Shown here: piece after piece, positions 1 through 64,000 of the stretch | Numbering within the stretch: the stretch's first letter is position 1 | Layout: the number at the start of each line of letters is the position of its first letter | IMG/VR virus record: IMGVR_UViG_3300035670_010691 | Coordinates: 1 to 64,000 of that record | Source: a virus | Direction: 5' to 3' (one strand) | Length of the DNA: 64,000 nucleotides | The notes under the pieces: model-generated | What the model saw: only the letters and a program-made list of their open reading frames with translations | Database searches by the model: none | What the model was told of the DNA's origin: nothing | Made by a program: the position numbers and the translations under genes

Positions 1-2
1 AA

Positions 3-833
3 ATTAACGAGATGGTTGAGAATGGATTTTGGACTCCACTTGTTTACCAATCATATAATTTTAACACAGGTGAGTTGGTTTTTAATTCAAGTGGGGCTGA
101 ATATACAAACAAATCTATTGAAAAGGCATACGAAAATCAAAATATTGAAAACAAGATTGTTAAGAAGTGTGCTGAATTACAAGACAGAAAATCTATATTA
201 ATTGCTGTTCCAACAATAGAACAAGCAACTAAATTAGCTCAAAGAATACCCAATGCCGCAGTAGTAACGGGAGACACACCAAAACCAGAACGAGACCGAA
301 TAATTACTGAGTTTAAGAACCGACAGTTAAGAGTAGTAGTTCAGGTAAATGTCTTAACAGTCGGGTTTGACTACCCTGAATTGGATTGTTTAATTACAGG
401 CCGCCCCACCGCGAGTATCTCATGGTGGTATCAGTTTGTCGGTAGAGGAACTCGTATCCACCCCGACAAAGAAAACTGTTTAGTAGTTGATTTTGTTGGT
501 TCATTAGACAGGTTCGGTAAAGTAGAAGACCTTTATTACAAAGAAGACGATGACGAAAATTGGGAACTTTATGGTGAGAATAAAAAACAAATTACAGGTA
601 TTCCAATTCACGAAATCGGTTTTCATTTAGAGGGTGGTATTGATATTACCAAGAAAGTTAATGAAGACGGTGATGAGGAAAAAGTATATATGACTTTCGG
701 TAAGTATAAAGGAAAACCAGTCCGTTCAATTCCACCATATTACCGTAAATGGTTGCTTGACAATATCACTTGGAATCCTTATAATATAAAGATAAAAGAA
801 GAAATACTAAGATTAGAAGAAATAAAATTATGA
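3..833 (+). CDS. SF2 DNA/RNA helicase, C-terminal part (UvsW-like), cut by window edge
   Basis: The reading frame is open to the left window edge, so the ATG at 12 is probably internal and the N-terminal ATPase domain lies outside. What is present is the second RecA-like domain of a superfamily 2 helicase. It has a GFDYPELD segment (motif V region) and a QFVGRGTR segment (motif VI with arginine fingers), followed by an acidic linker. A small C-terminal module around FGKYKGKPVRSIPPYYRKWLL resembles the DUF3820-type domain found in exonuclease-associated proteins. In T4-like phages UvsW-type helicases remodel recombination and replication forks, and that role is inferred here. The stop overlaps the thymidylate synthase start (ATGA), so the genes are translationally coupled. 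Confidence 0.8.
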   Translation: MNEMVENGFWTPLVYQSYNFNTGELVFNSSGAEYTNKSIEKAYENQNIENKIVKKCAELQDRKSILIAVPTIEQATKLAQRIPNAAVVTGDTPKPERDRIITEFKNRQLRVVVQVNVLTVGFDYPELDCLITGRPTASISWWYQFVGRGTRIHPDKENCLVVDFVGSLDRFGKVEDLYYKEDDDENWELYGENKKQITGIPIHEIGFHLEGGIDITKKVNEDGDEEKVYMTFGKYKGKPVRSIPPYYRKWLLDNITWNPYNIKIKEEILRLEEIKL

Positions 834-1816
834 ATAATTTAGATTTACAATATCAAAATCTACTACAAGATATTTTAGATAATGGAGTAGAAAAAGAAAC
901 TAGAAATGGAAAAACACTTTCTATTTTTGGTTACCAAATAAGACATCAGATGGCTGAAGGATTCCCACTTCTTACTACAAAGAAAATGGCCATCGGTTCT
1001 GTGATGGCTGAACTAAAATGGTTTCTGAAAGGAAGAACAGATGTTCGTTATCTCAACGAAAATGGTTGTAATATCTGGAATGGTGATGCCTTTAAGTATT
1101 ATTTGGATGCAACTTCTACTTTAAGAACGTCTTATCAAGATGAATATAAACTCCCCAATACTATGAAAGAGTTTATTGAAAGAATTAAAACAGACGATGC
1201 TTTTAATGATGAGTGGGGATATTTAGGCCCTATCTATGGTAAGCAATGGAGAGATTGGAATGGAATAGACCAAATCAAAAATCTAATAGAACAATTAAAA
1301 ACAAATCCAGATAGTAGAAGATTGGTGGTCAGTGCATGGAATGTAAATGACCTTCCCTATATGACTTTACCACCTTGCCATTACGGCTTTCAAGTATACA
1401 CGAGAGAACTTTCTATACAAGAAAGAATGAGATTAGGTAATTTTGAGTTGGGTGAAGTAGTAAATGATGAAATGTGTGATAAACAAAATATACCTCAAAG
1501 AGCAATATCTCTAATGTTCAATATGAGAAGTAATGATGTTCCTCTTGGACTTCCATTCAATCTTGCATCCTATGGTATGCTTTTGGAACTTTTAGGTAAA
1601 GAAGTGAACATGATTCCTGATGAATTGATTTGTAATTTAGGTGATGTTCATATTTACGTTAATCAAGTTGAAGGAGTTATGGATCAGTTAGGTAGAGTAC
1701 CTTTTGAGTTACCTACCGTAAAAGTATCTAATGTAGATATTTTAAATGGTGAGTTTGATTACCAAATTCAAAACTATCAATCTCACCCGTCAATAAAGAT
1801 ACCATTATCAAATTAA
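830..1816 (+). CDS. thyA: Thymidylate synthase (ThyA)
   Basis: It methylates dUMP to dTMP with methylene-tetrahydrofolate in the cytoplasm, supplying thymidine for phage DNA. The catalytic cysteine is in LPPCHYGFQ (about Cys183), preceded by the phosphate-binding PDSRRLVVSAWN segment and followed by LGLPFNLASY and NLGDVHIYVNQ. The Asn in PFNLASY is the residue that selects uracil in true thymidylate synthases, which argues against a dCMP hydroxymethylase. At 328 residues it is longer than the 264-residue E. coli enzyme because of an insert (about residues 190-220) between the catalytic Cys and the MRSNDVPLG strand, a feature of some bacterial ThyA. The gene overlaps the upstream helicase by 4 nt. 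Confidence 0.95.
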   Translation: MNNLDLQYQNLLQDILDNGVEKETRNGKTLSIFGYQIRHQMAEGFPLLTTKKMAIGSVMAELKWFLKGRTDVRYLNENGCNIWNGDAFKYYLDATSTLRTSYQDEYKLPNTMKEFIERIKTDDAFNDEWGYLGPIYGKQWRDWNGIDQIKNLIEQLKTNPDSRRLVVSAWNVNDLPYMTLPPCHYGFQVYTRELSIQERMRLGNFELGEVVNDEMCDKQNIPQRAISLMFNMRSNDVPLGLPFNLASYGMLLELLGKEVNMIPDELICNLGDVHIYVNQVEGVMDQLGRVPFELPTVKVSNVDILNGEFDYQIQNYQSHPSIKIPLSN

Positions 1817-1826
1817 AACTTATTAT

Positions 1827-1836
1827 AGGAGAAAGG
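1827..1836 (+). promoter_or_regulatory. Ribosome binding site ahead of speD
   Basis: The purine-rich AGGAGAAAGG is one of the stronger Shine-Dalgarno-like elements here. It serves two nearby start codons in different frames: ATG at 1839, which opens only an 11-codon frame, and TTG at 1844, which opens the AdoMet decarboxylase frame. Confidence 0.6.
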
Positions 1837-1843
1837 CTATGAA

Positions 1844-2188
1844 TTGGAAACAATTTCACATCATTTTTTGTTAGAGTTAAATGGAGTAAATTCTAAAATT
1901 TTGGATAATTTAGAATATATTCAAGAAGGAATGGTAAGTTGTGTTAGAGAAAGTGGGGCAACTTATATTAATGATAACTTTCATAAATTTTCACCACAAG
2001 GAGTTTCGGGTATTATTTTAATTGCAGAATCTCATGTTAGCATCCACACTTGGCCAGAAAGTGAGTATGCCGCACTTGATGTTTTTACTTGTGGTGATTT
2101 TAAAATAGGTCAAAATATTACAAGAAATTTAATTGATTTGTTTTCACCGACAAAATATACAAATCAATATATTAAAAGAGGTATTTAA
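1844..2188 (+). CDS. speD: S-adenosylmethionine decarboxylase proenzyme (SpeD)
   Basis: This is the small bacterial-type AdoMet decarboxylase of spermidine synthesis, 114 residues, the usual length for the class 1B enzyme. The self-cleavage site is the AESHVSIHTWPE motif. Ser63 would become the pyruvoyl cofactor and the chain would split between Glu62 and Ser63. The downstream AALDVFTCGD segment carries the conserved catalytic cysteine. The first frame-consistent start is TTG at 1844, and no in-frame ATG precedes the conserved N terminus. Decarboxylated AdoMet would feed polyamine synthesis, and polyamines neutralise packaged DNA. The stop overlaps the next ATG (TAATG). Confidence 0.92.
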   Translation: METISHHFLLELNGVNSKILDNLEYIQEGMVSCVRESGATYINDNFHKFSPQGVSGIILIAESHVSIHTWPESEYAALDVFTCGDFKIGQNITRNLIDLFSPTKYTNQYIKRGI

Positions 2189-2388
2189 TGGAAAATTTAT
2201 ATAAAGAAATATTATACATTAAAATGAAGGAACATCAAACACAAGAAGATAAAGAAAAAATACAAAAATTGCAACAAGAAATAGATTTCTTACAAAAAAA
2301 AAGTGAGAAAAAAATTATGGATTTACCCGACATGGGTTATATGGAATGGTTAGAATATAAGGAAAAGGAAAATGAAAAAAAAATATAA
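2188..2388 (+). CDS. Small charged coiled-coil protein, unknown
   Basis: This 66-residue protein is rich in Lys, Glu and Gln. A helical heptad-like stretch covers about residues 15-45, and the C terminus contains MGYMEWLEYKEKE. I do not recognise a family. It starts on the stop of speD (TAATG overlap) and its end overlaps the nucleotidyltransferase start by 17 nt, so it is translated as part of the same transcript. No membrane segment or signal peptide is visible. Confidence 0.6.
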   Translation: MENLYKEILYIKMKEHQTQEDKEKIQKLQQEIDFLQKKSEKKIMDLPDMGYMEWLEYKEKENEKKI

Positions 2389-2845
2389 AGTTATGTTGAT
2401 AAGTGGGGGATTTGATCCTGTTCATAAAGGACATATTGAAGCCCTTAATCGTGGAAAAGAATTGGCAGATGAATTATGGGTCGGGTTAAACTCAGATTTC
2501 TGGCTAAAAAACAAAAAAGGTAAATTTTTTATGGATAGTGAAGAACGGAAATTTATCATAGAAAATTTAAAATGTGTTGACCATGTTTATGTAATGAATC
2601 CAAGAATACCTGATGACACTACGGCAATTGATTTTATAGACCATTCAATAAACAGATATAAAAGATTATATGGTGAATATAAAATCGGTGATCTGGCCTT
2701 TGGAAACGGAGGAGACAGATTACCAACTGATAATGTTGAAACTGAAACTTGTAGGTCATTGGGTATTGATCTTGTTTGGGGACTTGGTGATAAGATTCAA
2801 TCATCATCTTGGTTGTTGGAAAAATATTCCAATTCAGCAACTTGA
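2372..2845 (+). CDS. Cytidylyltransferase-like nucleotidyltransferase
   Basis: This 157-residue protein has the HxGH nucleotidyltransferase fold. GGFDPVHKGHIEAL at the N terminus is the nucleotide-binding signature of the cytidylyltransferase and RfaE/HldE C-terminal family. A second landmark, KIQSSSWLL near the C terminus, takes the place of the ISSTxxR motif but lacks the arginine. The family joins NTPs to phosphorylated sugars, alcohols or cofactors (for example ADP-heptose, CDP-glycerol, pantetheine). The substrate cannot be told here. It could activate a sugar for the glycan genes far downstream or belong to cofactor metabolism with the neighbouring genes. Confidence 0.75.
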   Translation: MKKKYKVMLISGGFDPVHKGHIEALNRGKELADELWVGLNSDFWLKNKKGKFFMDSEERKFIIENLKCVDHVYVMNPRIPDDTTAIDFIDHSINRYKRLYGEYKIGDLAFGNGGDRLPTDNVETETCRSLGIDLVWGLGDKIQSSSWLLEKYSNSAT

Positions 2846-2875
2846 CATTTAAAAAATAAATGTTTATATTATAAT
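2842..2875 (+). promoter_or_regulatory. sigma70-type promoter for peptide deformylase
   Basis: TTGACA at 2842-2847 is followed after 17 nt by TATATT at 2865-2870. An overlapping TATAAT at 2870-2875 would need a 22-nt spacer. Transcription would start near 2878-2882, leaving a leader of about 25 nt before the peptide deformylase ATG at 2906. A promoter of the same design (TTGACT, 17 nt, TATATT) precedes the primase gene, which supports a real host-polymerase promoter class. Confidence 0.7.
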
Positions 2876-2905
2876 ATACTTAACTAAAATATCAAAAATT
2901 ATTTT

Positions 2906-3526
2906 ATGAAATTAAACAAAAACAAAGAATCTCTCCGAAGAGAAGTAAATCAATCTCAATTTACACAAGAACAAATTGACAACATTTCAAATACATTAGA
3001 AAAGAGTTTGAGGCGATTTGGTGGAATTGGAATGTCTGCAAATCAACTTGGATTGCCATACCGTGCTTGTATTATAAATGTTAAAGAACCTCTGGTTTTA
3101 ATCAATCCAAGGATAGTTGAAACGAGTCAGGAAAGTGTTGTATATAGAGAATCTTGTCTTTCTATCCCAAGAACAATGAGAAGTCCTGTTAATACTATCA
3201 GATATAAAACATTTACAGTAGAATGTGACAATTTGGGAACTGTATTATTTTCACCTGATAAAGAAAATTGGGAAACACCTGAAGATTTTTGGAATGATGA
3301 GGGAATGTTAGAGTGTGTGGTTGCTCAACACGAATTAGACCACTTAAATGGTATTCTAATTACAGATATTGAAAGAAGATATAACAGAACATACAAATCA
3401 ACCACTCCCAAAAGAAATGAACGAGTTATGGTTAGATTAGAAGACGGGTCAACCGAGTTCGTTAAATATAAATTTGTTCGTAATAGCAAGGGTGAATTTA
3501 ACTCACCATTTGTTGAAATCCTTTAA
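2906..3526 (+). CDS. def: Peptide deformylase
   Basis: This metalloenzyme removes the formyl group from the N-terminal Met of new proteins. All three family motifs are visible: GIGMSANQ (motif I, residues 40-47), ESCLS (motif II, metal ligand Cys84) and QHELDHLNG (motif III, His142-Glu-Leu-Asp-His146). In motif II the usual EGCLS reads ESCLS, a conservative change. A C-terminal extension of about 45 basic residues follows the last helix. Phage deformylases are known from marine myoviruses, where they probably keep pace with protein synthesis in infected cells. The gene has its own sigma70-like promoter, suggesting earlier expression than the virion genes. Confidence 0.93.
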   Translation: MKLNKNKESLRREVNQSQFTQEQIDNISNTLEKSLRRFGGIGMSANQLGLPYRACIINVKEPLVLINPRIVETSQESVVYRESCLSIPRTMRSPVNTIRYKTFTVECDNLGTVLFSPDKENWETPEDFWNDEGMLECVVAQHELDHLNGILITDIERRYNRTYKSTTPKRNERVMVRLEDGSTEFVKYKFVRNSKGEFNSPFVEIL

Positions 3527-3538
3527 AAAGTATTAAAT

Positions 3539-3796
3539 ATGGCAAAACTTATATTTATTTTAAATGAAGAACACAATCGTGAAGCTTCAAAAATAGAATT
3601 CACAGTTCCTGATGATATGAATATTCAGGAATATAAAGTTATGTGTGTGAGATTGGCATCATCTTTGGGGTATACAAACAATTCAATCAAAAAAGCCTTT
3701 GGTGATTTAATTTATGGAGATGATGAGCCGGAGACAATTAGACAATTACTAAATGAACTCAATATCAACCCAAATAATAGAAAAACTCTTAAATAG
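3539..3796 (+). CDS. Small acidic protein, unknown
   Basis: This 85-residue protein is not recognised. It begins MAKLIFILNEEHNREASKIEF, predicted as mixed strand and helix, and ends with LNELNINPNNRKTLK. It starts 12 nt after the deformylase stop and probably shares its transcript. Its 3' end overlaps the next reading frame by 44 nt. No signal peptide or membrane segment is seen. Confidence 0.6.
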   Translation: MAKLIFILNEEHNREASKIEFTVPDDMNIQEYKVMCVRLASSLGYTNNSIKKAFGDLIYGDDEPETIRQLLNELNINPNNRKTLK

Positions 3797-3998
3797 GATT
3801 CTTGAACAAGAAATAATCAATCAAACTTTATGTGAAGTTATAGTTGATTATGGTATTATTTCAAAAGAAGACCTTCAAGAAAGAGTTAAAGTTAATGTAA
3901 ATTTTATGCGTGAAAAAGTTGATGTTATGATAAAAAATGTAGAAACCGCGGAAAAAATACCATTTATTCCGTATTTTGGAAAGCCAGGCGAGGCCTGA
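3753..3998 (+). CDS. Small protein with FIPYFGKPGEA tail, unknown
   Basis: This 81-residue protein is mostly helical and ends in PFIPYFGKPGEA, a tail type I associate with small conserved proteins of marine T4-like phages, though I cannot name a function. The only ATG that covers the conserved part lies 44 nt inside the previous gene. No other standard start exists before residue 15, so the overlap is probably real. AT-rich spacer follows before the transglycosylase gene. Confidence 0.6.
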   Translation: MNSISTQIIEKLLNRILEQEIINQTLCEVIVDYGIISKEDLQERVKVNVNFMREKVDVMIKNVETAEKIPFIPYFGKPGEA

Positions 3999-4043
3999 TT
4001 CTATATTTTTTATTTTTTTAATTTATTCAAACGGAGAAATTCT

Positions 4044-4553
4044 ATGAATAATAAAAAACTTATATATAGTATTATTTTTTTATTTATTGCAGTATTTACC
4101 ACCTCAAGATTAATTTTAAGTTATGATATAAAAATTGATGAAGATTTAGAAAATTTTGAAATTTTAGATGAATCACAAACTGATGAATATTATAAAGACT
4201 TGTTAAACGCATTAATTGAAGTTGAATCAAATGGAAATCCAAGAGCAGTTGGTGATACTCATTTAAAAGGAGGGCCATCTATTGGGATTTTACAGATTAG
4301 ACCAGTAATGGTTGACGATGTAAATAGAATTTTGAGACTTCAAGGTAAACCAAAACGATATACGTATTCAGACAGATATGATGAAGAAAAATCGGTTGAA
4401 ATGTTTTTAATATTTGTTGATTACTATCATGGTGGGTTTGATGACTATGAAGCAATTGCAAGAACATGGAATGGTGGTCCTAATGGACTTCAAAAAAAAT
4501 CAACTGATAAATATTGGAATAAAGTAAATAATCACTTAGAAATAGCACCATAA
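4044..4553 (+). CDS. Membrane-anchored lytic transglycosylase-like protein
   Basis: Residues 6-26 form one hydrophobic segment after a short basic N terminus. It would be a signal anchor or uncleaved signal placing the rest in the periplasm. The domain from residue 50 onward is a soluble lytic transglycosylase (goose-lysozyme-like) fold. IEVESNGNPRAVGD carries the likely catalytic Glu61, followed by SIGILQIRP and ARTWNGGPNG. It would cleave peptidoglycan during DNA entry or lysis. The baseplate hub protein in this window shows no lysozyme domain, so this may be the main cell-wall enzyme here. A clear GGAG Shine-Dalgarno element lies 7 nt before the ATG. Confidence 0.8.
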   Translation: MNNKKLIYSIIFLFIAVFTTSRLILSYDIKIDEDLENFEILDESQTDEYYKDLLNALIEVESNGNPRAVGDTHLKGGPSIGILQIRPVMVDDVNRILRLQGKPKRYTYSDRYDEEKSVEMFLIFVDYYHGGFDDYEAIARTWNGGPNGLQKKSTDKYWNKVNNHLEIAP

Positions 4554-4813
4554 TGATACTTGAAATAATTACAGTAATACTAACTCTCTCTACCCTTACT
4601 CTTTTATTTATTGTTCGAAATTTACTTTTGCAGAACGAACAATTAGAGGATACTCTTATAGAAACACTTGAAGACATTCAAATTAAAATTGAAAAGGCCT
4701 ACGAAGATATGCAGAATGCAGACTTACGTGGTTCTTTTGAATCCGATGATGAAGTTGGATCATCTTTTAAAGAAATTAAAGATATTATAGAAAATCTTAA
4801 AAATATTATATGA
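4553..4813 (+). CDS. Small single-pass membrane protein, unknown
   Basis: This 86-residue protein has a strong N-terminal transmembrane helix (about residues 3-24) and a charged, coiled-coil-like C-terminal half that includes AYEDMQNADLRGSFESDDEVG. The latter resembles a protein conserved among T4-like cyanophages, with no assigned role. Its place right after the transglycosylase (TAATG overlap) would allow a lysis-related or envelope role such as a spanin or holin partner, but no diagnostic motif supports that. It overlaps the sigma factor start by 4 nt. Confidence 0.6.
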   Translation: MILEIITVILTLSTLTLLFIVRNLLLQNEQLEDTLIETLEDIQIKIEKAYEDMQNADLRGSFESDDEVGSSFKEIKDIIENLKNII

Positions 4814-5583
4814 TAAAACAAAGAAAGAAAAAATCAAAAGTTTATTTTGGAAGTGAAGCACAACAAGCGATTATAGAGTATAATAAAACAAAAGACCCAT
4901 ACAAACGTTCAAAAATATATCAAGAAAGGATTAAATATCCTTTTGAAAAACTTGCAGAAAACGTAATTAATACGTTTAAGTTTCAATATTTTGATGTTTC
5001 AAAGGAAGATATACAAGTTGAAGTTGTTTCAACAATGGTTGAAAAACTCCATATGTATAAAGAAGGAAAAGGTCGAGCTTTTTCATATTTTACTATTGTT
5101 GCAAAAAATCACTTGATTCTTAAAAACAATGGAAATTATAAAAGGTGGAAGAAAAACGCTCTTATCTCTGAAATGCCCTCAACTTGGAATCCTGAAAATG
5201 ATTTTTATGAAGAAGAGGAGGCAACAGAGTTTAAGGAATTCAAAGATTTAATGTTAGAATATTGGGATAGAAATTTGACCCATGTTTTTTCAAAAAAAAG
5301 GGATATTCAAATAGCGGACGCAGTATTAGAGTTATTCAGAAGGTCTGATTATATTGAAAACTTTAATAAAAAACATTTATATCTTTTAATCAGAGAAATG
5401 ACTGATTGTAAAACTCATTATATTACCAAAGTTGTAAATGTAATGAAAGAACATCAAAAAATACTATTAAATCAATATTTAGAGTATGGTGATATAAAAA
5501 ATGGTAAAAACATTTTTTGGAGTGGAAGTAATTCTTTTGATGATGATTATTTTGACAGTGAAGATTATTTAGGTTATGATTGA
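4810..5583 (+). CDS. Late-transcription sigma factor (T4 gp55-like)
   Basis: This 257-residue protein resembles the gp55-type sigma factors of T4-like phages. The N-terminal half includes a region-2-like helix pair. QVEVVSTMVEKLHMYKEGKGRAFSYFTIVAKNHL is the hallmark region, read here as residues about 78-110 (opening QVEVVSTMVEKL, closing SYFTIVAKNHL). It binds the host RNA polymerase core and directs it to late promoters. The acidic tail (DDDYFDSEDYLGYD) could be the hydrophobic-acidic clamp-binding end, as gp55 and gp33 carry such tails. Its natural target would be the TATTTATA-type elements in this window. Confidence 0.82.
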   Translation: MIKQRKKKSKVYFGSEAQQAIIEYNKTKDPYKRSKIYQERIKYPFEKLAENVINTFKFQYFDVSKEDIQVEVVSTMVEKLHMYKEGKGRAFSYFTIVAKNHLILKNNGNYKRWKKNALISEMPSTWNPENDFYEEEEATEFKEFKDLMLEYWDRNLTHVFSKKRDIQIADAVLELFRRSDYIENFNKKHLYLLIREMTDCKTHYITKVVNVMKEHQKILLNQYLEYGDIKNGKNIFWSGSNSFDDDYFDSEDYLGYD

Positions 5584-7288
5584 TAAATATATACTTGGAA
5601 TTTCTGCTGGTTATCATGATTCAGCAGCAGCATTAATTAAAAATGGAATAGTTTTAGGAGCAGTAGAAGAAGAACGATTTACAGGAATAAAACATGACTC
5701 TTCATTTCCTTCTAATTCAATTAATTGGTTATTAAATAATAATTCAATAACTGGTTCTGATATCTATGCCATTTGTTTCTATGAAAATCCATTTGAAAAA
5801 CTTGATAGAATCGAAAAGTCATTACAAAGGGGTGGGTTTAAAAATTTATTTAAAAGAAATTCAATATATTCAAGAAATAAAAATCAAATATCAGAACATC
5901 AAAAATTGATGACTGATATAACACGCGATGATGTTAAAATTGTTTATGGAAGTCATCATCACTCTCACGCTGCATATGCATATTACACATCACCTTTTGA
6001 AAAGTCAGCAATTCTTTCAGTAGATGGTGTGGGTGAATGGGATACCACTGCTTTATTTTATGCAGAATCGAATGTAATAAGTAAAATTGAATCAATTAAA
6101 TTTCCCCATTCGTTGGGTATGTTATATTCAACAATTACCGCATTTTTGGGTTTTAAACCAAATGAAGGTGAATATAAAGTTATGGGACTTGCACCTTATG
6201 GTGATTATAAAAAATATCTTTCTAAATTTTCAAAGTTAATTACACCAACAGATGACGGTGGTTTTAAAATTAATATGAAGTATTTTACGTATGATTGGTC
6301 TGATGAGAATATGTTTAATCAAAAATTAATTGATGTTTTAGGAATTTCAAATAGATTACCAGAAGACCCGATTACACAAGATCACAAAGATTTAGCTGCA
6401 ACTCTTCAACATGAATATGAGCACTACTTTTTTAGACTACTAAATAAATTATATGTTAATAATCCAACACATAATCTTTGCCTTAGCGGGGGATGTGTTT
6501 ATAATGGAACTGCAAATGGTAAAATTTTAGAAAAAACAAATTATAAAAATATATGGATTCCACCTGCACCATCTGACGCTGGTTCGGCAATTGGAGCTGC
6601 TCTTTTTTATTATTACACAGAGTCGGGTATTAAAGATAGACCTGAAAACGTCAATCCTTTTTTAGGACCGTATTGGTCTAATGAAACGGTATTACCTATA
6701 TTAGAAAAGTATAAAGATTACATCTATTATGAGTTTAAAAATAATAGTGAAATAATTCCAATTATAAGTAAAGAAATAACAGATGGAAATGTTGTTGGTT
6801 GGTTCGAAGGTAGAATGGAATTTGGTTCTCGTGCTCTTGGTAATCGTTCAATTTTAGCAAATCCACGTGACCCGCAAATGAAACAACGATTGAATAGAGT
6901 TGTAAAAAAACGTGAAGGATTCCGTCCATTTGCACCTATTGTTAAAGAAGAAGAATTAACAAAATATTTTGATTATAAGTTTCCAGTTCCTTACATGAAT
7001 CAAGTTGTAAAGGTTAAAGAAGAACATAGAAGTTATTTACCTGCAATAACTCACGTAGATGGTAGTGCACGAATACAAACTGTAAATATGAAACAACATA
7101 GAAGAATGTATGCACTTCTTAAACAATTAAATGTTGATAATGGATATCCAATAGTTTTAAACACTTCATTTAATTTAAAAGACCAAACGATGGTTTTAGA
7201 TCCAGAAACGGCAATTAAAACTTTTTTAAATTGTGAAATGGATATACTTGTAGTTCATAATTACATAATAAAAAAGAACGTAGTTTGA
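5576..7288 (+). CDS. Carbamoyltransferase (NodU/TobZ/CmcH family)
   Basis: This 570-residue protein is full length for the family. The N-terminal Kae1-like ATPase fold starts with ILGISAGYHDSAAAL and has a histidine-rich metal site HHHSHAAYAYY near residues 126-135. The C-terminal part has GWFEGRMEFGSRALGNRSILANPRDP and NTSFNLKDQTMV, typical of the YrdC-like carbamoyl-adenylate half. The family transfers a carbamoyl group from carbamoyl phosphate and ATP to hydroxyls on sugars or nucleobases. The substrate here is unknown. A virion glycan or a hydroxymethylated base are both possible. The start overlaps the sigma factor gene by 8 nt and a strong terminator follows. Confidence 0.88.
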   Translation: MIDKYILGISAGYHDSAAALIKNGIVLGAVEEERFTGIKHDSSFPSNSINWLLNNNSITGSDIYAICFYENPFEKLDRIEKSLQRGGFKNLFKRNSIYSRNKNQISEHQKLMTDITRDDVKIVYGSHHHSHAAYAYYTSPFEKSAILSVDGVGEWDTTALFYAESNVISKIESIKFPHSLGMLYSTITAFLGFKPNEGEYKVMGLAPYGDYKKYLSKFSKLITPTDDGGFKINMKYFTYDWSDENMFNQKLIDVLGISNRLPEDPITQDHKDLAATLQHEYEHYFFRLLNKLYVNNPTHNLCLSGGCVYNGTANGKILEKTNYKNIWIPPAPSDAGSAIGAALFYYYTESGIKDRPENVNPFLGPYWSNETVLPILEKYKDYIYYEFKNNSEIIPIISKEITDGNVVGWFEGRMEFGSRALGNRSILANPRDPQMKQRLNRVVKKREGFRPFAPIVKEEELTKYFDYKFPVPYMNQVVKVKEEHRSYLPAITHVDGSARIQTVNMKQHRRMYALLKQLNVDNGYPIVLNTSFNLKDQTMVLDPETAIKTFLNCEMDILVVHNYIIKKNVV

Positions 7289-7292
7289 TTTT

Positions 7293-7318
7293 AAAAACCT
7301 CCAATCGGAGGTTTTTTT
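7293..7318 (+). terminator. Rho-independent terminator after carbamoyltransferase
   Basis: CCTCC (7298-7302), the loop AATC and GGAGG (7307-7311) form a perfect stem, extended by five A-T pairs and ending in a run of seven T. It separates the early/middle block from the structural genes, and a TATTTATA element follows 9 nt later. Confidence 0.9.
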
Positions 7319-7326
7319 GTTTTGGA

Positions 7327-7334
7327 TATTTATA
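7327..7334 (+). promoter_or_regulatory. Candidate late promoter element TATTTATA
   Basis: This exact TATTTATA octamer lies 19 nt before the ATG of the first structural-block gene and directly after a terminator. The same octamer with similar spacing precedes other virion genes. It is the reverse complement of the T4 late core TATAAATA. Confidence 0.55.
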
Positions 7335-7353
7335 TAATAAAAACAATAATTTT

Positions 7354-7764
7354 ATGAGTGTAAATTTTGAATTATTTCCAGGAAAAGATTTAAGTGGTCT
7401 TTTTAAGGATATTTACGACAATCAACAAAATAAAAAACAAAGAATATCTGAACTTATTGCGGAGATGAAAAAGGTTATCCGTCATGCAGGAGATATGGCA
7501 GTCATCGGGCCAATTATAAAAGATTTGGTAGATACATCAGTTAAAAATGATGAGTCGTTGATTAAAATGGCTGCAATTGCTCAAAGATTAATTTCGTCAC
7601 AAGCCAAATCAGAAGGAGATGAGGGGTTTTTGTCTGAAAAAGAAAAAGAACAATTATTGAATGAACTCCAAATTACCATGTCTGAAGTAAAAGAGGAAAA
7701 CGAAGAAAGAGTTGATGAATTAACAAACGAGGTTGAGGAAATAAAACAAAAGTTGGGAAAATAA
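7354..7764 (+). CDS. Helical protein opening the structural block, unknown
   Basis: The frame is open from 7285, but the sensible start is ATG 7354, just after the terminator and late-type element. This gives 136 residues beginning MSVNFELFPGKDLSGLFKDIY. It is strongly helical with a Glu/Lys-rich coiled-coil C-terminal third (about residues 95-136). No family was recognised. Its position as first gene of the baseplate transcript suggests a virion or assembly protein. The stop lies 1 nt before the hub gene. Confidence 0.7.
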   Translation: MSVNFELFPGKDLSGLFKDIYDNQQNKKQRISELIAEMKKVIRHAGDMAVIGPIIKDLVDTSVKNDESLIKMAAIAQRLISSQAKSEGDEGFLSEKEKEQLLNELQITMSEVKEENEERVDELTNEVEEIKQKLGK

Positions 7765-7765
7765 A

Positions 7766-9007
7766 ATGTCAATAAGATTACAACAATCTGATAGAAGTGC
7801 TAGCTTTAAAACAAAAAAAGAAAATAATTTTTCTGCAAAAGTTTGGGATGTTATCTTAGATGAAAATAATGAAAATGTCGATGATTTAGAAGGAAGTGAA
7901 ACTGAGTCTAAAAATACGGCAATAGTTGGTTATGTTATAGTAAGAAAGGCAGATGATTCATTTACCGCTGACACAAGTTTAATTAGTTACCCCCCTCTAT
8001 TCCCCGATGAGGGTATTCCCTTGAGAGGTGAAACTGTTGATTTAGTAGAAATTGGAAATAGAAAATATTATAAAAGAAAAACAAATTCCAATTTAAATTT
8101 AGGTAACACTAATTCAACAAATTTTTTTAATAAAAAAGAAGATACCACTTCAAGTTCAACTTATAGCCAAAGTTCTTCAACAAAGTCACCACAGGGTGGT
8201 TCATCGGCGAATGAACCAAAAATTCCCGGTGAATATTTTAGTGAGCAACAAGTTAATCCTCTTAAATTATATGAGGGTGATAAATTATTACAATCACGAT
8301 TTGGTCAATCTATAAGATTTAGTGGATATAATAATGCAGATAATTCCTTTTCTCCAACAATACTAATTAGAAACAGACAAAATTCAGAAATAGAACAAGG
8401 AAGTTCTAAATCAAAATTAATTGAAGAAGACGTAAATAAAGATGGTTCAATTATAGCAATTACATCAGGTGACTATGAAATTAAACTTTCTCCTGGAACA
8501 TTAGATGATAATGGTTCTCAAAAAATGGAAACAACTCCAAAAGTTTTTGAATCATTTCCAAGTGAATTTAAAGGTTTAGACCAAATTTTAATTAACACGG
8601 GTAGATTAATTCTTTCTTCCAAAACAGATGAAATGATTTTCTTTTCAAAGGGAAATTATGGTTTTATTTCTGACGGTAAGTTTTCAATAGATAATGGAAA
8701 AGCTGGAGCGGAGTTAGATTTTAACGGTGAGTTTCGTATGACGATGAATGATAATCCAACTTATTTGTTGGGTCAGGGAACTTCGGGTAAAATATTTTTA
8801 AATATTGAGGCAGAAGATGAGCCATTAGTAAGAGGTGAAACTTTAAAAAAATTACTAACACAGTTGATAGATGAAATTTTAAAAATGGTTTGGGCCACAC
8901 CCGCTGGGCCGACTTCACCTGGTCCCCTTCCACCTCACGTTCAAAAACTTAATCAAATTAAAAAAGATTTACAAACTATGTTGTCTACTACAAACTTCAC
9001 GGAGTAG
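7766..9007 (+). CDS. Baseplate hub subunit (gp5-like, OB-fold, no lysozyme domain)
   Basis: This 413-residue protein matches the baseplate hub proteins of marine T4-like phages. It has an N-terminal OB-like barrel (with PLRGETVDLVEIGNRKYYKR near residues 88-105) and a ring-contact segment QSRFGQSIRFSGYNNADNSFSPTILIRN near residue 175-205, here noted by its ends QSRFGQSIRF and SPTILIRN. The C-terminal part has DEPLVRGETLKKLLTQLID and ends in MLSTTNFTE. It lacks the lysozyme domain that T4 gp5 carries between OB and needle domains. It would form the central hub under the tail tube. A Ser/Thr/Asn-rich linker spans residues about 110-155. Confidence 0.8.
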   Translation: MSIRLQQSDRSASFKTKKENNFSAKVWDVILDENNENVDDLEGSETESKNTAIVGYVIVRKADDSFTADTSLISYPPLFPDEGIPLRGETVDLVEIGNRKYYKRKTNSNLNLGNTNSTNFFNKKEDTTSSSTYSQSSSTKSPQGGSSANEPKIPGEYFSEQQVNPLKLYEGDKLLQSRFGQSIRFSGYNNADNSFSPTILIRNRQNSEIEQGSSKSKLIEEDVNKDGSIIAITSGDYEIKLSPGTLDDNGSQKMETTPKVFESFPSEFKGLDQILINTGRLILSSKTDEMIFFSKGNYGFISDGKFSIDNGKAGAELDFNGEFRMTMNDNPTYLLGQGTSGKIFLNIEAEDEPLVRGETLKKLLTQLIDEILKMVWATPAGPTSPGPLPPHVQKLNQIKKDLQTMLSTTNFTE

Positions 9008-9009
9008 AT

Positions 9010-9573
9010 ATGTCTATATCAGCATTTAAAGCAAATTTAACAAATTATTTGAATAAACCTGAAAATGTAAAAGATTCGGATGATTTTGCAACTTTTTTAA
9101 CACGAGAATACGATACACTAATTAAGTCAGGATTTCAAACAATTAACTCTATACCAATAATGACTTCTAATGTTAGTGGTATGGAAAGTAATATAAAATC
9201 TGTATTAAAAGCAACACTTAATGTAACAGTTTCACCAACGCCAATAATTCAGAATTTGGGTCCTGGATTTATTACTTATTGGACCGGAGCTCAACTTTTA
9301 GCAGGACCTCCACCAATAATTCCCGCAATTGGTGCTGTTTCAAATGTTAGTAGTGTTTCAAATCCTGTTTTAAATCCTGGTACATGGGTAGTTCCGTCAC
9401 CTCAGGCTCCATCCGATAGTGTAAATCCATTTGTTTCTGTTTTAATTTCTACTATTCAAACTCATTTAACAACAATAAGTGGATTATACAATACACTTTC
9501 TATTTATCCCGCTCCTCCTGGGGCTCCACCGGCTCCAGGTGTTTTACCTTGGGTGGGTTACACCGTTCCTTAA
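9010..9573 (+). CDS. Proline-rich virion-associated protein, unknown
   Basis: This 187-residue protein follows the hub gene after 2 nt. The N-terminal helical part carries ATFLTREYDTLIKSGFQT, followed by PGFITYWTGAQLL and a Pro/Ala/Gly-rich C-terminal half with PPPIIP, PAPPGAPPAPG and WVGYTVP. I do not recognise the family. Its position between hub and wedge genes argues for a structural or baseplate-assembly role. No signal peptide is present. Confidence 0.65.
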   Translation: MSISAFKANLTNYLNKPENVKDSDDFATFLTREYDTLIKSGFQTINSIPIMTSNVSGMESNIKSVLKATLNVTVSPTPIIQNLGPGFITYWTGAQLLAGPPPIIPAIGAVSNVSSVSNPVLNPGTWVVPSPQAPSDSVNPFVSVLISTIQTHLTTISGLYNTLSIYPAPPGAPPAPGVLPWVGYTVP

Positions 9574-9594
9574 TTTAATAAAACAAATCTTATA

Positions 9595-9602
9595 TATTTA
9601 TA
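9595..9602 (+). promoter_or_regulatory. Candidate late promoter element TATTTATA
   Basis: This exact octamer ends 19 nt before ATG 9622, the same spacing as the copy at 7327-7334. It lies in the 48-nt AT-rich gap between two structural genes. Confidence 0.55.
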
Positions 9603-9621
9603 GTAAATTAAATGATTTATT

Positions 9622-10233
9622 ATGGATAATAAGAAATTAGTAGAAGTAATTAAACTAATTGTTGAAAAAGAAGTAAAAAGACAATTACCGAACTTAATTA
9701 AAGAAGAAGTTTCTAAACAGGTCAAACTTCTAAAAGAAATTAAACCGAGTAAATTAAAGAAAAACTTGGTAGAAGAAGAAGTATATGATCCATTTGAAAT
9801 GGCTAATATGGTTTTAGAAGAAGATAGAGTAGAACAAAAAACAACTTCACCATCATTCTTAAAAGGAAGACAACTTACCAAAAATCCCGTTTTAAACGAG
9901 GTTCTTGCTCAAACCCAACCCTTTACTCACCAACAAAGAAGTAATGGATTGGCGGGTAATTCTTCTGTGTTAGATCAGTTTTCACAATCTAATATGTTAA
10001 ATGAAGAAACTGGTTACGAAGAATGGCCAACTATGAATACCGCTTTTCAACCACAATTTCAAGAAGACCCAAATCAAGTTCGTGTAAATATGAGAGCACA
10101 AATGGAACAACAAATGGGATTGAGTGGTGGTAGTTCAAGAAAAAATGGTCTTGGTGTAACAACAGGCTTGGCTGGTTTAGATAGAATTTTAAATAGAGAT
10201 AATTCGGAGTTAGTAAAAAGGTTTAAAAAATAA
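9622..10233 (+). CDS. Helical structural-block protein, unknown
   Basis: This 203-residue protein has a basic, amphipathic N-terminal helix (KLIVEKEVKRQLPNLIKEE) and a disordered Gln/Asn-rich middle. The C-terminal segment GLAGLDRILNRDNSELVKRF looks like a short binding motif. No catalytic motif is visible. It sits directly before gp25 with a TAATG overlap, so it is probably a baseplate-related protein, but I cannot name it. Confidence 0.65.
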   Translation: MDNKKLVEVIKLIVEKEVKRQLPNLIKEEVSKQVKLLKEIKPSKLKKNLVEEEVYDPFEMANMVLEEDRVEQKTTSPSFLKGRQLTKNPVLNEVLAQTQPFTHQQRSNGLAGNSSVLDQFSQSNMLNEETGYEEWPTMNTAFQPQFQEDPNQVRVNMRAQMEQQMGLSGGSSRKNGLGVTTGLAGLDRILNRDNSELVKRFKK

Positions 10234-10667
10234 TGGCTTATGTAATTGGTAAAAAAGTTGTTAAAGATACAGAAGATTTTGATTCTTTTGCATATGGATT
10301 GAAACTTCCTTTACAAAGAGGTCAGAATGGGTATTTTGAGCAGAATTTTACCTCATTTGATCAGGCCAAATCAAATCTTTTAAATTTACTTCAAACTCAA
10401 CAAGGTGAAAGAGTCATGCAACCTTTGTATGGTTCTGGTTTACAAAATCTTCTTTTTGAACAAATGGAAGATGGTATATTTGAAACAAGACTCCAACAGG
10501 TTATAACAGATAGTGTAAATTTTTGGTTACCTTATATAACAATCGAATCAATTGAAGTTGAATTAACGGATCAAATGAAAGATGAAAATAAAGCAAATTT
10601 AAAAATTCAATTTACAGTTGGAAACGAAATAGATTTACAAGAAATAACATTTACGGTAAGTGGATAA
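10233..10667 (+). CDS. Baseplate wedge subunit gp25
   Basis: This 144-residue protein belongs to the GPW/gp25 family (related to lysozyme-like wedge proteins of contractile tails and type VI secretion). The landmarks are the early LPLQRGQNGYFEQ, LLNLLQTQQGERVMQPLYGSGLQNLLFE (read by its ends LLNLLQTQQGER and PLYGSGL) and the helix VITDSVNFWLPYI. It forms the inner baseplate wedge with gp6 and helps nucleate the sheath. The gene order gp25 then gp6 is the usual one in T4-like phages. Confidence 0.9.
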   Translation: MAYVIGKKVVKDTEDFDSFAYGLKLPLQRGQNGYFEQNFTSFDQAKSNLLNLLQTQQGERVMQPLYGSGLQNLLFEQMEDGIFETRLQQVITDSVNFWLPYITIESIEVELTDQMKDENKANLKIQFTVGNEIDLQEITFTVSG

Positions 10668-10671
10668 ATAA

Positions 10672-12705
10672 ATGGCAGAATTAAATTCAATAACGAAAAA
10701 AAGTAATAAAAATAGAGATATAAATTATCTTGCAAAAGATTTTGCATCATTTAGGCAAAATTTAATTGAGTATTCAAAAATTTATTTTCCTAAAACATAT
10801 TCTGATTTTAATGAATCATCACCCGGCATGCTTTTTATTGAAATGGCAGCATATGTTGGTGACGTTCTTTCATATTACATAGATGATACTCTTAAAGAGT
10901 CTTTAATGTTATATGCGGAGGATAGAGATAATGTTATAGCCCTTTCTCAGTATTTAGGATATAAACCAAAAATTACATCACCTGCAATTTGTAAAGTTGC
11001 AGTTTATCAATTAGTTCCAAGTATTGGTTTAGGAAAAGATAACAGACCCGATTCGAAATATTATTTTAGAATTAAGGAAGGGATGGTATTAGAAGGTTCA
11101 GATACGGGTGTAAGATTTAGAACAACTGAACCTGTTGATTTTAATGACCCCGATGAACGAGAAATTACTATTTTTCAAAAAGACGGAAATGAACCCCAAA
11201 CATACCTTATTAAAAAATATGTAAATGCAATTTCAGCAACACAGAAAACAATTAGAAAAATTTTCTCTGATATAGAAAGTTTTGCAAGAATTGATTTACC
11301 TGAAAAAAATGTTATTGATATAACCGATGTTAGAGATTCCGATGGTAACAAGTGGTATGAAGTTCCATACTTGGCTCAGGAAATGGTGTATGTAGATTAT
11401 CCAAATTCTGAACAAAATGATAAAGAACTTTATCAATTTAAAGACTCAGTTCCGAGTATTTTAAAATTAATTAAAACACAAAAAAGATTTGTAAAACAAA
11501 TTAATTCAGACAATACAACTTCAGTAGTATTTGGTGGAGGTAGTGAAGTTACTTCTGATGAGACTTTAATACCAAATTTTAAAAATGTTGGTTTAGGCTT
11601 ACCAAACTCAATAGATAGATTAAATTCTTCTTTTGACCCTGCAAATTTTCTTAAACAAAAAACCTACGGTCAAGCTCCTCCTATAAACAAAGAATTTACA
11701 GTAACTTATTTAGTTGGTGGTGGTGTTCAAAGTAATGTTTCTAAGGGTGAATTAACAAGAATAATTTCAATAGAATATGATGAAGATACCTCAATTTTTT
11801 CTGAAACCGAGTTATCTTTATATAGACGATATAAGAGTTCAATTGCAATTGAAAATGAGACACCTGCCACAGGTGGTAAGGGAGCAGAAACAATCGAAGA
11901 AATTAGAGAAAATGCACTTGCTACATTTGGGTCACAGAACAGAGCAGTAACACGAAAAGATTATCAAGTACGTGCTCTTTCCTTACCTCCAAAATATGGT
12001 GGCGTTGCAAAAGCATATTGTGCTCCTGATGGTGAATTGGATAATAATTCCCCATCTTCTATTTTAACAAATCCAGATCACTTACAAGAATTTACTGATT
12101 TAGTAAAATCATTTGTAGATAAACCTGATAATCAGGAACCGTCTGAGCAAGAAATTAAAGACCAAATTAGAAAATTTTTAATTGGTAAAAAACAAAACAT
12201 AGATGAAAAAAATAATCCTTTTGCAATAAATCTTTATTTACTCGGATATGATAGTGAAAAAAAACTTACAACTTTAAACAGAGCTGTTAAAGAAAATGTA
12301 AAGACCTACCTCAACGAATTTAGAATGCTTACCGATGGTGTAAATCTTTTAGATGGTTTTATTATTAATATTGGAGTTGATTTCGAAATTAGAGTTTATG
12401 GTGGTTATAATAAAAGAGAAGTTCTTATAAGATGTATTAATGAACTAAAGGAATATTTTAATATTGATAATTGGACGTTTAACATGACAATTAATATTTC
12501 AGAAATTGAATTATTAATTGCAGGTGTTGAGGGAGTTCAATCTGTTCCAAAATGTGAAATAGTTAATAAATGTAGTGGAGTTTATTCAGAACATTCGTAT
12601 AATATTTTAGCAGCAACAAGAAACAAACTTGTATATCCATCATTAGATCCATCGGTATTTGAAGTTAAATACCCCGACAAAGACATAGTAGGGAGAGTCG
12701 TATAA
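10672..12705 (+). CDS. Baseplate wedge subunit gp6 (gpJ-like)
   Basis: This 677-residue protein, directly after gp25, has the gp6/gpJ layout. The N-terminal INYLAKDFASFRQNLIEYSK and ESSPGMLFIEMAAYVGDVLSYYIDD segments are the family hallmark, followed by the central ETIEEIRENALATFGSQNRAVTRKDYQ region and a C-terminal dimerisation part with IINIGVDFEIRVYGG. gp6 dimers form the ring linking baseplate wedges round the hub. T4 gp6 is 660 residues, so the length agrees. The start lies 4 nt after the gp25 stop. Confidence 0.9.
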   Translation: MAELNSITKKSNKNRDINYLAKDFASFRQNLIEYSKIYFPKTYSDFNESSPGMLFIEMAAYVGDVLSYYIDDTLKESLMLYAEDRDNVIALSQYLGYKPKITSPAICKVAVYQLVPSIGLGKDNRPDSKYYFRIKEGMVLEGSDTGVRFRTTEPVDFNDPDEREITIFQKDGNEPQTYLIKKYVNAISATQKTIRKIFSDIESFARIDLPEKNVIDITDVRDSDGNKWYEVPYLAQEMVYVDYPNSEQNDKELYQFKDSVPSILKLIKTQKRFVKQINSDNTTSVVFGGGSEVTSDETLIPNFKNVGLGLPNSIDRLNSSFDPANFLKQKTYGQAPPINKEFTVTYLVGGGVQSNVSKGELTRIISIEYDEDTSIFSETELSLYRRYKSSIAIENETPATGGKGAETIEEIRENALATFGSQNRAVTRKDYQVRALSLPPKYGGVAKAYCAPDGELDNNSPSSILTNPDHLQEFTDLVKSFVDKPDNQEPSEQEIKDQIRKFLIGKKQNIDEKNNPFAINLYLLGYDSEKKLTTLNRAVKENVKTYLNEFRMLTDGVNLLDGFIINIGVDFEIRVYGGYNKREVLIRCINELKEYFNIDNWTFNMTINISEIELLIAGVEGVQSVPKCEIVNKCSGVYSEHSYNILAATRNKLVYPSLDPSVFEVKYPDKDIVGRVV

Positions 12706-13763
12706 TGTATTATTTTGTTACTTCATCAAAAGATGCAACCATTTATTTACAGCAACCATCACAGAATACAGGTAGAGATGAAATACTTGAAATTTCTAAA
12801 ACTTATTATGGAAATTTAAAAGATGTTGCTCATTCACTAATTAAGTTTGATACCGACACTCTTTCTACACTTATTTCGAATGGCGAAGTAACGATGTCTG
12901 AAGCAACTCTTATTTTAAGAGAAGCAGAAAGTGATGAAATTCCACTTGATTATACTATTTACGCAAATCCAATTTCTGGTAGTTGGGAAATGGGTATTGG
13001 TACTCGTTTTGATGAAATATCATCACAGGGTGTTACCTGGTCTAATCGTTCAACCAATGTTAGTTGGTTGATTGGTAGTTATGATACGGGTGTAACTGGT
13101 TCATTTGATGGTAAAGGTGGAACTTGGTATACGGGTTCAGAATCTACACAATCATTTTCTTATGAGTCAGTAGATATTTTTATGGATGTTCTTAATCCGA
13201 TGAAAGAATGGTTAAGTGGTTCTCTTCCAAATGAGGGTTTCATCTTAAGACATTCATCTGCTTTTGAAAATGATACAAATGACTACGGTCAATTAAAGTT
13301 TTTCTCAAAAGAAACAAATACAATATACCAACCAAAAATTAGAATTGGTTGGGATGATTCATCATTTAGTACAGGCTCACTTACTGAATTAACTGCAGAT
13401 GATATTCAAGTTACTTTCAAACGACTTAAAACAAAATACAAAGTTAACTCAAAACCTGTTATAAATGTTTTTGGTAGAGAATTGTATCCTCTTAAAACAT
13501 ACCAAAATCAATTTGCGTACAACGATATAAAGTACTTACCATCTACAACTTATTACCAAATTAAAGATGTAATAACAGATGAAGTTCTTATACCATTTTC
13601 TGATTACTCAAAAGTTTCGTGTGACTCTAATGGAAATTATTTTAAATTAAATCTTACAAATTGGGAAACAAATAGAGAATATTATATTGAAATTAAAGTA
13701 GAAAGAGATGGAGTTATAGAATACTTCTCGGATAAAGACTTAACTTTCTTGGTTGAAAAATAA
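12705..13763 (+). CDS. Virion protein with DNRLRE-like beta domain
   Basis: This 352-residue protein begins with KDATIYLQQPSQNTGRDEILEI. It matches the DNRLRE-type domain (beta-sandwich linked to carbohydrate or cell-surface proteins), with RSTNVSWLIGSYDTG and a later segment ILRHSSAFENDTNDYGQLKFFS typical of that fold. The C-terminal 120 residues form a second beta-rich domain (VTFKRLKTKYKVNSKPVINVF). It probably decorates the baseplate or short tail appendage. The gene overlaps gp6 by 1 nt (TAATG) and the next gene likewise. Confidence 0.65.
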   Translation: MYYFVTSSKDATIYLQQPSQNTGRDEILEISKTYYGNLKDVAHSLIKFDTDTLSTLISNGEVTMSEATLILREAESDEIPLDYTIYANPISGSWEMGIGTRFDEISSQGVTWSNRSTNVSWLIGSYDTGVTGSFDGKGGTWYTGSESTQSFSYESVDIFMDVLNPMKEWLSGSLPNEGFILRHSSAFENDTNDYGQLKFFSKETNTIYQPKIRIGWDDSSFSTGSLTELTADDIQVTFKRLKTKYKVNSKPVINVFGRELYPLKTYQNQFAYNDIKYLPSTTYYQIKDVITDEVLIPFSDYSKVSCDSNGNYFKLNLTNWETNREYYIEIKVERDGVIEYFSDKDLTFLVEK

Positions 13764-15172
13764 TGGGTTTAGATAAAGAATTTAGAATCGAGGAATTACT
13801 TAAAAGTGGTTCTACTGCAATTACTTCTCTTGATGAAGATAAGAGACACACGTTTTTTGTACCTTCTCCAAGAGGTGACCGTGATGGTGAAACATCGGGT
13901 TATATTGAAAAACCAAAATATAACGAACGTGAGCTTACAAAGGTTGTTGATACAGTTATAGATGAATTAGTACCACCACCACCGCCACCGCCAAGGCAAC
14001 AATTTGTTTTAAAAAGTTTATACGATCAATTAAGTAATGATTATAATCTTTTGTTAGAACAAATTGCTAATTTGCAAACTCAGGTTAGAAATTTAGAATC
14101 ACAGGTAAATTTACTTCAAAGTGAAAATACAGCTTTACAATCACAAATTCTTTCACAACAAGAAACAATAACATCTTTACAGGCTGTAATTGAATCATTA
14201 ACAGTACAGTTACAACAATCTATTAATGATAAAAATAATTTACAATCAGAAATAAATAACCTCAATATAAAAATTGCGGAATTGAATGCTCAAATAGAAG
14301 CATTAAAAGGAAATATTCAAAATAATCAGATAACTATTTCTTCTAATGAATCAACAATTAGTGATTTAAGAGCAGAAATACGAGAATTAAATAATCAACT
14401 TCAAGCAGCTACTCAACAAAATATTAATTTAGCTGGTTCTTTATCAGAATCAAAATCACAAAACGAGCAATTAAATAGTGGTATAAATCAGTTAAATGTG
14501 GAAAATTCCCAATTAAAAAGTGAAATTGAATCATTAAGAAGGGAAATAACACAATTATTAGAAAGAATTAGACAATTAGAATCTTCACAAGGTTCTCCGT
14601 CTTCTACCCCGACGCCTACAAGAGGTGGTGGTGGTGCAATTAGACCAACCCCAACTCCAACCCCGACAAGAAGAACAGGTGGCGGTAGTCCTGTACAGAC
14701 TCCAACCCCAACTCCAACGAGAACCCCAACCCCAACCCCAACGAGAACAGCAACTCCAACTCCAACAAGAACACCAACTCAAACTCCAGTTGCAACACCA
14801 ACTCCAACGGCAACATATGTTTCCGTAGATTGTATTGAATATAATGTAACTCCTTTACAAGCAATTGGTGGTGCAGTAGAAATTGAATATGTAGATTGTG
14901 GTAATCAACAAAGAAGACAAAGTGTAACTTCTATTATTACATTAAAGGCAAAAAGAAATAGTATTGAGTTTGTAAGTGGATATGGAATAGTAAGTGAAAA
15001 ATTTAATAATTTTTCAACTCCAACTCCAACACCTACACCAACATCTACACCCACACCAACTCCAACTTCGAATTTTGGAACTGGTGGTCAAACAGGGGAA
15101 CAAGGAGGTGGAACTGATACACAGGATGGACTTCCATCTATAAATGATGGTAACACGGGAAGAATAAGATAA
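13763..15172 (+). CDS. Coiled-coil virion protein with Pro-Thr linkers
   Basis: This 469-residue modular protein has a short N-terminal attachment region, then PPPPPPP (about residues 73-79). A long coiled coil (residues 85-275) is built of LQSEN, LNIKIAELNAQIEAL and related heptads. A Pro-Thr/Gly linker (281-350) follows, then a small beta domain (353-418, QQRRQSVTSIITLKAKRNSIEF), a second PT linker and a Gly-rich tail ending NDGNTGRIR. The coiled coil predicts a fibre-like trimer or dimer. The beta domain is related to one in the next gene. I infer a tail fibre or baseplate spike component. Confidence 0.7.
   Translation: MGLDKEFRIEELLKSGSTAITSLDEDKRHTFFVPSPRGDRDGETSGYIEKPKYNERELTKVVDTVIDELVPPPPPPPRQQFVLKSLYDQLSNDYNLLLEQIANLQTQVRNLESQVNLLQSENTALQSQILSQQETITSLQAVIESLTVQLQQSINDKNNLQSEINNLNIKIAELNAQIEALKGNIQNNQITISSNESTISDLRAEIRELNNQLQAATQQNINLAGSLSESKSQNEQLNSGINQLNVENSQLKSEIESLRREITQLLERIRQLESSQGSPSSTPTPTRGGGGAIRPTPTPTPTRRTGGGSPVQTPTPTPTRTPTPTPTRTATPTPTRTPTQTPVATPTPTATYVSVDCIEYNVTPLQAIGGAVEIEYVDCGNQQRRQSVTSIITLKAKRNSIEFVSGYGIVSEKFNNFSTPTPTPTPTSTPTPTPTSNFGTGGQTGEQGGGTDTQDGLPSINDGNTGRIR
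14603..14814 (+). repeat. Pro-Thr codon repeat tract 1
   Basis: This is an imperfect 6-nt repeat of CCAACN/ACTCCA type, coding (Pro-Thr)n broken by RGGGG, RRTGGG and TRT spacers. It forms an extended linker in the coiled-coil virion protein and is a hotspot for slipped-strand length change. Confidence 0.85.
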
Positions 15173-15177
15173 CAAAA

Positions 15178-15185
15178 TATTTATA
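15178..15185 (+). promoter_or_regulatory. TATTTATA element close to a start codon
   Basis: This exact octamer ends only 3 nt before ATG 15189, in a 16-nt gap between two structural genes. If it works like the other copies, the transcript would begin at or just after the start codon, so any transcript from it would be leaderless. Confidence 0.45.
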
Positions 15186-15188
15186 TAA

Positions 15189-17165
15189 ATGGCACTAACT
15201 AACTATAAAACAATAAAGGATAGAAAAGGATTTTATGTTTCCGATGAAGATAGACAGATATTTGAATCGGAAATTATAAAAACCAACTATGGTCTAAATT
15301 TAGATGACCATCTTGAATTTATTTTGTATGATAGTGCAAACAATCAATTACCACAAACAGATGAAGGTTTTTTAGTACGTTATATTCCATTAACAGATGA
15401 GAATATACGAAAATATTTTATTACAACAAAAACAAATTTTACTAAAAAAGCAAATGATTCATTTGAATTTATAGTTGATATTGAAAAATTAGTAAAAGAA
15501 GCTGGATATTCAAATGGTATTTTTAAAACTTCTGTTACAATAGTAAATAGAAGAGTTGGAAATGAAAGCCCTGTACAGCAAGAATCAAAAGATTCATTTA
15601 CAAATAAGTTGTGGATACAGCAAATTTCACCATCAAGGACGGAAATAAGACTTTTACCATTAAAACCAAAAGGAACAGTCCTTCCTGATTTGGAAAAAAG
15701 ATTTTCAATTTTTACAAGAGAATCTCAATTTAGAGACGATACTATTTACTATATTGATGAATATATTGAAAATGTAAAATTAGAAAATATATTAAGAAAT
15801 TTTATTACCAAAAATGGAAAAGTTGAAACAGGTCAAAATTATATAAATTTAATTAGAGAAGAATTTAAAATATATGATTTTGAAGATTTTGTTAGAAAAA
15901 TAAAAGATGCATGGAAATCAACCGTTAGATACTATGTTGAAAATAGAGAGTGGAGAATAAATAGAACGAATTTCGGACAACCTTTAAATACTCCAATAGA
16001 CGTTGAGCTATCAGAAAAAAATTTAATTGAAGTAAGTAAAACATCGTTAATTTTAATAATAGAAAAATTTTTACCGAAAAGAAAACTTACTTCGGAAAAT
16101 ATTCTTACACCTGATGAACAGAAAACTTTTGATGAAGTACAACAGCTATTATTAACATTAATTGATAAAAATAAAGAAGTAGTTTCTTCTGAAATAAAAT
16201 ATACTACTGCAATAGTAAGGGGATGTACTGATCCAAATGCTCTTAACTTTAATGTAGAGGCAAACGAAGACGATGGTAGTTGTAGATATGCATATGATAA
16301 TGTATATGTGACTCCAATTCCTACACCGACGCCTTTACCAACCCCAACGCCATTGCCGACTCCAACACCAACACCTACGCCGTTGCCGTCACCAACTCCA
16401 ATTTTTTCACCAATACCGACTTCTACACCAACACCTACACCAACAAGAACCCCAACACCTACGCCAACGCCGATTACTAAAGTATTCTATGTATGGTCTG
16501 ATGAGGGTGCCGTTGAATATAATGATGCTAATGGAAGAAGACGAAGAGAAAGTGGATTGGAATATGAAAGTTTCTTAGTAACATATACGGAAATAGTAAG
16601 TAAAGATGGTGATGTTAGAGAAGTTCCAAAAGAAAGACCAAGTGCAACTCCAACACCGACACCAATAAATCCAGTAAATGGATTTAGGTTACCTACCCCT
16701 ACACCTACATTTGTAAGTCAGCCTCCAAGAGAAGAACCTACACCTACACCTACGCCTACACCACTTCCAACGAGAACACCGACACCAACACCTACTCCGT
16801 TTCCAACACCAACACCTACTCCGTTGCCAACACCAACACCTGTATTTTACGAATACAGAATTAAGAATTTTTCAGATGTAAAAGATAGAGATGAATTAGT
16901 ATTTTCATTTACTGATTTTAGTGGTAGAAGACAAGAATTGAGTGTGTCACCACAAAGAACTGTGACAGTTTGTGCAAGACAAAATAGCGTTGTAAGAGTT
17001 TCTGGTACGAATGATTTTAATATATCAAAGTTTTCAGAATGTACGGTTATACCATCAACACCAACCCCAACACCAACCCCAACACAAGTTTCAAGTGGAG
17101 GTGGAGGAGACAGTAGTGAGTTTGATAATGTTTTTGATGGAATACCTGTTGAAAACATAAGATAA
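15189..17165 (+). CDS. Modular virion protein with Pro-Thr linkers and small beta modules
   Basis: This 658-residue protein has an N-terminal domain of about 340 residues (beta-rich then helical; FTKKANDSFEFIVDIEKLVKEAGY), then a cysteine-containing GCTDPNALNFN-DDGSC motif (residues 345-363). That motif resembles the calcium-binding-like repeats of bacterial adhesins. After it, Pro-Thr linkers alternate with two small beta modules (about 431-484 and 551-621). The second module, FSGRRQELSVSPQRTVTVCARQNSV, is recognisably related to one in the preceding gene. Function is inferred as an appendage or adhesin of the tail tip. Confidence 0.7.
   Translation: MALTNYKTIKDRKGFYVSDEDRQIFESEIIKTNYGLNLDDHLEFILYDSANNQLPQTDEGFLVRYIPLTDENIRKYFITTKTNFTKKANDSFEFIVDIEKLVKEAGYSNGIFKTSVTIVNRRVGNESPVQQESKDSFTNKLWIQQISPSRTEIRLLPLKPKGTVLPDLEKRFSIFTRESQFRDDTIYYIDEYIENVKLENILRNFITKNGKVETGQNYINLIREEFKIYDFEDFVRKIKDAWKSTVRYYVENREWRINRTNFGQPLNTPIDVELSEKNLIEVSKTSLILIIEKFLPKRKLTSENILTPDEQKTFDEVQQLLLTLIDKNKEVVSSEIKYTTAIVRGCTDPNALNFNVEANEDDGSCRYAYDNVYVTPIPTPTPLPTPTPLPTPTPTPTPLPSPTPIFSPIPTSTPTPTPTRTPTPTPTPITKVFYVWSDEGAVEYNDANGRRRRESGLEYESFLVTYTEIVSKDGDVREVPKERPSATPTPTPINPVNGFRLPTPTPTFVSQPPREEPTPTPTPTPLPTRTPTPTPTPFPTPTPTPLPTPTPVFYEYRIKNFSDVKDRDELVFSFTDFSGRRQELSVSPQRTVTVCARQNSVVRVSGTNDFNISKFSECTVIPSTPTPTPTPTQVSSGGGGDSSEFDNVFDGIPVENIR
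16312..16479 (+). repeat. Pro-Thr codon repeat tract 2
   Basis: An imperfect hexanucleotide repeat codes PTPTPLPTPTPLP-type sequence. Degenerate third positions (CCA, CCG, CCT, ACA, ACG, ACC) show that the amino acid pattern, not the DNA, is being kept. Confidence 0.85.
16735..16842 (+). repeat. Pro-Thr codon repeat tract 3
   Basis: A third long PT linker in the same gene contains two near-identical DNA units (ACACCAACACCTACTCCGTT-like) with Phe or Leu as the only difference, a sign of recent tandem duplication. Confidence 0.8.
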
Positions 17166-17181
17166 GAAAAATAAAAAAAAA

Positions 17182-17189
17182 TATTTATA
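17182..17189 (+). promoter_or_regulatory. TATTTATA element close to a start codon
   Basis: This exact octamer follows an A-rich run and ends 4 nt before ATG 17194, repeating the very short spacing seen at 15178-15185. Confidence 0.45.
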
Positions 17190-17193
17190 GATA

Positions 17194-20100
17194 ATGTCAC
17201 TAATAGAAGAACCAAATAATCCAGGGGACTTAACAAATACGGATCCCGAAGGAAAAGTACCACAACCTGGTGATGGTAGTGGTAATGACACTATTGTATT
17301 CGAAGGGGATTCAGGTGGAGGTGGTGTACCAAGTCCTACCCCTACCCCAACACCAACAGAGGCTACTGTCGATGCAGGTGATAAAAATGTAATAATTGGT
17401 TTTTTTACAAATATATTAGGTGCAGAAGTATTACAAGATAACCAATCACTTGGTGTTAGTTTTACGCCTGTTGAAGTAAAATATACAACAAAAGAATTAT
17501 TAACACCAAAATTCTTTTCTGTTAGGAAAGAAAATTCAGAATCAACTGATATATTTAAAATTTATACAGTTAAAAAAAGAACTGATTTTAAAAAGAATTT
17601 TGATTTAAATACAACAGTTTTTTTCTATTTTGACATAATTGTAGAGAAATTTATTGAGGGGTCTTTCAAACAGGTTAGAGTTATTTCCCCGTACAGAGAT
17701 GGTGAGTTAATAAACGAAAATAGGGATGAATATTTACGATTAGATTTTAAACTTACACAAGCTCCACCTCCACCGCAAAAGACGGTAAATATTAATTTTA
17801 TTACTAATTTTCCAACATCCAACTTTCCTCTGTCATACAGATTGCCTGATGGAACAACAGGAAAAGTTTCTTCTAAAACAATTAAATATACTTTTAGAGA
17901 TGTTGATTTTGGTGAAGGATTATTGCAACCACAAATTGAAATATATCCAACAGATATATTAACTAATTACGAATTTCCATTATATAGACTTGAATTTTCA
18001 AATGGATTTACTTTAAATTTTCCAGGCCCATCTGCACTTTCAACTCTTACACCCGAGTTGGATATAACATTTAGAATTGAAGCAAAACAAATTCCCCCTG
18101 CTCCTAAAAAAATTAATATTGTTTTTCAAAATGATTTATTTGATGATGAACAATTAACATACAAATTATCAACTGATGGTATAAGACAGTTACCCAATGG
18201 TTCTTCAACTGTAACTTATACTTTAAAAGATAAAGATAATTTTATAACATTTGGTTCATTAGACGGTCCGGGTACTCTTCCTAATGATGTTGCAGTTAGA
18301 TATGAAATTCAAGAAGCTAATGGAAACATAAAGGAATTTAGTACTCCTTATTTTAGTTATAATTTTGGTGATACGGATATAAGGGTAAAGACATTATTTA
18401 CAAAAAATCCACCACCACCACCTATACCAACAAAATTACCACCTTTACCAAAAATTTGTAATGATATAAACGCATCAAACTATGGTCAAGAGGGAGATTG
18501 TGTTTATCCACCACCTCCGAAAAAAATCAAAATTATTTTTGAAAATGATTTGGCAATTGATGATTTGTTATATTTTAAATTGTCAGATTCTGTTAGAACT
18601 CCATTGATAAATGGTAGAACAGAATTAGAATATACTTTAAAATCAACAGACAACAATATTGTCTTTTCAACAAAGACTGGTGGTTCTTTACCTGAATTGA
18701 CTTCTGTAAATTATCAAATTGAAAGTTATTATGATAATGTTACAGAAACAAGACCTGATTTTCGTTTAGACTTAAATGACTCTGATGTAATCGTAAGAAC
18801 TGTTTTAGTTAAAAAAGATCCACCACCTCCACCCCCTACACCGACAAAGGTGGTGACAAGTGTATTAATTAATGTAGATTCGTCTTTAAATCAACCGTTA
18901 GAAATTAGTTTTTCTAATGGACAGACAAATGTATTGAGTAATGGTCAAAATAATTTTGATTACATTTTAAAAGATGGTGGGCCAAACTATTTTAGTATAT
19001 CTAATATCAAAGATTTAAGTGGATATAATTACACACTTCAAATTACAAATGGTAATAAACAAAAGTTTTATGAAAATGAATTAAATATTCTCGAAGAAAT
19101 TGAAGTATCAAAAGTATTTGCGAATATTGAAATTGTTAAAAAACCCGAAACGGTTATTGTATTACCAACTCCAACCCCAACTCCAACTCCAACCCCTGTT
19201 GAAGAAAAGCCAATTAAAATTACAATTACGTCTGATGTAGTTTTGGATGACGCATTGGCGGTAAGATTATCAAATGGGGTGGTTGAGAATATTAGAAATG
19301 GAAGTAAAACTCTTTTATACAAACCAAATATTAATGGTGCTAATTATTTAGAGTTTTTTCCTGTTTCCAACGTTAATTATTCAGAATACTCTATTAGTTA
19401 TTCCATACAAAATGGAAATAAATTAAGAGAAATTAATACATTTGATTTTAAAGAAGAAATAAATAATTCTGATATTGGAATTTTTATAGTTCTAAATAAA
19501 ATTACACAACAACCAAGAGCAGATGAACCAACGTTATCGTTACCTGATGAAATTATAACGTATAATTTGTTTGGTAGTTCAAAATTAGAAATTCCGTTTT
19601 ATTCATTAAATGCAGAATCAATAAGATATTCTATTGGCAATATTCAAAGAGAAATATCACCGGTTTCTCCTATTGTATTAGAAAATTCAGTTTTTAATAA
19701 TGGTGTTGGACAATATAAATTAACAGCACAACCATATTCAAGATTTGGAGGTTCGGGTAAAAATAAAAGTTTAGTCATAAATGTAATACAATCAACTTTT
19801 ATACCTGGTCCTGACATTCAAACAATTAATTATCCATCAAGAATACAAGGTGAAGATTTTGTTGGATTTAATGTTAATTTTGATATTGATTATTCTTCAA
19901 TCAATACAAATTATATTAAGATTTATGTTTCAAAAGTTGATGAATCATTTTTACTTTTAGGTAATGCAAAACCGAATGGTAAGATAACTTTTAATGTTGG
20001 TGAAATACTTTCAAAATCAAGATTATCTTATAATAGAGGAACTGATCAAATTTCATTTGATTTAATTTTAGTTCCTTATAACAATCAAGCGGATGAATTA

Positions 20101-23100
20101 GCACTTGGAAGACAAGAAAAAATATCAATATTTTTTGACCAAGGTTTAAGAATTAGAAGAGAAGATTTAGTTTCAGATTTAAGAGATGCATTCCAAAGAG
20201 AATTTAATGCATCGATTATTAAAAAAGATACGTCAAAAATATTAACGCACCAATTACATTTGGGTGATGGTAATAACAAATTAATTGCTACTTGGGCAAT
20301 AGATAGACAAACTCTTGACGATGATAGTTTAGTTCTTAAATTATATGAACCTCTTCCAAATGATGTAGAAACAGAACAACAGGTTTGGATTTCAAAAATA
20401 CAATCTATACCTATTGTTGATGAAATTCGTTTAGTAGATAGAGAAGTTTCAAAATGTACCCCACTACAACCTAATTTTAATGTTGATGTAAGTGACCCTA
20501 TTGGATATGAAATTATTGATAGTTTAGTTTCAAGTGGTTCTATAACATCAGTTGATTTAATAGCACAATATGTAAGTTCAAGTGAATTTACTCTTGAAGA
20601 ATTAGATTTACAATTTATAACAGGTTCGGGTAGTAATATTGATTATTATTGGAAAGATTTTGTCAAGTATTCATCAGCAGAAGAAAGAGTAGAGAATTTC
20701 TTTTATAAAGTAAGATTATTAGAATCTTATCAAAATGATATAAATATTTTATCATCAGGATCAGCATGGACAGGTTCTGTTGAAGTGGTAAAAGAAAGAC
20801 AAAGAACAGAACAAAAAATAAAACAATTAAAGGGTGGGTTTGATTCTTTTGAAAAATATCTTTATGATACAACTGGTTCACTTTCATATCCAAAGGTTGG
20901 AATATCACCGGTTTCCTCTTCTACCCAAGATGCCCTTGATTGGTTATATGTTGCTCGTGCTTCTGCAAGGGAATATGACACTTATAATGTTGATTTACTT
21001 GTAAATAATATACCAAGACATATTAGAGATGATGAACGGGGTGAGGAATTTATCCTCTTTTTTAATATGATTGGTCAACATTTCGATATTCTTTGGGCAT
21101 ATTCAAAGGGTATTGCAAAATCAAGAAGATTAGAACATAAATTAAATGTTGGTATTTCAAATGATTTAATTTATCATATGTTGGAATCTCTTGGTTGGGA
21201 CGCGGACATGGGAGTTGCATCTCAACTTCTTTGGGAGTATGCTCTTGGTAAAAATACAGATGGAACATCAGCGAGCTCGCTACCAGGAAAACAAAGACAG
21301 TATGAAATATGGAGACGATTATTAAATAACTTACCTTATCTTTTAAAACATAAGGGAACAAGAAGAGCAATGTACGCTGCTATGGCGTGTTATGGAATAC
21401 CGACTTCTATGTTAAGTATCATGGAATTCGGTGGACCTAATGAACCGACAAGAGGTTCAACCACAAAGGTTACTTTTGATGACCGCACTGCTGCAATTAA
21501 TATTGATAATAATTCATCTATCATTATTCCATGGAAGGAATATGTAAGTGGTTCTTATTCAGATTATCCAAATTCGGTAGAAGCTCGTATTCTAACTACT
21601 CAAAGACAAACACAAACTATTTTTGAAAATGAAGGAAATTGGTCTTTAAAAATAACAAGTGATACTGGTTCACTTGCAAGATTACAATTTGAAATTACTT
21701 CAAGTGGTGTCCATAGAATACTTTCATCATCTACATTTCCTTTTTATAACGATGAATATACTCAAATTGTTTTAAATAGAAACATAACAGGAAGTAGTGA
21801 AGAATTTCAAGTTTGGGCAAAAGAAGGTTTCCAAGGTAGAATAAGAAACGAAGAATCGGCAAGTTTTAGTTGGCCAACTGGTTCTACGAGTTGGGAAAGT
21901 GGTTCTCAAATAATTGTTGGTTCTGATTTTACAGGTTCTATTGATGAGTTTCGTTTATGGAGAGTTGATTTACTTGAAACTTCTATTGAAAATCACGCAC
22001 TTATACCTGATGCTATTGATGGTAATTCTTATTCATCATCTACCGAAGACCTTTTATTTAGATTGGACTTCGAATATCCAAGAAACTTAGCAGTATCATC
22101 TTCAAGTGGAATACCATCGGGTTCAATTAAAAACGTTTCTATAAATCAGGGGTATGGTGAAAGTTATGCAACAGCTTCTAACTTCCCGTCAGCATCATCA
22201 TATCCTTTCAACTATACACCATATGATAGAACAGTAGTTGCAAATGTTCCTTCAATCGGATTGACATTCGGTGAAAAGTTCCGTTTTGAAGAACAAGAAA
22301 AAATAACAGATTTAAGTCATAAAGCAAGAGCAACTAAAAAATCATTTGACCAGGCTCCCATTGACACGGATAGATTAGGTTTATTTTTCTCTCCCGTTCA
22401 AGAAATAAACATGGATATTCTTAAATCACTTGGTAATTTCAATATAGATGATTATATTGGAAATCCAGCTGATTTATATGAGGACAAATATAGTGATTTG
22501 GAACAATTAAGAGAATATTATTTCCAAAGATATAATCTTAACTTTAATGAATACATTCAATTAGTAAGATATATTGATAAAACTATTTATACCACACTTG
22601 AATCACTTGCACCTGCAAGAGCAAAGGTTTCAAAGGGATTATTAATAGAACCACACTTTTTAGAAAGAAGTAAAACTAAATGGGAAAGACCGACAGGGTT
22701 AGTTGAAGGTGAGGAAACAAATTTACCAATTGTAGTTCCTGTTACATCATCTTATATTAACAATGAAGTAACTTTAAATTTAGAAAATGAAGTTTCTATA
22801 AATGGTGAAAATTTTGTTTATGATTCTAATCCTATAGATACAATAAATGAAAACCTAGCCTCAGAAAATATATCATTCGAATCTGATTTAGATGCAACAC
22901 AAATTACAAATTTGTCATCTGACAATATTACTTATGAATCAGATTTAGATATTAATGATGATATTGTTATTGAAGCAACAAAAGATAACTTTATTTCATT
23001 AATTGAATTAAATGAAAATATTTTATTGGAAACATCTAAAATTGATTACCAAACTAATTTAAATCTAAAAGAAGATTTTCCGATAGATAGTGAAATATTA

Positions 23101-23715
23101 GTAAATTCCGGATCAGATATGGGTGGTATTTCAATTTCTGTAAATGCACAAATTGTGGGTACAATTCAAGGTGAATACGAATCTGATGTTTTTAAAGAAA
23201 TTGGTTTAGATAAAAACTCCCCTTTTGTAGCCGGTTTTGGATTATATGCAGAAGATGGAAATTCAATAAGAAGTTATTATGATGACTATGGAAACTTAAA
23301 ACAAGAAAGAGTTAAAGTATTTAAAATAAAAGAGTCATATACAGTAAAAACTCCTGAAAATATTAATACATCCGATTCGAGTTTGGGTAGTGAAAAAATT
23401 TCAAGAACATATTTTAGAAATAAAATATCAATACTACCATTTACAGGTAGTAATGGATTGGAGATAAATGACCCACAAGTTTCTGGTAATATAACAGAAG
23501 TATCTCCTTTGAATGGATATTTACCTTCACATTATCGTTATGTTGGAGACTTAACTTCTGGATTGATTAATAGTTATCATAAGGGTGCAAAACAAACATC
23601 TTTGACAACATTAGATGGTTCATCACCCGTTCAAATCTTTACTACAAATCCAAATACTTTACGAGTTACAGATACAGGTAGAGGAAGTGGCGAGCCAATT
23701 CTTGAGGTTGAATGA
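17194..23715 (+). CDS. Giant tail/baseplate protein (2173 aa) with LamG-like domain
   Basis: The domains are, in order, an acidic Gly-rich N terminus with a PT linker and a beta domain. Next come five related modules of about 100 residues (about 196-770), separated by polyproline (PPPPPP, PTPTPT). The second and third modules are KKINIVFQND- and KKIKIIFEND-type, and a degenerate C-ND-NASNYG-GDC motif sits before the third. A helical tail-protein core near residues 1270-1420 has FILFFNMIGQHFDILW and YHMLESLGWDADMG. A LamG-like sandwich (about 1436-1630) contains FTGSIDEFRLWRVDL. The C-terminal beta-rich end follows. The core resembles large structural proteins of marine myoviruses. A gp7-like wedge-arm role is possible but unproven. 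Confidence 0.75.
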   Translation: MSLIEEPNNPGDLTNTDPEGKVPQPGDGSGNDTIVFEGDSGGGGVPSPTPTPTPTEATVDAGDKNVIIGFFTNILGAEVLQDNQSLGVSFTPVEVKYTTKELLTPKFFSVRKENSESTDIFKIYTVKKRTDFKKNFDLNTTVFFYFDIIVEKFIEGSFKQVRVISPYRDGELINENRDEYLRLDFKLTQAPPPPQKTVNINFITNFPTSNFPLSYRLPDGTTGKVSSKTIKYTFRDVDFGEGLLQPQIEIYPTDILTNYEFPLYRLEFSNGFTLNFPGPSALSTLTPELDITFRIEAKQIPPAPKKINIVFQNDLFDDEQLTYKLSTDGIRQLPNGSSTVTYTLKDKDNFITFGSLDGPGTLPNDVAVRYEIQEANGNIKEFSTPYFSYNFGDTDIRVKTLFTKNPPPPPIPTKLPPLPKICNDINASNYGQEGDCVYPPPPKKIKIIFENDLAIDDLLYFKLSDSVRTPLINGRTELEYTLKSTDNNIVFSTKTGGSLPELTSVNYQIESYYDNVTETRPDFRLDLNDSDVIVRTVLVKKDPPPPPPTPTKVVTSVLINVDSSLNQPLEISFSNGQTNVLSNGQNNFDYILKDGGPNYFSISNIKDLSGYNYTLQITNGNKQKFYENELNILEEIEVSKVFANIEIVKKPETVIVLPTPTPTPTPTPVEEKPIKITITSDVVLDDALAVRLSNGVVENIRNGSKTLLYKPNINGANYLEFFPVSNVNYSEYSISYSIQNGNKLREINTFDFKEEINNSDIGIFIVLNKITQQPRADEPTLSLPDEIITYNLFGSSKLEIPFYSLNAESIRYSIGNIQREISPVSPIVLENSVFNNGVGQYKLTAQPYSRFGGSGKNKSLVINVIQSTFIPGPDIQTINYPSRIQGEDFVGFNVNFDIDYSSINTNYIKIYVSKVDESFLLLGNAKPNGKITFNVGEILSKSRLSYNRGTDQISFDLILVPYNNQADELALGRQEKISIFFDQGLRIRREDLVSDLRDAFQREFNASIIKKDTSKILTHQLHLGDGNNKLIATWAIDRQTLDDDSLVLKLYEPLPNDVETEQQVWISKIQSIPIVDEIRLVDREVSKCTPLQPNFNVDVSDPIGYEIIDSLVSSGSITSVDLIAQYVSSSEFTLEELDLQFITGSGSNIDYYWKDFVKYSSAEERVENFFYKVRLLESYQNDINILSSGSAWTGSVEVVKERQRTEQKIKQLKGGFDSFEKYLYDTTGSLSYPKVGISPVSSSTQDALDWLYVARASAREYDTYNVDLLVNNIPRHIRDDERGEEFILFFNMIGQHFDILWAYSKGIAKSRRLEHKLNVGISNDLIYHMLESLGWDADMGVASQLLWEYALGKNTDGTSASSLPGKQRQYEIWRRLLNNLPYLLKHKGTRRAMYAAMACYGIPTSMLSIMEFGGPNEPTRGSTTKVTFDDRTAAINIDNNSSIIIPWKEYVSGSYSDYPNSVEARILTTQRQTQTIFENEGNWSLKITSDTGSLARLQFEITSSGVHRILSSSTFPFYNDEYTQIVLNRNITGSSEEFQVWAKEGFQGRIRNEESASFSWPTGSTSWESGSQIIVGSDFTGSIDEFRLWRVDLLETSIENHALIPDAIDGNSYSSSTEDLLFRLDFEYPRNLAVSSSSGIPSGSIKNVSINQGYGESYATASNFPSASSYPFNYTPYDRTVVANVPSIGLTFGEKFRFEEQEKITDLSHKARATKKSFDQAPIDTDRLGLFFSPVQEINMDILKSLGNFNIDDYIGNPADLYEDKYSDLEQLREYYFQRYNLNFNEYIQLVRYIDKTIYTTLESLAPARAKVSKGLLIEPHFLERSKTKWERPTGLVEGEETNLPIVVPVTSSYINNEVTLNLENEVSINGENFVYDSNPIDTINENLASENISFESDLDATQITNLSSDNITYESDLDINDDIVIEATKDNFISLIELNENILLETSKIDYQTNLNLKEDFPIDSEILVNSGSDMGGISISVNAQIVGTIQGEYESDVFKEIGLDKNSPFVAGFGLYAEDGNSIRSYYDDYGNLKQERVKVFKIKESYTVKTPENINTSDSSLGSEKISRTYFRNKISILPFTGSNGLEINDPQVSGNITEVSPLNGYLPSHYRYVGDLTSGLINSYHKGAKQTSLTTLDGSSPVQIFTTNPNTLRVTDTGRGSGEPILEVE
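17779..19500 (+). repeat. Five tandem ~100-residue protein modules
   Basis: Modules start near 17779, 18107, 18521, 18850 and 19208. Each opens with a strand such as VNINF, INIVF, IKIIF or IKITI, has a middle TVTYTLKD / ELEYTLKS / NFDYILKD strand, and ends before a Pro-rich linker. DNA identity is low, so the duplications are old. Confidence 0.7.
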
Positions 23716-23800
23716 TTAAAATAAGATGTAAATTTTCATAATTTTTTTAAAATAAAAAAATAGTTATATTTATTAGAGTAAAATAAGGAATTTTAAAAAC

Positions 23801-24424
23801 ATGGCATATTTAGATAATTCAGAAATTGTAGTAGATGCAATTCTTACCAAAAAGGGTAGAGAAAAATTAGCAACAGGAGAAGGTCTTAACATTACAAAGT
23901 TTGCTCTTGGTGATGATGAGATTGACTATACTCTTTATGAACCAGCCCACCCACGTGGAAGTGCATATTATGATTCAGCTATTCGTGCAATACCTATTAC
24001 AGAAGCATCACCTGATGAAACACAAGTATTAAGATGGAAACTCGTAACTCTTCCAAAAGGAACAACAAAAATTCCTGTTGTTGAGTTCGGTATTCCAAAC
24101 ATTACTGTAACACAAAATTCAGGTCAAGTTGCACTTACACCGACAACCTCACCAAGTGGAAACTCACAATCAGGATATACAGTTGTTCTCGCAAACAAAA
24201 ACGCAGGAACTCTTGTTGGTTCGGGTACAGTATCTGGAACTGGAACAATTCCTTTAACAAACGAAGTAACTTCAACAGCAGCGGTAGAAAGAGGATTATC
24301 ATTTACTTTCTTACCAAATCCAAGTATTACACAAACAATCAGAACAACGATTACCGTTTATGGTAATGAAACTGGTGGTTCTCAAACAATACCAGTAACA
24401 GTAAATTACGTAAGACCAACATAA
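23801..24424 (+). CDS. Virion structural protein (MAYLDNSEIVVDAILTKKG type)
   Basis: This 207-residue protein opens with VVDAILTKKGREKLATGEG, a start I recognise from structural proteins found repeatedly in marine T4-like phages. FALGDDEIDYTLYEP follows. Residues about 105-205 form an Ig-like beta domain rich in Thr, Ser and Asn. It is probably a repeated component of the tail or baseplate periphery. A TATTTATT near-match (23767-23774) and AT-rich leader precede it, and the next structural gene follows after 18 nt. Confidence 0.7.
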   Translation: MAYLDNSEIVVDAILTKKGREKLATGEGLNITKFALGDDEIDYTLYEPAHPRGSAYYDSAIRAIPITEASPDETQVLRWKLVTLPKGTTKIPVVEFGIPNITVTQNSGQVALTPTTSPSGNSQSGYTVVLANKNAGTLVGSGTVSGTGTIPLTNEVTSTAAVERGLSFTFLPNPSITQTIRTTITVYGNETGGSQTIPVTVNYVRPT

Positions 24425-24442
24425 TAGGGAGATATAAAACAA

Positions 24443-25681
24443 ATGGCAGAAATTATAGGACAAGCCGGAACCAATTTAACAACTGAATTAGCTAATTACC
24501 TAAATAGATCAAATGGTAATATTAATTCACAAGAACTTGCTGGTATTATAAACCAATATCTCGTTGGTGGTGATAAACTTGGAGCACAAGGTTCCCAAGT
24601 ATCAACCGGAATTTATAGAAGATTTTTAGAAACAGATGTTGTTGCAGGAAAAGTTGAAGTAGTAACAACAGGGTTGTGGAGTGGTGATACAGGTAGTTTA
24701 AATTTATTCTTTACTTCATCAACTGAACTTGCAAACGCATCGATTTCAAATTATTACACAAATGTTTATAATGAAAACCCAAGTTCATCAGCATCAACTG
24801 TTCAATTTGCAGTTGCTTATGGTCACAGACTCGCAAGTGGTTCTGTTTCATTAAGTTCAAACGATAGTGCAACTTTACCGACAAAAGCAACATATGCACA
24901 ATATCGTTCAATCTTATTAGACCAAGACCAAACACAATTTGAATATTATTCTCCAACAGGTTCTGGTGTATATGCATCTGATGAAATTTATGTAGTAAAT
25001 GTATCTCGTAGTAGATATAAAGAAAAATTAGACGCAGGAAACTGGTCATTAACTCTTTCGGGTTCTAATGGAACATTTACTTTTATTGATGATAGTGGTA
25101 AGAAATTCGATGATAGAGTTGGTAAGGCTGGTAGAATATTTTACGTTGGTTCGGGTTCATTAAATTTAGGAACTGAAAACGCAGCAACAGTTAATACATT
25201 AACCGCTTCTAATGGTGAGGGGTATGGTCTTTTCTATCCTGACCAAGGTATTTTTGTATTAAATCCAGTTGCTATCCATGACACAGTTGGTTCATCATTT
25301 TCTGTATCAGGTTCGGCACAAGTATCACTTTCAGAACCATATAGAGGATCAGCTTACGAAGCTAAAAATCAATTCCTTTTATATAACATGATATCTGGTG
25401 GTAGTGATTTTGAAGCACGTAGAACTGAAAATGTTTCAACTACCCATTATTTCGTAAGAGCAACTAACAGAGAGTTTAATTATTCAAATAACCCAACCTT
25501 TGTTACTGGTTCTGATGGAACATTTGCAGAATCATCTTTCGAAAGAGACCCAAGAACATTTATAACAACCGTGGGTCTATACAATGATGCGAACGAGTTG
25601 TTGGCAGTTGCAAAAACATCACAACCGATTCCAAAATCATTCGATAAAGAAGTTCTAATAAAAGTTAAATTAGACTTCTAA
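24443..25681 (+). CDS. Virion structural protein, paralogous C terminus A
   Basis: This 412-residue protein is rich in Ser, Thr and Gly with beta-strand character and no signal peptide. The N terminus is helical (QAGTNLTTELANYLNRS). The last 40 residues, RTFITTVGLYNDANELLAVAKTSQPI, are clearly related to the end of the protein encoded at 25783-26934. This suggests both end in the same interaction or folding module. A GGGAGA element sits 10 nt before the ATG. A terminator follows the gene. Confidence 0.7.
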   Translation: MAEIIGQAGTNLTTELANYLNRSNGNINSQELAGIINQYLVGGDKLGAQGSQVSTGIYRRFLETDVVAGKVEVVTTGLWSGDTGSLNLFFTSSTELANASISNYYTNVYNENPSSSASTVQFAVAYGHRLASGSVSLSSNDSATLPTKATYAQYRSILLDQDQTQFEYYSPTGSGVYASDEIYVVNVSRSRYKEKLDAGNWSLTLSGSNGTFTFIDDSGKKFDDRVGKAGRIFYVGSGSLNLGTENAATVNTLTASNGEGYGLFYPDQGIFVLNPVAIHDTVGSSFSVSGSAQVSLSEPYRGSAYEAKNQFLLYNMISGGSDFEARRTENVSTTHYFVRATNREFNYSNNPTFVTGSDGTFAESSFERDPRTFITTVGLYNDANELLAVAKTSQPIPKSFDKEVLIKVKLDF

Positions 25682-25714
25682 ATTTTTTAAGGGAGACAAA
25701 TCATAGAGAGATAG

Positions 25715-25748
25715 GAAACCCGATTGGATAAGTCGGGTTTCTTTTTTT
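25715..25748 (+). terminator. Rho-independent terminator
   Basis: GAAACCCGA (25715-25723) pairs perfectly with TCGGGTTTC (25733-25741) across a 9-nt loop, followed by seven T. It ends the main structural transcript. Confidence 0.92.
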
Positions 25749-25782
25749 AATATACTTATTATTAGTATATGAGAGATTAAAA

Positions 25783-26934
25783 ATGTTTAAGTCGATTCCC
25801 AAATCATCAGTATCAAAACGAAATTTTAAAACATTTAAAAGATGGAATGTTGGTAATTCATCTTATCCCGTAATCTCTGCAAGTTTTGATTCGAGTTCCA
25901 ATTTTGATTCATCTACTGAATTAAGTTTTGATGTAAATGGAACAACTATTTATAACAGACCTTATTATAATTCCCTCAAAGCAAAATATTATCAAAGTAA
26001 TGGAAATGTCATAACTCAGTTTGGGGTTATGGAAAATCCTGCAAATTTTCAAATAGAAAGAAGATTACCAAATACTTTTTATGTCATTTCAATCGATAGA
26101 GATAAATTTGGTGAACAGATAAAACAAAATTCTTTAATTTTAGAAGATTTAGATAATAATACAACATATAATGATGATGGTTATGGCTCTCTTATAAAAG
26201 AAACATATGATTATTATTTATTAAATTTAGATTTAGGTCAGGGAACTGTAACTGTTTATGATGGATTTAATACATTTACATTAGATGTTATTACAATTGA
26301 TATGCTTAACAATGAAGCAACATTACTTTATAGTGGACAAACAATTGAAACATTTCCTGTTGAGTTTGATTTTGGAGAAGGTATTGTTAGATTTTCAGAA
26401 CAAATACCTGCTGTCGGTGATTTATTTTTAGAAAACGTTAGATACGGAAATGTTTTTTATGATGATGGTTTAGTTGTTTTAACCAATGAAGTTCAATTTG
26501 AAAATTACAATTTAATTTTCAATTCCACTCATACAATTTATGAAACGGAAGTATTGATTAATGTAGATGAAGGTGAATTTAATTATTCACAAAATCCATC
26601 TGCTGTAATCGTAGAATTAAGCGGTTCATATCAATTTGAAACAACACCAATAACGAATGTAAGTCCTGCTCAAAATGTAACTATAAAACATATAAATCAA
26701 ATAAAATTAAAACAATCATTTTCTGGTTCATATAATCCAAATATTACAGGTTCTTGGGATGATTATTCTTTAAATAGATGGTCTGACCCAACAGGTTCTT
26801 ATTTAACACCATACATAACAACAATTGGTTTATATGATGATGATGGTGATTTGGTTGTTGTAGCGAAATTACCTCAACCAATTAAATCATATCCTGATTT
26901 ACCTGTCAACTTTTTAGTTCGTTTTGATAGTTAA
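25783..26934 (+). CDS. Virion structural protein, paralogous C terminus B
   Basis: This 383-residue beta-rich protein has a basic N terminus (FKSIPKSSVSKRNFKTFKRWN). The middle contains IERRLPNTFYVISIDRDKFGE and several Tyr/Asp-rich strands. The C-terminal TPYITTIGLYDDDGDLVVVAKLPQPI matches the end of the 24443-25681 product. It stands alone between a terminator and a late-type element, so it may have its own promoter. No Shine-Dalgarno element is obvious. Confidence 0.65.
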   Translation: MFKSIPKSSVSKRNFKTFKRWNVGNSSYPVISASFDSSSNFDSSTELSFDVNGTTIYNRPYYNSLKAKYYQSNGNVITQFGVMENPANFQIERRLPNTFYVISIDRDKFGEQIKQNSLILEDLDNNTTYNDDGYGSLIKETYDYYLLNLDLGQGTVTVYDGFNTFTLDVITIDMLNNEATLLYSGQTIETFPVEFDFGEGIVRFSEQIPAVGDLFLENVRYGNVFYDDGLVVLTNEVQFENYNLIFNSTHTIYETEVLINVDEGEFNYSQNPSAVIVELSGSYQFETTPITNVSPAQNVTIKHINQIKLKQSFSGSYNPNITGSWDDYSLNRWSDPTGSYLTPYITTIGLYDDDGDLVVVAKLPQPIKSYPDLPVNFLVRFDS

Positions 26935-26938
26935 CATA

Positions 26939-26946
26939 TATTTATA
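26939..26946 (+). promoter_or_regulatory. Candidate late promoter element TATTTATA
   Basis: This exact octamer ends 18 nt before ATG 26965, with an AAAGGAGA ribosome binding site (26953-26960) between them. Confidence 0.55.
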
Positions 26947-26964
26947 TTATACAAAGGAGATACT

Positions 26965-27147
26965 ATGTCTAAAATTTTAGAATTATACGGAAAATCAGAT
27001 TTTTCAAAATTACCAAATAAATCATTTGATAAAACACCAATTGAGCCTGATGGTGGTTCAGACCTTGCAAAAAACGAATCAGCTCTTGAAAAAGCACGTG
27101 GTGGTAAGTTGAATGAAAAAAAATATTCTGACTCAGTTGAAAAATAA
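26965..27147 (+). CDS. Small lysine-rich protein, unknown
   Basis: This 60-residue protein is hydrophilic and probably disordered (KILELYGKSDFSKLPNKSFDK). It has the best ribosome binding site in the region (AAAGGAGA) and a TATTTATA element, so it is likely made in quantity late in infection. Such small, highly expressed basic proteins are often virion or DNA-associated proteins. That is inference, and no family was recognised. Its stop codon abuts the GTG of the sulfotransferase gene. Confidence 0.65.
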   Translation: MSKILELYGKSDFSKLPNKSFDKTPIEPDGGSDLAKNESALEKARGGKLNEKKYSDSVEK

Positions 27148-27723
27148 GTGAGTTCTTGTGTAAATCATGATCAAAAATGGGGATATATTCATATCCCCAA
27201 AACAGCCGGAACCACAATATCAAATATTTTAAGTTACACAGGAAATGTAGAAGGACTTGAGCATAGTCATTCCGCAATTAATAAGTTTCCCTCAAATTAT
27301 TTTATTTTTACTTTTGTAAGAAATCCTTTTACTAGATATCTTTCTATGTTTTTTCATGAAACTAAATTAGGAAGATTTAATGGTAATATGTATGAATTTA
27401 CCAAACACACGAACAAAAACATAGTATTTAATCCCCAAATTTATTTTATAAAAACTGGTGAAACCGAAAATAAAAAGGTAAATTTTATTGGAAGATATGA
27501 AAATCTTTTCAATGATATAAATTTTGTATTAGAAAAAACAGGTAATAAAAAAGTTTCTCAAATACCTCATTTAAATAAAAATTCAATTTATGAAAAACAT
27601 CCAAATTTAAATCAACAAAAATATTATGAGATTTATTTGAGGGATAATTACATAAGAGAATATATAAAAGAAAAGTATATAGAAGATTTTCAATATTTTA
27701 AATATGACATGGTTATACAATAA
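27148..27723 (+). CDS. Sulfotransferase family protein
   Basis: This 191-residue protein starts with GTG immediately after the previous stop. WGYIHIPKTAGTTISNIL is the 5'-phosphosulfate-binding loop and FTFVRNPFTRYLSMF the 3'-phosphate-binding strand-helix of PAPS-dependent sulfotransferases (Sulfotransfer_2 type). It would move sulfate from PAPS to a hydroxyl, most often on a glycan. It is shorter than the usual 250-300 residues but both cofactor motifs are intact. Its end overlaps the next gene by 20 nt. A likely acceptor is a phage or host surface glycan, by inference from the large sugar cluster downstream. Confidence 0.8.
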   Translation: MSSCVNHDQKWGYIHIPKTAGTTISNILSYTGNVEGLEHSHSAINKFPSNYFIFTFVRNPFTRYLSMFFHETKLGRFNGNMYEFTKHTNKNIVFNPQIYFIKTGETENKKVNFIGRYENLFNDINFVLEKTGNKKVSQIPHLNKNSIYEKHPNLNQQKYYEIYLRDNYIREYIKEKYIEDFQYFKYDMVIQ

Positions 27724-28102
27724 TATTCAAATTAACTCAATAGAACAAATGCCTGAAAAAACTATTGGGTTTATCTACAAAATTACTAATCAAAAAACAG
27801 GTGAGTATTATATTGGAAAAAAACAAATTTTATCTCAAAAAACTCTACCTCCTTTAAAGGGATTTAAAAGAAAAAGAAAAGTAATTAAAGAAAGTAATTG
27901 GCAGTCATATCGTTCTTCCAACGATGTAGTTAAAGAATGGGTCGATGATGATATAAAATTAGAAATACTTCGCTTTTGTAAATCTAAAAAATCACTCACT
28001 TATTATGAATTACAAGAACAGTTCGCACATGATGTTTTATCAGACCCACTTGCAAAAAATGATAATCTTTTAGGTAAGTTTTATAAAAAAGATTTGGAAT
28101 AA
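27704..28102 (+). CDS. GIY-YIG-type putative endonuclease (SegE-like)
   Basis: This 132-residue protein carries GFIYKITNQKTGEYYIGKKQ, the GIY and YIG strands, followed by the PPLKGFKRKRKVIKESNWQSY segment typical of small T4-family GIY-YIG proteins (SegE type). These either nick DNA near their own gene or act in repair. The C-terminal half has the usual LTYYELQEQFAHDVL helix with a possible catalytic Glu. It may begin later than 27704, since Met at 27752 (MPEKTIGFIY) also fits. It lies just before the primase promoter. Confidence 0.75.
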   Translation: MTWLYNNIQINSIEQMPEKTIGFIYKITNQKTGEYYIGKKQILSQKTLPPLKGFKRKRKVIKESNWQSYRSSNDVVKEWVDDDIKLEILRFCKSKKSLTYYELQEQFAHDVLSDPLAKNDNLLGKFYKKDLE

Positions 28103-28106
28103 TTAA

Positions 28107-28135
28107 TTGACTTTAAACTATTTTATTAGTATATT
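28107..28135 (+). promoter_or_regulatory. sigma70-type promoter for primase
   Basis: TTGACT (28107-28112), exactly 17 nt, then TATATT (28130-28135). The design is the same as the promoter ahead of the peptide deformylase gene. The predicted start near 28142 leaves a leader of about 12 nt. Confidence 0.7.
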
Positions 28136-28153
28136 ATATACAAAATAAAATGT

Positions 28154-29092
28154 ATGCTCTCTCAACGAGATAAATTTACAGTCATATCTACACTTGACGA
28201 AGTTCTCGGGGTCGGTAGTTCTCTTAAAGGAAACGAACAGGCACACCTATGTCCTTTCTGTCACCACCACAAAAAGAAACTTCAAGTCAATTTAGAAACT
28301 CAAAAGTGGCACTGTTGGGTATGTGATGCCAAGGGAAGTCGTATATCTTCTTTACTGCGTAAATTAAATGTAGATGTAAAGAAACTCAAGAGAATAAAGG
28401 AAATATATGATGACGAATACTCCACTCCTTATGTAGAAACTGAAGAAGTAGTTCAGTTATTTCTTCCACAACAATACAGACCTTTATGGGAAACTCCAAG
28501 GGGGGTGAATCCTCATTATAGAAACGCACTTTCATACATGAGACAACGGGGGTTTACACAAGACCTCCTAATGAGATATCAAGTTGGATATTGTGAAGAT
28601 GGTCTTTATGGTGGTAGAGTGATAATTCCTTCGTATGACGAAAACTACAAACTCAATTACTTCATCGCTCGTTCTTTTTATGATGGTGAAAAAATGAAGT
28701 ATAAGAACCCACCCGTATCCAAAAATGTGATTATATTTGAAAACCAAATCAATTGGAAAGAACCAATAACTTTGGTAGAAGGCATATTTGACGCAATGAC
28801 AATACGAAGAAACTCTATTCCTCTACTCGGTAAGTTTGTTCCTAAAAAACTAATGAACAAGATATTTAAAGAAGGAGTGAAAAAAATTAACATTCTCCTT
28901 GATGATGACGCTCAGGAACAAGCAATTTACTATACCAACTATTTCCAAAAACAAGGTATTCAAACTACCAACATTCTCCCACAACTTAAAGACGCAAACG
29001 AAATGGGGTTTGAAACCGTAAATCATTTAATCAAAACAACCAAAGAAACCACATTCGAAGATTTGGTATTTCAAAAGTTAGATACTTTATAA
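28154..29092 (+). CDS. DNA primase (T4 gp61-like)
   Basis: This 312-residue protein has a CHC2-type zinc-binding start with Cys33-Pro-Phe-Cys36 and Cys54-Trp-Val-Cys57. A TOPRIM region follows, with LVEGIFDAMTI (acidic motif, residues about 211-221) and NILLDDDAQEQA (DxD motif). It makes RNA primers for lagging-strand synthesis and would work with the phage replicative helicase. Its length is close to T4 gp61 (342). ATG 28154 is chosen because ATG 28150 opens only a seven-codon frame. Confidence 0.9.
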   Translation: MLSQRDKFTVISTLDEVLGVGSSLKGNEQAHLCPFCHHHKKKLQVNLETQKWHCWVCDAKGSRISSLLRKLNVDVKKLKRIKEIYDDEYSTPYVETEEVVQLFLPQQYRPLWETPRGVNPHYRNALSYMRQRGFTQDLLMRYQVGYCEDGLYGGRVIIPSYDENYKLNYFIARSFYDGEKMKYKNPPVSKNVIIFENQINWKEPITLVEGIFDAMTIRRNSIPLLGKFVPKKLMNKIFKEGVKKINILLDDDAQEQAIYYTNYFQKQGIQTTNILPQLKDANEMGFETVNHLIKTTKETTFEDLVFQKLDTL

Positions 29093-29093
29093 A

Positions 29094-29633
29094 ATGAAAA
29101 TTATAGAAAATTTTTTTAGTGATGAAGATTTTAATTTTTTAAATGAAAAAAGTTTAGAAATTTATAATAATAAAAATACTTCAAAAAACACATGGAATTA
29201 CAATGTAAAACAATTTTCAAAAGAAATAGAAGTTTATGACTTAAAAGAAGAGAATACTATATACTCTGTTATAAATAAGACACTTATTTACTATAATATT
29301 TTCAATTATTCTCCCCAAATGAGATTTTTTTATTGTCCTCCTGGTTCTTACATACCATGGCATACCGATGAGGGTTGGTATTCTGCATTGACAATTTATT
29401 TAAATGATAATTGGAATTTTGAATTTGGTGGGTTATATCAATACTATGATGATAATGAAATAAAAACAATAATTCCACGTAAAAATTTAGCATTATTTCA
29501 AAAGGGAGGTATATCCCATAGTACAACAATACAATCAGTTTATTCACCAATTAGAAGAAGTGTACAAATACATTTCATAGACTCGTATAATTCGGATATT
29601 TACGAAAAAAAAACAAATAAATCTCTTATTTAA
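29094..29633 (+). CDS. 2OG-Fe(II) oxygenase
   Basis: This 179-residue protein has the double-stranded beta-helix of prolyl-4-hydroxylase-like enzymes. The iron ligands are His90-Thr-Asp92 (PWHTDEGW) and His142 (GGISHSTT), and the Arg pair in PIRRSVQIHF would bind 2-oxoglutarate. It would hydroxylate a protein, nucleic acid or small molecule. The substrate is unknown. It lies 1 nt after the primase stop and 8 nt before the nuclease gene, inside the replication block. Similar small oxygenases are common in marine myoviruses. Confidence 0.85.
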   Translation: MKIIENFFSDEDFNFLNEKSLEIYNNKNTSKNTWNYNVKQFSKEIEVYDLKEENTIYSVINKTLIYYNIFNYSPQMRFFYCPPGSYIPWHTDEGWYSALTIYLNDNWNFEFGGLYQYYDDNEIKTIIPRKNLALFQKGGISHSTTIQSVYSPIRRSVQIHFIDSYNSDIYEKKTNKSLI

Positions 29634-29641
29634 AAATCTCT

Positions 29642-32600
29642 ATGATAATAGATAAAATATATCACTTAGCAGATATACACATACGAAACTTACAACGACA
29701 CAAAGAATACAGGTTAGTATTCCAAAAGTTTTTAGACCAAGTTAAACAAGATAATTTAGAAAATTCTGTTATTTATATTGCAGGTGATATTGCTCATGCT
29801 AAAACAGAAATGTCACCCGAATTGGTACAAGAAATTAGTACATTTTTATCACAATGTGCTGATTTAAGAGAAACCATAGTTATAACAGGAAATCACGATT
29901 GTAACTTAAATAATTCACATAGATTAGATGTACTCACACCGATTATCAAAAACCTCAATCATCCTAAACTACATTATTTTAGGGATACTGGTGTTTATCC
30001 TTTCCACAATCTTACTTTTGTTGTATATTCCATATTGGATCATAAGGATAATTGGCCTAAAGCAGACACCATTGCCGGAGAAAACAAAATCTGTTTATTT
30101 CATGGACCGGTAAATAAAGCCGAAACTGACATCGGATATACAGTATCATCAAATTCATTTACAGTAGATATGTTTGATGGATTTGATATGGTGTTGATGG
30201 GAGATATTCACCGAAGACAAAACTTGGGACAGGGGTATGAGCATATTGTTTATGCAGGTTCTCTTATCCAACAAAATCACGGTGAGTTATTAGAAAATCA
30301 TGGTTACCTTCTATGGGATGTTTTAAGTCGTACATATACCGAACATCATATCCACAATGACTATGGGTTTTTAACTATTGACGTTGTAGATGGAAAAATT
30401 CCGCAATGGGTATATGATGAAATCAATACTAAACTTCCAAAATATCCAAGACTCAGACTTCGTTTTACAAACACAGAAGCAAGTAGAATGAAACTGTGTA
30501 TTACTGAATTAAAAAAACTTTTTAATGTTGATGAAATTACAGTAACAAGGACGGATACAATTGGGCAACTTAAACAAAATAATAAAGTTAATAAAAATAT
30601 TGTTGGTAATGTAAAGGATGAGACTTTCCAAAATCAACTTATTAAAGATTATTTAGAAAGACAGTTTTTTCTTGATACGGAAGAAATAGACAAAATAACA
30701 AAAATAAATAAGGAATTAAATGGTAAAATATCCACCCAAGATATGGCTGAAAATATCTTGTGGATTCCGAAAAAGTTAGAATTTTCAAATATGTTTTCTT
30801 ATGGTGAGGGAAACAAAGTTGATTTTACCAAATCAAAAGGTATTGTTGGTATTTTTGCACCCAATGCATCTGGTAAGTCTTCTCTTTTTGACGCACTTGC
30901 ATTTTGTTTGTTTGATAAAACTTCCCGTACCTTTGTTGCTAAAAATATTTTAAATAATCAAAGTGATTGGTTTAGTTGTCGTTTTCAGTTTGAAGTAGAT
31001 GGTGTGGATTATTTTATTGAACGTAAAGCAAAATACGTAAGAAAAGGACAAGCAGTTAAAGTAGATGTTGATTTTTGGAAGGAAGATGGCGGTATAATTA
31101 CATCATTAAATGGAGAACAAAGAAGAGATACAAATAAAAACATAGAAAATTATATTGGGAACTTTGAAGACTTTGTTCTAACCTCACTTTCCTTACAGGG
31201 AAATAACGCACTTTTTATAGACAAGTCACAAACAGAACGAAAAGAAATACTTTCACAATTTATTGGGGTGGATATTTTTGATAAATTATATACCGAGGCT
31301 GCAGAAGAAAACAGAGAAAATGCAACCCTTATCAAAAAATTCAAATCTGACGATTTTACGACGCGACTTGCAAAAATTCAAAAAGACCTTCAAGAAAAAC
31401 AAAATGAGTATAAATTAGTTCAAATCCAAATGGATAGTTTGGGTGATAAAGAAGATGAACTAAATAAATCTTTGGTAAGATTAAACTCTAAAATAGTTCC
31501 TTTAAAATCTGATACGTTTGGAATTGATGTATTGGAATCTGATAAAGAAAGGTTAGAAATTAAACTTTCAAATCTTACAGATGAGATAGATAAATTGCAA
31601 AATAAAATAACTCATTTAGAGGAAACACAACTTGAATTAGAGGAAACACTTGATTCATTTGATGAAGATGAATTAGAGACAAAATATAAGTCTTTAATAC
31701 AAATCAAAGAAAGTAAAAAAGAGTTACAAAACCAAATTGAAAAAGTAGAAATAAGAAAAGAAGGTTTATTGGAAAAGAAAGACCATCTTGATTCTCATAA
31801 GTATAATCCAGAATGTCAAATTTGTGTTGAAAACTCTCAATCTATACTTGAAGGTAAAAAGACCCTAATCGAACAATTGAACTCGTTAGAATTAGAATTA
31901 AGTGGGTTAAATGAAAAGTTAAACGTAGTTAGTCAAGAAGTTAATTTATTTGAAGATGTAGAGCAACAATTTAAGGATTTACAAATTCTAAAAGAAAAAG
32001 AAATTAGATTAGACAAGGAATTATCGTCTATAATAAACAAAGTATTTCAATTGGAAGTACAACAAGATAAGTTAAAAACAGAAATTCAAAAAACTGATGA
32101 ATTAATACAAGATTACCATCAGAATGAAATACAAATTGAAAAAAATAATTCAATCCGTCAAGAAATAAAAGTTGTAAGGGATGAACTTGAATCAGTAAAA
32201 TCTAATTCTAAAAAAACAAATTCAAAATTATTGTCTTTGAATGGTGAAGTTAGCACTCTTAAGTCAAACAAACAACAGATTGAAGAAAGAATACAAGAAG
32301 TAAGGGATTTAGAAGAACAAAATAGACTATACGATTATTACTTAAATGCACTTGGTAAAGATGGAATACCATATGAGTTGATTGAGAAAGCACTTCCTAT
32401 GATTGAGGGTGAGGTCAATAATATCTTGGGACAAATCGTAGAATTTGGTATGATGTTGGAGATGGACGGCAAGAACATTAATGCATATCTCGTATACGGA
32501 GACCAACGGTGGTCTTTGGAAATGTGTAGTGGTATGGAAAGATTTATATCAGGTCTTGCAATCCGAGTAGCCCTTATAAACGTATGTAATTTACCACGAC

Positions 32601-32797
32601 CAAACTTCTTGGTAATTGATGAAGGTTTCGGTACATTGGATAGTGAAAACTTACAATCACTATTTATGTTATTTACTTACCTTAAAACTCAATTTGATTT
32701 TGTAATGATTATCTCACACATAGACAGCATGAGAGATGTGGTTGATGAGTTAATTGAAATTAAAAAGATAAATGGAAGGTCATTTGTAAAAAATTAG
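29642..32797 (+). CDS. Mre11-Rad50 (gp47-gp46) fused recombination nuclease
   Basis: This is one 1051-residue polypeptide. Residues 1 to about 340 are an Mre11/SbcD calcineurin-like phosphoesterase with Asp11-x-His13 (LADIHIR), GDIAH, TGNHDC and MGDIHRR. Residues about 375-1051 are a Rad50/SbcC SMC ATPase. The Walker A loop is APNASGKSS (about 406-414), long coiled-coil arms flank a CxxC zinc hook (Cys725, Cys728), and a CSGMERF signature precedes Walker B and D loop VIDEGFGTLD (near 990). In T4 these are separate proteins, gp47 and gp46. The complex resects double-strand ends for recombination-dependent replication. No internal stop or reinitiation site was seen at the junction. Confidence 0.9.
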   Translation: MIIDKIYHLADIHIRNLQRHKEYRLVFQKFLDQVKQDNLENSVIYIAGDIAHAKTEMSPELVQEISTFLSQCADLRETIVITGNHDCNLNNSHRLDVLTPIIKNLNHPKLHYFRDTGVYPFHNLTFVVYSILDHKDNWPKADTIAGENKICLFHGPVNKAETDIGYTVSSNSFTVDMFDGFDMVLMGDIHRRQNLGQGYEHIVYAGSLIQQNHGELLENHGYLLWDVLSRTYTEHHIHNDYGFLTIDVVDGKIPQWVYDEINTKLPKYPRLRLRFTNTEASRMKLCITELKKLFNVDEITVTRTDTIGQLKQNNKVNKNIVGNVKDETFQNQLIKDYLERQFFLDTEEIDKITKINKELNGKISTQDMAENILWIPKKLEFSNMFSYGEGNKVDFTKSKGIVGIFAPNASGKSSLFDALAFCLFDKTSRTFVAKNILNNQSDWFSCRFQFEVDGVDYFIERKAKYVRKGQAVKVDVDFWKEDGGIITSLNGEQRRDTNKNIENYIGNFEDFVLTSLSLQGNNALFIDKSQTERKEILSQFIGVDIFDKLYTEAAEENRENATLIKKFKSDDFTTRLAKIQKDLQEKQNEYKLVQIQMDSLGDKEDELNKSLVRLNSKIVPLKSDTFGIDVLESDKERLEIKLSNLTDEIDKLQNKITHLEETQLELEETLDSFDEDELETKYKSLIQIKESKKELQNQIEKVEIRKEGLLEKKDHLDSHKYNPECQICVENSQSILEGKKTLIEQLNSLELELSGLNEKLNVVSQEVNLFEDVEQQFKDLQILKEKEIRLDKELSSIINKVFQLEVQQDKLKTEIQKTDELIQDYHQNEIQIEKNNSIRQEIKVVRDELESVKSNSKKTNSKLLSLNGEVSTLKSNKQQIEERIQEVRDLEEQNRLYDYYLNALGKDGIPYELIEKALPMIEGEVNNILGQIVEFGMMLEMDGKNINAYLVYGDQRWSLEMCSGMERFISGLAIRVALINVCNLPRPNFLVIDEGFGTLDSENLQSLFMLFTYLKTQFDFVMIISHIDSMRDVVDELIEIKKINGRSFVKN

Positions 32798-32871
32798 TAC
32801 GAAGACTATAAACCAAAAAAAAATAATAGAACTCCAAATTATGTTTGAAAGTAAATGATGTTTGTTGTATT

Positions 32872-33057
32872 TCATTTAGTTTTTAAAACATTAAACGTTT
32901 TATTTACTTCAAGTTTTCGGACACTTGCGTATTGATCAATAAGTCTTTCAATTACCTTACTCATTTTTTTATCATTTTCAGTACAAAATTCTTTTAATTT
33001 TAAATGATGTTGTTCTGAAATTTGTATCATTTTATATCGTTTCATACCTTTATCCAT
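32872..33057 (-). CDS. Small ribbon-helix-helix-like protein
   Basis: This 61-residue minus-strand protein reads MKRYKMIQISEQHHLKLKEFCTENDKK in its first half, noted here by the strand YKMIQIS and helix HHLKLKEFC. The helix KMSKVIERLIDQYA follows. This strand-helix-helix layout fits ribbon-helix-helix DNA-binding proteins (Arc/CopG type), which act as dimeric repressors. Its start overlaps the end of the DUF2452-like gene by 16 nt, so the two are co-transcribed leftward. It may regulate the divergent promoters at 33441-33522. That is inference. Confidence 0.6.
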   Translation of the reverse strand: MDKGMKRYKMIQISEQHHLKLKEFCTENDKKMSKVIERLIDQYASVRKLEVNKTFNVLKTK

Positions 33058-33440
33058 TTTCTTTCACTATTAAGGGTAAATGAACCAATATGTTCTCTTT
33101 TTTTCCAATATTCAGGTTCTATAAGAGATAAAAACATTTCACCATCGTCACCAACAAAAAGGTGGTATGTATCTCCGATGACTGGTTCAAAATTAAATTT
33201 AGATTTATAAACTAATTCATTCCACTTAAACTCTTCAACAAGTTTTAAATATTCATCTTTTAATTCATTAAATTTTGTTTTTAATTGGTGATTGACTTTA
33301 ATAACACTTTGTTGTTTCCAAGTAACAACATCATCCATTTTGATGGCGGGAGCTCCAACATTTGTCCCATATGGAAGGACATTAGCTATGTATCCCCGTT
33401 CATCATCAAAAACAATTAAATCCGATTTCTTTTTATTCAC
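33042..33440 (-). CDS. DUF2452-like protein
   Basis: This 132-residue minus-strand protein contains LPYGTNVGAPAIKMDDV followed by a helical middle and GDTYHLFVGDDGEMFLSLIEP. That organisation matches DUF2452 proteins as I remember them, which are of unknown function. It is the first gene of a two-gene leftward unit, the only genes on this strand in the window. A TATTTATA element in the leftward sense lies 23 nt before its ATG. Confidence 0.65.
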   Translation of the reverse strand: MNKKKSDLIVFDDERGYIANVLPYGTNVGAPAIKMDDVVTWKQQSVIKVNHQLKTKFNELKDEYLKLVEEFKWNELVYKSKFNFEPVIGDTYHLFVGDDGEMFLSLIEPEYWKKREHIGSFTLNSERKWIKV

Positions 33441-33463
33441 TTTATTTTTCTATAGATTTCTAA

Positions 33464-33471
33464 TATAAATA
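33464..33471 (-). promoter_or_regulatory. Candidate late promoter element, leftward
   Basis: On the minus strand this reads TATTTATA and ends 23 nt before the ATG of the leftward gene. On the plus strand it is TATAAATAC, identical to the T4 late consensus, 51 nt upstream of the giant fibre gene. Which reading is active is open, but spacing favours the leftward one. Confidence 0.5.
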
Positions 33472-33494
33472 CAGGAATATCCTTAATTTTTTAA

Positions 33495-33502
33495 TATTTA
33501 TA
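33495..33502 (+). promoter_or_regulatory. Candidate late promoter element TATTTATA, rightward
   Basis: This exact octamer ends 20 nt before the giant fibre ATG. Together with 33464-33471 it forms a divergent pair in an 82-nt intergenic gap. Confidence 0.58.
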
Positions 33503-33522
33503 GAAAAATATTTTATTGAATA

Positions 33523-36500
33523 ATGCCCATAATCAAATCATTTGCACCAAAATTAAATTTAACAAATTATCAAACTTTTTTAGTTGATGATGATCCTAAT
33601 TCTACATATTTTAGAATTACAGAATTTCAGGAGACATTTACGGGTGGTAAAAATGGTTTTCTAATTGAAGGTTCATCGTTTTTAAAACCGACTACAGAAA
33701 TTAAAATTGAATTGTTAGATGTAGCCGGTAATCCAATATATTTTGAACCAGGGGACGGTATTCCTGAATATTATGAAGGTTTATCAAAATTAATATCAGT
33801 TCATGTTTATGATGATACACCAATTGGACTCGGTAAAATTACAATTTTAGGAGAACTTTCACAATATATTGATAATACTGGTATAATTCGTGATGTTCCA
33901 AGTGAATGGAAGGGTGTTTATAATGTAAAATGGGAAAGAGTTTTTCAAGTAAATAAAAATCTTTCAAACGAAACGATAGTCCGATTTGTTAAAAGACCAG
34001 TAATACAAATTGATGAAATTGTTAAACCTATCTTTACAAAGGATATACCACAAATTACACAAACGGGTACTGCATCAGGTGTTGGTGAAAATCCAGGTGA
34101 GGGAACGAGTTTAACGGGCTACAGAGCAGGTACTCTTTATCGTATTGCAATTACGGATACTTCAAACTTTACTTCTTCTATTGACGAAAATGTAATTAGT
34201 TTTCCAAGTTTAGGATATTCAGCAACAGTAAAAGAAGTCCTTAATAACAAAGAAGTTTTAGTAGATACTCCCTACACAGTTAATAGCATTGTTACCAATT
34301 TTCAAAATCAATCTTACACTTCAACTTACGAATACCCAGCCGGTGCAATAACCGAGGAAAGTGCTCTTACAGGTTCATTTGCAAAAGTAAATATTTCAAA
34401 TTTAAAAACTTTCGTTGGTGACGTAGCAAGAGTAAAAGTTTATAGAAAAAGTAGAAATGAGGTGGGTGATTTTCAATTGGTTCAAGACTCTCGTTTAGAA
34501 TCGGTTGAGTTATTAAGAGATATAACAATTACAAGTGATACCGAACTTAATTATGGAGTTTTACAACCCTCTACTTTCCAAGATTATTGGATAACAAGTT
34601 CAAACCACCCAACAGAGTTTGATGATACTTATTTATTTGCTTCCTTAAAATCAGATTATGATACAGGTACGGGTGGAACCTTTACCCTTCTTACTTCACA
34701 ATCTTTTAATATAAGTGATAATGTAGAATATAATTTATCATTTAAAACAAGATTAAGTGGGTCTGTTTCTCCTACCAAAACCATAAGTGCTTTCCTTACG
34801 GGTTCGTATTCATCATCGGTAAATGGAAATCCTGTTTTGGTACAATACCGACAAAACTTTATCAGCAGAAGTGTTGATAACACATATCTTCAAAGAAAGA
34901 ATATAAGTGAAAATATCATTTCAAATTTTAGTGGAAGTGCAAGACTTGGGTTTGAATTTGTTGGTGATGATTGGTATGTAGCAAATATAAGTTTAAAGAA
35001 TGCTCAGGAAACTTCATTTTCACCTGATGAGTTTACCTTAATACAAGAAGTACCGAGAAAATTACCAAAAGAAACTTTTGATTTTCGTTTTGAATTTTAT
35101 GATATAAATAACAACTTCATACCCGTTGAAGTAACAGCTACAAAAGAATTTACGGGTGGTAATACAAGTGACACTTCTACCCTTACCAAGTTTTTAAATT
35201 TTGAAAGTGATAGAACTGCTTTTCGTTTTACAACGGGGTCACTTGGTAATCCTGAATTTCAACAAATTGCTTTTAAAGTATCAAGTAATTTATTAACAGG
35301 TTCAGTCACTTATACTTCACAGGCATTCGACTTTACTGGTTCTTTACTAACAAGTGAGTCTTATGATGGAGGACAATATCCTGGATTTCTTACAAACGCA
35401 TCAACAGCTGGTGCTACTCTTACAATAGCAAACTTTACGGGTTCAAGAAATGATGTTATTGTTGGTTCTATTGTTTATACTGCATCTCGTGAAGATTTCC
35501 AAGAGTTTGAAACTGTTTATCGTTTTGAAGATGGTGAAAACGCACCAAACCTTTTTGCAACTTCAAATGCAAATCAATTTATTTATGAACCAACTACGAT
35601 TTCTCCAAAACCTTCGGGACAAGAAATACGAATTCAGGTAAAAAGAAAAAACTTAGCATCATTAATAACTCCAATTACTGCAAATTCATCTTCTGATGCC
35701 CCATTGACGGTAGTTGATGATGTAAATGGCATTAAAACATTTTCTATTTCAGCAACACAGTTTTCACAAAGTTTATTTGTCGGACAGAACGGCCCGTACC
35801 AAGATGTAACCTATTCATTTACCGCGAGTGATGAATTTAATAATCCATTTAGTGATGAGATTACTATTTCTCCGGTAATTAACTTTGATGGTATTTCTGT
35901 TGTTTTATCAAATGAAAATACATCATTTAGGGCAAATTCACTTGGAACAGTAACTTCAACAGAATTTGATGAAGGAGACGGGTTTGTCACAGTTAATATA
36001 GGTAATGAGTCTATATCACATAATAATGGATTATCACAAAGAAACACATTTGATATAACATCTGTAACACCTACTGCAAATATAACACCAAATTCATTTA
36101 CACCGAGCACAAATTCTTATGGAATTTCTGCTATGTCAGTTGATAGTGGTTCTATTGATATAAACATAAGTTATAAAGCGGGTGACAACTTTACAACACA
36201 ATCATTTGTTAAAAAAGTTAATTATACCAAAAATAGAATAGCAGCTCCTGTAATTTCAATACAAACAACAAATAAAAATCAAACGGTATCGGCATATTCA
36301 ACGGGAGTTCAAACAGGTACGTTTTCTAATGCGTTTGTTACTGTAAATGAAACTTATTTAGGTAATACTAATTCTAAAACTATTACCTCACTTACCGCGG
36401 TTAGACAAGATACATTAGCAAATCTTACAACGAACCCATCAACGGGAGAAATTACATTATCTGGTCAAACTCTTGCAACAGGGGTAGATAGTACAACTGT

Positions 36501-39500
36501 TTTAGTAACTGCAACAGTAACAGATACGGAAGGTTCATCGAGAACAGTTATTGATAATATAAGTTTATCAAAAGCTAAAAATGCTCCACCAAATGTGGAA
36601 ATAGCGGTAAGACCTTCATCACAAACAATAGAAGCTAATTCAAGGGGAAGTGGATCTGCTGTACCACAATCATTAACTATTACTGCAACGGAAGGTGGGG
36701 TTGATAAGTTTGTTAGTTTAGGAACTCCTTCTTTTACTAATGGCCTTGCAGGTTCAGCATCAACAAATACAATTACTTTTACAAACACCGCATCAGATAT
36801 GACTTCTGATACGGGAACTGTTTCTATTCCTGTAAATTATACCGATAGTGAAGGTACATCTGGTCAAAAAATAACAATAGCTACTGTTTCAAGAGTAAGA
36901 AGAGCACAACCAAGTGTAACTGTAACTGCTACTCCACAGGCACAAAGTGTTAATAGTAAATCAACAGGTGAGGTTATATCAACTCCACAGGACGTTGTTA
37001 TAAAGGCCTATCAAGGTAACACAGAATTGACATATGATGTTACTTTATCTTCTAATTCAACATATAATGTTACGGGTCAGACGTTAGGAAGTAGAATAAA
37101 TAATACAATTAGTATTTCTTCTGCACAAGTTACAAGTGACACGGTGACGGGAACCGTTACCGTTGGTTATAAAGACGAAGAGGGTACTATTGGTAGCAGA
37201 ACGATAGAATATACAGTTTCAAAATCCAAAGCTGCGGTTCCAACTATTCTAATTACTGCTACTCCTCAGGCACAATCAGTATTAGCAGACCAATTTGGAG
37301 TTCAAACTGGAACCTTAAGTAACGTTACAGTTGATGCAATAGAAGGTTCAACATCACAGTTTGACAGTATGTCAATTACAAGTACGTCTGGATTTTCAAC
37401 AGCTCCAACTGTAAGTTCTAATACATTAGTTATGACTTCTGCTGTAATGAATTCGGATGAGGGGTCTGTTACATTAACTGTAAATTATACGGATAGTGAG
37501 GGAACTTCTTCATCAGGAAGTATTACAATAAGAACCACAAAAGTTTCAGTTGGTTTAGATGGTTCAAATGGTGGTGATGGTAATGATGCAAAAGTTGTAA
37601 GTTTAACTGCAAACAGATATGTAATTCCTTACGATGGTGACGGTAATGAAAGTGGTTCAAATAGTATTACACTTACCGCCACCGAACAAAATCACGAAGG
37701 AACGGTTTATTACGAATTTTTACAGGGTGTTACGCAAAAACAGAATACAACGGCGAATACATATGCAGTTGATGAGGCAGAAGAACCTGCACCAGGAACT
37801 TCTGATTTATGGACTGTAAAAACAAGAGAAGGTTCTTCGGGTGGAACTGTTATAGCATTTGATACCATAGACTTATTTGGTGTTAAAGATGGTACAAACG
37901 CAAGGTCAATTAGACTTTCATCCGATTATCAATCTTTCGTTGAAGCAAAAGACGGTACAATAACACCTTCAACCATAACATTTACAGCTTCAAGACAAAA
38001 TATTTCAACAGCAACTACATTTACTCCAACTCCATCAGTAACACTTGGGGGTTCAGGAGATGTAAGAACTCTTTCTTCTACTAATTTCGGAAGTAATACA
38101 TCTGTGACTATAAATGCATCATCCGAGGGATTTGAAGACGAAATAACTATTGTAAGATTAGTAGAAGGTTCAGATGCGGTAAATGTTATAAGTACAAATC
38201 AATCTCATACTGCTCCTTCTGATTTTGATGGAACAAATACAGACCTAACAAATAGTGGAACAACTATAAAGGTATTTGAAGGAACAACAGAACTATCTTA
38301 TGATGGAGTTGGTACAAGTGCGGGTAAATGGACTGTTGCTACCACAGTTTCTCCGGCAGGAAAAATTACAGTTGGTTCAATTACAGATAATGGTGATAAT
38401 ATAACAGTTGGTGACCATTCAAATATGGCTAATGACACCGATGTTGTATTGGTAATTTATGAAATTACAGGTCAAAAACTTAATGGTGACAGTTTTAGTA
38501 TTAACTCTAATCAAACCATAACAAAATCCAAAGCTGGTAAAAATGCAATTACTGCTTTCTTAACAAATGAAGCTCATGTTTTACCAACAACAAATACTGG
38601 TGAAACAAATTATGCAGGTTCGGGAACATCAATTATTGTGTATAAGGGAGCAACTCAACTTGAAGGTATTTTAACTCAGACTCCTACAACAAACCAATTT
38701 AGTGCTTCCGCTGAAGTAACATTAGGTGAAATAACAATTGGTAATGCAACAACTTCAAGTAATGAAATTATATTTGCAACCCACAGTTTAATGAATACTG
38801 ATTTAGCAATTATAAAATATACAATCAATATAGAAAATGAAATTTTCCTTGAAAAATTTCAAACACTTACCAAAGTTAGAGAAGGTTCGGACTCAAAAGT
38901 AGTAACTTTAAGTGCTAACAGATACACAATCCCATATGACGGAGATGGTAATGAAGATGGTGAATTAACGATTGTTTTAACAGCTACACAACAAAATCAC
39001 GTTGGTACGGTTTATTATGAATTTAGAAGAAGTACAGACGGTGGTTCTACTTTTACTCAAGTTCAAAATACAACAACAAACACATACACAATACCCGACG
39101 CATCAGAACCTGGTCCTGGTGAAAACCATGTCTATCAAGTAAGAACACGTGAGGGAAGTGATACTGGAACAGTCGTTACATTTGATAATATAGATGTTTT
39201 TGGTATAAAAGAAGGTTCTGATGCCTTTACCGTATTTTTAACAAATGACTCACATACATTTCCAGGTAATAACGATGGTTCTGTAAATTCAGGTGACTTA
39301 GCTGCAGGAGCTACACAAATTAGAGTATTTAGAGGAACAACTCAATATACGTTTGATGATGGTGGTACTCCAGCGGACAATACATATACAATTGGAACTG
39401 TTTCTCAAAGTGGAATTACGGTGTCTGCATCTACTGTTTTAAACCAAAGACAATTTACACCAACCGCAGTTTCTGCTACAAAAGGTTCGGTGGCATATGA

Positions 39501-42500
39501 AATTATTGATAATGAAACAAGTACTACTTTCAATAAAATTTATACATTTGGAGTTTCAGTAAAAGGAGATACAGGTGAGGACTCACAAACGATAACCTTA
39601 TCAGCAGATGCACAAGCGTTTAGAGTTGCACAAAATGGAAGTATTACACCTGACTCAATTAAATTATCAGTCAATAAACAAAATTTAACTGATACAACAA
39701 ACTGGACAACAAGTCCTTCCGTAACATTATATACTGCTCCAACAGGTGGAAGTACAACAACAACGGGTGACACCGTTTATTTAAGAAAAGGTGATTTTGG
39801 TTCAAATACTTCTGTTTTAGTAACCGCAACTGCTGGAACATTTAGTGACTCTACTACAATTGTTAGATTAGAGGAAGGTTCGGATGCTATAAATGTTATC
39901 AATACAAATCAAGCTCACACACTTCCTGCTGCATCTGATGGTACTGTTTCCTCTTATGATAATAGTGGAACTACTATTAAGGTATTTGAAGGTGATACTG
40001 AATTGGCGTATGATGGTGTTGGTACAAGTAATGGTACATGGACGGTGAGTATATCACAAAACCCAACATCAACAATAACAGTTGGTAGTATTACTGATAA
40101 TGGAAATAACATCACGATTGGTAATCATTCAAATATGGCGATTGGTACTAGTTCTGTTTTAATTACTTATTCAATAAGTGGTAAAAGACAAAATGGTACA
40201 TCATTTTCTATTGATACTACTCAAACTATTACAAAATCAATAGCAGGTACTGATGGTGTTAATGGGTCTAATGGAACCGATGCTAAAACCGTTGCTCTAT
40301 CCGCTTCACCACAATATACAGTTCTTTACGATGGTGATGGTACAAAAACTGCGGTTGCAATTACCCTGACAGCAACTCCTCAAAATTTTACAAATCCTTA
40401 TTATCAATTTACACAAGATGGTACTGAAAGACAAGCTTATTCTACAACAGCTACATACTTAATACCCGATGCACAAGAACCTGCTGCAAATACTTCTGAT
40501 TTATGGCAAGTAAATGTTAAAGAAGGAAACGTTGGGTCTGTTGTTGCTTTTGATAATACTGATATTTTTGGTGTAAAAGCAGGAACCAATGCAATTACGG
40601 CATTTCTTACAAACGAAGCTCATACTTTACCAACAACAAACGCGGGTGTTGTAACTTATACAGGGTCAGGTACATCTGTTGTTGTACTGAAAGGAGCAAC
40701 TGAATTAAATGGTATAACAAGTGGAACTCCAACATTAGGTCAATTTACTGTAACAACTGCTGTTACAACTGGAACCATTACTGTTGGTGCAAAATCGTCA
40801 CCTGGTAATCCTATGGTTTTTGGTGATCACACCAATATGACTACTGATTTGGCGATTATTGAATATACAATAAATGTAGAAAACCTTGTTACTCTTAAAA
40901 AATATCAAACTCTCGCAAAATCAATAGAAGGTGATAAAGGTGATCCAGGAGATACAGGACCCTCTGGTTTAAGAACCACATCTGGTATGGTTCATTATCA
41001 GTTAGTATCAACATCTGCTCCATCAAGTCCAACTGCAACATCATTTAATTTTTCAACAGGAGGATTTACAGGACTTACCGCTAATTGGGGAACAGGTGCC
41101 CCTACTTATGCAAGTGGTAATACAAACAAATATTGGTATGCAACTTATACGGTAGTTGAGTCAAGTGCAGGAAGTGGAGTTGGTACTCCAACATTTGGAA
41201 CAGTTACTCAGGCAATAGGATTTAGTGGTTTAGTTTCATTTACAGCTGCTGAAAATATAACAGATGGTACAAATACTCTTTCATTTGGTGTTTCGGGTGC
41301 AACCCTGATAAATGGTGATAATATTTCTACAGGTAGGATTATTTCTACGAATTACGTAACAGGAAGTGGTAATGGATTTACAAATACAGGCACTGAATTC
41401 AATTTAGATGAAGGTTTAATTGCTTCTAAAAATTTTACAATTAAACCAAATGGTGATGCTGTATTTAATGGTAGTGGTACATTTAGTGGTACTGTAAACG
41501 CATCAGGTGGTTCATTTACCAATACTGTAAGTATAGGATCTGGTGCTACCTCGGGTACACTTACAGTTGGAACAGACACCAATAAAATTACTATAATTGG
41601 AACAAATAGTGAAGATACTACAAAAATATATTCTGGTACGGGTACTTATGGTAATAGTAATACCGGTTTTTATTTAGGTGCTGATGGTCTATTTTCATTA
41701 GGAAATAAACTAACATTTGATGCTAGTAGTAATTTAACCATAAGTGGAAATATAACTGCAACTACCTTGACTGCAACAACCAGTGGTAATATTGGTGGGT
41801 GGAGTATTAATAATGGTTATTTAGAAAAAGATGGTGTAAGATTAAATGCAGGATCAAATAACGGGTATCTTGGAATAGGTCTTACCTCTTATAATTCGGG
41901 TTCGGGTATATGGATAGGTGAAACTTCATCTGCTCTTTACCAAATGAGTATTAAAAACACGACTACTAATAAATATATTTTATGGGATGGTAGTAATTTA
42001 CAAATAAATGCTGGTAATTTTTCATTAAATTCCGATGGTGATATAACAGCATCCAACGTTCAGTTTAATGATGGTACTTTTAGTGGTACAGTTTATGCAA
42101 CAGATGGTATTTTTAGTGGATCAATTACTGCTACTGGCGGCACTATTGGTGGATATACTATTGGAGATAATATTTTAACTTCAACAACTGGTAAAATTGA
42201 AATTGGTAAAAATGAAATACAAATTTATGATAATAATAACTTATTAAAGTTTGACGTAAATACAGAGACATCTCTACCAAATCCAAATCTTAATGATAGT
42301 GGTACAACAAGTGGTAATTCATCAAATGCACTTAGTATACAAAGAACAACTAATGGGGTTACAAGTACGACAGCGACATCAAACATGGGTATATTTACCG
42401 CTGGTGTCACATCAACTTATATAGTATCGTATAGTTTTCCTGGTGGTACTGTGGGCACCAATCATTATGTTAGAGCTGCAGGTAGTGAAACTGTATCAAC

Positions 42501-43536
42501 TCTCGAATTTAGACTAAGAGTAGTAGTTGGTGCATCTACATACACTACGCCATATCATAGTGTCTTTGTTGCGGGTTCATCAACAAAAAGTCCAAGTGAT
42601 CCAAATTTGAGAAGAGCAGTCGAAAACCAAGCTGCTCTGACTGCAAAGGTATTTTCATTGTCTGTTCCTATGACTTCAGGTAATATCGCAACCGTTTATC
42701 TTGATAAAGTTGGAACGATAGAAATTAATAATTATGAAAATTATGAAATTCCTTACACACCAACCGGAAATGTTGATTCAACACTTGATGCTGCTGCATC
42801 TTACACGGGTGGAGCAACATCAACGATTATAAATGGTGGAGGATTTTTAGCAAAAACCGGTGTAAGCAACTGGTTTAGAGTCCGATCTAAACCCACAACA
42901 GGACAGACTGTTGATGTTATTGGTGGTTTAGGAATTGGTGGTGAAAACGTCACGGGTAACATTGGTGAAGACGGTATATTTCTTAAATTTTATGAAAAAA
43001 CAGCAGGTGCAAACCAATGGATTATGCATAATTCGGGTTCATCTAACTGGCTGTTTGGTAATTCAGATTTATTATTTTTTAGTACGGGGACAAAGCCTTC
43101 TACTTCATCCCCACAAGCAGCAATAGATACTGGTGGTAATTTTAGAATTTCAGGAAACACTGCATATAAAAATACAGGAACAACGTGGTCTAACCCTTCT
43201 GATGAAAGAATTAAATCAAATATAATTGAAATAACAGGATCATTAGATAAAATTAATGAACTTCACCCAATTGAATTTACTTGGAAAGAAGATTATGCTC
43301 ATTCACATTCTTTGGATATTAATGAAAAACAATATGGATTTACCGCACAAAATATGGAACAGGTTTTTCCAAATGAAGTGATAACAACAAGTTATAAAAT
43401 TGACGATACTGATGTTGGTATGAAAACAATTAGTTATCATACTTTAAATGTATATTTGGTAAAAGCAGTCCAAGAATTATCAAATGAAATTAACAACCTT
43501 AAAGATGAAATAAATACATTAAAAAATAAAACTTAA
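33523..43536 (+). CDS. Giant tail fibre (3337 aa) with S74-type chaperone
   Basis: The N-terminal 170 residues (TEFQETFTGGKNGFLIEGS, GIPEYYEGLSK) form a virion-attachment domain seen in marine phage structural proteins. Beta-rich stalk domains follow, then four Ig-like repeats (about 908-1340). Next come repeated ANRYxIPYDGDG / TNxAH modules with short collagen-like GxNGSNG and GDKGDPGDTGPSG segments (about 1345-2480). A tip region with GGWSINNGYLEKDGVRL comes before the C terminus. Ser3226-Asp begins SDERIKSNI, the S74 intramolecular chaperone, which trimerises the fibre and then cuts itself off (about 112 residues). It would bind the host receptor. Confidence 0.85.
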   Translation: MPIIKSFAPKLNLTNYQTFLVDDDPNSTYFRITEFQETFTGGKNGFLIEGSSFLKPTTEIKIELLDVAGNPIYFEPGDGIPEYYEGLSKLISVHVYDDTPIGLGKITILGELSQYIDNTGIIRDVPSEWKGVYNVKWERVFQVNKNLSNETIVRFVKRPVIQIDEIVKPIFTKDIPQITQTGTASGVGENPGEGTSLTGYRAGTLYRIAITDTSNFTSSIDENVISFPSLGYSATVKEVLNNKEVLVDTPYTVNSIVTNFQNQSYTSTYEYPAGAITEESALTGSFAKVNISNLKTFVGDVARVKVYRKSRNEVGDFQLVQDSRLESVELLRDITITSDTELNYGVLQPSTFQDYWITSSNHPTEFDDTYLFASLKSDYDTGTGGTFTLLTSQSFNISDNVEYNLSFKTRLSGSVSPTKTISAFLTGSYSSSVNGNPVLVQYRQNFISRSVDNTYLQRKNISENIISNFSGSARLGFEFVGDDWYVANISLKNAQETSFSPDEFTLIQEVPRKLPKETFDFRFEFYDINNNFIPVEVTATKEFTGGNTSDTSTLTKFLNFESDRTAFRFTTGSLGNPEFQQIAFKVSSNLLTGSVTYTSQAFDFTGSLLTSESYDGGQYPGFLTNASTAGATLTIANFTGSRNDVIVGSIVYTASREDFQEFETVYRFEDGENAPNLFATSNANQFIYEPTTISPKPSGQEIRIQVKRKNLASLITPITANSSSDAPLTVVDDVNGIKTFSISATQFSQSLFVGQNGPYQDVTYSFTASDEFNNPFSDEITISPVINFDGISVVLSNENTSFRANSLGTVTSTEFDEGDGFVTVNIGNESISHNNGLSQRNTFDITSVTPTANITPNSFTPSTNSYGISAMSVDSGSIDINISYKAGDNFTTQSFVKKVNYTKNRIAAPVISIQTTNKNQTVSAYSTGVQTGTFSNAFVTVNETYLGNTNSKTITSLTAVRQDTLANLTTNPSTGEITLSGQTLATGVDSTTVLVTATVTDTEGSSRTVIDNISLSKAKNAPPNVEIAVRPSSQTIEANSRGSGSAVPQSLTITATEGGVDKFVSLGTPSFTNGLAGSASTNTITFTNTASDMTSDTGTVSIPVNYTDSEGTSGQKITIATVSRVRRAQPSVTVTATPQAQSVNSKSTGEVISTPQDVVIKAYQGNTELTYDVTLSSNSTYNVTGQTLGSRINNTISISSAQVTSDTVTGTVTVGYKDEEGTIGSRTIEYTVSKSKAAVPTILITATPQAQSVLADQFGVQTGTLSNVTVDAIEGSTSQFDSMSITSTSGFSTAPTVSSNTLVMTSAVMNSDEGSVTLTVNYTDSEGTSSSGSITIRTTKVSVGLDGSNGGDGNDAKVVSLTANRYVIPYDGDGNESGSNSITLTATEQNHEGTVYYEFLQGVTQKQNTTANTYAVDEAEEPAPGTSDLWTVKTREGSSGGTVIAFDTIDLFGVKDGTNARSIRLSSDYQSFVEAKDGTITPSTITFTASRQNISTATTFTPTPSVTLGGSGDVRTLSSTNFGSNTSVTINASSEGFEDEITIVRLVEGSDAVNVISTNQSHTAPSDFDGTNTDLTNSGTTIKVFEGTTELSYDGVGTSAGKWTVATTVSPAGKITVGSITDNGDNITVGDHSNMANDTDVVLVIYEITGQKLNGDSFSINSNQTITKSKAGKNAITAFLTNEAHVLPTTNTGETNYAGSGTSIIVYKGATQLEGILTQTPTTNQFSASAEVTLGEITIGNATTSSNEIIFATHSLMNTDLAIIKYTINIENEIFLEKFQTLTKVREGSDSKVVTLSANRYTIPYDGDGNEDGELTIVLTATQQNHVGTVYYEFRRSTDGGSTFTQVQNTTTNTYTIPDASEPGPGENHVYQVRTREGSDTGTVVTFDNIDVFGIKEGSDAFTVFLTNDSHTFPGNNDGSVNSGDLAAGATQIRVFRGTTQYTFDDGGTPADNTYTIGTVSQSGITVSASTVLNQRQFTPTAVSATKGSVAYEIIDNETSTTFNKIYTFGVSVKGDTGEDSQTITLSADAQAFRVAQNGSITPDSIKLSVNKQNLTDTTNWTTSPSVTLYTAPTGGSTTTTGDTVYLRKGDFGSNTSVLVTATAGTFSDSTTIVRLEEGSDAINVINTNQAHTLPAASDGTVSSYDNSGTTIKVFEGDTELAYDGVGTSNGTWTVSISQNPTSTITVGSITDNGNNITIGNHSNMAIGTSSVLITYSISGKRQNGTSFSIDTTQTITKSIAGTDGVNGSNGTDAKTVALSASPQYTVLYDGDGTKTAVAITLTATPQNFTNPYYQFTQDGTERQAYSTTATYLIPDAQEPAANTSDLWQVNVKEGNVGSVVAFDNTDIFGVKAGTNAITAFLTNEAHTLPTTNAGVVTYTGSGTSVVVLKGATELNGITSGTPTLGQFTVTTAVTTGTITVGAKSSPGNPMVFGDHTNMTTDLAIIEYTINVENLVTLKKYQTLAKSIEGDKGDPGDTGPSGLRTTSGMVHYQLVSTSAPSSPTATSFNFSTGGFTGLTANWGTGAPTYASGNTNKYWYATYTVVESSAGSGVGTPTFGTVTQAIGFSGLVSFTAAENITDGTNTLSFGVSGATLINGDNISTGRIISTNYVTGSGNGFTNTGTEFNLDEGLIASKNFTIKPNGDAVFNGSGTFSGTVNASGGSFTNTVSIGSGATSGTLTVGTDTNKITIIGTNSEDTTKIYSGTGTYGNSNTGFYLGADGLFSLGNKLTFDASSNLTISGNITATTLTATTSGNIGGWSINNGYLEKDGVRLNAGSNNGYLGIGLTSYNSGSGIWIGETSSALYQMSIKNTTTNKYILWDGSNLQINAGNFSLNSDGDITASNVQFNDGTFSGTVYATDGIFSGSITATGGTIGGYTIGDNILTSTTGKIEIGKNEIQIYDNNNLLKFDVNTETSLPNPNLNDSGTTSGNSSNALSIQRTTNGVTSTTATSNMGIFTAGVTSTYIVSYSFPGGTVGTNHYVRAAGSETVSTLEFRLRVVVGASTYTTPYHSVFVAGSSTKSPSDPNLRRAVENQAALTAKVFSLSVPMTSGNIATVYLDKVGTIEINNYENYEIPYTPTGNVDSTLDAAASYTGGATSTIINGGGFLAKTGVSNWFRVRSKPTTGQTVDVIGGLGIGGENVTGNIGEDGIFLKFYEKTAGANQWIMHNSGSSNWLFGNSDLLFFSTGTKPSTSSPQAAIDTGGNFRISGNTAYKNTGTTWSNPSDERIKSNIIEITGSLDKINELHPIEFTWKEDYAHSHSLDINEKQYGFTAQNMEQVFPNEVITTSYKIDDTDVGMKTISYHTLNVYLVKAVQELSNEINNLKDEINTLKNKT
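36243..37545 (+). repeat. Four tandem ~110-residue Ig-like repeats in the fibre
   Basis: Units begin near 36250, 36590, 36907 and 37240 with ISIQTTNKNQTVSA, EIAVRPSSQTIEA, VTVTATPQAQSVN and ILITATPQAQSVL. Each ends in a NYTDSEGTS- or GYKDEEGTI-type strand. Units 3 and 4 are the closest pair. Confidence 0.75.
37590..40960 (+). repeat. Interspersed fibre modules (three module types)
   Basis: Type 1 (ANRYxIPYDGDGN) starts near 37600, 38900 and 40290. Type 2 (TNxAHxxP, ending in xxTITKSxAG) starts near 38180, 38552, 39225, 39890 and 40600. Type 3 (LSxDxQxFxxAxxGxITPxxI) starts near 37915 and 39595. The order repeats as blocks, which points to duplication of module groups rather than of single units. 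Confidence 0.7.
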
Positions 43537-43559
43537 TATATTTAAAATTAATAAAGGTT

Positions 43560-44501
43560 ATGAATAATTTTATTTTACTCTCTCATTGGAACGGAAGATT
43601 TGGAAATAGAATGCATCAATATGCTTATGGTGCTACTTATTCTAAATTAAATGATGTTGATTTTATATTAACATCTGATTGGGAAGGAACGTTTTTATTT
43701 AAACATCAATTTCACCGAGTTTGTGATAATGATGAAGTTCGTTTATACCGAAATCAAAGTGATAATCAATTTCATACTCTTGATATGCAAGAGATGATTT
43801 TAAAGAAAAATTATCCCGATATAAAATTTATTAATCCCGAAAACCCCGAAACAAATTACAAAAAAGTTGATAATCCTGTTTGGTTTGATTCAGTTTGTGC
43901 ATATAACAAATCTATTTTTGAAAAAATGTCAAAAGATTATTTATTGAGAGTTTTTAAATTTTCAGATTTGGTAAAAGAAACTGATGCTTATAAATATTGG
44001 TCTGAAAGACAGGGTACATATGATATTGCTCATTTAAGAAGAGACGATATTTCAAATCCCCAATATAACCAACAAAACGTTCAGGGATATTCCGTAGTTT
44101 CTCAACAATCATATTTTAATGCATTTAAAAAATATGGATATGACCCACAAAATATAATTTGGATTTCAGATGATCATATCAATAAATGGCATAAAGATAG
44201 AAAACCAACTCAATTTTTTGGATGGAGATACCCCGAGGGTTCTGTCTATAAAGATGGGTTTGTGTTTGATTGGTTGGAAGACTTTTTAAAACTTTATTTT
44301 GCACGAACTATTTTTAGAGCAAATTCATCGTTTAGTTGGTGGGCTTCATTTCTTTCTCCTACCGCAAAGGTTTTTTCTCCTGTATTGGATAAACAACTCA
44401 TTTATGGTAGAGATGGTATAGAAGAAGAAATTGAAGTTCAATTTGTAGAAGGAAACCATCCACATTGGTTATATGGAGTTGATGATATTGTTATAAAATG
44501 A
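43560..44501 (+). CDS. Alpha-1,2-fucosyltransferase-like glycosyltransferase (GT11)
   Basis: This 313-residue protein begins NGRFGNRMHQYAYGATYSKL, the GT11 N-terminal signature (usually GRLGNQMFQYA). It carries HLRRDDI (donor-binding HxRRxD motif, near residue 160) and ends its catalytic core with FRANSSFSWWASFLSP (SSFSWWAA-type motif). GT11 enzymes move L-fucose, or related 6-deoxy or galacto sugars, from a GDP donor. The GDP-mannose epimerase-like gene three genes downstream could supply a GDP-L-galactose-type donor (inference). It starts 23 nt after the fibre and opens the glycan cluster. Confidence 0.85.
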   Translation: MNNFILLSHWNGRFGNRMHQYAYGATYSKLNDVDFILTSDWEGTFLFKHQFHRVCDNDEVRLYRNQSDNQFHTLDMQEMILKKNYPDIKFINPENPETNYKKVDNPVWFDSVCAYNKSIFEKMSKDYLLRVFKFSDLVKETDAYKYWSERQGTYDIAHLRRDDISNPQYNQQNVQGYSVVSQQSYFNAFKKYGYDPQNIIWISDDHINKWHKDRKPTQFFGWRYPEGSVYKDGFVFDWLEDFLKLYFARTIFRANSSFSWWASFLSPTAKVFSPVLDKQLIYGRDGIEEEIEVQFVEGNHPHWLYGVDDIVIK

Positions 44502-45214
44502 AAATACATTTAGTTTGTTTTAATACAAAATCATGTTATGGTATAGTTGATTATTATCAAGAATCATTTCAAAAATTATCTTCTTCTTTTTTAAAAAACG
44601 GAGGAGATGAGATACATCATTTTGTTGAGGAAACTTTACCTTATAAAAGTGATTATGAAAAGTATTTTTTTGAAGATAATAAGGAATCTGCATTTGGATT
44701 TTATGCATTTAAACCTTTGATTATTTCTCATGTAATGGAAGAAATACCTTTTGGTGATGTTATACTTTATCACGATGTTGGTAGACCAGAATACAATTAC
44801 GAAATAAAAAAAGACATAAAAAAGACTGTTGATTTAGTAAAAAAAACTTATATGGGTATAGGGTTGGGTAGAGGCCCTTTTTCACATAACGAATACACAC
44901 GAAATGATTGTTTTGAACTTATGAATTGTGATTTTGAAGAATTAAGACATTCTAAGCAACTTGCTGCAAATTGGGGATTTTATGAAAAAAATCACATGGT
45001 TTTAGAATTTATTTCCAAATGGAAAGAGTGGTGTTTAAATTATGAAGTTGTTAGAAGTCATTATGAGTATGAAATTAATCACCAAGAATTTTCAGCTCAT
45101 AGATGGGATCAATCTATTTTAACCAATTTACATTTTTTATATAATTTGGAAACATTACCAAACTTAAAAGAATATAGTTGGGAAAAAGACATAAATAATT
45201 TTTTACATGAATGA
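44498..45214 (+). CDS. Putative glycosyltransferase, GT-A-like
   Basis: This 238-residue protein contains GFYAFKPLIISHVMEEIPFGDVILYHDVGR. It is cited by two parts: AFKPLII (donor fold) and VILYHDVG (a DxD-like metal site). HRWDQSILTNL near the end is typical of uncharacterised plant- and bacterial-type glycosyltransferases that act on surface sugars. The fold assignment rests on these motifs only. It overlaps both neighbours by 4 nt, so the first four cluster genes are translationally coupled. Confidence 0.6.
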   Translation: MKIHLVCFNTKSCYGIVDYYQESFQKLSSSFLKNGGDEIHHFVEETLPYKSDYEKYFFEDNKESAFGFYAFKPLIISHVMEEIPFGDVILYHDVGRPEYNYEIKKDIKKTVDLVKKTYMGIGLGRGPFSHNEYTRNDCFELMNCDFEELRHSKQLAANWGFYEKNHMVLEFISKWKEWCLNYEVVRSHYEYEINHQEFSAHRWDQSILTNLHFLYNLETLPNLKEYSWEKDINNFLHE

Positions 45215-45870
45215 TAGTCGTTGCAAGTCATAATAATTTAGATACATTAGGTTGGATTGTAGAAGACTTATATAGAATAGATTTAAATAATCATGAAGTT
45301 TGTATTATTGATACAAATTCAAATAATTTGGAATTTAAAGAAAAATTTCATATATTAAGAAATGAGTATCCTTATTTTAAATTTATTAATTTAAATTATA
45401 CTTGTTGGGATAGTGGAGCTTATATTTGGGCATATAATAATCTAAAATCTGAACGGTATATATTTTTACAAGATTCGTTACGAATATTGGATAAAAATTA
45501 TATCAAGTTAATAGACCAAAATTTAGATTTATACGATGTTGTTGCTCATATAAATTTCAAATATCATTACGAAAATGAGGAACAAAAAAATTGGGTAGAA
45601 GACGGTATATTATTTAATGAATTACCCGAAGATGCAATATTCGGTCCTATTTTTGGTGTAAAAAAAACAACATTAGATAAGATACCTTCTTATTGGTTAA
45701 AACATCCGACAAATAAAAATGAAGGTTGTGGTATGGAAAGACGATGGAGTTTAATGTTTAATCAAATTGGAGCATCAAAGAAATATTTGGAAATTGAAGA
45801 TATTCCAAATGAGGTTACTATATATAATACAAGGAAGTATATACATAAATTATTTTATCACAGATTATGA
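45211..45870 (+). CDS. Putative family 2-like glycosyltransferase
   Basis: This 219-residue protein starts MIVVASHNNLDTLGWIVEDLY and continues VCIIDTNSNN, the first strand and acidic site of a GT-A glycosyltransferase. CWDSGAYIWAYNNL and YIFLQDSLRI stand where the DxD region would be. The C-terminal third with IFGVKKTTLDKIPSYWL resembles acceptor-binding parts. It is short for the family (usually 250-300). The donor and acceptor are unknown. Confidence 0.6.
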   Translation: MIVVASHNNLDTLGWIVEDLYRIDLNNHEVCIIDTNSNNLEFKEKFHILRNEYPYFKFINLNYTCWDSGAYIWAYNNLKSERYIFLQDSLRILDKNYIKLIDQNLDLYDVVAHINFKYHYENEEQKNWVEDGILFNELPEDAIFGPIFGVKKTTLDKIPSYWLKHPTNKNEGCGMERRWSLMFNQIGASKKYLEIEDIPNEVTIYNTRKYIHKLFYHRL

Positions 45871-46883
45871 AAATAGAAAATAAAAAATTGGCATTAGTTT
45901 TAGGTGGAGGTGGTTTCATAGGAGGTCATCTGGCAAAACGATTAAAAGAACAAGGATATTGGGTAAGGGTAGTTGATATTAAACCTAAGCACGAATATTA
46001 TGAATTAGATGAGTTTTGTCATGAATATATTGAAGGTGATTTGAGAGATTCAAGTTTAGTTTCCCGAATTATGTATTCACCAAATCAAAGAGCAGAGAAT
46101 GATAAAGAAAATTCATTTGATGAAGTTTATCAACTTGCTGCGGACATGGGAGGAGCTGGTTATATCTTTACAGGTGATAATGATGCAAATGTAATGCATA
46201 ATTCAGGTCTAATTAACTTTAATGTTGCATACGAAGCAAGTAAAAAAAGTGTAAAGAAAATTTTATACACTTCATCAGCTTGTATATACCCCGAACATAA
46301 TCAGTTAGACCCTGATAACCCGAAATGTGAAGAGTCATCTGCATATCCCGCAAACCCCGACTCCGAGTATGGTTGGGAAAAATTATTGAGTGAAAGATTG
46401 TATTTATCTTTTCACCGAAATTATGGATTAGATGTAAAGATTGCAAGACTACACAATATATTCGGTCCGTATGGAACGTGGGATGGTGGTAGAGAAAAAG
46501 CACCTGCGGCAATTTGTAGAAAAGTTATTCAAGCACCCGAAGGTGGTGAATTAGAAATTTGGGGTGATGGAAAACAAACCCGGTCTTTTCTTTATATAGA
46601 TGAGTGTTTAGACGGATTAAGAATTTTAATGGACTCAAATGAAAATCAACCTTTTAATATTGGTAGTGAAGAAATGATTTCCATAAACGAATTTACCAAA
46701 ATGATTATCGGTATAAGTGGAAAAAATTTAAGTATAAAAAATATACCAGGTCCAGAAGGAGTCAGGGGTAGAAATTCAGATAATAATTTAGTTTATTCCC
46801 TTTTAGGTTGGAAACCAACAATACCACTTAAAGATGGTATTACAAAAACATACCGATGGATTGAGACACAAGTAAATGAATAA
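45867..46883 (+). CDS. GDP-mannose 3,5-epimerase-like NAD-dependent epimerase
   Basis: This 338-residue protein of the extended SDR class has the NAD-binding loop GGGGFIGGHLAKRL (12-25) and the ADMGGAGYI segment that marks GDP-mannose 3,5-epimerases. The catalytic Thr/Ser-x-Tyr region is TSSACIYPEHNQ, with YGWEKLLSERL holding Tyr and Lys. IFGPYGTWDGGREKAPAAICR is another close match to that enzyme, cited by its core GREKAPAA. The product would be GDP-L-galactose or GDP-L-gulose. The family is best known from plants and some bacteria, so its presence in a phage is notable. It overlaps the previous gene by 4 nt. Confidence 0.85.
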   Translation: MKIENKKLALVLGGGGFIGGHLAKRLKEQGYWVRVVDIKPKHEYYELDEFCHEYIEGDLRDSSLVSRIMYSPNQRAENDKENSFDEVYQLAADMGGAGYIFTGDNDANVMHNSGLINFNVAYEASKKSVKKILYTSSACIYPEHNQLDPDNPKCEESSAYPANPDSEYGWEKLLSERLYLSFHRNYGLDVKIARLHNIFGPYGTWDGGREKAPAAICRKVIQAPEGGELEIWGDGKQTRSFLYIDECLDGLRILMDSNENQPFNIGSEEMISINEFTKMIIGISGKNLSIKNIPGPEGVRGRNSDNNLVYSLLGWKPTIPLKDGITKTYRWIETQVNE

Positions 46884-47925
46884 AGAGTATTCACCAAAAA
46901 TATTAGTTACAACTGGTGCTGGAAACACAATTAAAGGTGGGGCCGATATTTGGACTAACCATTTTCTAAAATGGGTGTGGCCTACTTTACCTGATAAAAA
47001 AGAGTGGTTTTTACTTATAGACTCAAAAAGACCTGCTCAATTTGAAGAAAGATATTTACCAAAAGGACTTCGATACCACTTTCATGGTGATGATCCAGAA
47101 GTAACAAAAGATTGGTTGAATAGAGCTTCTGTTATACATTTTTTACATTCTCATTATCATAAAAGACCACACATTTGGCATTTTGAAGATAAGTTTGGAA
47201 CTATTTTTGTTCATGCATATCCAAGAGATATGATTTCGGTTATAGATAAAATACCAGAATTAAAATTATTACAATTTAATACAAAAGTAGATGCCGAGTG
47301 GTATGATGATTTTCTTCTTACATTTAATAGAAGAATTTGGATTGGATGTAATCCAAGTCAAATGTTTGATAATTTTCCAAATTATAGCTATAATGTTCCA
47401 AACTTTTATGAATTTCAACTTAATGCACCCCTAACAAATCATGTAAATAATGGAAAAGTTGGATACGCAGCAAGAATAGAAACTCGTAAGGCATTTCACT
47501 GGATGCACGGTGTTGAGGGATTGGCTTTGGTAGAACAAATGGATTTAGAAAATTTAAGAGCAACCACAACTTATACATTTCCTAAATTGGATGTTTATCA
47601 GTATCACCCCGATATTCATCAACATTTTATGAATAAAAATTGGGGTATATTTCATGGAGCTCATTTCCAAGAACCATTTGGATATAACATATTTCAAGCA
47701 GTAGATTATGGTAAATTACCAATAATAAATCATGATTGGTGCCCCGAAGTGGAATACAAATATAGAGCTTCAACTATGAATGATTTTCAAAGGATGATTA
47801 AACAAATTCTAAAAGATTCCCACCAAGAGAGAGAAGAAAATTGGTTGAGATTAAAACAATATATGAAACGATTTGATAATAGGGAAGAGTGGGTTGATAA
47901 AGTCAGAACTGCAATATTAGCATAA
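46876..47925 (+). CDS. GT-B-fold glycosyltransferase (GT4-like)
   Basis: This 349-residue protein shows the two-domain GT-B pattern. The N-terminal GAGNTIKGGADIWTNHFL includes a glycine-rich acceptor-side loop. The C-terminal domain has VGYAARIETRKAFHWM (start of the donor domain) and EPFGYNIFQAVDYGKLPII, the EPFG(x)xxxEA-type nucleotide-sugar motif with Gln in place of Glu. It would use a nucleoside-diphosphate sugar, perhaps the product of the preceding epimerase gene. It overlaps that gene by 8 nt. Confidence 0.75.
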   Translation: MNKEYSPKILVTTGAGNTIKGGADIWTNHFLKWVWPTLPDKKEWFLLIDSKRPAQFEERYLPKGLRYHFHGDDPEVTKDWLNRASVIHFLHSHYHKRPHIWHFEDKFGTIFVHAYPRDMISVIDKIPELKLLQFNTKVDAEWYDDFLLTFNRRIWIGCNPSQMFDNFPNYSYNVPNFYEFQLNAPLTNHVNNGKVGYAARIETRKAFHWMHGVEGLALVEQMDLENLRATTTYTFPKLDVYQYHPDIHQHFMNKNWGIFHGAHFQEPFGYNIFQAVDYGKLPIINHDWCPEVEYKYRASTMNDFQRMIKQILKDSHQEREENWLRLKQYMKRFDNREEWVDKVRTAILA

Positions 47926-47938
47926 TTTTGACTATGTA

Positions 47939-47946
47939 TATTTATA
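47939..47946 (+). promoter_or_regulatory. Candidate late promoter element TATTTATA within the glycan cluster
   Basis: This exact octamer lies in the only non-coding gap (35 nt) between 43.6 and 56.7 kb longer than a few bases. It ends 14 nt before the methyltransferase ATG and may start a second transcript of the cluster. Confidence 0.5.
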
Positions 47947-47960
47947 TATAAACCTCTTGG

Positions 47961-48740
47961 ATGCCACTTTTAAATTTACAAAGAATATACGAGTTTATTA
48001 CTCATAATCATTCTTTTAAAAAGGATGTAAAGGGTAAAGAGTATAAAGAATTCCAACCTGTAAAGTATCGTTGGACTCATGGTGCAACGGATTATAATAT
48101 GGGTGACGGTCTTTTAGTATATTCCCTTATTCATCATTTACGGGCAAAAACTTGTGTCTGTCTTGGAAGTGGCGGTGGGTTCATTCCAAGAATAATGACC
48201 GAAGCTCGTTTGGATTTATACGATAGTAAAATATTTGAAGGAGAACGTCTAATAGAATGGGGGGATACTGGAACTACAATTCTTGTTGATGCAAATAATG
48301 GAGTTGGTGGTAATCCTGATTATCTTGATAAATCTTCTTTTTTTAGAGAATATTATCCAATTCGTTTAATAGTAGATACTACTGAAAACGCGTACTACAA
48401 CTTTTTTGTCAAAGAGGATATAAAGATAGATTATTTACATATAGATGCAGGTCACTCTTACGAAGATGTGAAACGAGATTTTGATTTATACACAAAACTC
48501 TTACAACCACACGGAATTGTTTCCATACACGATACAGATTCTTCATATGAAAACGAATATATTGTTACCGAAGATATAAAATCACAAGATTATCATCATG
48601 AATTTAACGGCCCTCAACAGTTGATAAGAGAATTAAAAGACAATCCCGAGTGGGAGATGTTTAATCTTTTCAATCACGGTATCAAAAGAGATAAACCATC
48701 AACAACAGGACTAACAATATTACAGAGATGCAAAAACTAA
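47961..48740 (+). CDS. Class I SAM-dependent methyltransferase
   Basis: This 259-residue protein has CVCLGSGGGFIPRI as the SAM-binding glycine-rich loop (residues about 70-83). A strand IDYLHIDAGHSYEDVKRDF matches motif II to III of the CmcI / Methyltransf_24 group, followed by HGIVSIHDTDS. That group methylates sugar hydroxyls or amines. The acceptor is unknown but a glycan is likely from context. It is probably the first gene of a new transcript, and it overlaps the next gene by 13 nt. Confidence 0.8.
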   Translation: MPLLNLQRIYEFITHNHSFKKDVKGKEYKEFQPVKYRWTHGATDYNMGDGLLVYSLIHHLRAKTCVCLGSGGGFIPRIMTEARLDLYDSKIFEGERLIEWGDTGTTILVDANNGVGGNPDYLDKSSFFREYYPIRLIVDTTENAYYNFFVKEDIKIDYLHIDAGHSYEDVKRDFDLYTKLLQPHGIVSIHDTDSSYENEYIVTEDIKSQDYHHEFNGPQQLIRELKDNPEWEMFNLFNHGIKRDKPSTTGLTILQRCKN

Positions 48741-49570
48741 ATTTAGTTACAGTTGTGGGTCATAACATTACTATGTTACCTCATATGATAAACCATTATA
48801 AAGATACGGTTGATGAGATATATGTTGTTGTTTATAAACAACACAATAATGATGGAATTGAAGAACAAGTCAGAGAATTGGGAATAAATCCTTATTTAGT
48901 AGTTACCGAACCAAAATTTAATTGGGAAAAGGTAACAGAATTATATAATCAAGTAAAACAAACCAAACCTGATGAATGGTGGATAGTGAGTGATGACGAT
49001 GAATTTCATGTTTATCCAAAACCAATCAGAGAAATGATAGAAGAATGTGAGGAAAATGGGTGGGATTTTATTACAGGTGGTTTTTTAGATAGAATAGGAC
49101 CTGATGGAACTTTTCCAGTTATTACTAATGAAAGTAATATATGGGAAGAATTTACAAACTGCGGATTTTTTAGAAATCCAATGAGTGGGGCTTGTCCAAA
49201 TAAAGTATGTGTAATGAAGGGTTCAGTTGATGTAACAGGGGGTCAGCACTATGTGTCTGTAGGTGATAGCGATACTTGGAGAGAAAGAGGATGGAACCAT
49301 CCAAAACGATATCCACCTAAAAAAGGATTTGTTCAAGTTCATCATTTTAAATGGGATAGTTCGGTTTTAAAAAGATTACAAGATGTCGCAAATACCAAAA
49401 CTGACTATTCATATTGGAAAGAATATAAAAAAATGTATAGAAATATTCAATTAAATAATTTTCGTATTGACATTAATAATAAAAATTATTATATTGTACC
49501 TATGTCTAAAAATACATATGATGAGTATCCATATTGGAAAATTATAACTCAAAAAATAATTGAAATATGA
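48728..49570 (+). CDS. GT2-like glycosyltransferase (GT92/Glyco_tranf_2_4-type)
   Basis: This 280-residue GT-A type protein has the N-terminal LVTVVGHNITMLPHMINHY, and a DxD-type metal site within WWIVSDDDEFHVYPK (about residues 88-102). GGFLDRIGPDGTFP and PKKGFVQVHHFKWDSSV complete the pattern seen in proteins with a Glyco_tranf_2_4 or GT92-like fold. Donor and acceptor are unknown. The stop overlaps the first galactosyltransferase-like gene by 4 nt (ATGA). Confidence 0.7.
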   Translation: MQKLNLVTVVGHNITMLPHMINHYKDTVDEIYVVVYKQHNNDGIEEQVRELGINPYLVVTEPKFNWEKVTELYNQVKQTKPDEWWIVSDDDEFHVYPKPIREMIEECEENGWDFITGGFLDRIGPDGTFPVITNESNIWEEFTNCGFFRNPMSGACPNKVCVMKGSVDVTGGQHYVSVGDSDTWRERGWNHPKRYPPKKGFVQVHHFKWDSSVLKRLQDVANTKTDYSYWKEYKKMYRNIQLNNFRIDINNKNYYIVPMSKNTYDEYPYWKIITQKIIEI

Positions 49571-51030
49571 AAGATAAGTTAGCTATTATAGTTCCTTATC
49601 GAGATAGAGAAAAACACTTAAATGTGTTTGTACCTCATATTCACAATTTTCTAAAAGACAAGGGAATTGACTATGATATTTTTATCGTTGAGCAAGCAGA
49701 CGATAGGCCATTTAATTATGGTAAGTTGTGTAATGCTGCAGTAAAAGAAGTGGGTGAAGAATATACTTACTTTGCATTTCACGATATTGATATGTTACCT
49801 ATAAGTGATGAATGTGATTATGGTTATCCTGATGTTCCAACTCACTTGGCAACAAACGTAGAAGCACATGATAACAAACTTCCATATCCACAATATTTTG
49901 GTGGAGTGGTTTTAATTAATCGTGAAGATTTTGAAAGAGCAAATGGATATTCAAATGAGTATTGGGGATATGGATTCCAGGATATAGATTTACTTTATAG
50001 ATTACAAAGAAGTGGTGCTTATCTTGAAAAATTTTATGATAAAAATAAAACTTATTCAAACTATGATGAACTTGATATTTTACCGTATAGAATAGAAAAA
50101 GTTGAAATATCAAGAAATAAATTATCACAGAAATTTAAAACAAATATTTTTAATAAAGAAAGTTTTTTATATGGAACACTTAACCCATTAACAAAAAAAC
50201 TTGTAGATGAATCTTTCACAATTTCATTTTGGTTTAATGACAGATTTGAAAGAAGTATTAATAAAAATTTATTTTGTTTTGAAGGATATGACACTGGATT
50301 GTTTTTAAATAATGGTAATCAAATAATAGGACAAATTTGGAACAATAATAACCAACATAATCAAGTTATTTTAAATTATTCAAGAAATGTATGGAATTAT
50401 GTTTTGTTTGAATATGATAAAGAAAATAATGAAATTAATTTAACCCTAAACAATAAAACAGCAAAAGAAAAATTATCTGATAATTTCAAACTTTTTGATT
50501 ATAAAGACAAACATATAAAAATATCTGATAAAAATTCTGATATAGAATTATCTGAAATATTTGTTTTTGATACTATTTTGACTGATGATGCTAAAAAACA
50601 ATTTTATTTTGAAGGTAATTCTTGTCTTAATAAATTAAAAACTCAGCATGGGGTAAGTCCAGTTTTACATTTTAATTATACTAAAACCTATTCAAAAAAT
50701 ATTCTTTTAGATAATGGGTTATTTTTAAATCATATTACTATACAAGGAAATACCGAAACTAATGAAAAAAATATAGAACTTACAGATATTGTATATCTTC
50801 CATTTAGAATTCATGGAAAATATAAATCACTTTCACATGGTAATGATAGAAATATTATTAATAATTATTATACCTATAATCCTGATATAAGTGAAAATGC
50901 CGATATTTTTTTTCATGAAGTATTACAAAATAAATTAGATTTAAAAAGTATTGGGTTATTGAATATAAAATACAAATTGTTAGACAAAATTAAAAGAAAT
51001 GAGTATGAACTTATTAGAATTGTTACATAA
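49567..51030 (+). CDS. GT7 (beta-1,4-galactosyltransferase-like) with inserted LamG domain, copy 1
   Basis: Residues 5-150 are the N-terminal half of a GT7 fold. It contains IIVPYRDREKHL, EQADDRPFNYGKL, a metal-binding FHDIDMLP (Asp73-Ile-Asp75) and YFGGVVLINREDF. The acceptor segment reads GYGFQDIDLLYR, with Gln138 where family members have Glu. Residues about 170-400 form a LamG-like sandwich (SFTISFWFNDRF, SEIFVFDTIL). The fold then resumes with YKSLSHGND, where His424 aligns with the metal-binding His of vertebrate enzymes, and NIKYKLLDKI at the end. The Gln suggests altered or lost activity. The end overlaps the next gene by 32 nt. Confidence 0.82.
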   Translation: MKDKLAIIVPYRDREKHLNVFVPHIHNFLKDKGIDYDIFIVEQADDRPFNYGKLCNAAVKEVGEEYTYFAFHDIDMLPISDECDYGYPDVPTHLATNVEAHDNKLPYPQYFGGVVLINREDFERANGYSNEYWGYGFQDIDLLYRLQRSGAYLEKFYDKNKTYSNYDELDILPYRIEKVEISRNKLSQKFKTNIFNKESFLYGTLNPLTKKLVDESFTISFWFNDRFERSINKNLFCFEGYDTGLFLNNGNQIIGQIWNNNNQHNQVILNYSRNVWNYVLFEYDKENNEINLTLNNKTAKEKLSDNFKLFDYKDKHIKISDKNSDIELSEIFVFDTILTDDAKKQFYFEGNSCLNKLKTQHGVSPVLHFNYTKTYSKNILLDNGLFLNHITIQGNTETNEKNIELTDIVYLPFRIHGKYKSLSHGNDRNIINNYYTYNPDISENADIFFHEVLQNKLDLKSIGLLNIKYKLLDKIKRNEYELIRIVT

Positions 51031-51508
51031 TGAAAAAGTGGTAAAATCACTTGAAATAATAGACAATCAATTGAAAGATTTAACAGAAAAATCTGAAAAG
51101 GATAATGCTATATTTTTAAAAATTATTTTAATTGTGGAAACTTTGTTACAAAATTTAAATCATAAAAATTCACATATAGGTAAATATTTTAATAGATGGT
51201 ATGAAAAACAGCCATTAATAGATAATATTTCCGAAGAATTAAAAATGAAAGAAGTCAGAAAAAAAGATATTGAATATGAAATAGAAGAACTTCAATCAAG
51301 AATTGAAATTTTAAAATGGGAACCTGACAAAATTCAAAAAGAAATTGATGAAAAAAAATGGGAACCAATAAAATTGAAAGATTGGATTTCTGAAGCATCA
51401 TATCCAATAGATAAAAATAATATTGAAGGTTATATATTTGAAAAATTAAAAGAAGAACTTATTAACAATAAAAAACTAAACTACAACTATGGCAGAGAAG
51501 AAAACTGA
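50999..51508 (+). CDS. Coiled-coil protein, unknown
   Basis: This 169-residue protein is mainly helical with two coiled-coil stretches (KSLEIIDNQLKDLTEKSEKD and EEIEELQSRIEIL-like). It contains WEPDKIQKEIDEKKWEPIKLKDW, an internal WEPxKI duplication. No catalytic motif is recognised. It lies between GT7 copies 1 and 2, overlapping the gene on each side (32 nt and 20 nt). It may hold the glycosyltransferases together or be a small scaffold. That is inference from position. Confidence 0.6.
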   Translation: MSMNLLELLHNEKVVKSLEIIDNQLKDLTEKSEKDNAIFLKIILIVETLLQNLNHKNSHIGKYFNRWYEKQPLIDNISEELKMKEVRKKDIEYEIEELQSRIEILKWEPDKIQKEIDEKKWEPIKLKDWISEASYPIDKNNIEGYIFEKLKEELINNKKLNYNYGREEN

Positions 51509-51734
51509 TAATTTGGAAGAACGTGGAGTCAAGGCACTTGAGTCCATTGCAAAATCGTTACAAGATATAAACGATTGGGTATATGATTTAGATGCAGATA
51601 TGTGGCAAGAAAGATTGGAATGGTATCTAAATGAGTTTTACCAAATAGCAAAAGCAAAAACAGTAGGTTCAACAAACAGACCACCTCGAGATGCCGAGAG
51701 AACATCGGAACAAACGGACTCAAACGAAGAGTAA
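51489..51734 (+). CDS. Small acidic protein, unknown
   Basis: This 81-residue protein has a helix (GVKALESIAKSLQDINDWVYDL) and a Trp/Tyr-rich centre (MWQERLEWYLNEFY), then a disordered Ser/Thr/Glu tail (SEQTDSNEE). The tail is encoded by DNA that also codes the start of GT7 copy 2 in another frame (44-nt overlap). No family was recognised. Confidence 0.6.
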   Translation: MAEKKTDNLEERGVKALESIAKSLQDINDWVYDLDADMWQERLEWYLNEFYQIAKAKTVGSTNRPPRDAERTSEQTDSNEE

Positions 51735-53139
51735 TCATAAACTCGGTATAATTGTTCCATATAGAGACAGACCCCAACAATTAAAAAGGTTTGTCAGTCA
51801 CATGGAAGATTATTTAAAAGAGTATGATTATCAGATTTTTGTCATCGAACAAGGTGATGATAAATCGTTTAATCGTGGAAAACTACTAAACGTGGGTTAT
51901 GAAATTGCATCCAAAAATGGGTGTGATTATTTCGTATTCCATGATGTGGATATGTTACCAGAAGATGTAGATTATTCTTATTCTGATAAACCACTTCATC
52001 TTGCAACTCACTTGCAAGAACACGATTATGAAACCACTTATTTTGATTATTTTGGTGGGGTTACTCTTTTTAATAGGGAAGATTTTGAAGCAATAAATGG
52101 GTACTCAAATGAGTATTGGGGGTGGGGTTTTGAAGATGATGACCTTTTAGTCAGATGTTATCAAACAAATTTACCACTTGATTCTGAAATACAAGAAATG
52201 GGAAATGTAAATGAAATTGAGATATTTAACTTTTCAGGAGACAATTCATTTATTAGAGTAACATCAAATGAAAATTCAACCTTAATGGAAGGTGATTTTA
52301 CTATTTCAGCATTAGTAAAGCCAACTAATATACAAATAAATCCTAATTCAGATTATGATGAATATCCAATTGTATCTATTCCTGGATATAATACAGGTTT
52401 ATTTTACAATTCGTTTCGTAGATTTTTTTGTCAGGTATATGATCAAGATAAAAAACCTTATTCTATAACAACTGATATTCTTGGTGAAAGATGGTCTTTA
52501 TTGACAATGGTGTATGAAAATCAAACTTTATCTTTATATCTAAATGCTGAGTTAGTCAATAGTGTTGAATTGGATAGCCCAATAATGAAACTTGATACTC
52601 GTAAGGTCTATGTTGGTACTTCAAGTGAAAGTGAATTTAAAAAATCATTTTTTAATGGAGTAATATCGGGTATTGAAATATACGATATTGCACTTATAAA
52701 AAGTGAAATAAAGTCTATTTATAATAACCCACTTAAAGTTAAAATTAGGAACTTTGAAGATTTTAGGTCAAGTGAATTTTTATACTCGCAGATTTTACCA
52801 AATTTGTGTAATAATGAGTTTGGAGTTGATGTTTCGGGTTTAAATAAAATAGAATTAGAAAATGTAAATATACAAAAAATAAATCAATCATTTTCAACTT
52901 ATTTACCAAAGCCATATAGACGAAATAGTAGATTTAAATCTTTAAAACATAAATCAAATTCATCAGAAGGAAACAGGTGGATACATAAAGAAACAAGACA
53001 AAATCAAATTAAGTATTATAACGAAGTCAGAAGAAATTTTATAGATTTTCATATCGATGGTATTAATACTTTACACTATGATTTATTAGAACAAGAAAAT
53101 ATAACAGACAAAACAACCAAAGTTACAGTAAATTTATGA
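51691..53139 (+). CDS. GT7 (beta-1,4-galactosyltransferase-like) with inserted LamG domain, copy 2
   Basis: This is the most canonical of the three copies (482 residues). The first half has GIIVPYRDRPQQL, EQGDDKSFNRGKLLNVGY, FHDVDMLPE (Asp85-Val-Asp87), FGGVTLFNREDF and YWGWGFEDDDLLVR with Glu148-Asp149-Asp-Asp. The last is the acceptor-binding and catalytic-base segment of GT7 enzymes. The LamG-like insert spans about 170-400 (INPNSDYDEYPIVSIPGYNTG, LSLYLNAELVNSV). The GT7 C terminus returns with FKSLKHKSN (His420) and DGINTLHYDLLE-TKVTVNL. The start at 51691 is the only usable one. GT7 enzymes usually transfer galactose or GalNAc to GlcNAc or glucose, and the true substrates here are unknown. 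Confidence 0.87.
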   Translation: MPREHRNKRTQTKSNHKLGIIVPYRDRPQQLKRFVSHMEDYLKEYDYQIFVIEQGDDKSFNRGKLLNVGYEIASKNGCDYFVFHDVDMLPEDVDYSYSDKPLHLATHLQEHDYETTYFDYFGGVTLFNREDFEAINGYSNEYWGWGFEDDDLLVRCYQTNLPLDSEIQEMGNVNEIEIFNFSGDNSFIRVTSNENSTLMEGDFTISALVKPTNIQINPNSDYDEYPIVSIPGYNTGLFYNSFRRFFCQVYDQDKKPYSITTDILGERWSLLTMVYENQTLSLYLNAELVNSVELDSPIMKLDTRKVYVGTSSESEFKKSFFNGVISGIEIYDIALIKSEIKSIYNNPLKVKIRNFEDFRSSEFLYSQILPNLCNNEFGVDVSGLNKIELENVNIQKINQSFSTYLPKPYRRNSRFKSLKHKSNSSEGNRWIHKETRQNQIKYYNEVRRNFIDFHIDGINTLHYDLLEQENITDKTTKVTVNL

Positions 53140-54575
53140 AATTAGGAGTTTGTGTTCCATACAGAAATAGAGAAGCCCACTTAAAGGAATTCGTACCAAC
53201 AGTTGGTAAGTATTTAGAAAGTCAAGGAATTGATTACCAAATATATTTTGGCCATCAAGTTGATGATAAGTTGTTTAATCGTGGTGCAATGAAAAATGTT
53301 GCAGCAGAATGGGCGTTTAAAGAAGGATGTGATTACATTGTATGGCACGACATAGATATGATACCCGAAGAAGGGTGTGATTATTCTTTTCCTGAAAAAT
53401 ACCCCGTTCATATTGCCACTAACATTTCACAAATGAATTACCAATTGAAGTATGAAGAGTACTTTGGTGGTGCGGTCTTATTCTCAAAAGAACAAGTTGA
53501 GAAAACCAACGGGTATTCAAATGACTATTGGGATTGGGGTATGGAAGATGATGACCTTTTTTGGAGGTGTGTGTTAGAGGGATATGTTGATCAAAAATAT
53601 ATGAATTTTACCGATTTACCAAAAGATTATTTATCATTTGACGGGAAGGGTTCATTTGTCAGAATACCATGTACTCGTTCTATTCGTAATTTAACTTCAA
53701 GGTCTCACACAGTTTCCGTACTCGTTCGTGCTCATCAACAAGAGGAAAAAGTACCAATTTGGTTAGTTGGTGATACAGAAAGAAGATTTTGTGAATATCC
53801 TATTTTAAGGAGACCTGGATATGATTATGGTTTGAGTTATAATAATTCCCGTACCTATACATCTCAATTGTGGAATAATCAAAAAGACCATATCTATTCT
53901 TGGATGAAACGATATGAAAACCAATGGTCTTGGGTAACACTTGTTGTTGATGATAACAAAGTTCATTTTTATATGAATGGTAAAGAAAGTGATGCTCGTT
54001 GGGGAACAGGAACTCATTCACCCCAAGAGTTTGAAGGAATGTTAAAACGATATGGCAATGTTGATTACTATTTAGGAACAACAACTTCCGTTGCTGATAA
54101 TGATGTTTCAAAATGGTTTAAAGGTGATATAGCAGATGTTAAATTATATGACAGAGCACTTACCAAATCAGAAGTAGAAGATTTAGCATTATCACCAACA
54201 TCAGATGGGTTAGTTCTTCATTACAATTTTCAAAATGGAGAGGCGTATGATTTATCAGGTAACGAAAATGATGGTGAAGTTTTTGACTGTGAACATCACA
54301 GAGAAACTATACAAGTTCCATATACAACTCTTCCTCACCGAAGACCTGGTAGGTTAAGATGTCTTCCACATAAAGACGAAGGTTTAGTAGAAGAGGGCGG
54401 TGTTAAAAAATGGGCAAAAGGAGAAACCACCGCTCGTAATGAAAGAAGGTTCGTTCATCAAATGCAACAAGGTGAGTGGGATTACAAATCCGATGGAATT
54501 GCTCAATTAAAATATGAATTAGTGGATACCACTATAATTAATGATAGAGTAAAATTAATAAATGTAAAATTATGA
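53136..54575 (+). CDS. GT7 (beta-1,4-galactosyltransferase-like) with inserted LamG domain, copy 3
   Basis: This 479-residue protein has the same architecture. It has GVCVPYRNREAHL at the start, WHDIDMIPEE (Asp72-Ile-Asp74), YFGGAVLFSKEQV and DWGMEDDDLFWR with Glu137-Asp138. A well-formed LamG domain (about 165-390) has LSFDGKGSFVRIP, WVTLVVDDNKVHFYMNG, GDIADVKLYDRALTKSEV and LVLHYNFQNGEAYDLSG. The GT7 end is RCLPHKDEG (His412) and DGIAQLKYELVD. The LamG fold here is the clearest of the three, with the LYDRALTxxEV signature. It overlaps copy 2 and the radical SAM gene by 4 nt each. Confidence 0.87.
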   Translation: MKLGVCVPYRNREAHLKEFVPTVGKYLESQGIDYQIYFGHQVDDKLFNRGAMKNVAAEWAFKEGCDYIVWHDIDMIPEEGCDYSFPEKYPVHIATNISQMNYQLKYEEYFGGAVLFSKEQVEKTNGYSNDYWDWGMEDDDLFWRCVLEGYVDQKYMNFTDLPKDYLSFDGKGSFVRIPCTRSIRNLTSRSHTVSVLVRAHQQEEKVPIWLVGDTERRFCEYPILRRPGYDYGLSYNNSRTYTSQLWNNQKDHIYSWMKRYENQWSWVTLVVDDNKVHFYMNGKESDARWGTGTHSPQEFEGMLKRYGNVDYYLGTTTSVADNDVSKWFKGDIADVKLYDRALTKSEVEDLALSPTSDGLVLHYNFQNGEAYDLSGNENDGEVFDCEHHRETIQVPYTTLPHRRPGRLRCLPHKDEGLVEEGGVKKWAKGETTARNERRFVHQMQQGEWDYKSDGIAQLKYELVDTTIINDRVKLINVKL

Positions 54576-55993
54576 GTGAAGTAATTGGAAATAATTTCCA
54601 TAAAACAAAACAACAATTAGACTCAGTAGGATGTGGATTTTGTCTTGCAAAATGGACACAAGTTACGATGCATCTTCATAATGGAACTACCCATTCATGT
54701 CACCATCCTGCACCACATAAAATTGGACTTAAAGAAATTGAAAAAAATCACACAGCATTACATAATTCTAAACATAAGAAAAAAGTTAGAAAAGAAATGT
54801 TGGAGGGTGGTAGACCAGAAGAATGTAATTATTGTTGGAGAGTAGAAGATAGCTCAGAAGCTTATTCAGACCGAGTATTTAAATCAGAAGAACAATGGTC
54901 TAAACCTCACTTTGAAGAAATTAAAAATATTGATTGGAAAGAAGATTATTTACCAAAATATGTTGAGGTAAGTTTTGCAAACACTTGTAATTTTAAGTGT
55001 GCGTATTGTGGACCTGAATATTCATCAACTTGGGTAGAAGAAGTTAGAAATCATGGTGGATATCCAACGTCTCAAAATTTTAATTCATTAGACCCAATTG
55101 TAGAAAGAAATACACTTTCTATACCACAACGAGAACATAATCCATATATTGAGGCATTTTGGAAATGGTGGCCTCAGTTATACAAAAATATGGATACTTT
55201 TAGAATTACAGGTGGTGAGCCATTATTGTCAAAAGATACTTGGAAAGTATTAGATAATATTATTGAAACTGATGAACCAAATAAAAACTTAAAGTTTTCC
55301 ATTAATTCAAATTTAGGTGTGGATGATAAGTTGATTGAAAAACTTATTGAAAAACTTAAAATTATTGAAACCGAAGGTAGAGTAAAAGAAATGATTATTT
55401 ACACATCGGTTGATGCATATGGACAACAAGCTGACTATGTTAGATATGGTTTGGATTTTGAAAAACTTTTTAAAAATATTGATAGAATTTTATCGGAACT
55501 TCAAAAAGTAACAGTTGTTGTTATGTCAACATTTAATATTTTTAGTATTTTTTCTTATGAGAAATTGTTAAAAAAGGTATATGAATTTAAACTAAAACAT
55601 TTTAATACAGAGAGATATTGGAATTCTGCTTTAATTATAGATACTTCTTATTTAAGACATCCAGAATTTTTAAGTTTTAGATTATTAAAAGACTATTTAG
55701 ACGAAGAATACTTTGAAAGATGTATAAAATTCATGAAATTTCATTCTACTTATAGGTCTTTAAATTCGTTTCAACCTAAGCATATTTCAGATGTTGGATT
55801 TACTTTAAAAGAAATAGAAAAAGTATCAAGAATTAGAGATATTTTTGTTAAAGATAGTTTAATAGATGATACAAATTTTGATTTACAAAAGAAAGATTTT
55901 TTAAAATTTATAGAAGAGTATGAAGTAAGAAGACACTTAAAATGTCAAGATTATTTCCCTGAATTAACTAATTTCATAAATAATATAAAATGA
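54572..55993 (+). CDS. Radical SAM enzyme with N-terminal twitch/SPASM-like domain, copy 1
   Basis: This 473-residue protein has the radical SAM cluster motif Cys139-NFK-Cys143-AY-Cys146. RITGGEPLLSKDTW (GGE motif) and FSINSNLG follow. Before the core, residues 20-90 carry Cys24 (FCLAKW), Cys43 (HSCHHP) and Cys85/Cys88 (EECNYCW), matching a twitch or SPASM-type auxiliary iron-sulfur site placed N-terminally instead of C-terminally. Such enzymes modify sugars, peptides or small molecules by radical chemistry. The substrate is unknown. It overlaps GT7 copy 3 and the LamG-only gene by 4 nt each, so the products are made together. Confidence 0.85.
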   Translation: MSEVIGNNFHKTKQQLDSVGCGFCLAKWTQVTMHLHNGTTHSCHHPAPHKIGLKEIEKNHTALHNSKHKKKVRKEMLEGGRPEECNYCWRVEDSSEAYSDRVFKSEEQWSKPHFEEIKNIDWKEDYLPKYVEVSFANTCNFKCAYCGPEYSSTWVEEVRNHGGYPTSQNFNSLDPIVERNTLSIPQREHNPYIEAFWKWWPQLYKNMDTFRITGGEPLLSKDTWKVLDNIIETDEPNKNLKFSINSNLGVDDKLIEKLIEKLKIIETEGRVKEMIIYTSVDAYGQQADYVRYGLDFEKLFKNIDRILSELQKVTVVVMSTFNIFSIFSYEKLLKKVYEFKLKHFNTERYWNSALIIDTSYLRHPEFLSFRLLKDYLDEEYFERCIKFMKFHSTYRSLNSFQPKHISDVGFTLKEIEKVSRIRDIFVKDSLIDDTNFDLQKKDFLKFIEEYEVRRHLKCQDYFPELTNFINNIK

Positions 55994-56736
55994 ATATATT
56001 ATATAAACAACCGTATTGGATAAAATATAAATGGGATTTGTCATATCACGATGATAATCAATATGTTACTCCATTCAATAAAGAACAAAACTTGGAATTA
56101 AATAATTGTTTTCATCAAAAAAAATGGACATTGAATGTATTTTTTAAATTAATACCAAATTCATTTACTGATAAAATATTTTGTATCATAGGAAAGCCGG
56201 GCAAAAATATGGGAATCACATTTAATACTGAAAGTGAATCTCTTGCTTTTGAATTTTGGACGAAGGTTCCAAAAAAAGATGACCAATTTAATTGGGTTGG
56301 ATTTTATGGAATTACTAAAAGTGATTTAGAAAATTTGGATTTAGTCCTTTCAGTTGTTAGAGAAAATAATAAAATATTACTTTATAAAAATTATGATTTA
56401 ATAAACGAACAGGAATTTGAAGGTGAATTAATAGACGATTATAAGGAAGAAGGTATTATAATCGGGGCAGGTAATCCTGGTACATTTGTTGAAGAACACA
56501 GATATTTTGGTCAATTTGATATTAAGCACTTATCGTTTATTAAAAACAAAACAGATATTAATTTTGCACTTGAGACATTTACAACACCAGTTGAAAAACT
56601 GTTGAACAAATCTCATTATAACGATATTCTTTTCTTATTTGATTTTAAACATAAAAATAATTTTAACATCATTTTAGATGAATCAAAAAACAATAACTTT
56701 ATGGAAAAACTTCCACTTGAATTTTTAACTAATTAA
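55990..56736 (+). CDS. Stand-alone LamG-like protein
   Basis: This 248-residue protein shows a concanavalin/LamG-like pattern: WTLNVFFKLIPNSF, GITFNTESESLAFEFW, LVLSVVRENNKILLYKN and YFGQFDIKHLSFIKN. FLFDFKHKNNFNIILDESKNNNF near the end is reminiscent of the LHYNF-xx-DLSGNxNDGE strand of the GT7 inserts. No GT7 catalytic parts remain, so this is either a released insert domain or an independent glycan binder. It sits between the two radical SAM genes. Confidence 0.65.
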   Translation: MNILYKQPYWIKYKWDLSYHDDNQYVTPFNKEQNLELNNCFHQKKWTLNVFFKLIPNSFTDKIFCIIGKPGKNMGITFNTESESLAFEFWTKVPKKDDQFNWVGFYGITKSDLENLDLVLSVVRENNKILLYKNYDLINEQEFEGELIDDYKEEGIIIGAGNPGTFVEEHRYFGQFDIKHLSFIKNKTDINFALETFTTPVEKLLNKSHYNDILFLFDFKHKNNFNIILDESKNNNFMEKLPLEFLTN

Positions 56737-56738
56737 TT

Positions 56739-58187
56739 ATGTCAGATACAAACGAATTACGAGATTGGCGAAACAAAAATCTTAACTCTATATCACCAAG
56801 CTTTTGTGCAGCTAAATGGTATAATGCTTCTTTACATTTGGGTCATGGATTTACCAACTCCTGTCACTTACCACTTCCCCATCCTGTTGATTTAGAGGAA
56901 ATTAAAACTAATCCGGGAGCACTTCATAATACGAAGTTAAAGAAAGAAGCACGTAAAATGATGTTGGATGGTAGAAGACCAGCTGAATGTTCTTATTGTT
57001 GGAAAGTGGAGGATATTGGTAGAGATCACATTGCAGATCGTGTTTATAAGTCACGTATTTACAAAGAAGAAGATATTTCTAAATTAAGAGATTTACCTTG
57101 GGATGTGGATGTGTTATTAAAAACAGTAGAGGTTTCATTCGATAGAACTTGTAATTTTGCTTGCTCATATTGCAATTCAGGTTATTCCACGACATGGGGT
57201 AAAGAAATCAAAAAATTTGGACCTTATCAAAAGTTTAAAACAGTATCCGCGGGCGCTTATTACGCTGACGGAAGTTGGGCTGATAAATTTGGAAAACAAA
57301 ATGATGATAATCCATATGTTCAAGCATTTATTAGATGGTGGCCAGATCTTGTAAAAGAATTAGAAGAAATTAGAATCACAGGTGGAGAACCAACCATGTC
57401 TCATAATTTTTGGAGTTTCTTGGATGTCGTTAAGAGATATCCATCCAACAAATTAAGACTTGCTGTTAATTCTAATTTAGGTGGTACTTTTGATAGAATA
57501 CAAAGACTAATTGACGCTACTCACGAATTACCAATTAAAGAATTTGATTTATATACGTCTAACGAATCTTTTGGTAAGCATGCCGAATATATTAGAGATG
57601 GTTTAATTTATCCCGAGTGGAGATCAAATATGGTTAAGTTTATTGAAAGAGCAGAATTTAGGTCACTAACCGTGATGATGACGATAAATTCTCTTTGTCT
57701 TTTCAGTATTACCGAATTTTTGGACGATATGATTACTCTAAAAGAAAAATATGGTCCAAACAGACCAAATGTCGATTTTAACATTTTAAGATGGCCAGCA
57801 TTCATGTCTCCACTCGTATTACCAAATTCTGTAAAAAATGACTTACACCGTAAGTTTAAAACTTGGTATGACGAAAGAAGAAAAAATGAATGGTTTGATG
57901 AATTGTTTTCAGTAGGTGAAAAGGCACAGATTGAAAGATTAATTGACTATATTGAAGTAGTTGAAACAGGTCACGTAACAACAGAAAGAGAAAATGAATT
58001 ACATTTTCATGACTTTAAATCATTTTATTCTCAATATGATGAAAGACGTGGTAAGAGTTTTGTTGAAACTTTTCCTGAATTAAAAGATTGGTATGAATCA
58101 ATTGAAGTTGATAAAACCATACCTGATGTTGAATTGAGAAGTGGTGAAATTACTCACTTTGAAGACGGTGAATATAATCCAAATTAA
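56739..58187 (+). CDS. Radical SAM enzyme with N-terminal twitch/SPASM-like domain, copy 2
   Basis: This 482-residue paralogue of the 54572-55993 product has the radical SAM cysteines Cys138-NFA-Cys142-SY-Cys145. The N-terminal cysteines (FCAAKW, Cys23; NSCHLP, near 42; AECSYCWKVED, 84 and 87) and RITGGEPTMS match copy 1 position for position. Sequence beyond the core differs, including a unique insert SAGAYYADGSWADKFG. Two paralogues kept side by side suggest two chemical steps or two substrates. It starts 2 nt after the LamG-only gene. Confidence 0.85.
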   Translation: MSDTNELRDWRNKNLNSISPSFCAAKWYNASLHLGHGFTNSCHLPLPHPVDLEEIKTNPGALHNTKLKKEARKMMLDGRRPAECSYCWKVEDIGRDHIADRVYKSRIYKEEDISKLRDLPWDVDVLLKTVEVSFDRTCNFACSYCNSGYSTTWGKEIKKFGPYQKFKTVSAGAYYADGSWADKFGKQNDDNPYVQAFIRWWPDLVKELEEIRITGGEPTMSHNFWSFLDVVKRYPSNKLRLAVNSNLGGTFDRIQRLIDATHELPIKEFDLYTSNESFGKHAEYIRDGLIYPEWRSNMVKFIERAEFRSLTVMMTINSLCLFSITEFLDDMITLKEKYGPNRPNVDFNILRWPAFMSPLVLPNSVKNDLHRKFKTWYDERRKNEWFDELFSVGEKAQIERLIDYIEVVETGHVTTERENELHFHDFKSFYSQYDERRGKSFVETFPELKDWYESIEVDKTIPDVELRSGEITHFEDGEYNPN

Positions 58188-58190
58188 ATC

Positions 58191-59333
58191 ATGTATGGGT
58201 TAGATTATACATTAAGATGGCAAGAACCATTTGGTGGTTGGGGAAATCATAGTGACTTTTATAAAAGCAAATACCAAAAAATTTTAGATAATAACGATAC
58301 TGGGTTATGTAATAGAATTTTTCATTGGGAAATTGCATACGATTTAAATAAAAGACATGATTTCAAATACACAATTCTTTTACCATATCGGTTTTGGCCA
58401 GAAATAGAATTGATAAACTTACCTTATACAAAACCTGTTTTTTACGGAGAATACGAATTTGGTAGCAATTATATCGTTGAATATGAAAGTCTTAATTTTA
58501 AAACCGTCTTTGATATAGAAAGCGATGATGTATATAAAGCAACTCAAATTGATAGAGATTATATACAACAACTTTATTTAGATGAAACTAAAAAATTGAA
58601 AGATAATCACTATTATTCTGATTTTAGTTATTATAGTTTACGTGAATTGGTTGAACTAAAAAATCCACAATTTTTATACCATTTACCCGATGTTTCACTA
58701 AAATACAGACCCCTTTCGTCTATAAAATTAAAACATAAATTTATGGATGATGTTATAACAAATTTTACAAAAAACGCCATAGGATTTCATATTAGAAGAA
58801 ATAATGGAGTTAGTTTTAATGAAGATTCAATTTACAAAAACAATCCACAGTTAAAAAAAGAATTTTTGTCTATTAGAAAAACATCTCATATTCAAAATCC
58901 ATTATACCAATTCGTTGATGATGAAAAATATTTTAAAATAATTGATAAAATTTTAAAAATACTTCCTGATCATGATATTTTTATAAGCATGGATTTACCA
59001 AAACAATTTTTGGAACCTTATTATAAAAATTTTGGAAATATGATATTTTCAAGTCATGATATATTACCAGAAATAAAAAATTATTTATTAGAATCAAAAA
59101 TAAATGTTGAAAGATTAGAAAATTATGCAAATGCTATTTTAAATGTAACTGATTTATTTTGTTTATCTAATTGTAATTATTTAGTGTGTAGTTATCCATC
59201 AACTTATAGTGAATTTGCATATGAATATAAAAATACACCATATTCGAGTATAAAGTTGGAAGTAGATGATATTGTATCAGATTTTCTAAAACACAAAAAT
59301 GTTAAATTTAACAAAAATAAAAAATTATTTTAA
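58191..59333 (+). CDS. Fucosyltransferase-like glycosyltransferase (NodZ/O-FucT-like)
   Basis: This 380-residue protein has IGFHIRRNNGV (HxRRxD-like GDP-sugar binding strand, near residue 197) and, toward the end, DLFCLSNCNYLVCSYPSTYSEFA. The latter resembles the SDxxxxxxxSTFS-like motif of GT23 and GT65 fucosyltransferases. The N-terminal GWGNHSDFYKSKYQ and GLCNRIFHWEIAYDL fit the acceptor side (GLGNRL-type). It would take a GDP-sugar. The distance from well-studied enzymes makes the exact family uncertain. It ends on the ATG of the aminotransferase-like gene (TAATG). Confidence 0.65.
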   Translation: MYGLDYTLRWQEPFGGWGNHSDFYKSKYQKILDNNDTGLCNRIFHWEIAYDLNKRHDFKYTILLPYRFWPEIELINLPYTKPVFYGEYEFGSNYIVEYESLNFKTVFDIESDDVYKATQIDRDYIQQLYLDETKKLKDNHYYSDFSYYSLRELVELKNPQFLYHLPDVSLKYRPLSSIKLKHKFMDDVITNFTKNAIGFHIRRNNGVSFNEDSIYKNNPQLKKEFLSIRKTSHIQNPLYQFVDDEKYFKIIDKILKILPDHDIFISMDLPKQFLEPYYKNFGNMIFSSHDILPEIKNYLLESKINVERLENYANAILNVTDLFCLSNCNYLVCSYPSTYSEFAYEYKNTPYSSIKLEVDDIVSDFLKHKNVKFNKNKKLF

Positions 59334-60004
59334 TGTTTCAAGAATGGCCAATTGGTAGACCACCAAAAGAATTACAAAGACCTGAATTATCACAATTAGA
59401 TTTTGAATGGTCTAACCCGCAAGAAGTTATAGATTACTTTGAGAAAAAAGTGGCAAAGTTTGCAGGTTCAAAGTACGGAGTTGCGGTTGACTGTTGTACC
59501 AATGCTATTTTTCTCACTCTTAAGTACTTAAACCAACCACAAGAAATTACAATACCCACCCACACTTACATTTCCGTTCCAAACTATATTAAATTAGCGG
59601 GTTACGATGTAAAGTTTGAAGAAAGAGAATGGAGTGGAGTGTATCAACTCAACCCTCTTGATGTATGGGACGGTGCTGGTAGATGGATTGAAGGTATGTT
59701 TCAAGGTGAGTTTATGTGTTTGTCCTTTCAGTTTAAAAAAAGATTACCAATTGGTAGAGGTGGTATGATACTTACCGACAACGAAGATGCGTATAAGTGG
59801 TTGAAGAAAGCACGGTATGATGGTAGAGACCTCACCAAATCACAAGACGAAGATGATATTGATATGGTGGGATATCATATGTATATGACTCCCGAAGACG
59901 CCGCTCGTGGTATTTTACTTATGGATAAAATTTCGAGTGTTAATAATGACACTCATTCAAATAACTCATACAAAAATATTTTAGAAAATAATGTTAAGTT
60001 TTGA
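59333..60004 (+). CDS. Short DegT/DnrJ/EryC1-type aminotransferase
   Basis: This 223-residue protein matches the large domain of PLP-dependent sugar aminotransferases. It has FAGSKYGVAVDCCTNAIFLTL (PLP phosphate loop), ITIPTHTYISVPNYI, LDVWDGAGRW and the lysine segment SFQFKKRLPIGRGGMILTD with the PLP-binding Lys. The family is usually 360-400 residues, and the C-terminal small domain is missing. No frame-shifted remnant of it appears downstream, since the next frame codes an unrelated protein. It may work as a minimal dimer or be inactive. It would put an amino group on a keto-sugar. Confidence 0.75.
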   Translation: MFQEWPIGRPPKELQRPELSQLDFEWSNPQEVIDYFEKKVAKFAGSKYGVAVDCCTNAIFLTLKYLNQPQEITIPTHTYISVPNYIKLAGYDVKFEEREWSGVYQLNPLDVWDGAGRWIEGMFQGEFMCLSFQFKKRLPIGRGGMILTDNEDAYKWLKKARYDGRDLTKSQDEDDIDMVGYHMYMTPEDAARGILLMDKISSVNNDTHSNNSYKNILENNVKF

Positions 60005-60812
60005 TAAAAATACAAAATTATTTATAGACAAAAGATATAAAGATAGACATATAAATTTTTATCAAACTGATTTAGAAGATACCTATTTTCAAAATAAAAA
60101 TAAAATGGGGGAATCTTGGTACTATTTTGATAATCCAATAGATTATAAATTTAACAAATTAGGTTTTAGATTTAAAGAAATAGAAGAAGTGGATGATAAT
60201 TTTCTACTATCATTTGGATGTTCTTACACAGAAGGAGTCGGATTGCATTATGAAGATTTGTGGGTTACAAAACTTGCAAATAGTTTAAATTTAGATTTTA
60301 TGAATTTTGCAAAATCAAGTTCTTCTGTTGATAACATTATTTGGCAAACAATATTTATTTCAAATTATTTAAAAAAAAATAATAAAATTCCTAAATTTGT
60401 TATTTATCAAATACCTTTTTACACTAGAACACAGTTTGTTGATATTTGGGGTGACGAAATTGATATTGTTTCCCAAAACTTGGAGATGAATTATAAAAAT
60501 TTAAGTTTTATTGATGAATATTATAAATATTTTTTTATAGAAACTCAAATTCAACCAAAAATTAATATACTTTTTTTAACTAATATGGCAAGTATTATTT
60601 GGGAATCGATGGGTTCGAAAGTTATATATTTTTCATTGGAACCTGATTCTGAATCAAAAGAAATTAACTCATTTTTAAATAATGAAGTAATTAATATATA
60701 TGATTACACAGTACATGAAAAAAATAAATTAGCAAGAGACTTATCCCATAATGGGAGATTTGGTCATGATATAATTGTAGAAGAATTACAAAAAATAATT
60801 AAAAATGGTTAA
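59991..60812 (+). CDS. SGNH hydrolase-like protein
   Basis: This 273-residue protein has the SGNH-type block I as SFGCSYTEGVGL (catalytic Ser within GCS, where the usual motif is GDS). LARDLSHNGRFGHDIIVEEL (Asp-x-x-His-x-GxxGH) near the C terminus would hold the Asp and His. A middle block with FMNFAKSSSSVDNIIWQ provides the Gly/Asn equivalents less clearly. Such enzymes add or remove acyl (for example acetyl) groups on sugars. It overlaps the aminotransferase-like gene by 14 nt and the amidinotransferase gene by 8 nt. Confidence 0.7.
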   Translation: MLSFDKNTKLFIDKRYKDRHINFYQTDLEDTYFQNKNKMGESWYYFDNPIDYKFNKLGFRFKEIEEVDDNFLLSFGCSYTEGVGLHYEDLWVTKLANSLNLDFMNFAKSSSSVDNIIWQTIFISNYLKKNNKIPKFVIYQIPFYTRTQFVDIWGDEIDIVSQNLEMNYKNLSFIDEYYKYFFIETQIQPKINILFLTNMASIIWESMGSKVIYFSLEPDSESKEINSFLNNEVINIYDYTVHEKNKLARDLSHNGRFGHDIIVEELQKIIKNG

Positions 60813-61818
60813 TGTTAATAATGAATGGGAACCTCTTAAAGAAGTAATACTTGGTACGGTTACTAACGCAAACATGCCCACACATGGGAAAGATTTACAT
60901 TGTATAAATTACGCAGACCAAGATAGTATTCCAATTGACGAAGACGGATTTTGGAATAGTAAAGTTTATTTTGAAACAAATGAAGATTTAGAAAATTTAA
61001 AAAATACGTTAGAATCAGCTGGTGTAAAAGTTCATAGACCCTCTCCAATTCAAACCAGAAATGTTATTTCAAATGGTTATTGGAAAACAAATCAATACTA
61101 TACATTTTGCCCAAGAGATACTGTAACTGTTATTGGTGATACTATTCTTGAGTCACCGATGTCCCTCCGTTCCCGTCAATATGAAACCGATTGTTTTAAA
61201 GATATTTTTATACAAAAAATGAAAGAAGGTGCAAATTGGGTATCTGCTCCAAAACCACGTTTAACAGATGATAGTTACCAAAGAGAAGACTTATCCCAAC
61301 TCACTTTACGAGATATAGAACCTGTTTTTGATGCCGCTAATATTCTTCGTTGTAATGATGATATTCTGTATCTAAATTCCAACACAGGAAACAAGTTGGG
61401 AGCACAATGGTTACAGAACTTTTTGGGTTCGAAATATCGGGTACACGTCCTTGAAAACATTTATTCATACATTCACATAGACTCAACTATTGCACTCCTT
61501 AGAGAGGGATTATGTCTTCTAAATCCCGAACGAGTAAACGAAGACAATATGCCTGAATTATTAAAAAGTTGGGATAAAATTTGGTGCCCTCCAATGGTTG
61601 ATATTGGATATCATAAAACTAATAGAGCATCGGTATGGATAGGAGTAAATCTACTTTCCATAGATGAAAACACAGTAGTGGTTGATAATAGACAAACTGA
61701 ATTGATAAAAGAACTTAAAAAGTATGGTATTGACACACTTGATGCACAAATTCGTCACTCACGAACTCTTGGTGGTTCTATGCATTGCGTAACAACAGAT
61801 TTATGGAGGGGAAAGTGA
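60805..61818 (+). CDS. Amidinotransferase (GATM/StrB-like)
   Basis: This 337-residue protein has the pentein fold of arginine:glycine or inosamine amidinotransferases. It has FCPRDTVTVIGDTILESPMS (Asp-containing active-site entrance), EPVFDAANI (conserved Asp), YSYIHIDST (active-site His-x-Asp) and GGSMHCVTTD near the C terminus with the catalytic Cys. It would transfer the amidino group of arginine to an amine. Sitting two genes after a DegT-type aminotransferase gene, it could guanidinylate an amino-sugar, as StrB1 does in streptomycin synthesis (inference). It overlaps the following epimerase gene by 4 nt (GTGA). Confidence 0.87.
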   Translation: MVNVNNEWEPLKEVILGTVTNANMPTHGKDLHCINYADQDSIPIDEDGFWNSKVYFETNEDLENLKNTLESAGVKVHRPSPIQTRNVISNGYWKTNQYYTFCPRDTVTVIGDTILESPMSLRSRQYETDCFKDIFIQKMKEGANWVSAPKPRLTDDSYQREDLSQLTLRDIEPVFDAANILRCNDDILYLNSNTGNKLGAQWLQNFLGSKYRVHVLENIYSYIHIDSTIALLREGLCLLNPERVNEDNMPELLKSWDKIWCPPMVDIGYHKTNRASVWIGVNLLSIDENTVVVDNRQTELIKELKKYGIDTLDAQIRHSRTLGGSMHCVTTDLWRGK

Positions 61819-63956
61819 AATTACTTATAATTGGTGGTGCTGGGTATTTAGGAACGGAATTATGTAAAAGAGCTCTCATAGATGAGCGTGATGTTACTGT
61901 TATTGATAATTTTACATATAATCAAACTAAATTAAAAAATGTAAAATATATTAATGATGATGTAAAAAATATTTGGAAGTACAAAAAAATAGTCGAACAG
62001 TTTGACAAAATTTATTATTTAGCATCACCAAGACTTAATGAACTTAACGATAGGAAGTTAATTGACGAACATCTTTTATATTTAGAAAATACAATTAAGA
62101 TGGTTCCTGAAAACTGTGATTTTTATTTTATTAGTAGTTGTAGTGTTTATGGAAAATCAAAAGAAATAGTAAATGAAAATTCACCTGTTCAGATTACTTC
62201 CTTATATTCTGAACTAAAAATTAGAAGTGAAGAATTAATAAAAAATTTACCAAATAATTTTAAAATATTTAGATTGGCAACTTTGTATGGTGTTGGTCAA
62301 AATCAAAGAAATGATATTTTAATTAATGAATTGGTTACAGATGTTATTAATAATAAAACTTTACAGATATATGATCCAGATTCTAATAGACCCCATTTAA
62401 ATGTAAGGGATTGTGCTTTAATATTAAATAACTTGATGTTTTCGGGGTTTGAAGATAAAATTTTAAATATTGGTTTTGATTTTCAAAACATTTCAAAAAG
62501 ACAAATAGTAAATTTAATTGAAGATATATTAGAAAGAAATTTATATGTTACTTTTAATGAAACAAATGACAGTAGAGATTACAAAGTTGATTTTTCTCTT
62601 TTAAAAAAAATAATTGATATTAAAGATGAGGATATATTATCATTTAGAGATGGGATTTATGAGTTATATGTTGGAAAAATTAATTTTGCAGTTGAGGATT
62701 GGGATAGTATAATTGATTATTATAGACCTAATGGTAGTTCAAAAACTTGGTATATGGAAGAGGAAGGAAAGTTAGATTATCCAAAAATGTGGGGATTTTG
62801 GAATATTTTTGATACTCACGATTCTCAACATAAAATGTTTTCTATTGAAAATTTTAATTCACTTTCAATTCCATCATTTAGAGACGAACATCATAATTTG
62901 TTAAAAGTAAATGAGGATTCAAATGAAAATTATGTTTATTTTATAAACATTTTTGATCCATCATATTTTAAAAGAAATGAAAAAATTGGATTTTCTACAA
63001 TTCATAAGAAGTATTTGGATGATTGTAGAAGAGGTAAATGTAAAATTATTTTAGGTCTTACGTTAGAAGGATATTCTGGTATAGAAAGTAACAGAGATTT
63101 AGAAATTTTAAAAAAATGGGTGATTTGGCAAAAATTACCAAAAAGTGGAGTTCTTTACATTTCAGGTAATATTAATATTGATAAACTTCAAGAAATCAGA
63201 AATTTAAATTTTGAAGTAGTTGGATTATCTCATTTTGAAATTTGGTTAAATTTTAAGACAATATCAGATAATCCAATTAAATTTAAAAAAGACACCACTT
63301 CAAAATTATTTTTAATGCATGCCAGAAACACACGTGATCATAGAGTTAAATTTGTTTGTGACCTTATTGAAAAAAATTTATTTGAACGTGGAATGATAAG
63401 TATGGAGGCATTTACCGCAGACGATGTTTTTGTAGAACATAAGTCACTAAATTCTCTTATTGAAAAATTACCTTTGGTTATCAATGATAATTTAAATCAA
63501 AATTTATGTAATGATGTAAATTTTAATGATTATGAAAAAACATTTGTTTCCGTAATATCCGAAACTTTAATTGAAAAGGAAACATTGTTTATAACTGAAA
63601 AGACGTGGAAAGCTTTATTTGTTGGGCATCCTTTTATAATGTTTGGAAATCCATTTACTTTAAAAAAATTAAAAGAATGGGGATTTAAAACTTTTGAAAA
63701 TTGGTGGGATGAATCATATGATGAAGAAATAGATTTAGATTTAAGAATTGAAAAGATACAGAAAATTTTATTAGATTTATCTAAAAAAACAGATGAAGAA
63801 TTGATAAAGATACGGGAAGAAATGATTCCTGTTTTAAAACATAATATGAATCATTATTATTTATTTTGTGAAAAAAAATATTGTTTAGACCACAATTCTA
63901 TATACCCAAATAAACCCCTACTAAAGATAATAAAAGATTTTTTAATAAAAAAATAA
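61815..63956 (+). CDS. Bifunctional NAD-dependent epimerase plus C-terminal glycosyltransferase-like domain
   Basis: The frame is open from 61785, but GTG 61815 is the better start, with GGAGGGG just before it and a GTGA overlap with the amidinotransferase stop. This gives 714 residues. Residues 1-300 are an SDR epimerase/dehydratase (LLIIGGAGYLGTELCKRAL, SSCSVYGKSKE with Tyr, FRLATLYGVG). The remainder is a different domain that reads WGFWNIFDTHDSQH, HARNTRDHRVKF, ETLFITEKTWKALFVGHPFIMF (core FITEKTWKAL) and GFKTFENWWDESYDEE. That layout resembles GT/exostosin-like proteins of phages and giant viruses. The fusion suggests one enzyme makes and another uses the sugar. Confidence 0.75.
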   Translation: MKLLIIGGAGYLGTELCKRALIDERDVTVIDNFTYNQTKLKNVKYINDDVKNIWKYKKIVEQFDKIYYLASPRLNELNDRKLIDEHLLYLENTIKMVPENCDFYFISSCSVYGKSKEIVNENSPVQITSLYSELKIRSEELIKNLPNNFKIFRLATLYGVGQNQRNDILINELVTDVINNKTLQIYDPDSNRPHLNVRDCALILNNLMFSGFEDKILNIGFDFQNISKRQIVNLIEDILERNLYVTFNETNDSRDYKVDFSLLKKIIDIKDEDILSFRDGIYELYVGKINFAVEDWDSIIDYYRPNGSSKTWYMEEEGKLDYPKMWGFWNIFDTHDSQHKMFSIENFNSLSIPSFRDEHHNLLKVNEDSNENYVYFINIFDPSYFKRNEKIGFSTIHKKYLDDCRRGKCKIILGLTLEGYSGIESNRDLEILKKWVIWQKLPKSGVLYISGNINIDKLQEIRNLNFEVVGLSHFEIWLNFKTISDNPIKFKKDTTSKLFLMHARNTRDHRVKFVCDLIEKNLFERGMISMEAFTADDVFVEHKSLNSLIEKLPLVINDNLNQNLCNDVNFNDYEKTFVSVISETLIEKETLFITEKTWKALFVGHPFIMFGNPFTLKKLKEWGFKTFENWWDESYDEEIDLDLRIEKIQKILLDLSKKTDEELIKIREEMIPVLKHNMNHYYLFCEKKYCLDHNSIYPNKPLLKIIKDFLIKK

Positions 63957-63960
63957 AAAC

Positions 63961-64000
63961 ATGAAAATAGGTTTTATAGGAGTAGGAAAATTAGGAAAAG
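63961..64000 (+). CDS. Start of nucleotide-sugar dehydrogenase-like gene (truncated)
   Basis: Only 13 codons are in the window, reading MKIGFIGVGKLGK. The GxGxLG Rossmann pattern is typical of the N terminus of UDP-glucose/GDP-mannose dehydrogenases and 6-phosphogluconate dehydrogenases. In this sugar cluster a UDP-sugar dehydrogenase is the natural guess, but too little is visible to choose. Confidence 0.5.
   Translation, partial: MKIGFIGVGKLGK

Follow-up and report, generated by a model that had tools for sequence, protein, structure and literature searches.

What are the runs of alternating proline and threonine in three adjacent genes of a phage baseplate block, and what might they do there? 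The source phage is T4-like and known only from metagenomes (IMG/VR record IMGVR_UViG_3300035670_010691). We analysed the first 64,000 bases of its 108,914-base record, referred to here as the window. The initial annotation had read the tracts as linkers between small domains of virion proteins that could act either as extended stalks or as sites for O-linked sugars.

Pro-Thr tracts in a baseplate wedge block

The three genes, here called g1, g2, and g3, lie consecutively on the + strand, 3' of gp25, gp6, and a 352-aa gene. With gp25 and gp6 directly upstream, the block has the layout of a T4-type baseplate wedge block, and the order gp6, 352-aa gene, g1, g2, g3 is kept in about 35 of the 80 loci covered by a gp6-anchored scan, in agreement with the baseplate placement first proposed. 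Position and homology together suggest that all three products belong to the virion. Elsewhere in the window, a carbamoyltransferase gene lies 5' of the block (5576-7288; the contig of a related phage, L010, begins with what seems to be the same gene), and 33523-43536 encodes a 3,337-aa product that ends in a Peptidase_S74 chaperone domain and is probably a tail fibre. The genes and their Pro-Thr or proline-rich segments are as follows.

13763-15172, +, g1 (469 aa): N-terminal part kept in relatives, coiled coil, Pro-Thr linker, module M1, Pro-Thr linker, Gly-rich tail
13973-13996, +, polyproline tract PPPPPPPR of g1; a short proline-containing stretch lies at about the same place in relatives
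14030-14617, +, predicted coiled coil of g1 (about aa 90-285), from many weak coiled-coil family matches
14645-14815, +, Pro-Thr linker of g1 preceding M1, containing PTPTPTRT units
15017-15070, +, Pro-Thr tract of g1 following M1, of different length in different strains
15189-17165, +, g2 (658 aa): wedge N-domain, helical region, GCTDP..DDGSC motif, Pro-Thr linker, module M2, Pro-Thr linker, module M3, Pro-Thr tail
16311-16478, +, Pro-Thr linker from DGSC to M2 (64-aa gap with 24 Pro and 19 Thr)
16632-16844, +, Pro-Thr linker from M2 to M3 (72-aa gap with 27 Pro and 20 Thr)
17052-17087, +, Pro-Thr tract of the g2 tail
17194-23715, +, g3 (2173 aa): long N-terminal extension, wedge core, C-terminal part
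17329-17358, +, Pro-Thr tract near the g3 N terminus
18409-18432, +, PPPPPIPT joint between g3 repeats 2 and 3
18820-18846, +, PPPPPPTPT joint between g3 repeats 3 and 4
19165-19200, +, Pro-Thr joint between g3 repeats 4 and 5

Counting strictly, as three or more successive Pro-Thr units, we find 15 tracts, all in frame (5 in g1, 8 in g2, and 2 in g3). They had been placed at 13763-19200, and the last of them ends on that final base. No further tract of this kind occurs in the six frames of the window outside g1-g3, and a DNA pattern of four Pro-Thr codon pairs, run over the whole 108,914-base record, matches in these genes only. Shuffling each protein 2,000 times gave mean tract numbers of 0.0005, 0.001, and 0, and the observed number was never reached.

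Codon use in the tracts is mixed to a degree similar to background (Pro, 1.42 vs. 1.65 bits; Thr, 1.81 vs. 1.70 bits), and successive Pro-Thr units are identical at the DNA level in 9 of 38 cases against 5.5 expected (p ~0.10), so that simple recent repetition does not account for the tracts. The mixed codons likewise rule out slippage of a pure DNA repeat. The initial annotation took the codon variety as a sign that the protein pattern is selected; the data are consistent with this, in that mixed codons argue against recent slippage, but one tract differs in length between near-identical strains.

Modules and repeats joined by the tracts

The segments that the tracts separate, or that lie next to them, include three small modules, a short motif, and a series of beta repeats:

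14822-15010, +, module M1 of g1 (aa 354-416), a putative divergent member of the M3-type beta-module family
16221-16283, +, GCTDPNALNFNVEANEDDGSC motif (GCTDP..DDGSC) of g2
16476-16631, +, module M2 of g2 (aa 430-481; FYVWSD...GDVREVPK), kept in seven relatives; predicted with pLDDT ~95
16845-17042, +, module M3 of g2 (aa 553-618), a predicted small beta domain with pLDDT blocks of 59-90
17779-19500, +, five divergent beta repeats of g3 (aa 196-300, 305-405, 443-541, 555-650, and 672-769)

Structure prediction of the modules and comparison of tract lengths between relatives had both been suggested as checks, and both bear out the linker assignment. In the AlphaFold2 model of g2, the helical region, M2, and M3 are folded and the tracts between these confident modules are unfolded, supporting the claim that the tracts link small domains. 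The pLDDT is ~40 over most of the DGSC-M2 linker and 31-56 in the M2-M3 linker, low values that are no proof of an extended shape. As a fully extended polyproline II helix (~0.31 nm per residue), the 64 and 72 residues would span at most ~20 and ~22 nm. In g3, some of the beta repeats are connected by polyproline or Pro-Thr, and their number is five here vs. one found in each of seven relatives. A degenerate copy of the GCTDP..DDGSC motif is present in g3 (18457-18501), and in relatives the motif occurs once or twice in g2 and also at some g3 N termini. M2, this motif, the five g3 repeats, and the g1 polyproline tract had not been mentioned in the initial annotation.

That annotation had also proposed one beta module common to two of the genes, and we located both copies, QQRRQSV at 14906-14926 (M1, in g1) and GRRQELSV at 16923-16946 (M3, in g2). 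M3 is matched by a profile built from relatives alone, with the window left out (g2 residues 554-618, E 2e-8). The direct likeness of M1 to M3 is weak (Smith-Waterman shuffle p 0.008), and M1 gives no match with the narrow M3 profile. A wider, hand-picked profile to which modules from other phages were added does support the proposal, with 0 of 4,993 shuffled decoys scoring as well as M1, and 1 of 4,964 once the closest member was removed. With moderate confidence, M1 and M3 may thus be placed in one loose beta-module family. M3 yields chance matches only against 50,697 phage records, g1 and g2 have no match among phage records, PHROGs and Pfam return nothing specific for the modules, and a PDB structure search with the g2 model returns nothing below E 0.001. 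M2 and M3 are at most putative binding modules.

BACON or Ig-like domains are small beta domains repeated within phage virion proteins. The modules here resemble such repeats of phage structural proteins in that respect (PMC6949934), and differ from them in that family searches gave no homology.

Relatives, linker length, and the g2/g3 pair

None of the ~35 relatives with the kept gene order has a tract of three Pro-Thr units. M2 and M3 are nevertheless both found in g2 of six relatives, and M2 in a seventh (L056), allowing the joins to be compared directly: the DGSC-M2 gap is 64 residues here vs. 7-10 in five relatives and 46 in L019, and the M2-M3 gap is 72 residues here vs. 7-8 in relatives. 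In L019, a short PIPTPTPRP stretch follows M3 in protein order, which could be how such linkers begin. The sister of the window phage in the gp6 tree, L010 (support 100/100), has g1-g3 without any tract and also lacks M2 and M3, so that arms built from these parts would be dispensable. By parsimony, and with a single sister row, we infer that the tracts were gained on the branch of the window phage.

A direct scan of viral contigs with g2 returned only a near-identical strain, L009, which differs from the window by one base across its positions 265-18867 (~18.6 kb). Within its first 264 bases lies a localised divergent patch:

14957-15109, +, divergent patch (153 bases) vs. L009 1-264, with 14 substitutions and +12 bases, equal to two extra Pro-Thr units

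The patch covers the end of M1 and the next Pro-Thr tract of g1, is flanked by identical sequence on both sides (~98 bases at left), and by our reading of the alignment changes six codons and leaves seven silent. It could stem from a related allele brought in by recombination or from chimeric assembly, the latter being conceivable because the patch lies near the contig start. The lengths of g2 and g3 are unchanged between the two. Over longer distances, g1 is conserved in position among relatives and its C-terminal domain is swapped; the homologues in L014, L016, L017, L018, and L020 end in an ICNELY/ICTEMY-type domain and others in beta-looking ones, a pattern of repeated swapping. A g2 homologue in L073 (4228-6207) carries past M3 a Hint/intein-like segment (CFVEGTLVTL...ILVHN), recognised by eye.

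The scaffold to which these additions are attached can be traced further, through three segments:

15189-15713, +, g2 N-domain (aa 1-175), homologous to the N terminus of distant single-chain wedge proteins
20146-22743, +, conserved wedge core of g3 (aa 985-1850), with homologues in Microcystis, Flavobacterium, and uncultured phages
21460-21960, +, LamG/LNS-like beta sandwich predicted in the g3 core, pLDDT mostly 83-93

The distant relatives have no separate g2, and the g2 N-domain matches the N termini of their single-chain wedge proteins (HMM E 1e-12 to 3e-4; profile-profile hhalign E 8e-17). Ahead of the core, g3 has 984 residues, compared with 389-652 where relatives keep the two genes separate, 127-156 in most of the single-chain proteins, and 361 in two others (L088 and L089). 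Like the locus here, Microcystis phage Mel-JY01, Flavobacterium immuto phages, and LR756508 have a g3-core homologue close 3' of gp25 and gp6; they differ in encoding one chain, where the window phage has two genes, modules, linkers, and an extension of 984 residues. From these comparisons, g2 and g3 most likely descend from a single wedge protein that was lengthened and then divided, modules and linkers having gathered near the split, although the rooting of the tree is too loose to tell a split from the reverse, a fusion. The best structure matches of the g3 core are LamG/LNS domains, its beta sandwich matching neurexin LNS domains in the PDB (E 1e-5, target TM ~0.5); nothing in the Flavobacterium phage alignment corresponds to this sandwich. 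The alignment behind the g3-core model leaves out three rows from a phage collection. Profiles of g2 and of the g3 core match no PDB sequence, and homology of the core to T4 gp7 or another solved wedge protein is putative.

The tracts had been called uncommon in T4-like phages, which applies to the ~35 gp6-anchored relatives but not beyond, since they recur in or beside the wedge homologues of four other contigs. In L104 (gp6 42% identical), a separate g2-like gene is followed by an ORF with Pro-Thr tracts and a similar module; L162 and L106 have 14 and 5 tracts, respectively, in ORFs with a wedge-core match; and L228 encodes a single-chain homologue of 3,713 residues with one tract near its C terminus. 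The tracts of all four lie outside the conserved core; in L106, L162, and L228 they sit in accessory parts of the wedge-core homologue, and in L104 in the corresponding gene slot. Both L104 and L162 have modules similar to those here. All four are distant, and L106, L162, and L228, unlike the window phage, carry their tracts in C-terminal extensions. In L162, a minus-strand ORF of 1775 aa contains seven near-copies of a DCNFNVDLTIIT-like segment with Pro-Thr tracts between them, in the C-terminal extension of the wedge-core homologue. In viral contigs at large, Pro-Thr tracts are common, judging by the matches listed. A literature search of open-access papers found none on Pro-Thr linkers in phage baseplates.

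Probable spacer arms and alternative readings

Bacterial cellulase linkers of alternating Thr-Pro act as extended spacers (PMC3490864, PMC6151902). As in those of CelA of Caldicellulosiruptor bescii and of GH6-CBM2 enzymes, the segments here are of low complexity, alternate Thr and Pro, and lie between folded modules (PMC6151902, PMC3490864). That they fall between separately folding domains is indicated for g2 by relatives and AlphaFold2, and for g1 and g3 by sequence only. The two systems differ in that the proteins here are putative phage baseplate components, with GT39 not found in the record and glycosylation unsupported. Of the two roles first suggested, extended linkers give the best reading, from the short joins in relatives and the unfolded tracts of the AlphaFold2 model. 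We consider it probable (roughly 0.7) that the tracts are extended, unfolded interdomain linkers that space small modules off the baseplate wedge scaffold; presence in the virion would follow from position and homology, and the extended shape and a part in adhesion are likewise inferred. The tracts would have arisen on the branch of the window phage, replacing short joins at domain boundaries, in a g2/g3 pair that most likely came from one wedge protein, extended and then split. M1 in g1, M2 and M3 in g2, and the g3 beta repeats would be held away from the conserved scaffold, each wedge bearing flexible or semi-stiff arms whose modules could reach the cell surface.

The suggested link to sugars fares less well. 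A sugar cluster occupies 43560-63956 and includes three GT7 (beta-4-galactosyltransferase type) genes close together (49567-54575), two of them fused to LamG, as well as two radical SAM proteins (54572-55993 and 56739-58187), the first of which matches a twitch-domain radical SAM family (NF033640). It is quite unlikely that the tracts are mucin-like stalks with Thr O-glycosylated by enzymes of this cluster. Such stalks have parallels in the Thr-Pro linkers of C. bescii CelA, where secreted enzymes were no longer glycosylated once one GT39 enzyme was lost (PMC6151902), and in glycans on mycobacteriophage capsid and tail tube proteins, as cited in PMC12619734, and the three GT7 genes would add to the case. 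However, searches of the record, which may be incomplete, found no protein glycosyltransferase of type GT39 or GT41 (a host enzyme is possible), characterised GT7 enzymes act mostly on sugar acceptors, and GT7 genes also occur in two relatives whose long records contain no Pro-Thr tract. GT7 genes and tracts are therefore not coupled, and glycosylation of the tracts is not supported. It is highly improbable that the GT7 enzymes, two with LamG lectin domains, build Thr glycans on the tracts once an enzyme of the host, or an unrecognised one of the phage, has started the chain.

Two further readings concern neutral expansion and module exchange. As neutral repeat expansions, tolerated at domain joints and functionless, they could differ by two Pro-Thr units between near-identical strains and be missing altogether from the sister L010, as is seen; but this is unlikely when all tracts are in frame, confined to three genes, and placed between domains or at termini, when their codon mixture resembles background, and when g2 and g3 keep their lengths in both strains. 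Very unlikely is that the tracts serve mainly as exchange points at which modules are swapped between phages by recombination. The variable g1 C-terminal domain, the localised patch in L009 spanning M1 and a Pro-Thr tract, and the pairing of Pro-Thr with similar modules in other phages all favor exchange, but relatives swap C-terminal domains without any Pro-Thr tract, and the patch is a single one near a contig end.

Read as spacers, the tracts offer a natural comparison, in which the same modules in the same order are separated by 7-10 or by 64-72 residues, of how phage baseplates may gain reach, and it becomes testable what linker length contributes to phage adhesion. The locus further suggests that a wedge protein can become two genes while modules build up around the point of division, and that one kind of linker has arisen repeatedly in aquatic T4-like phages.
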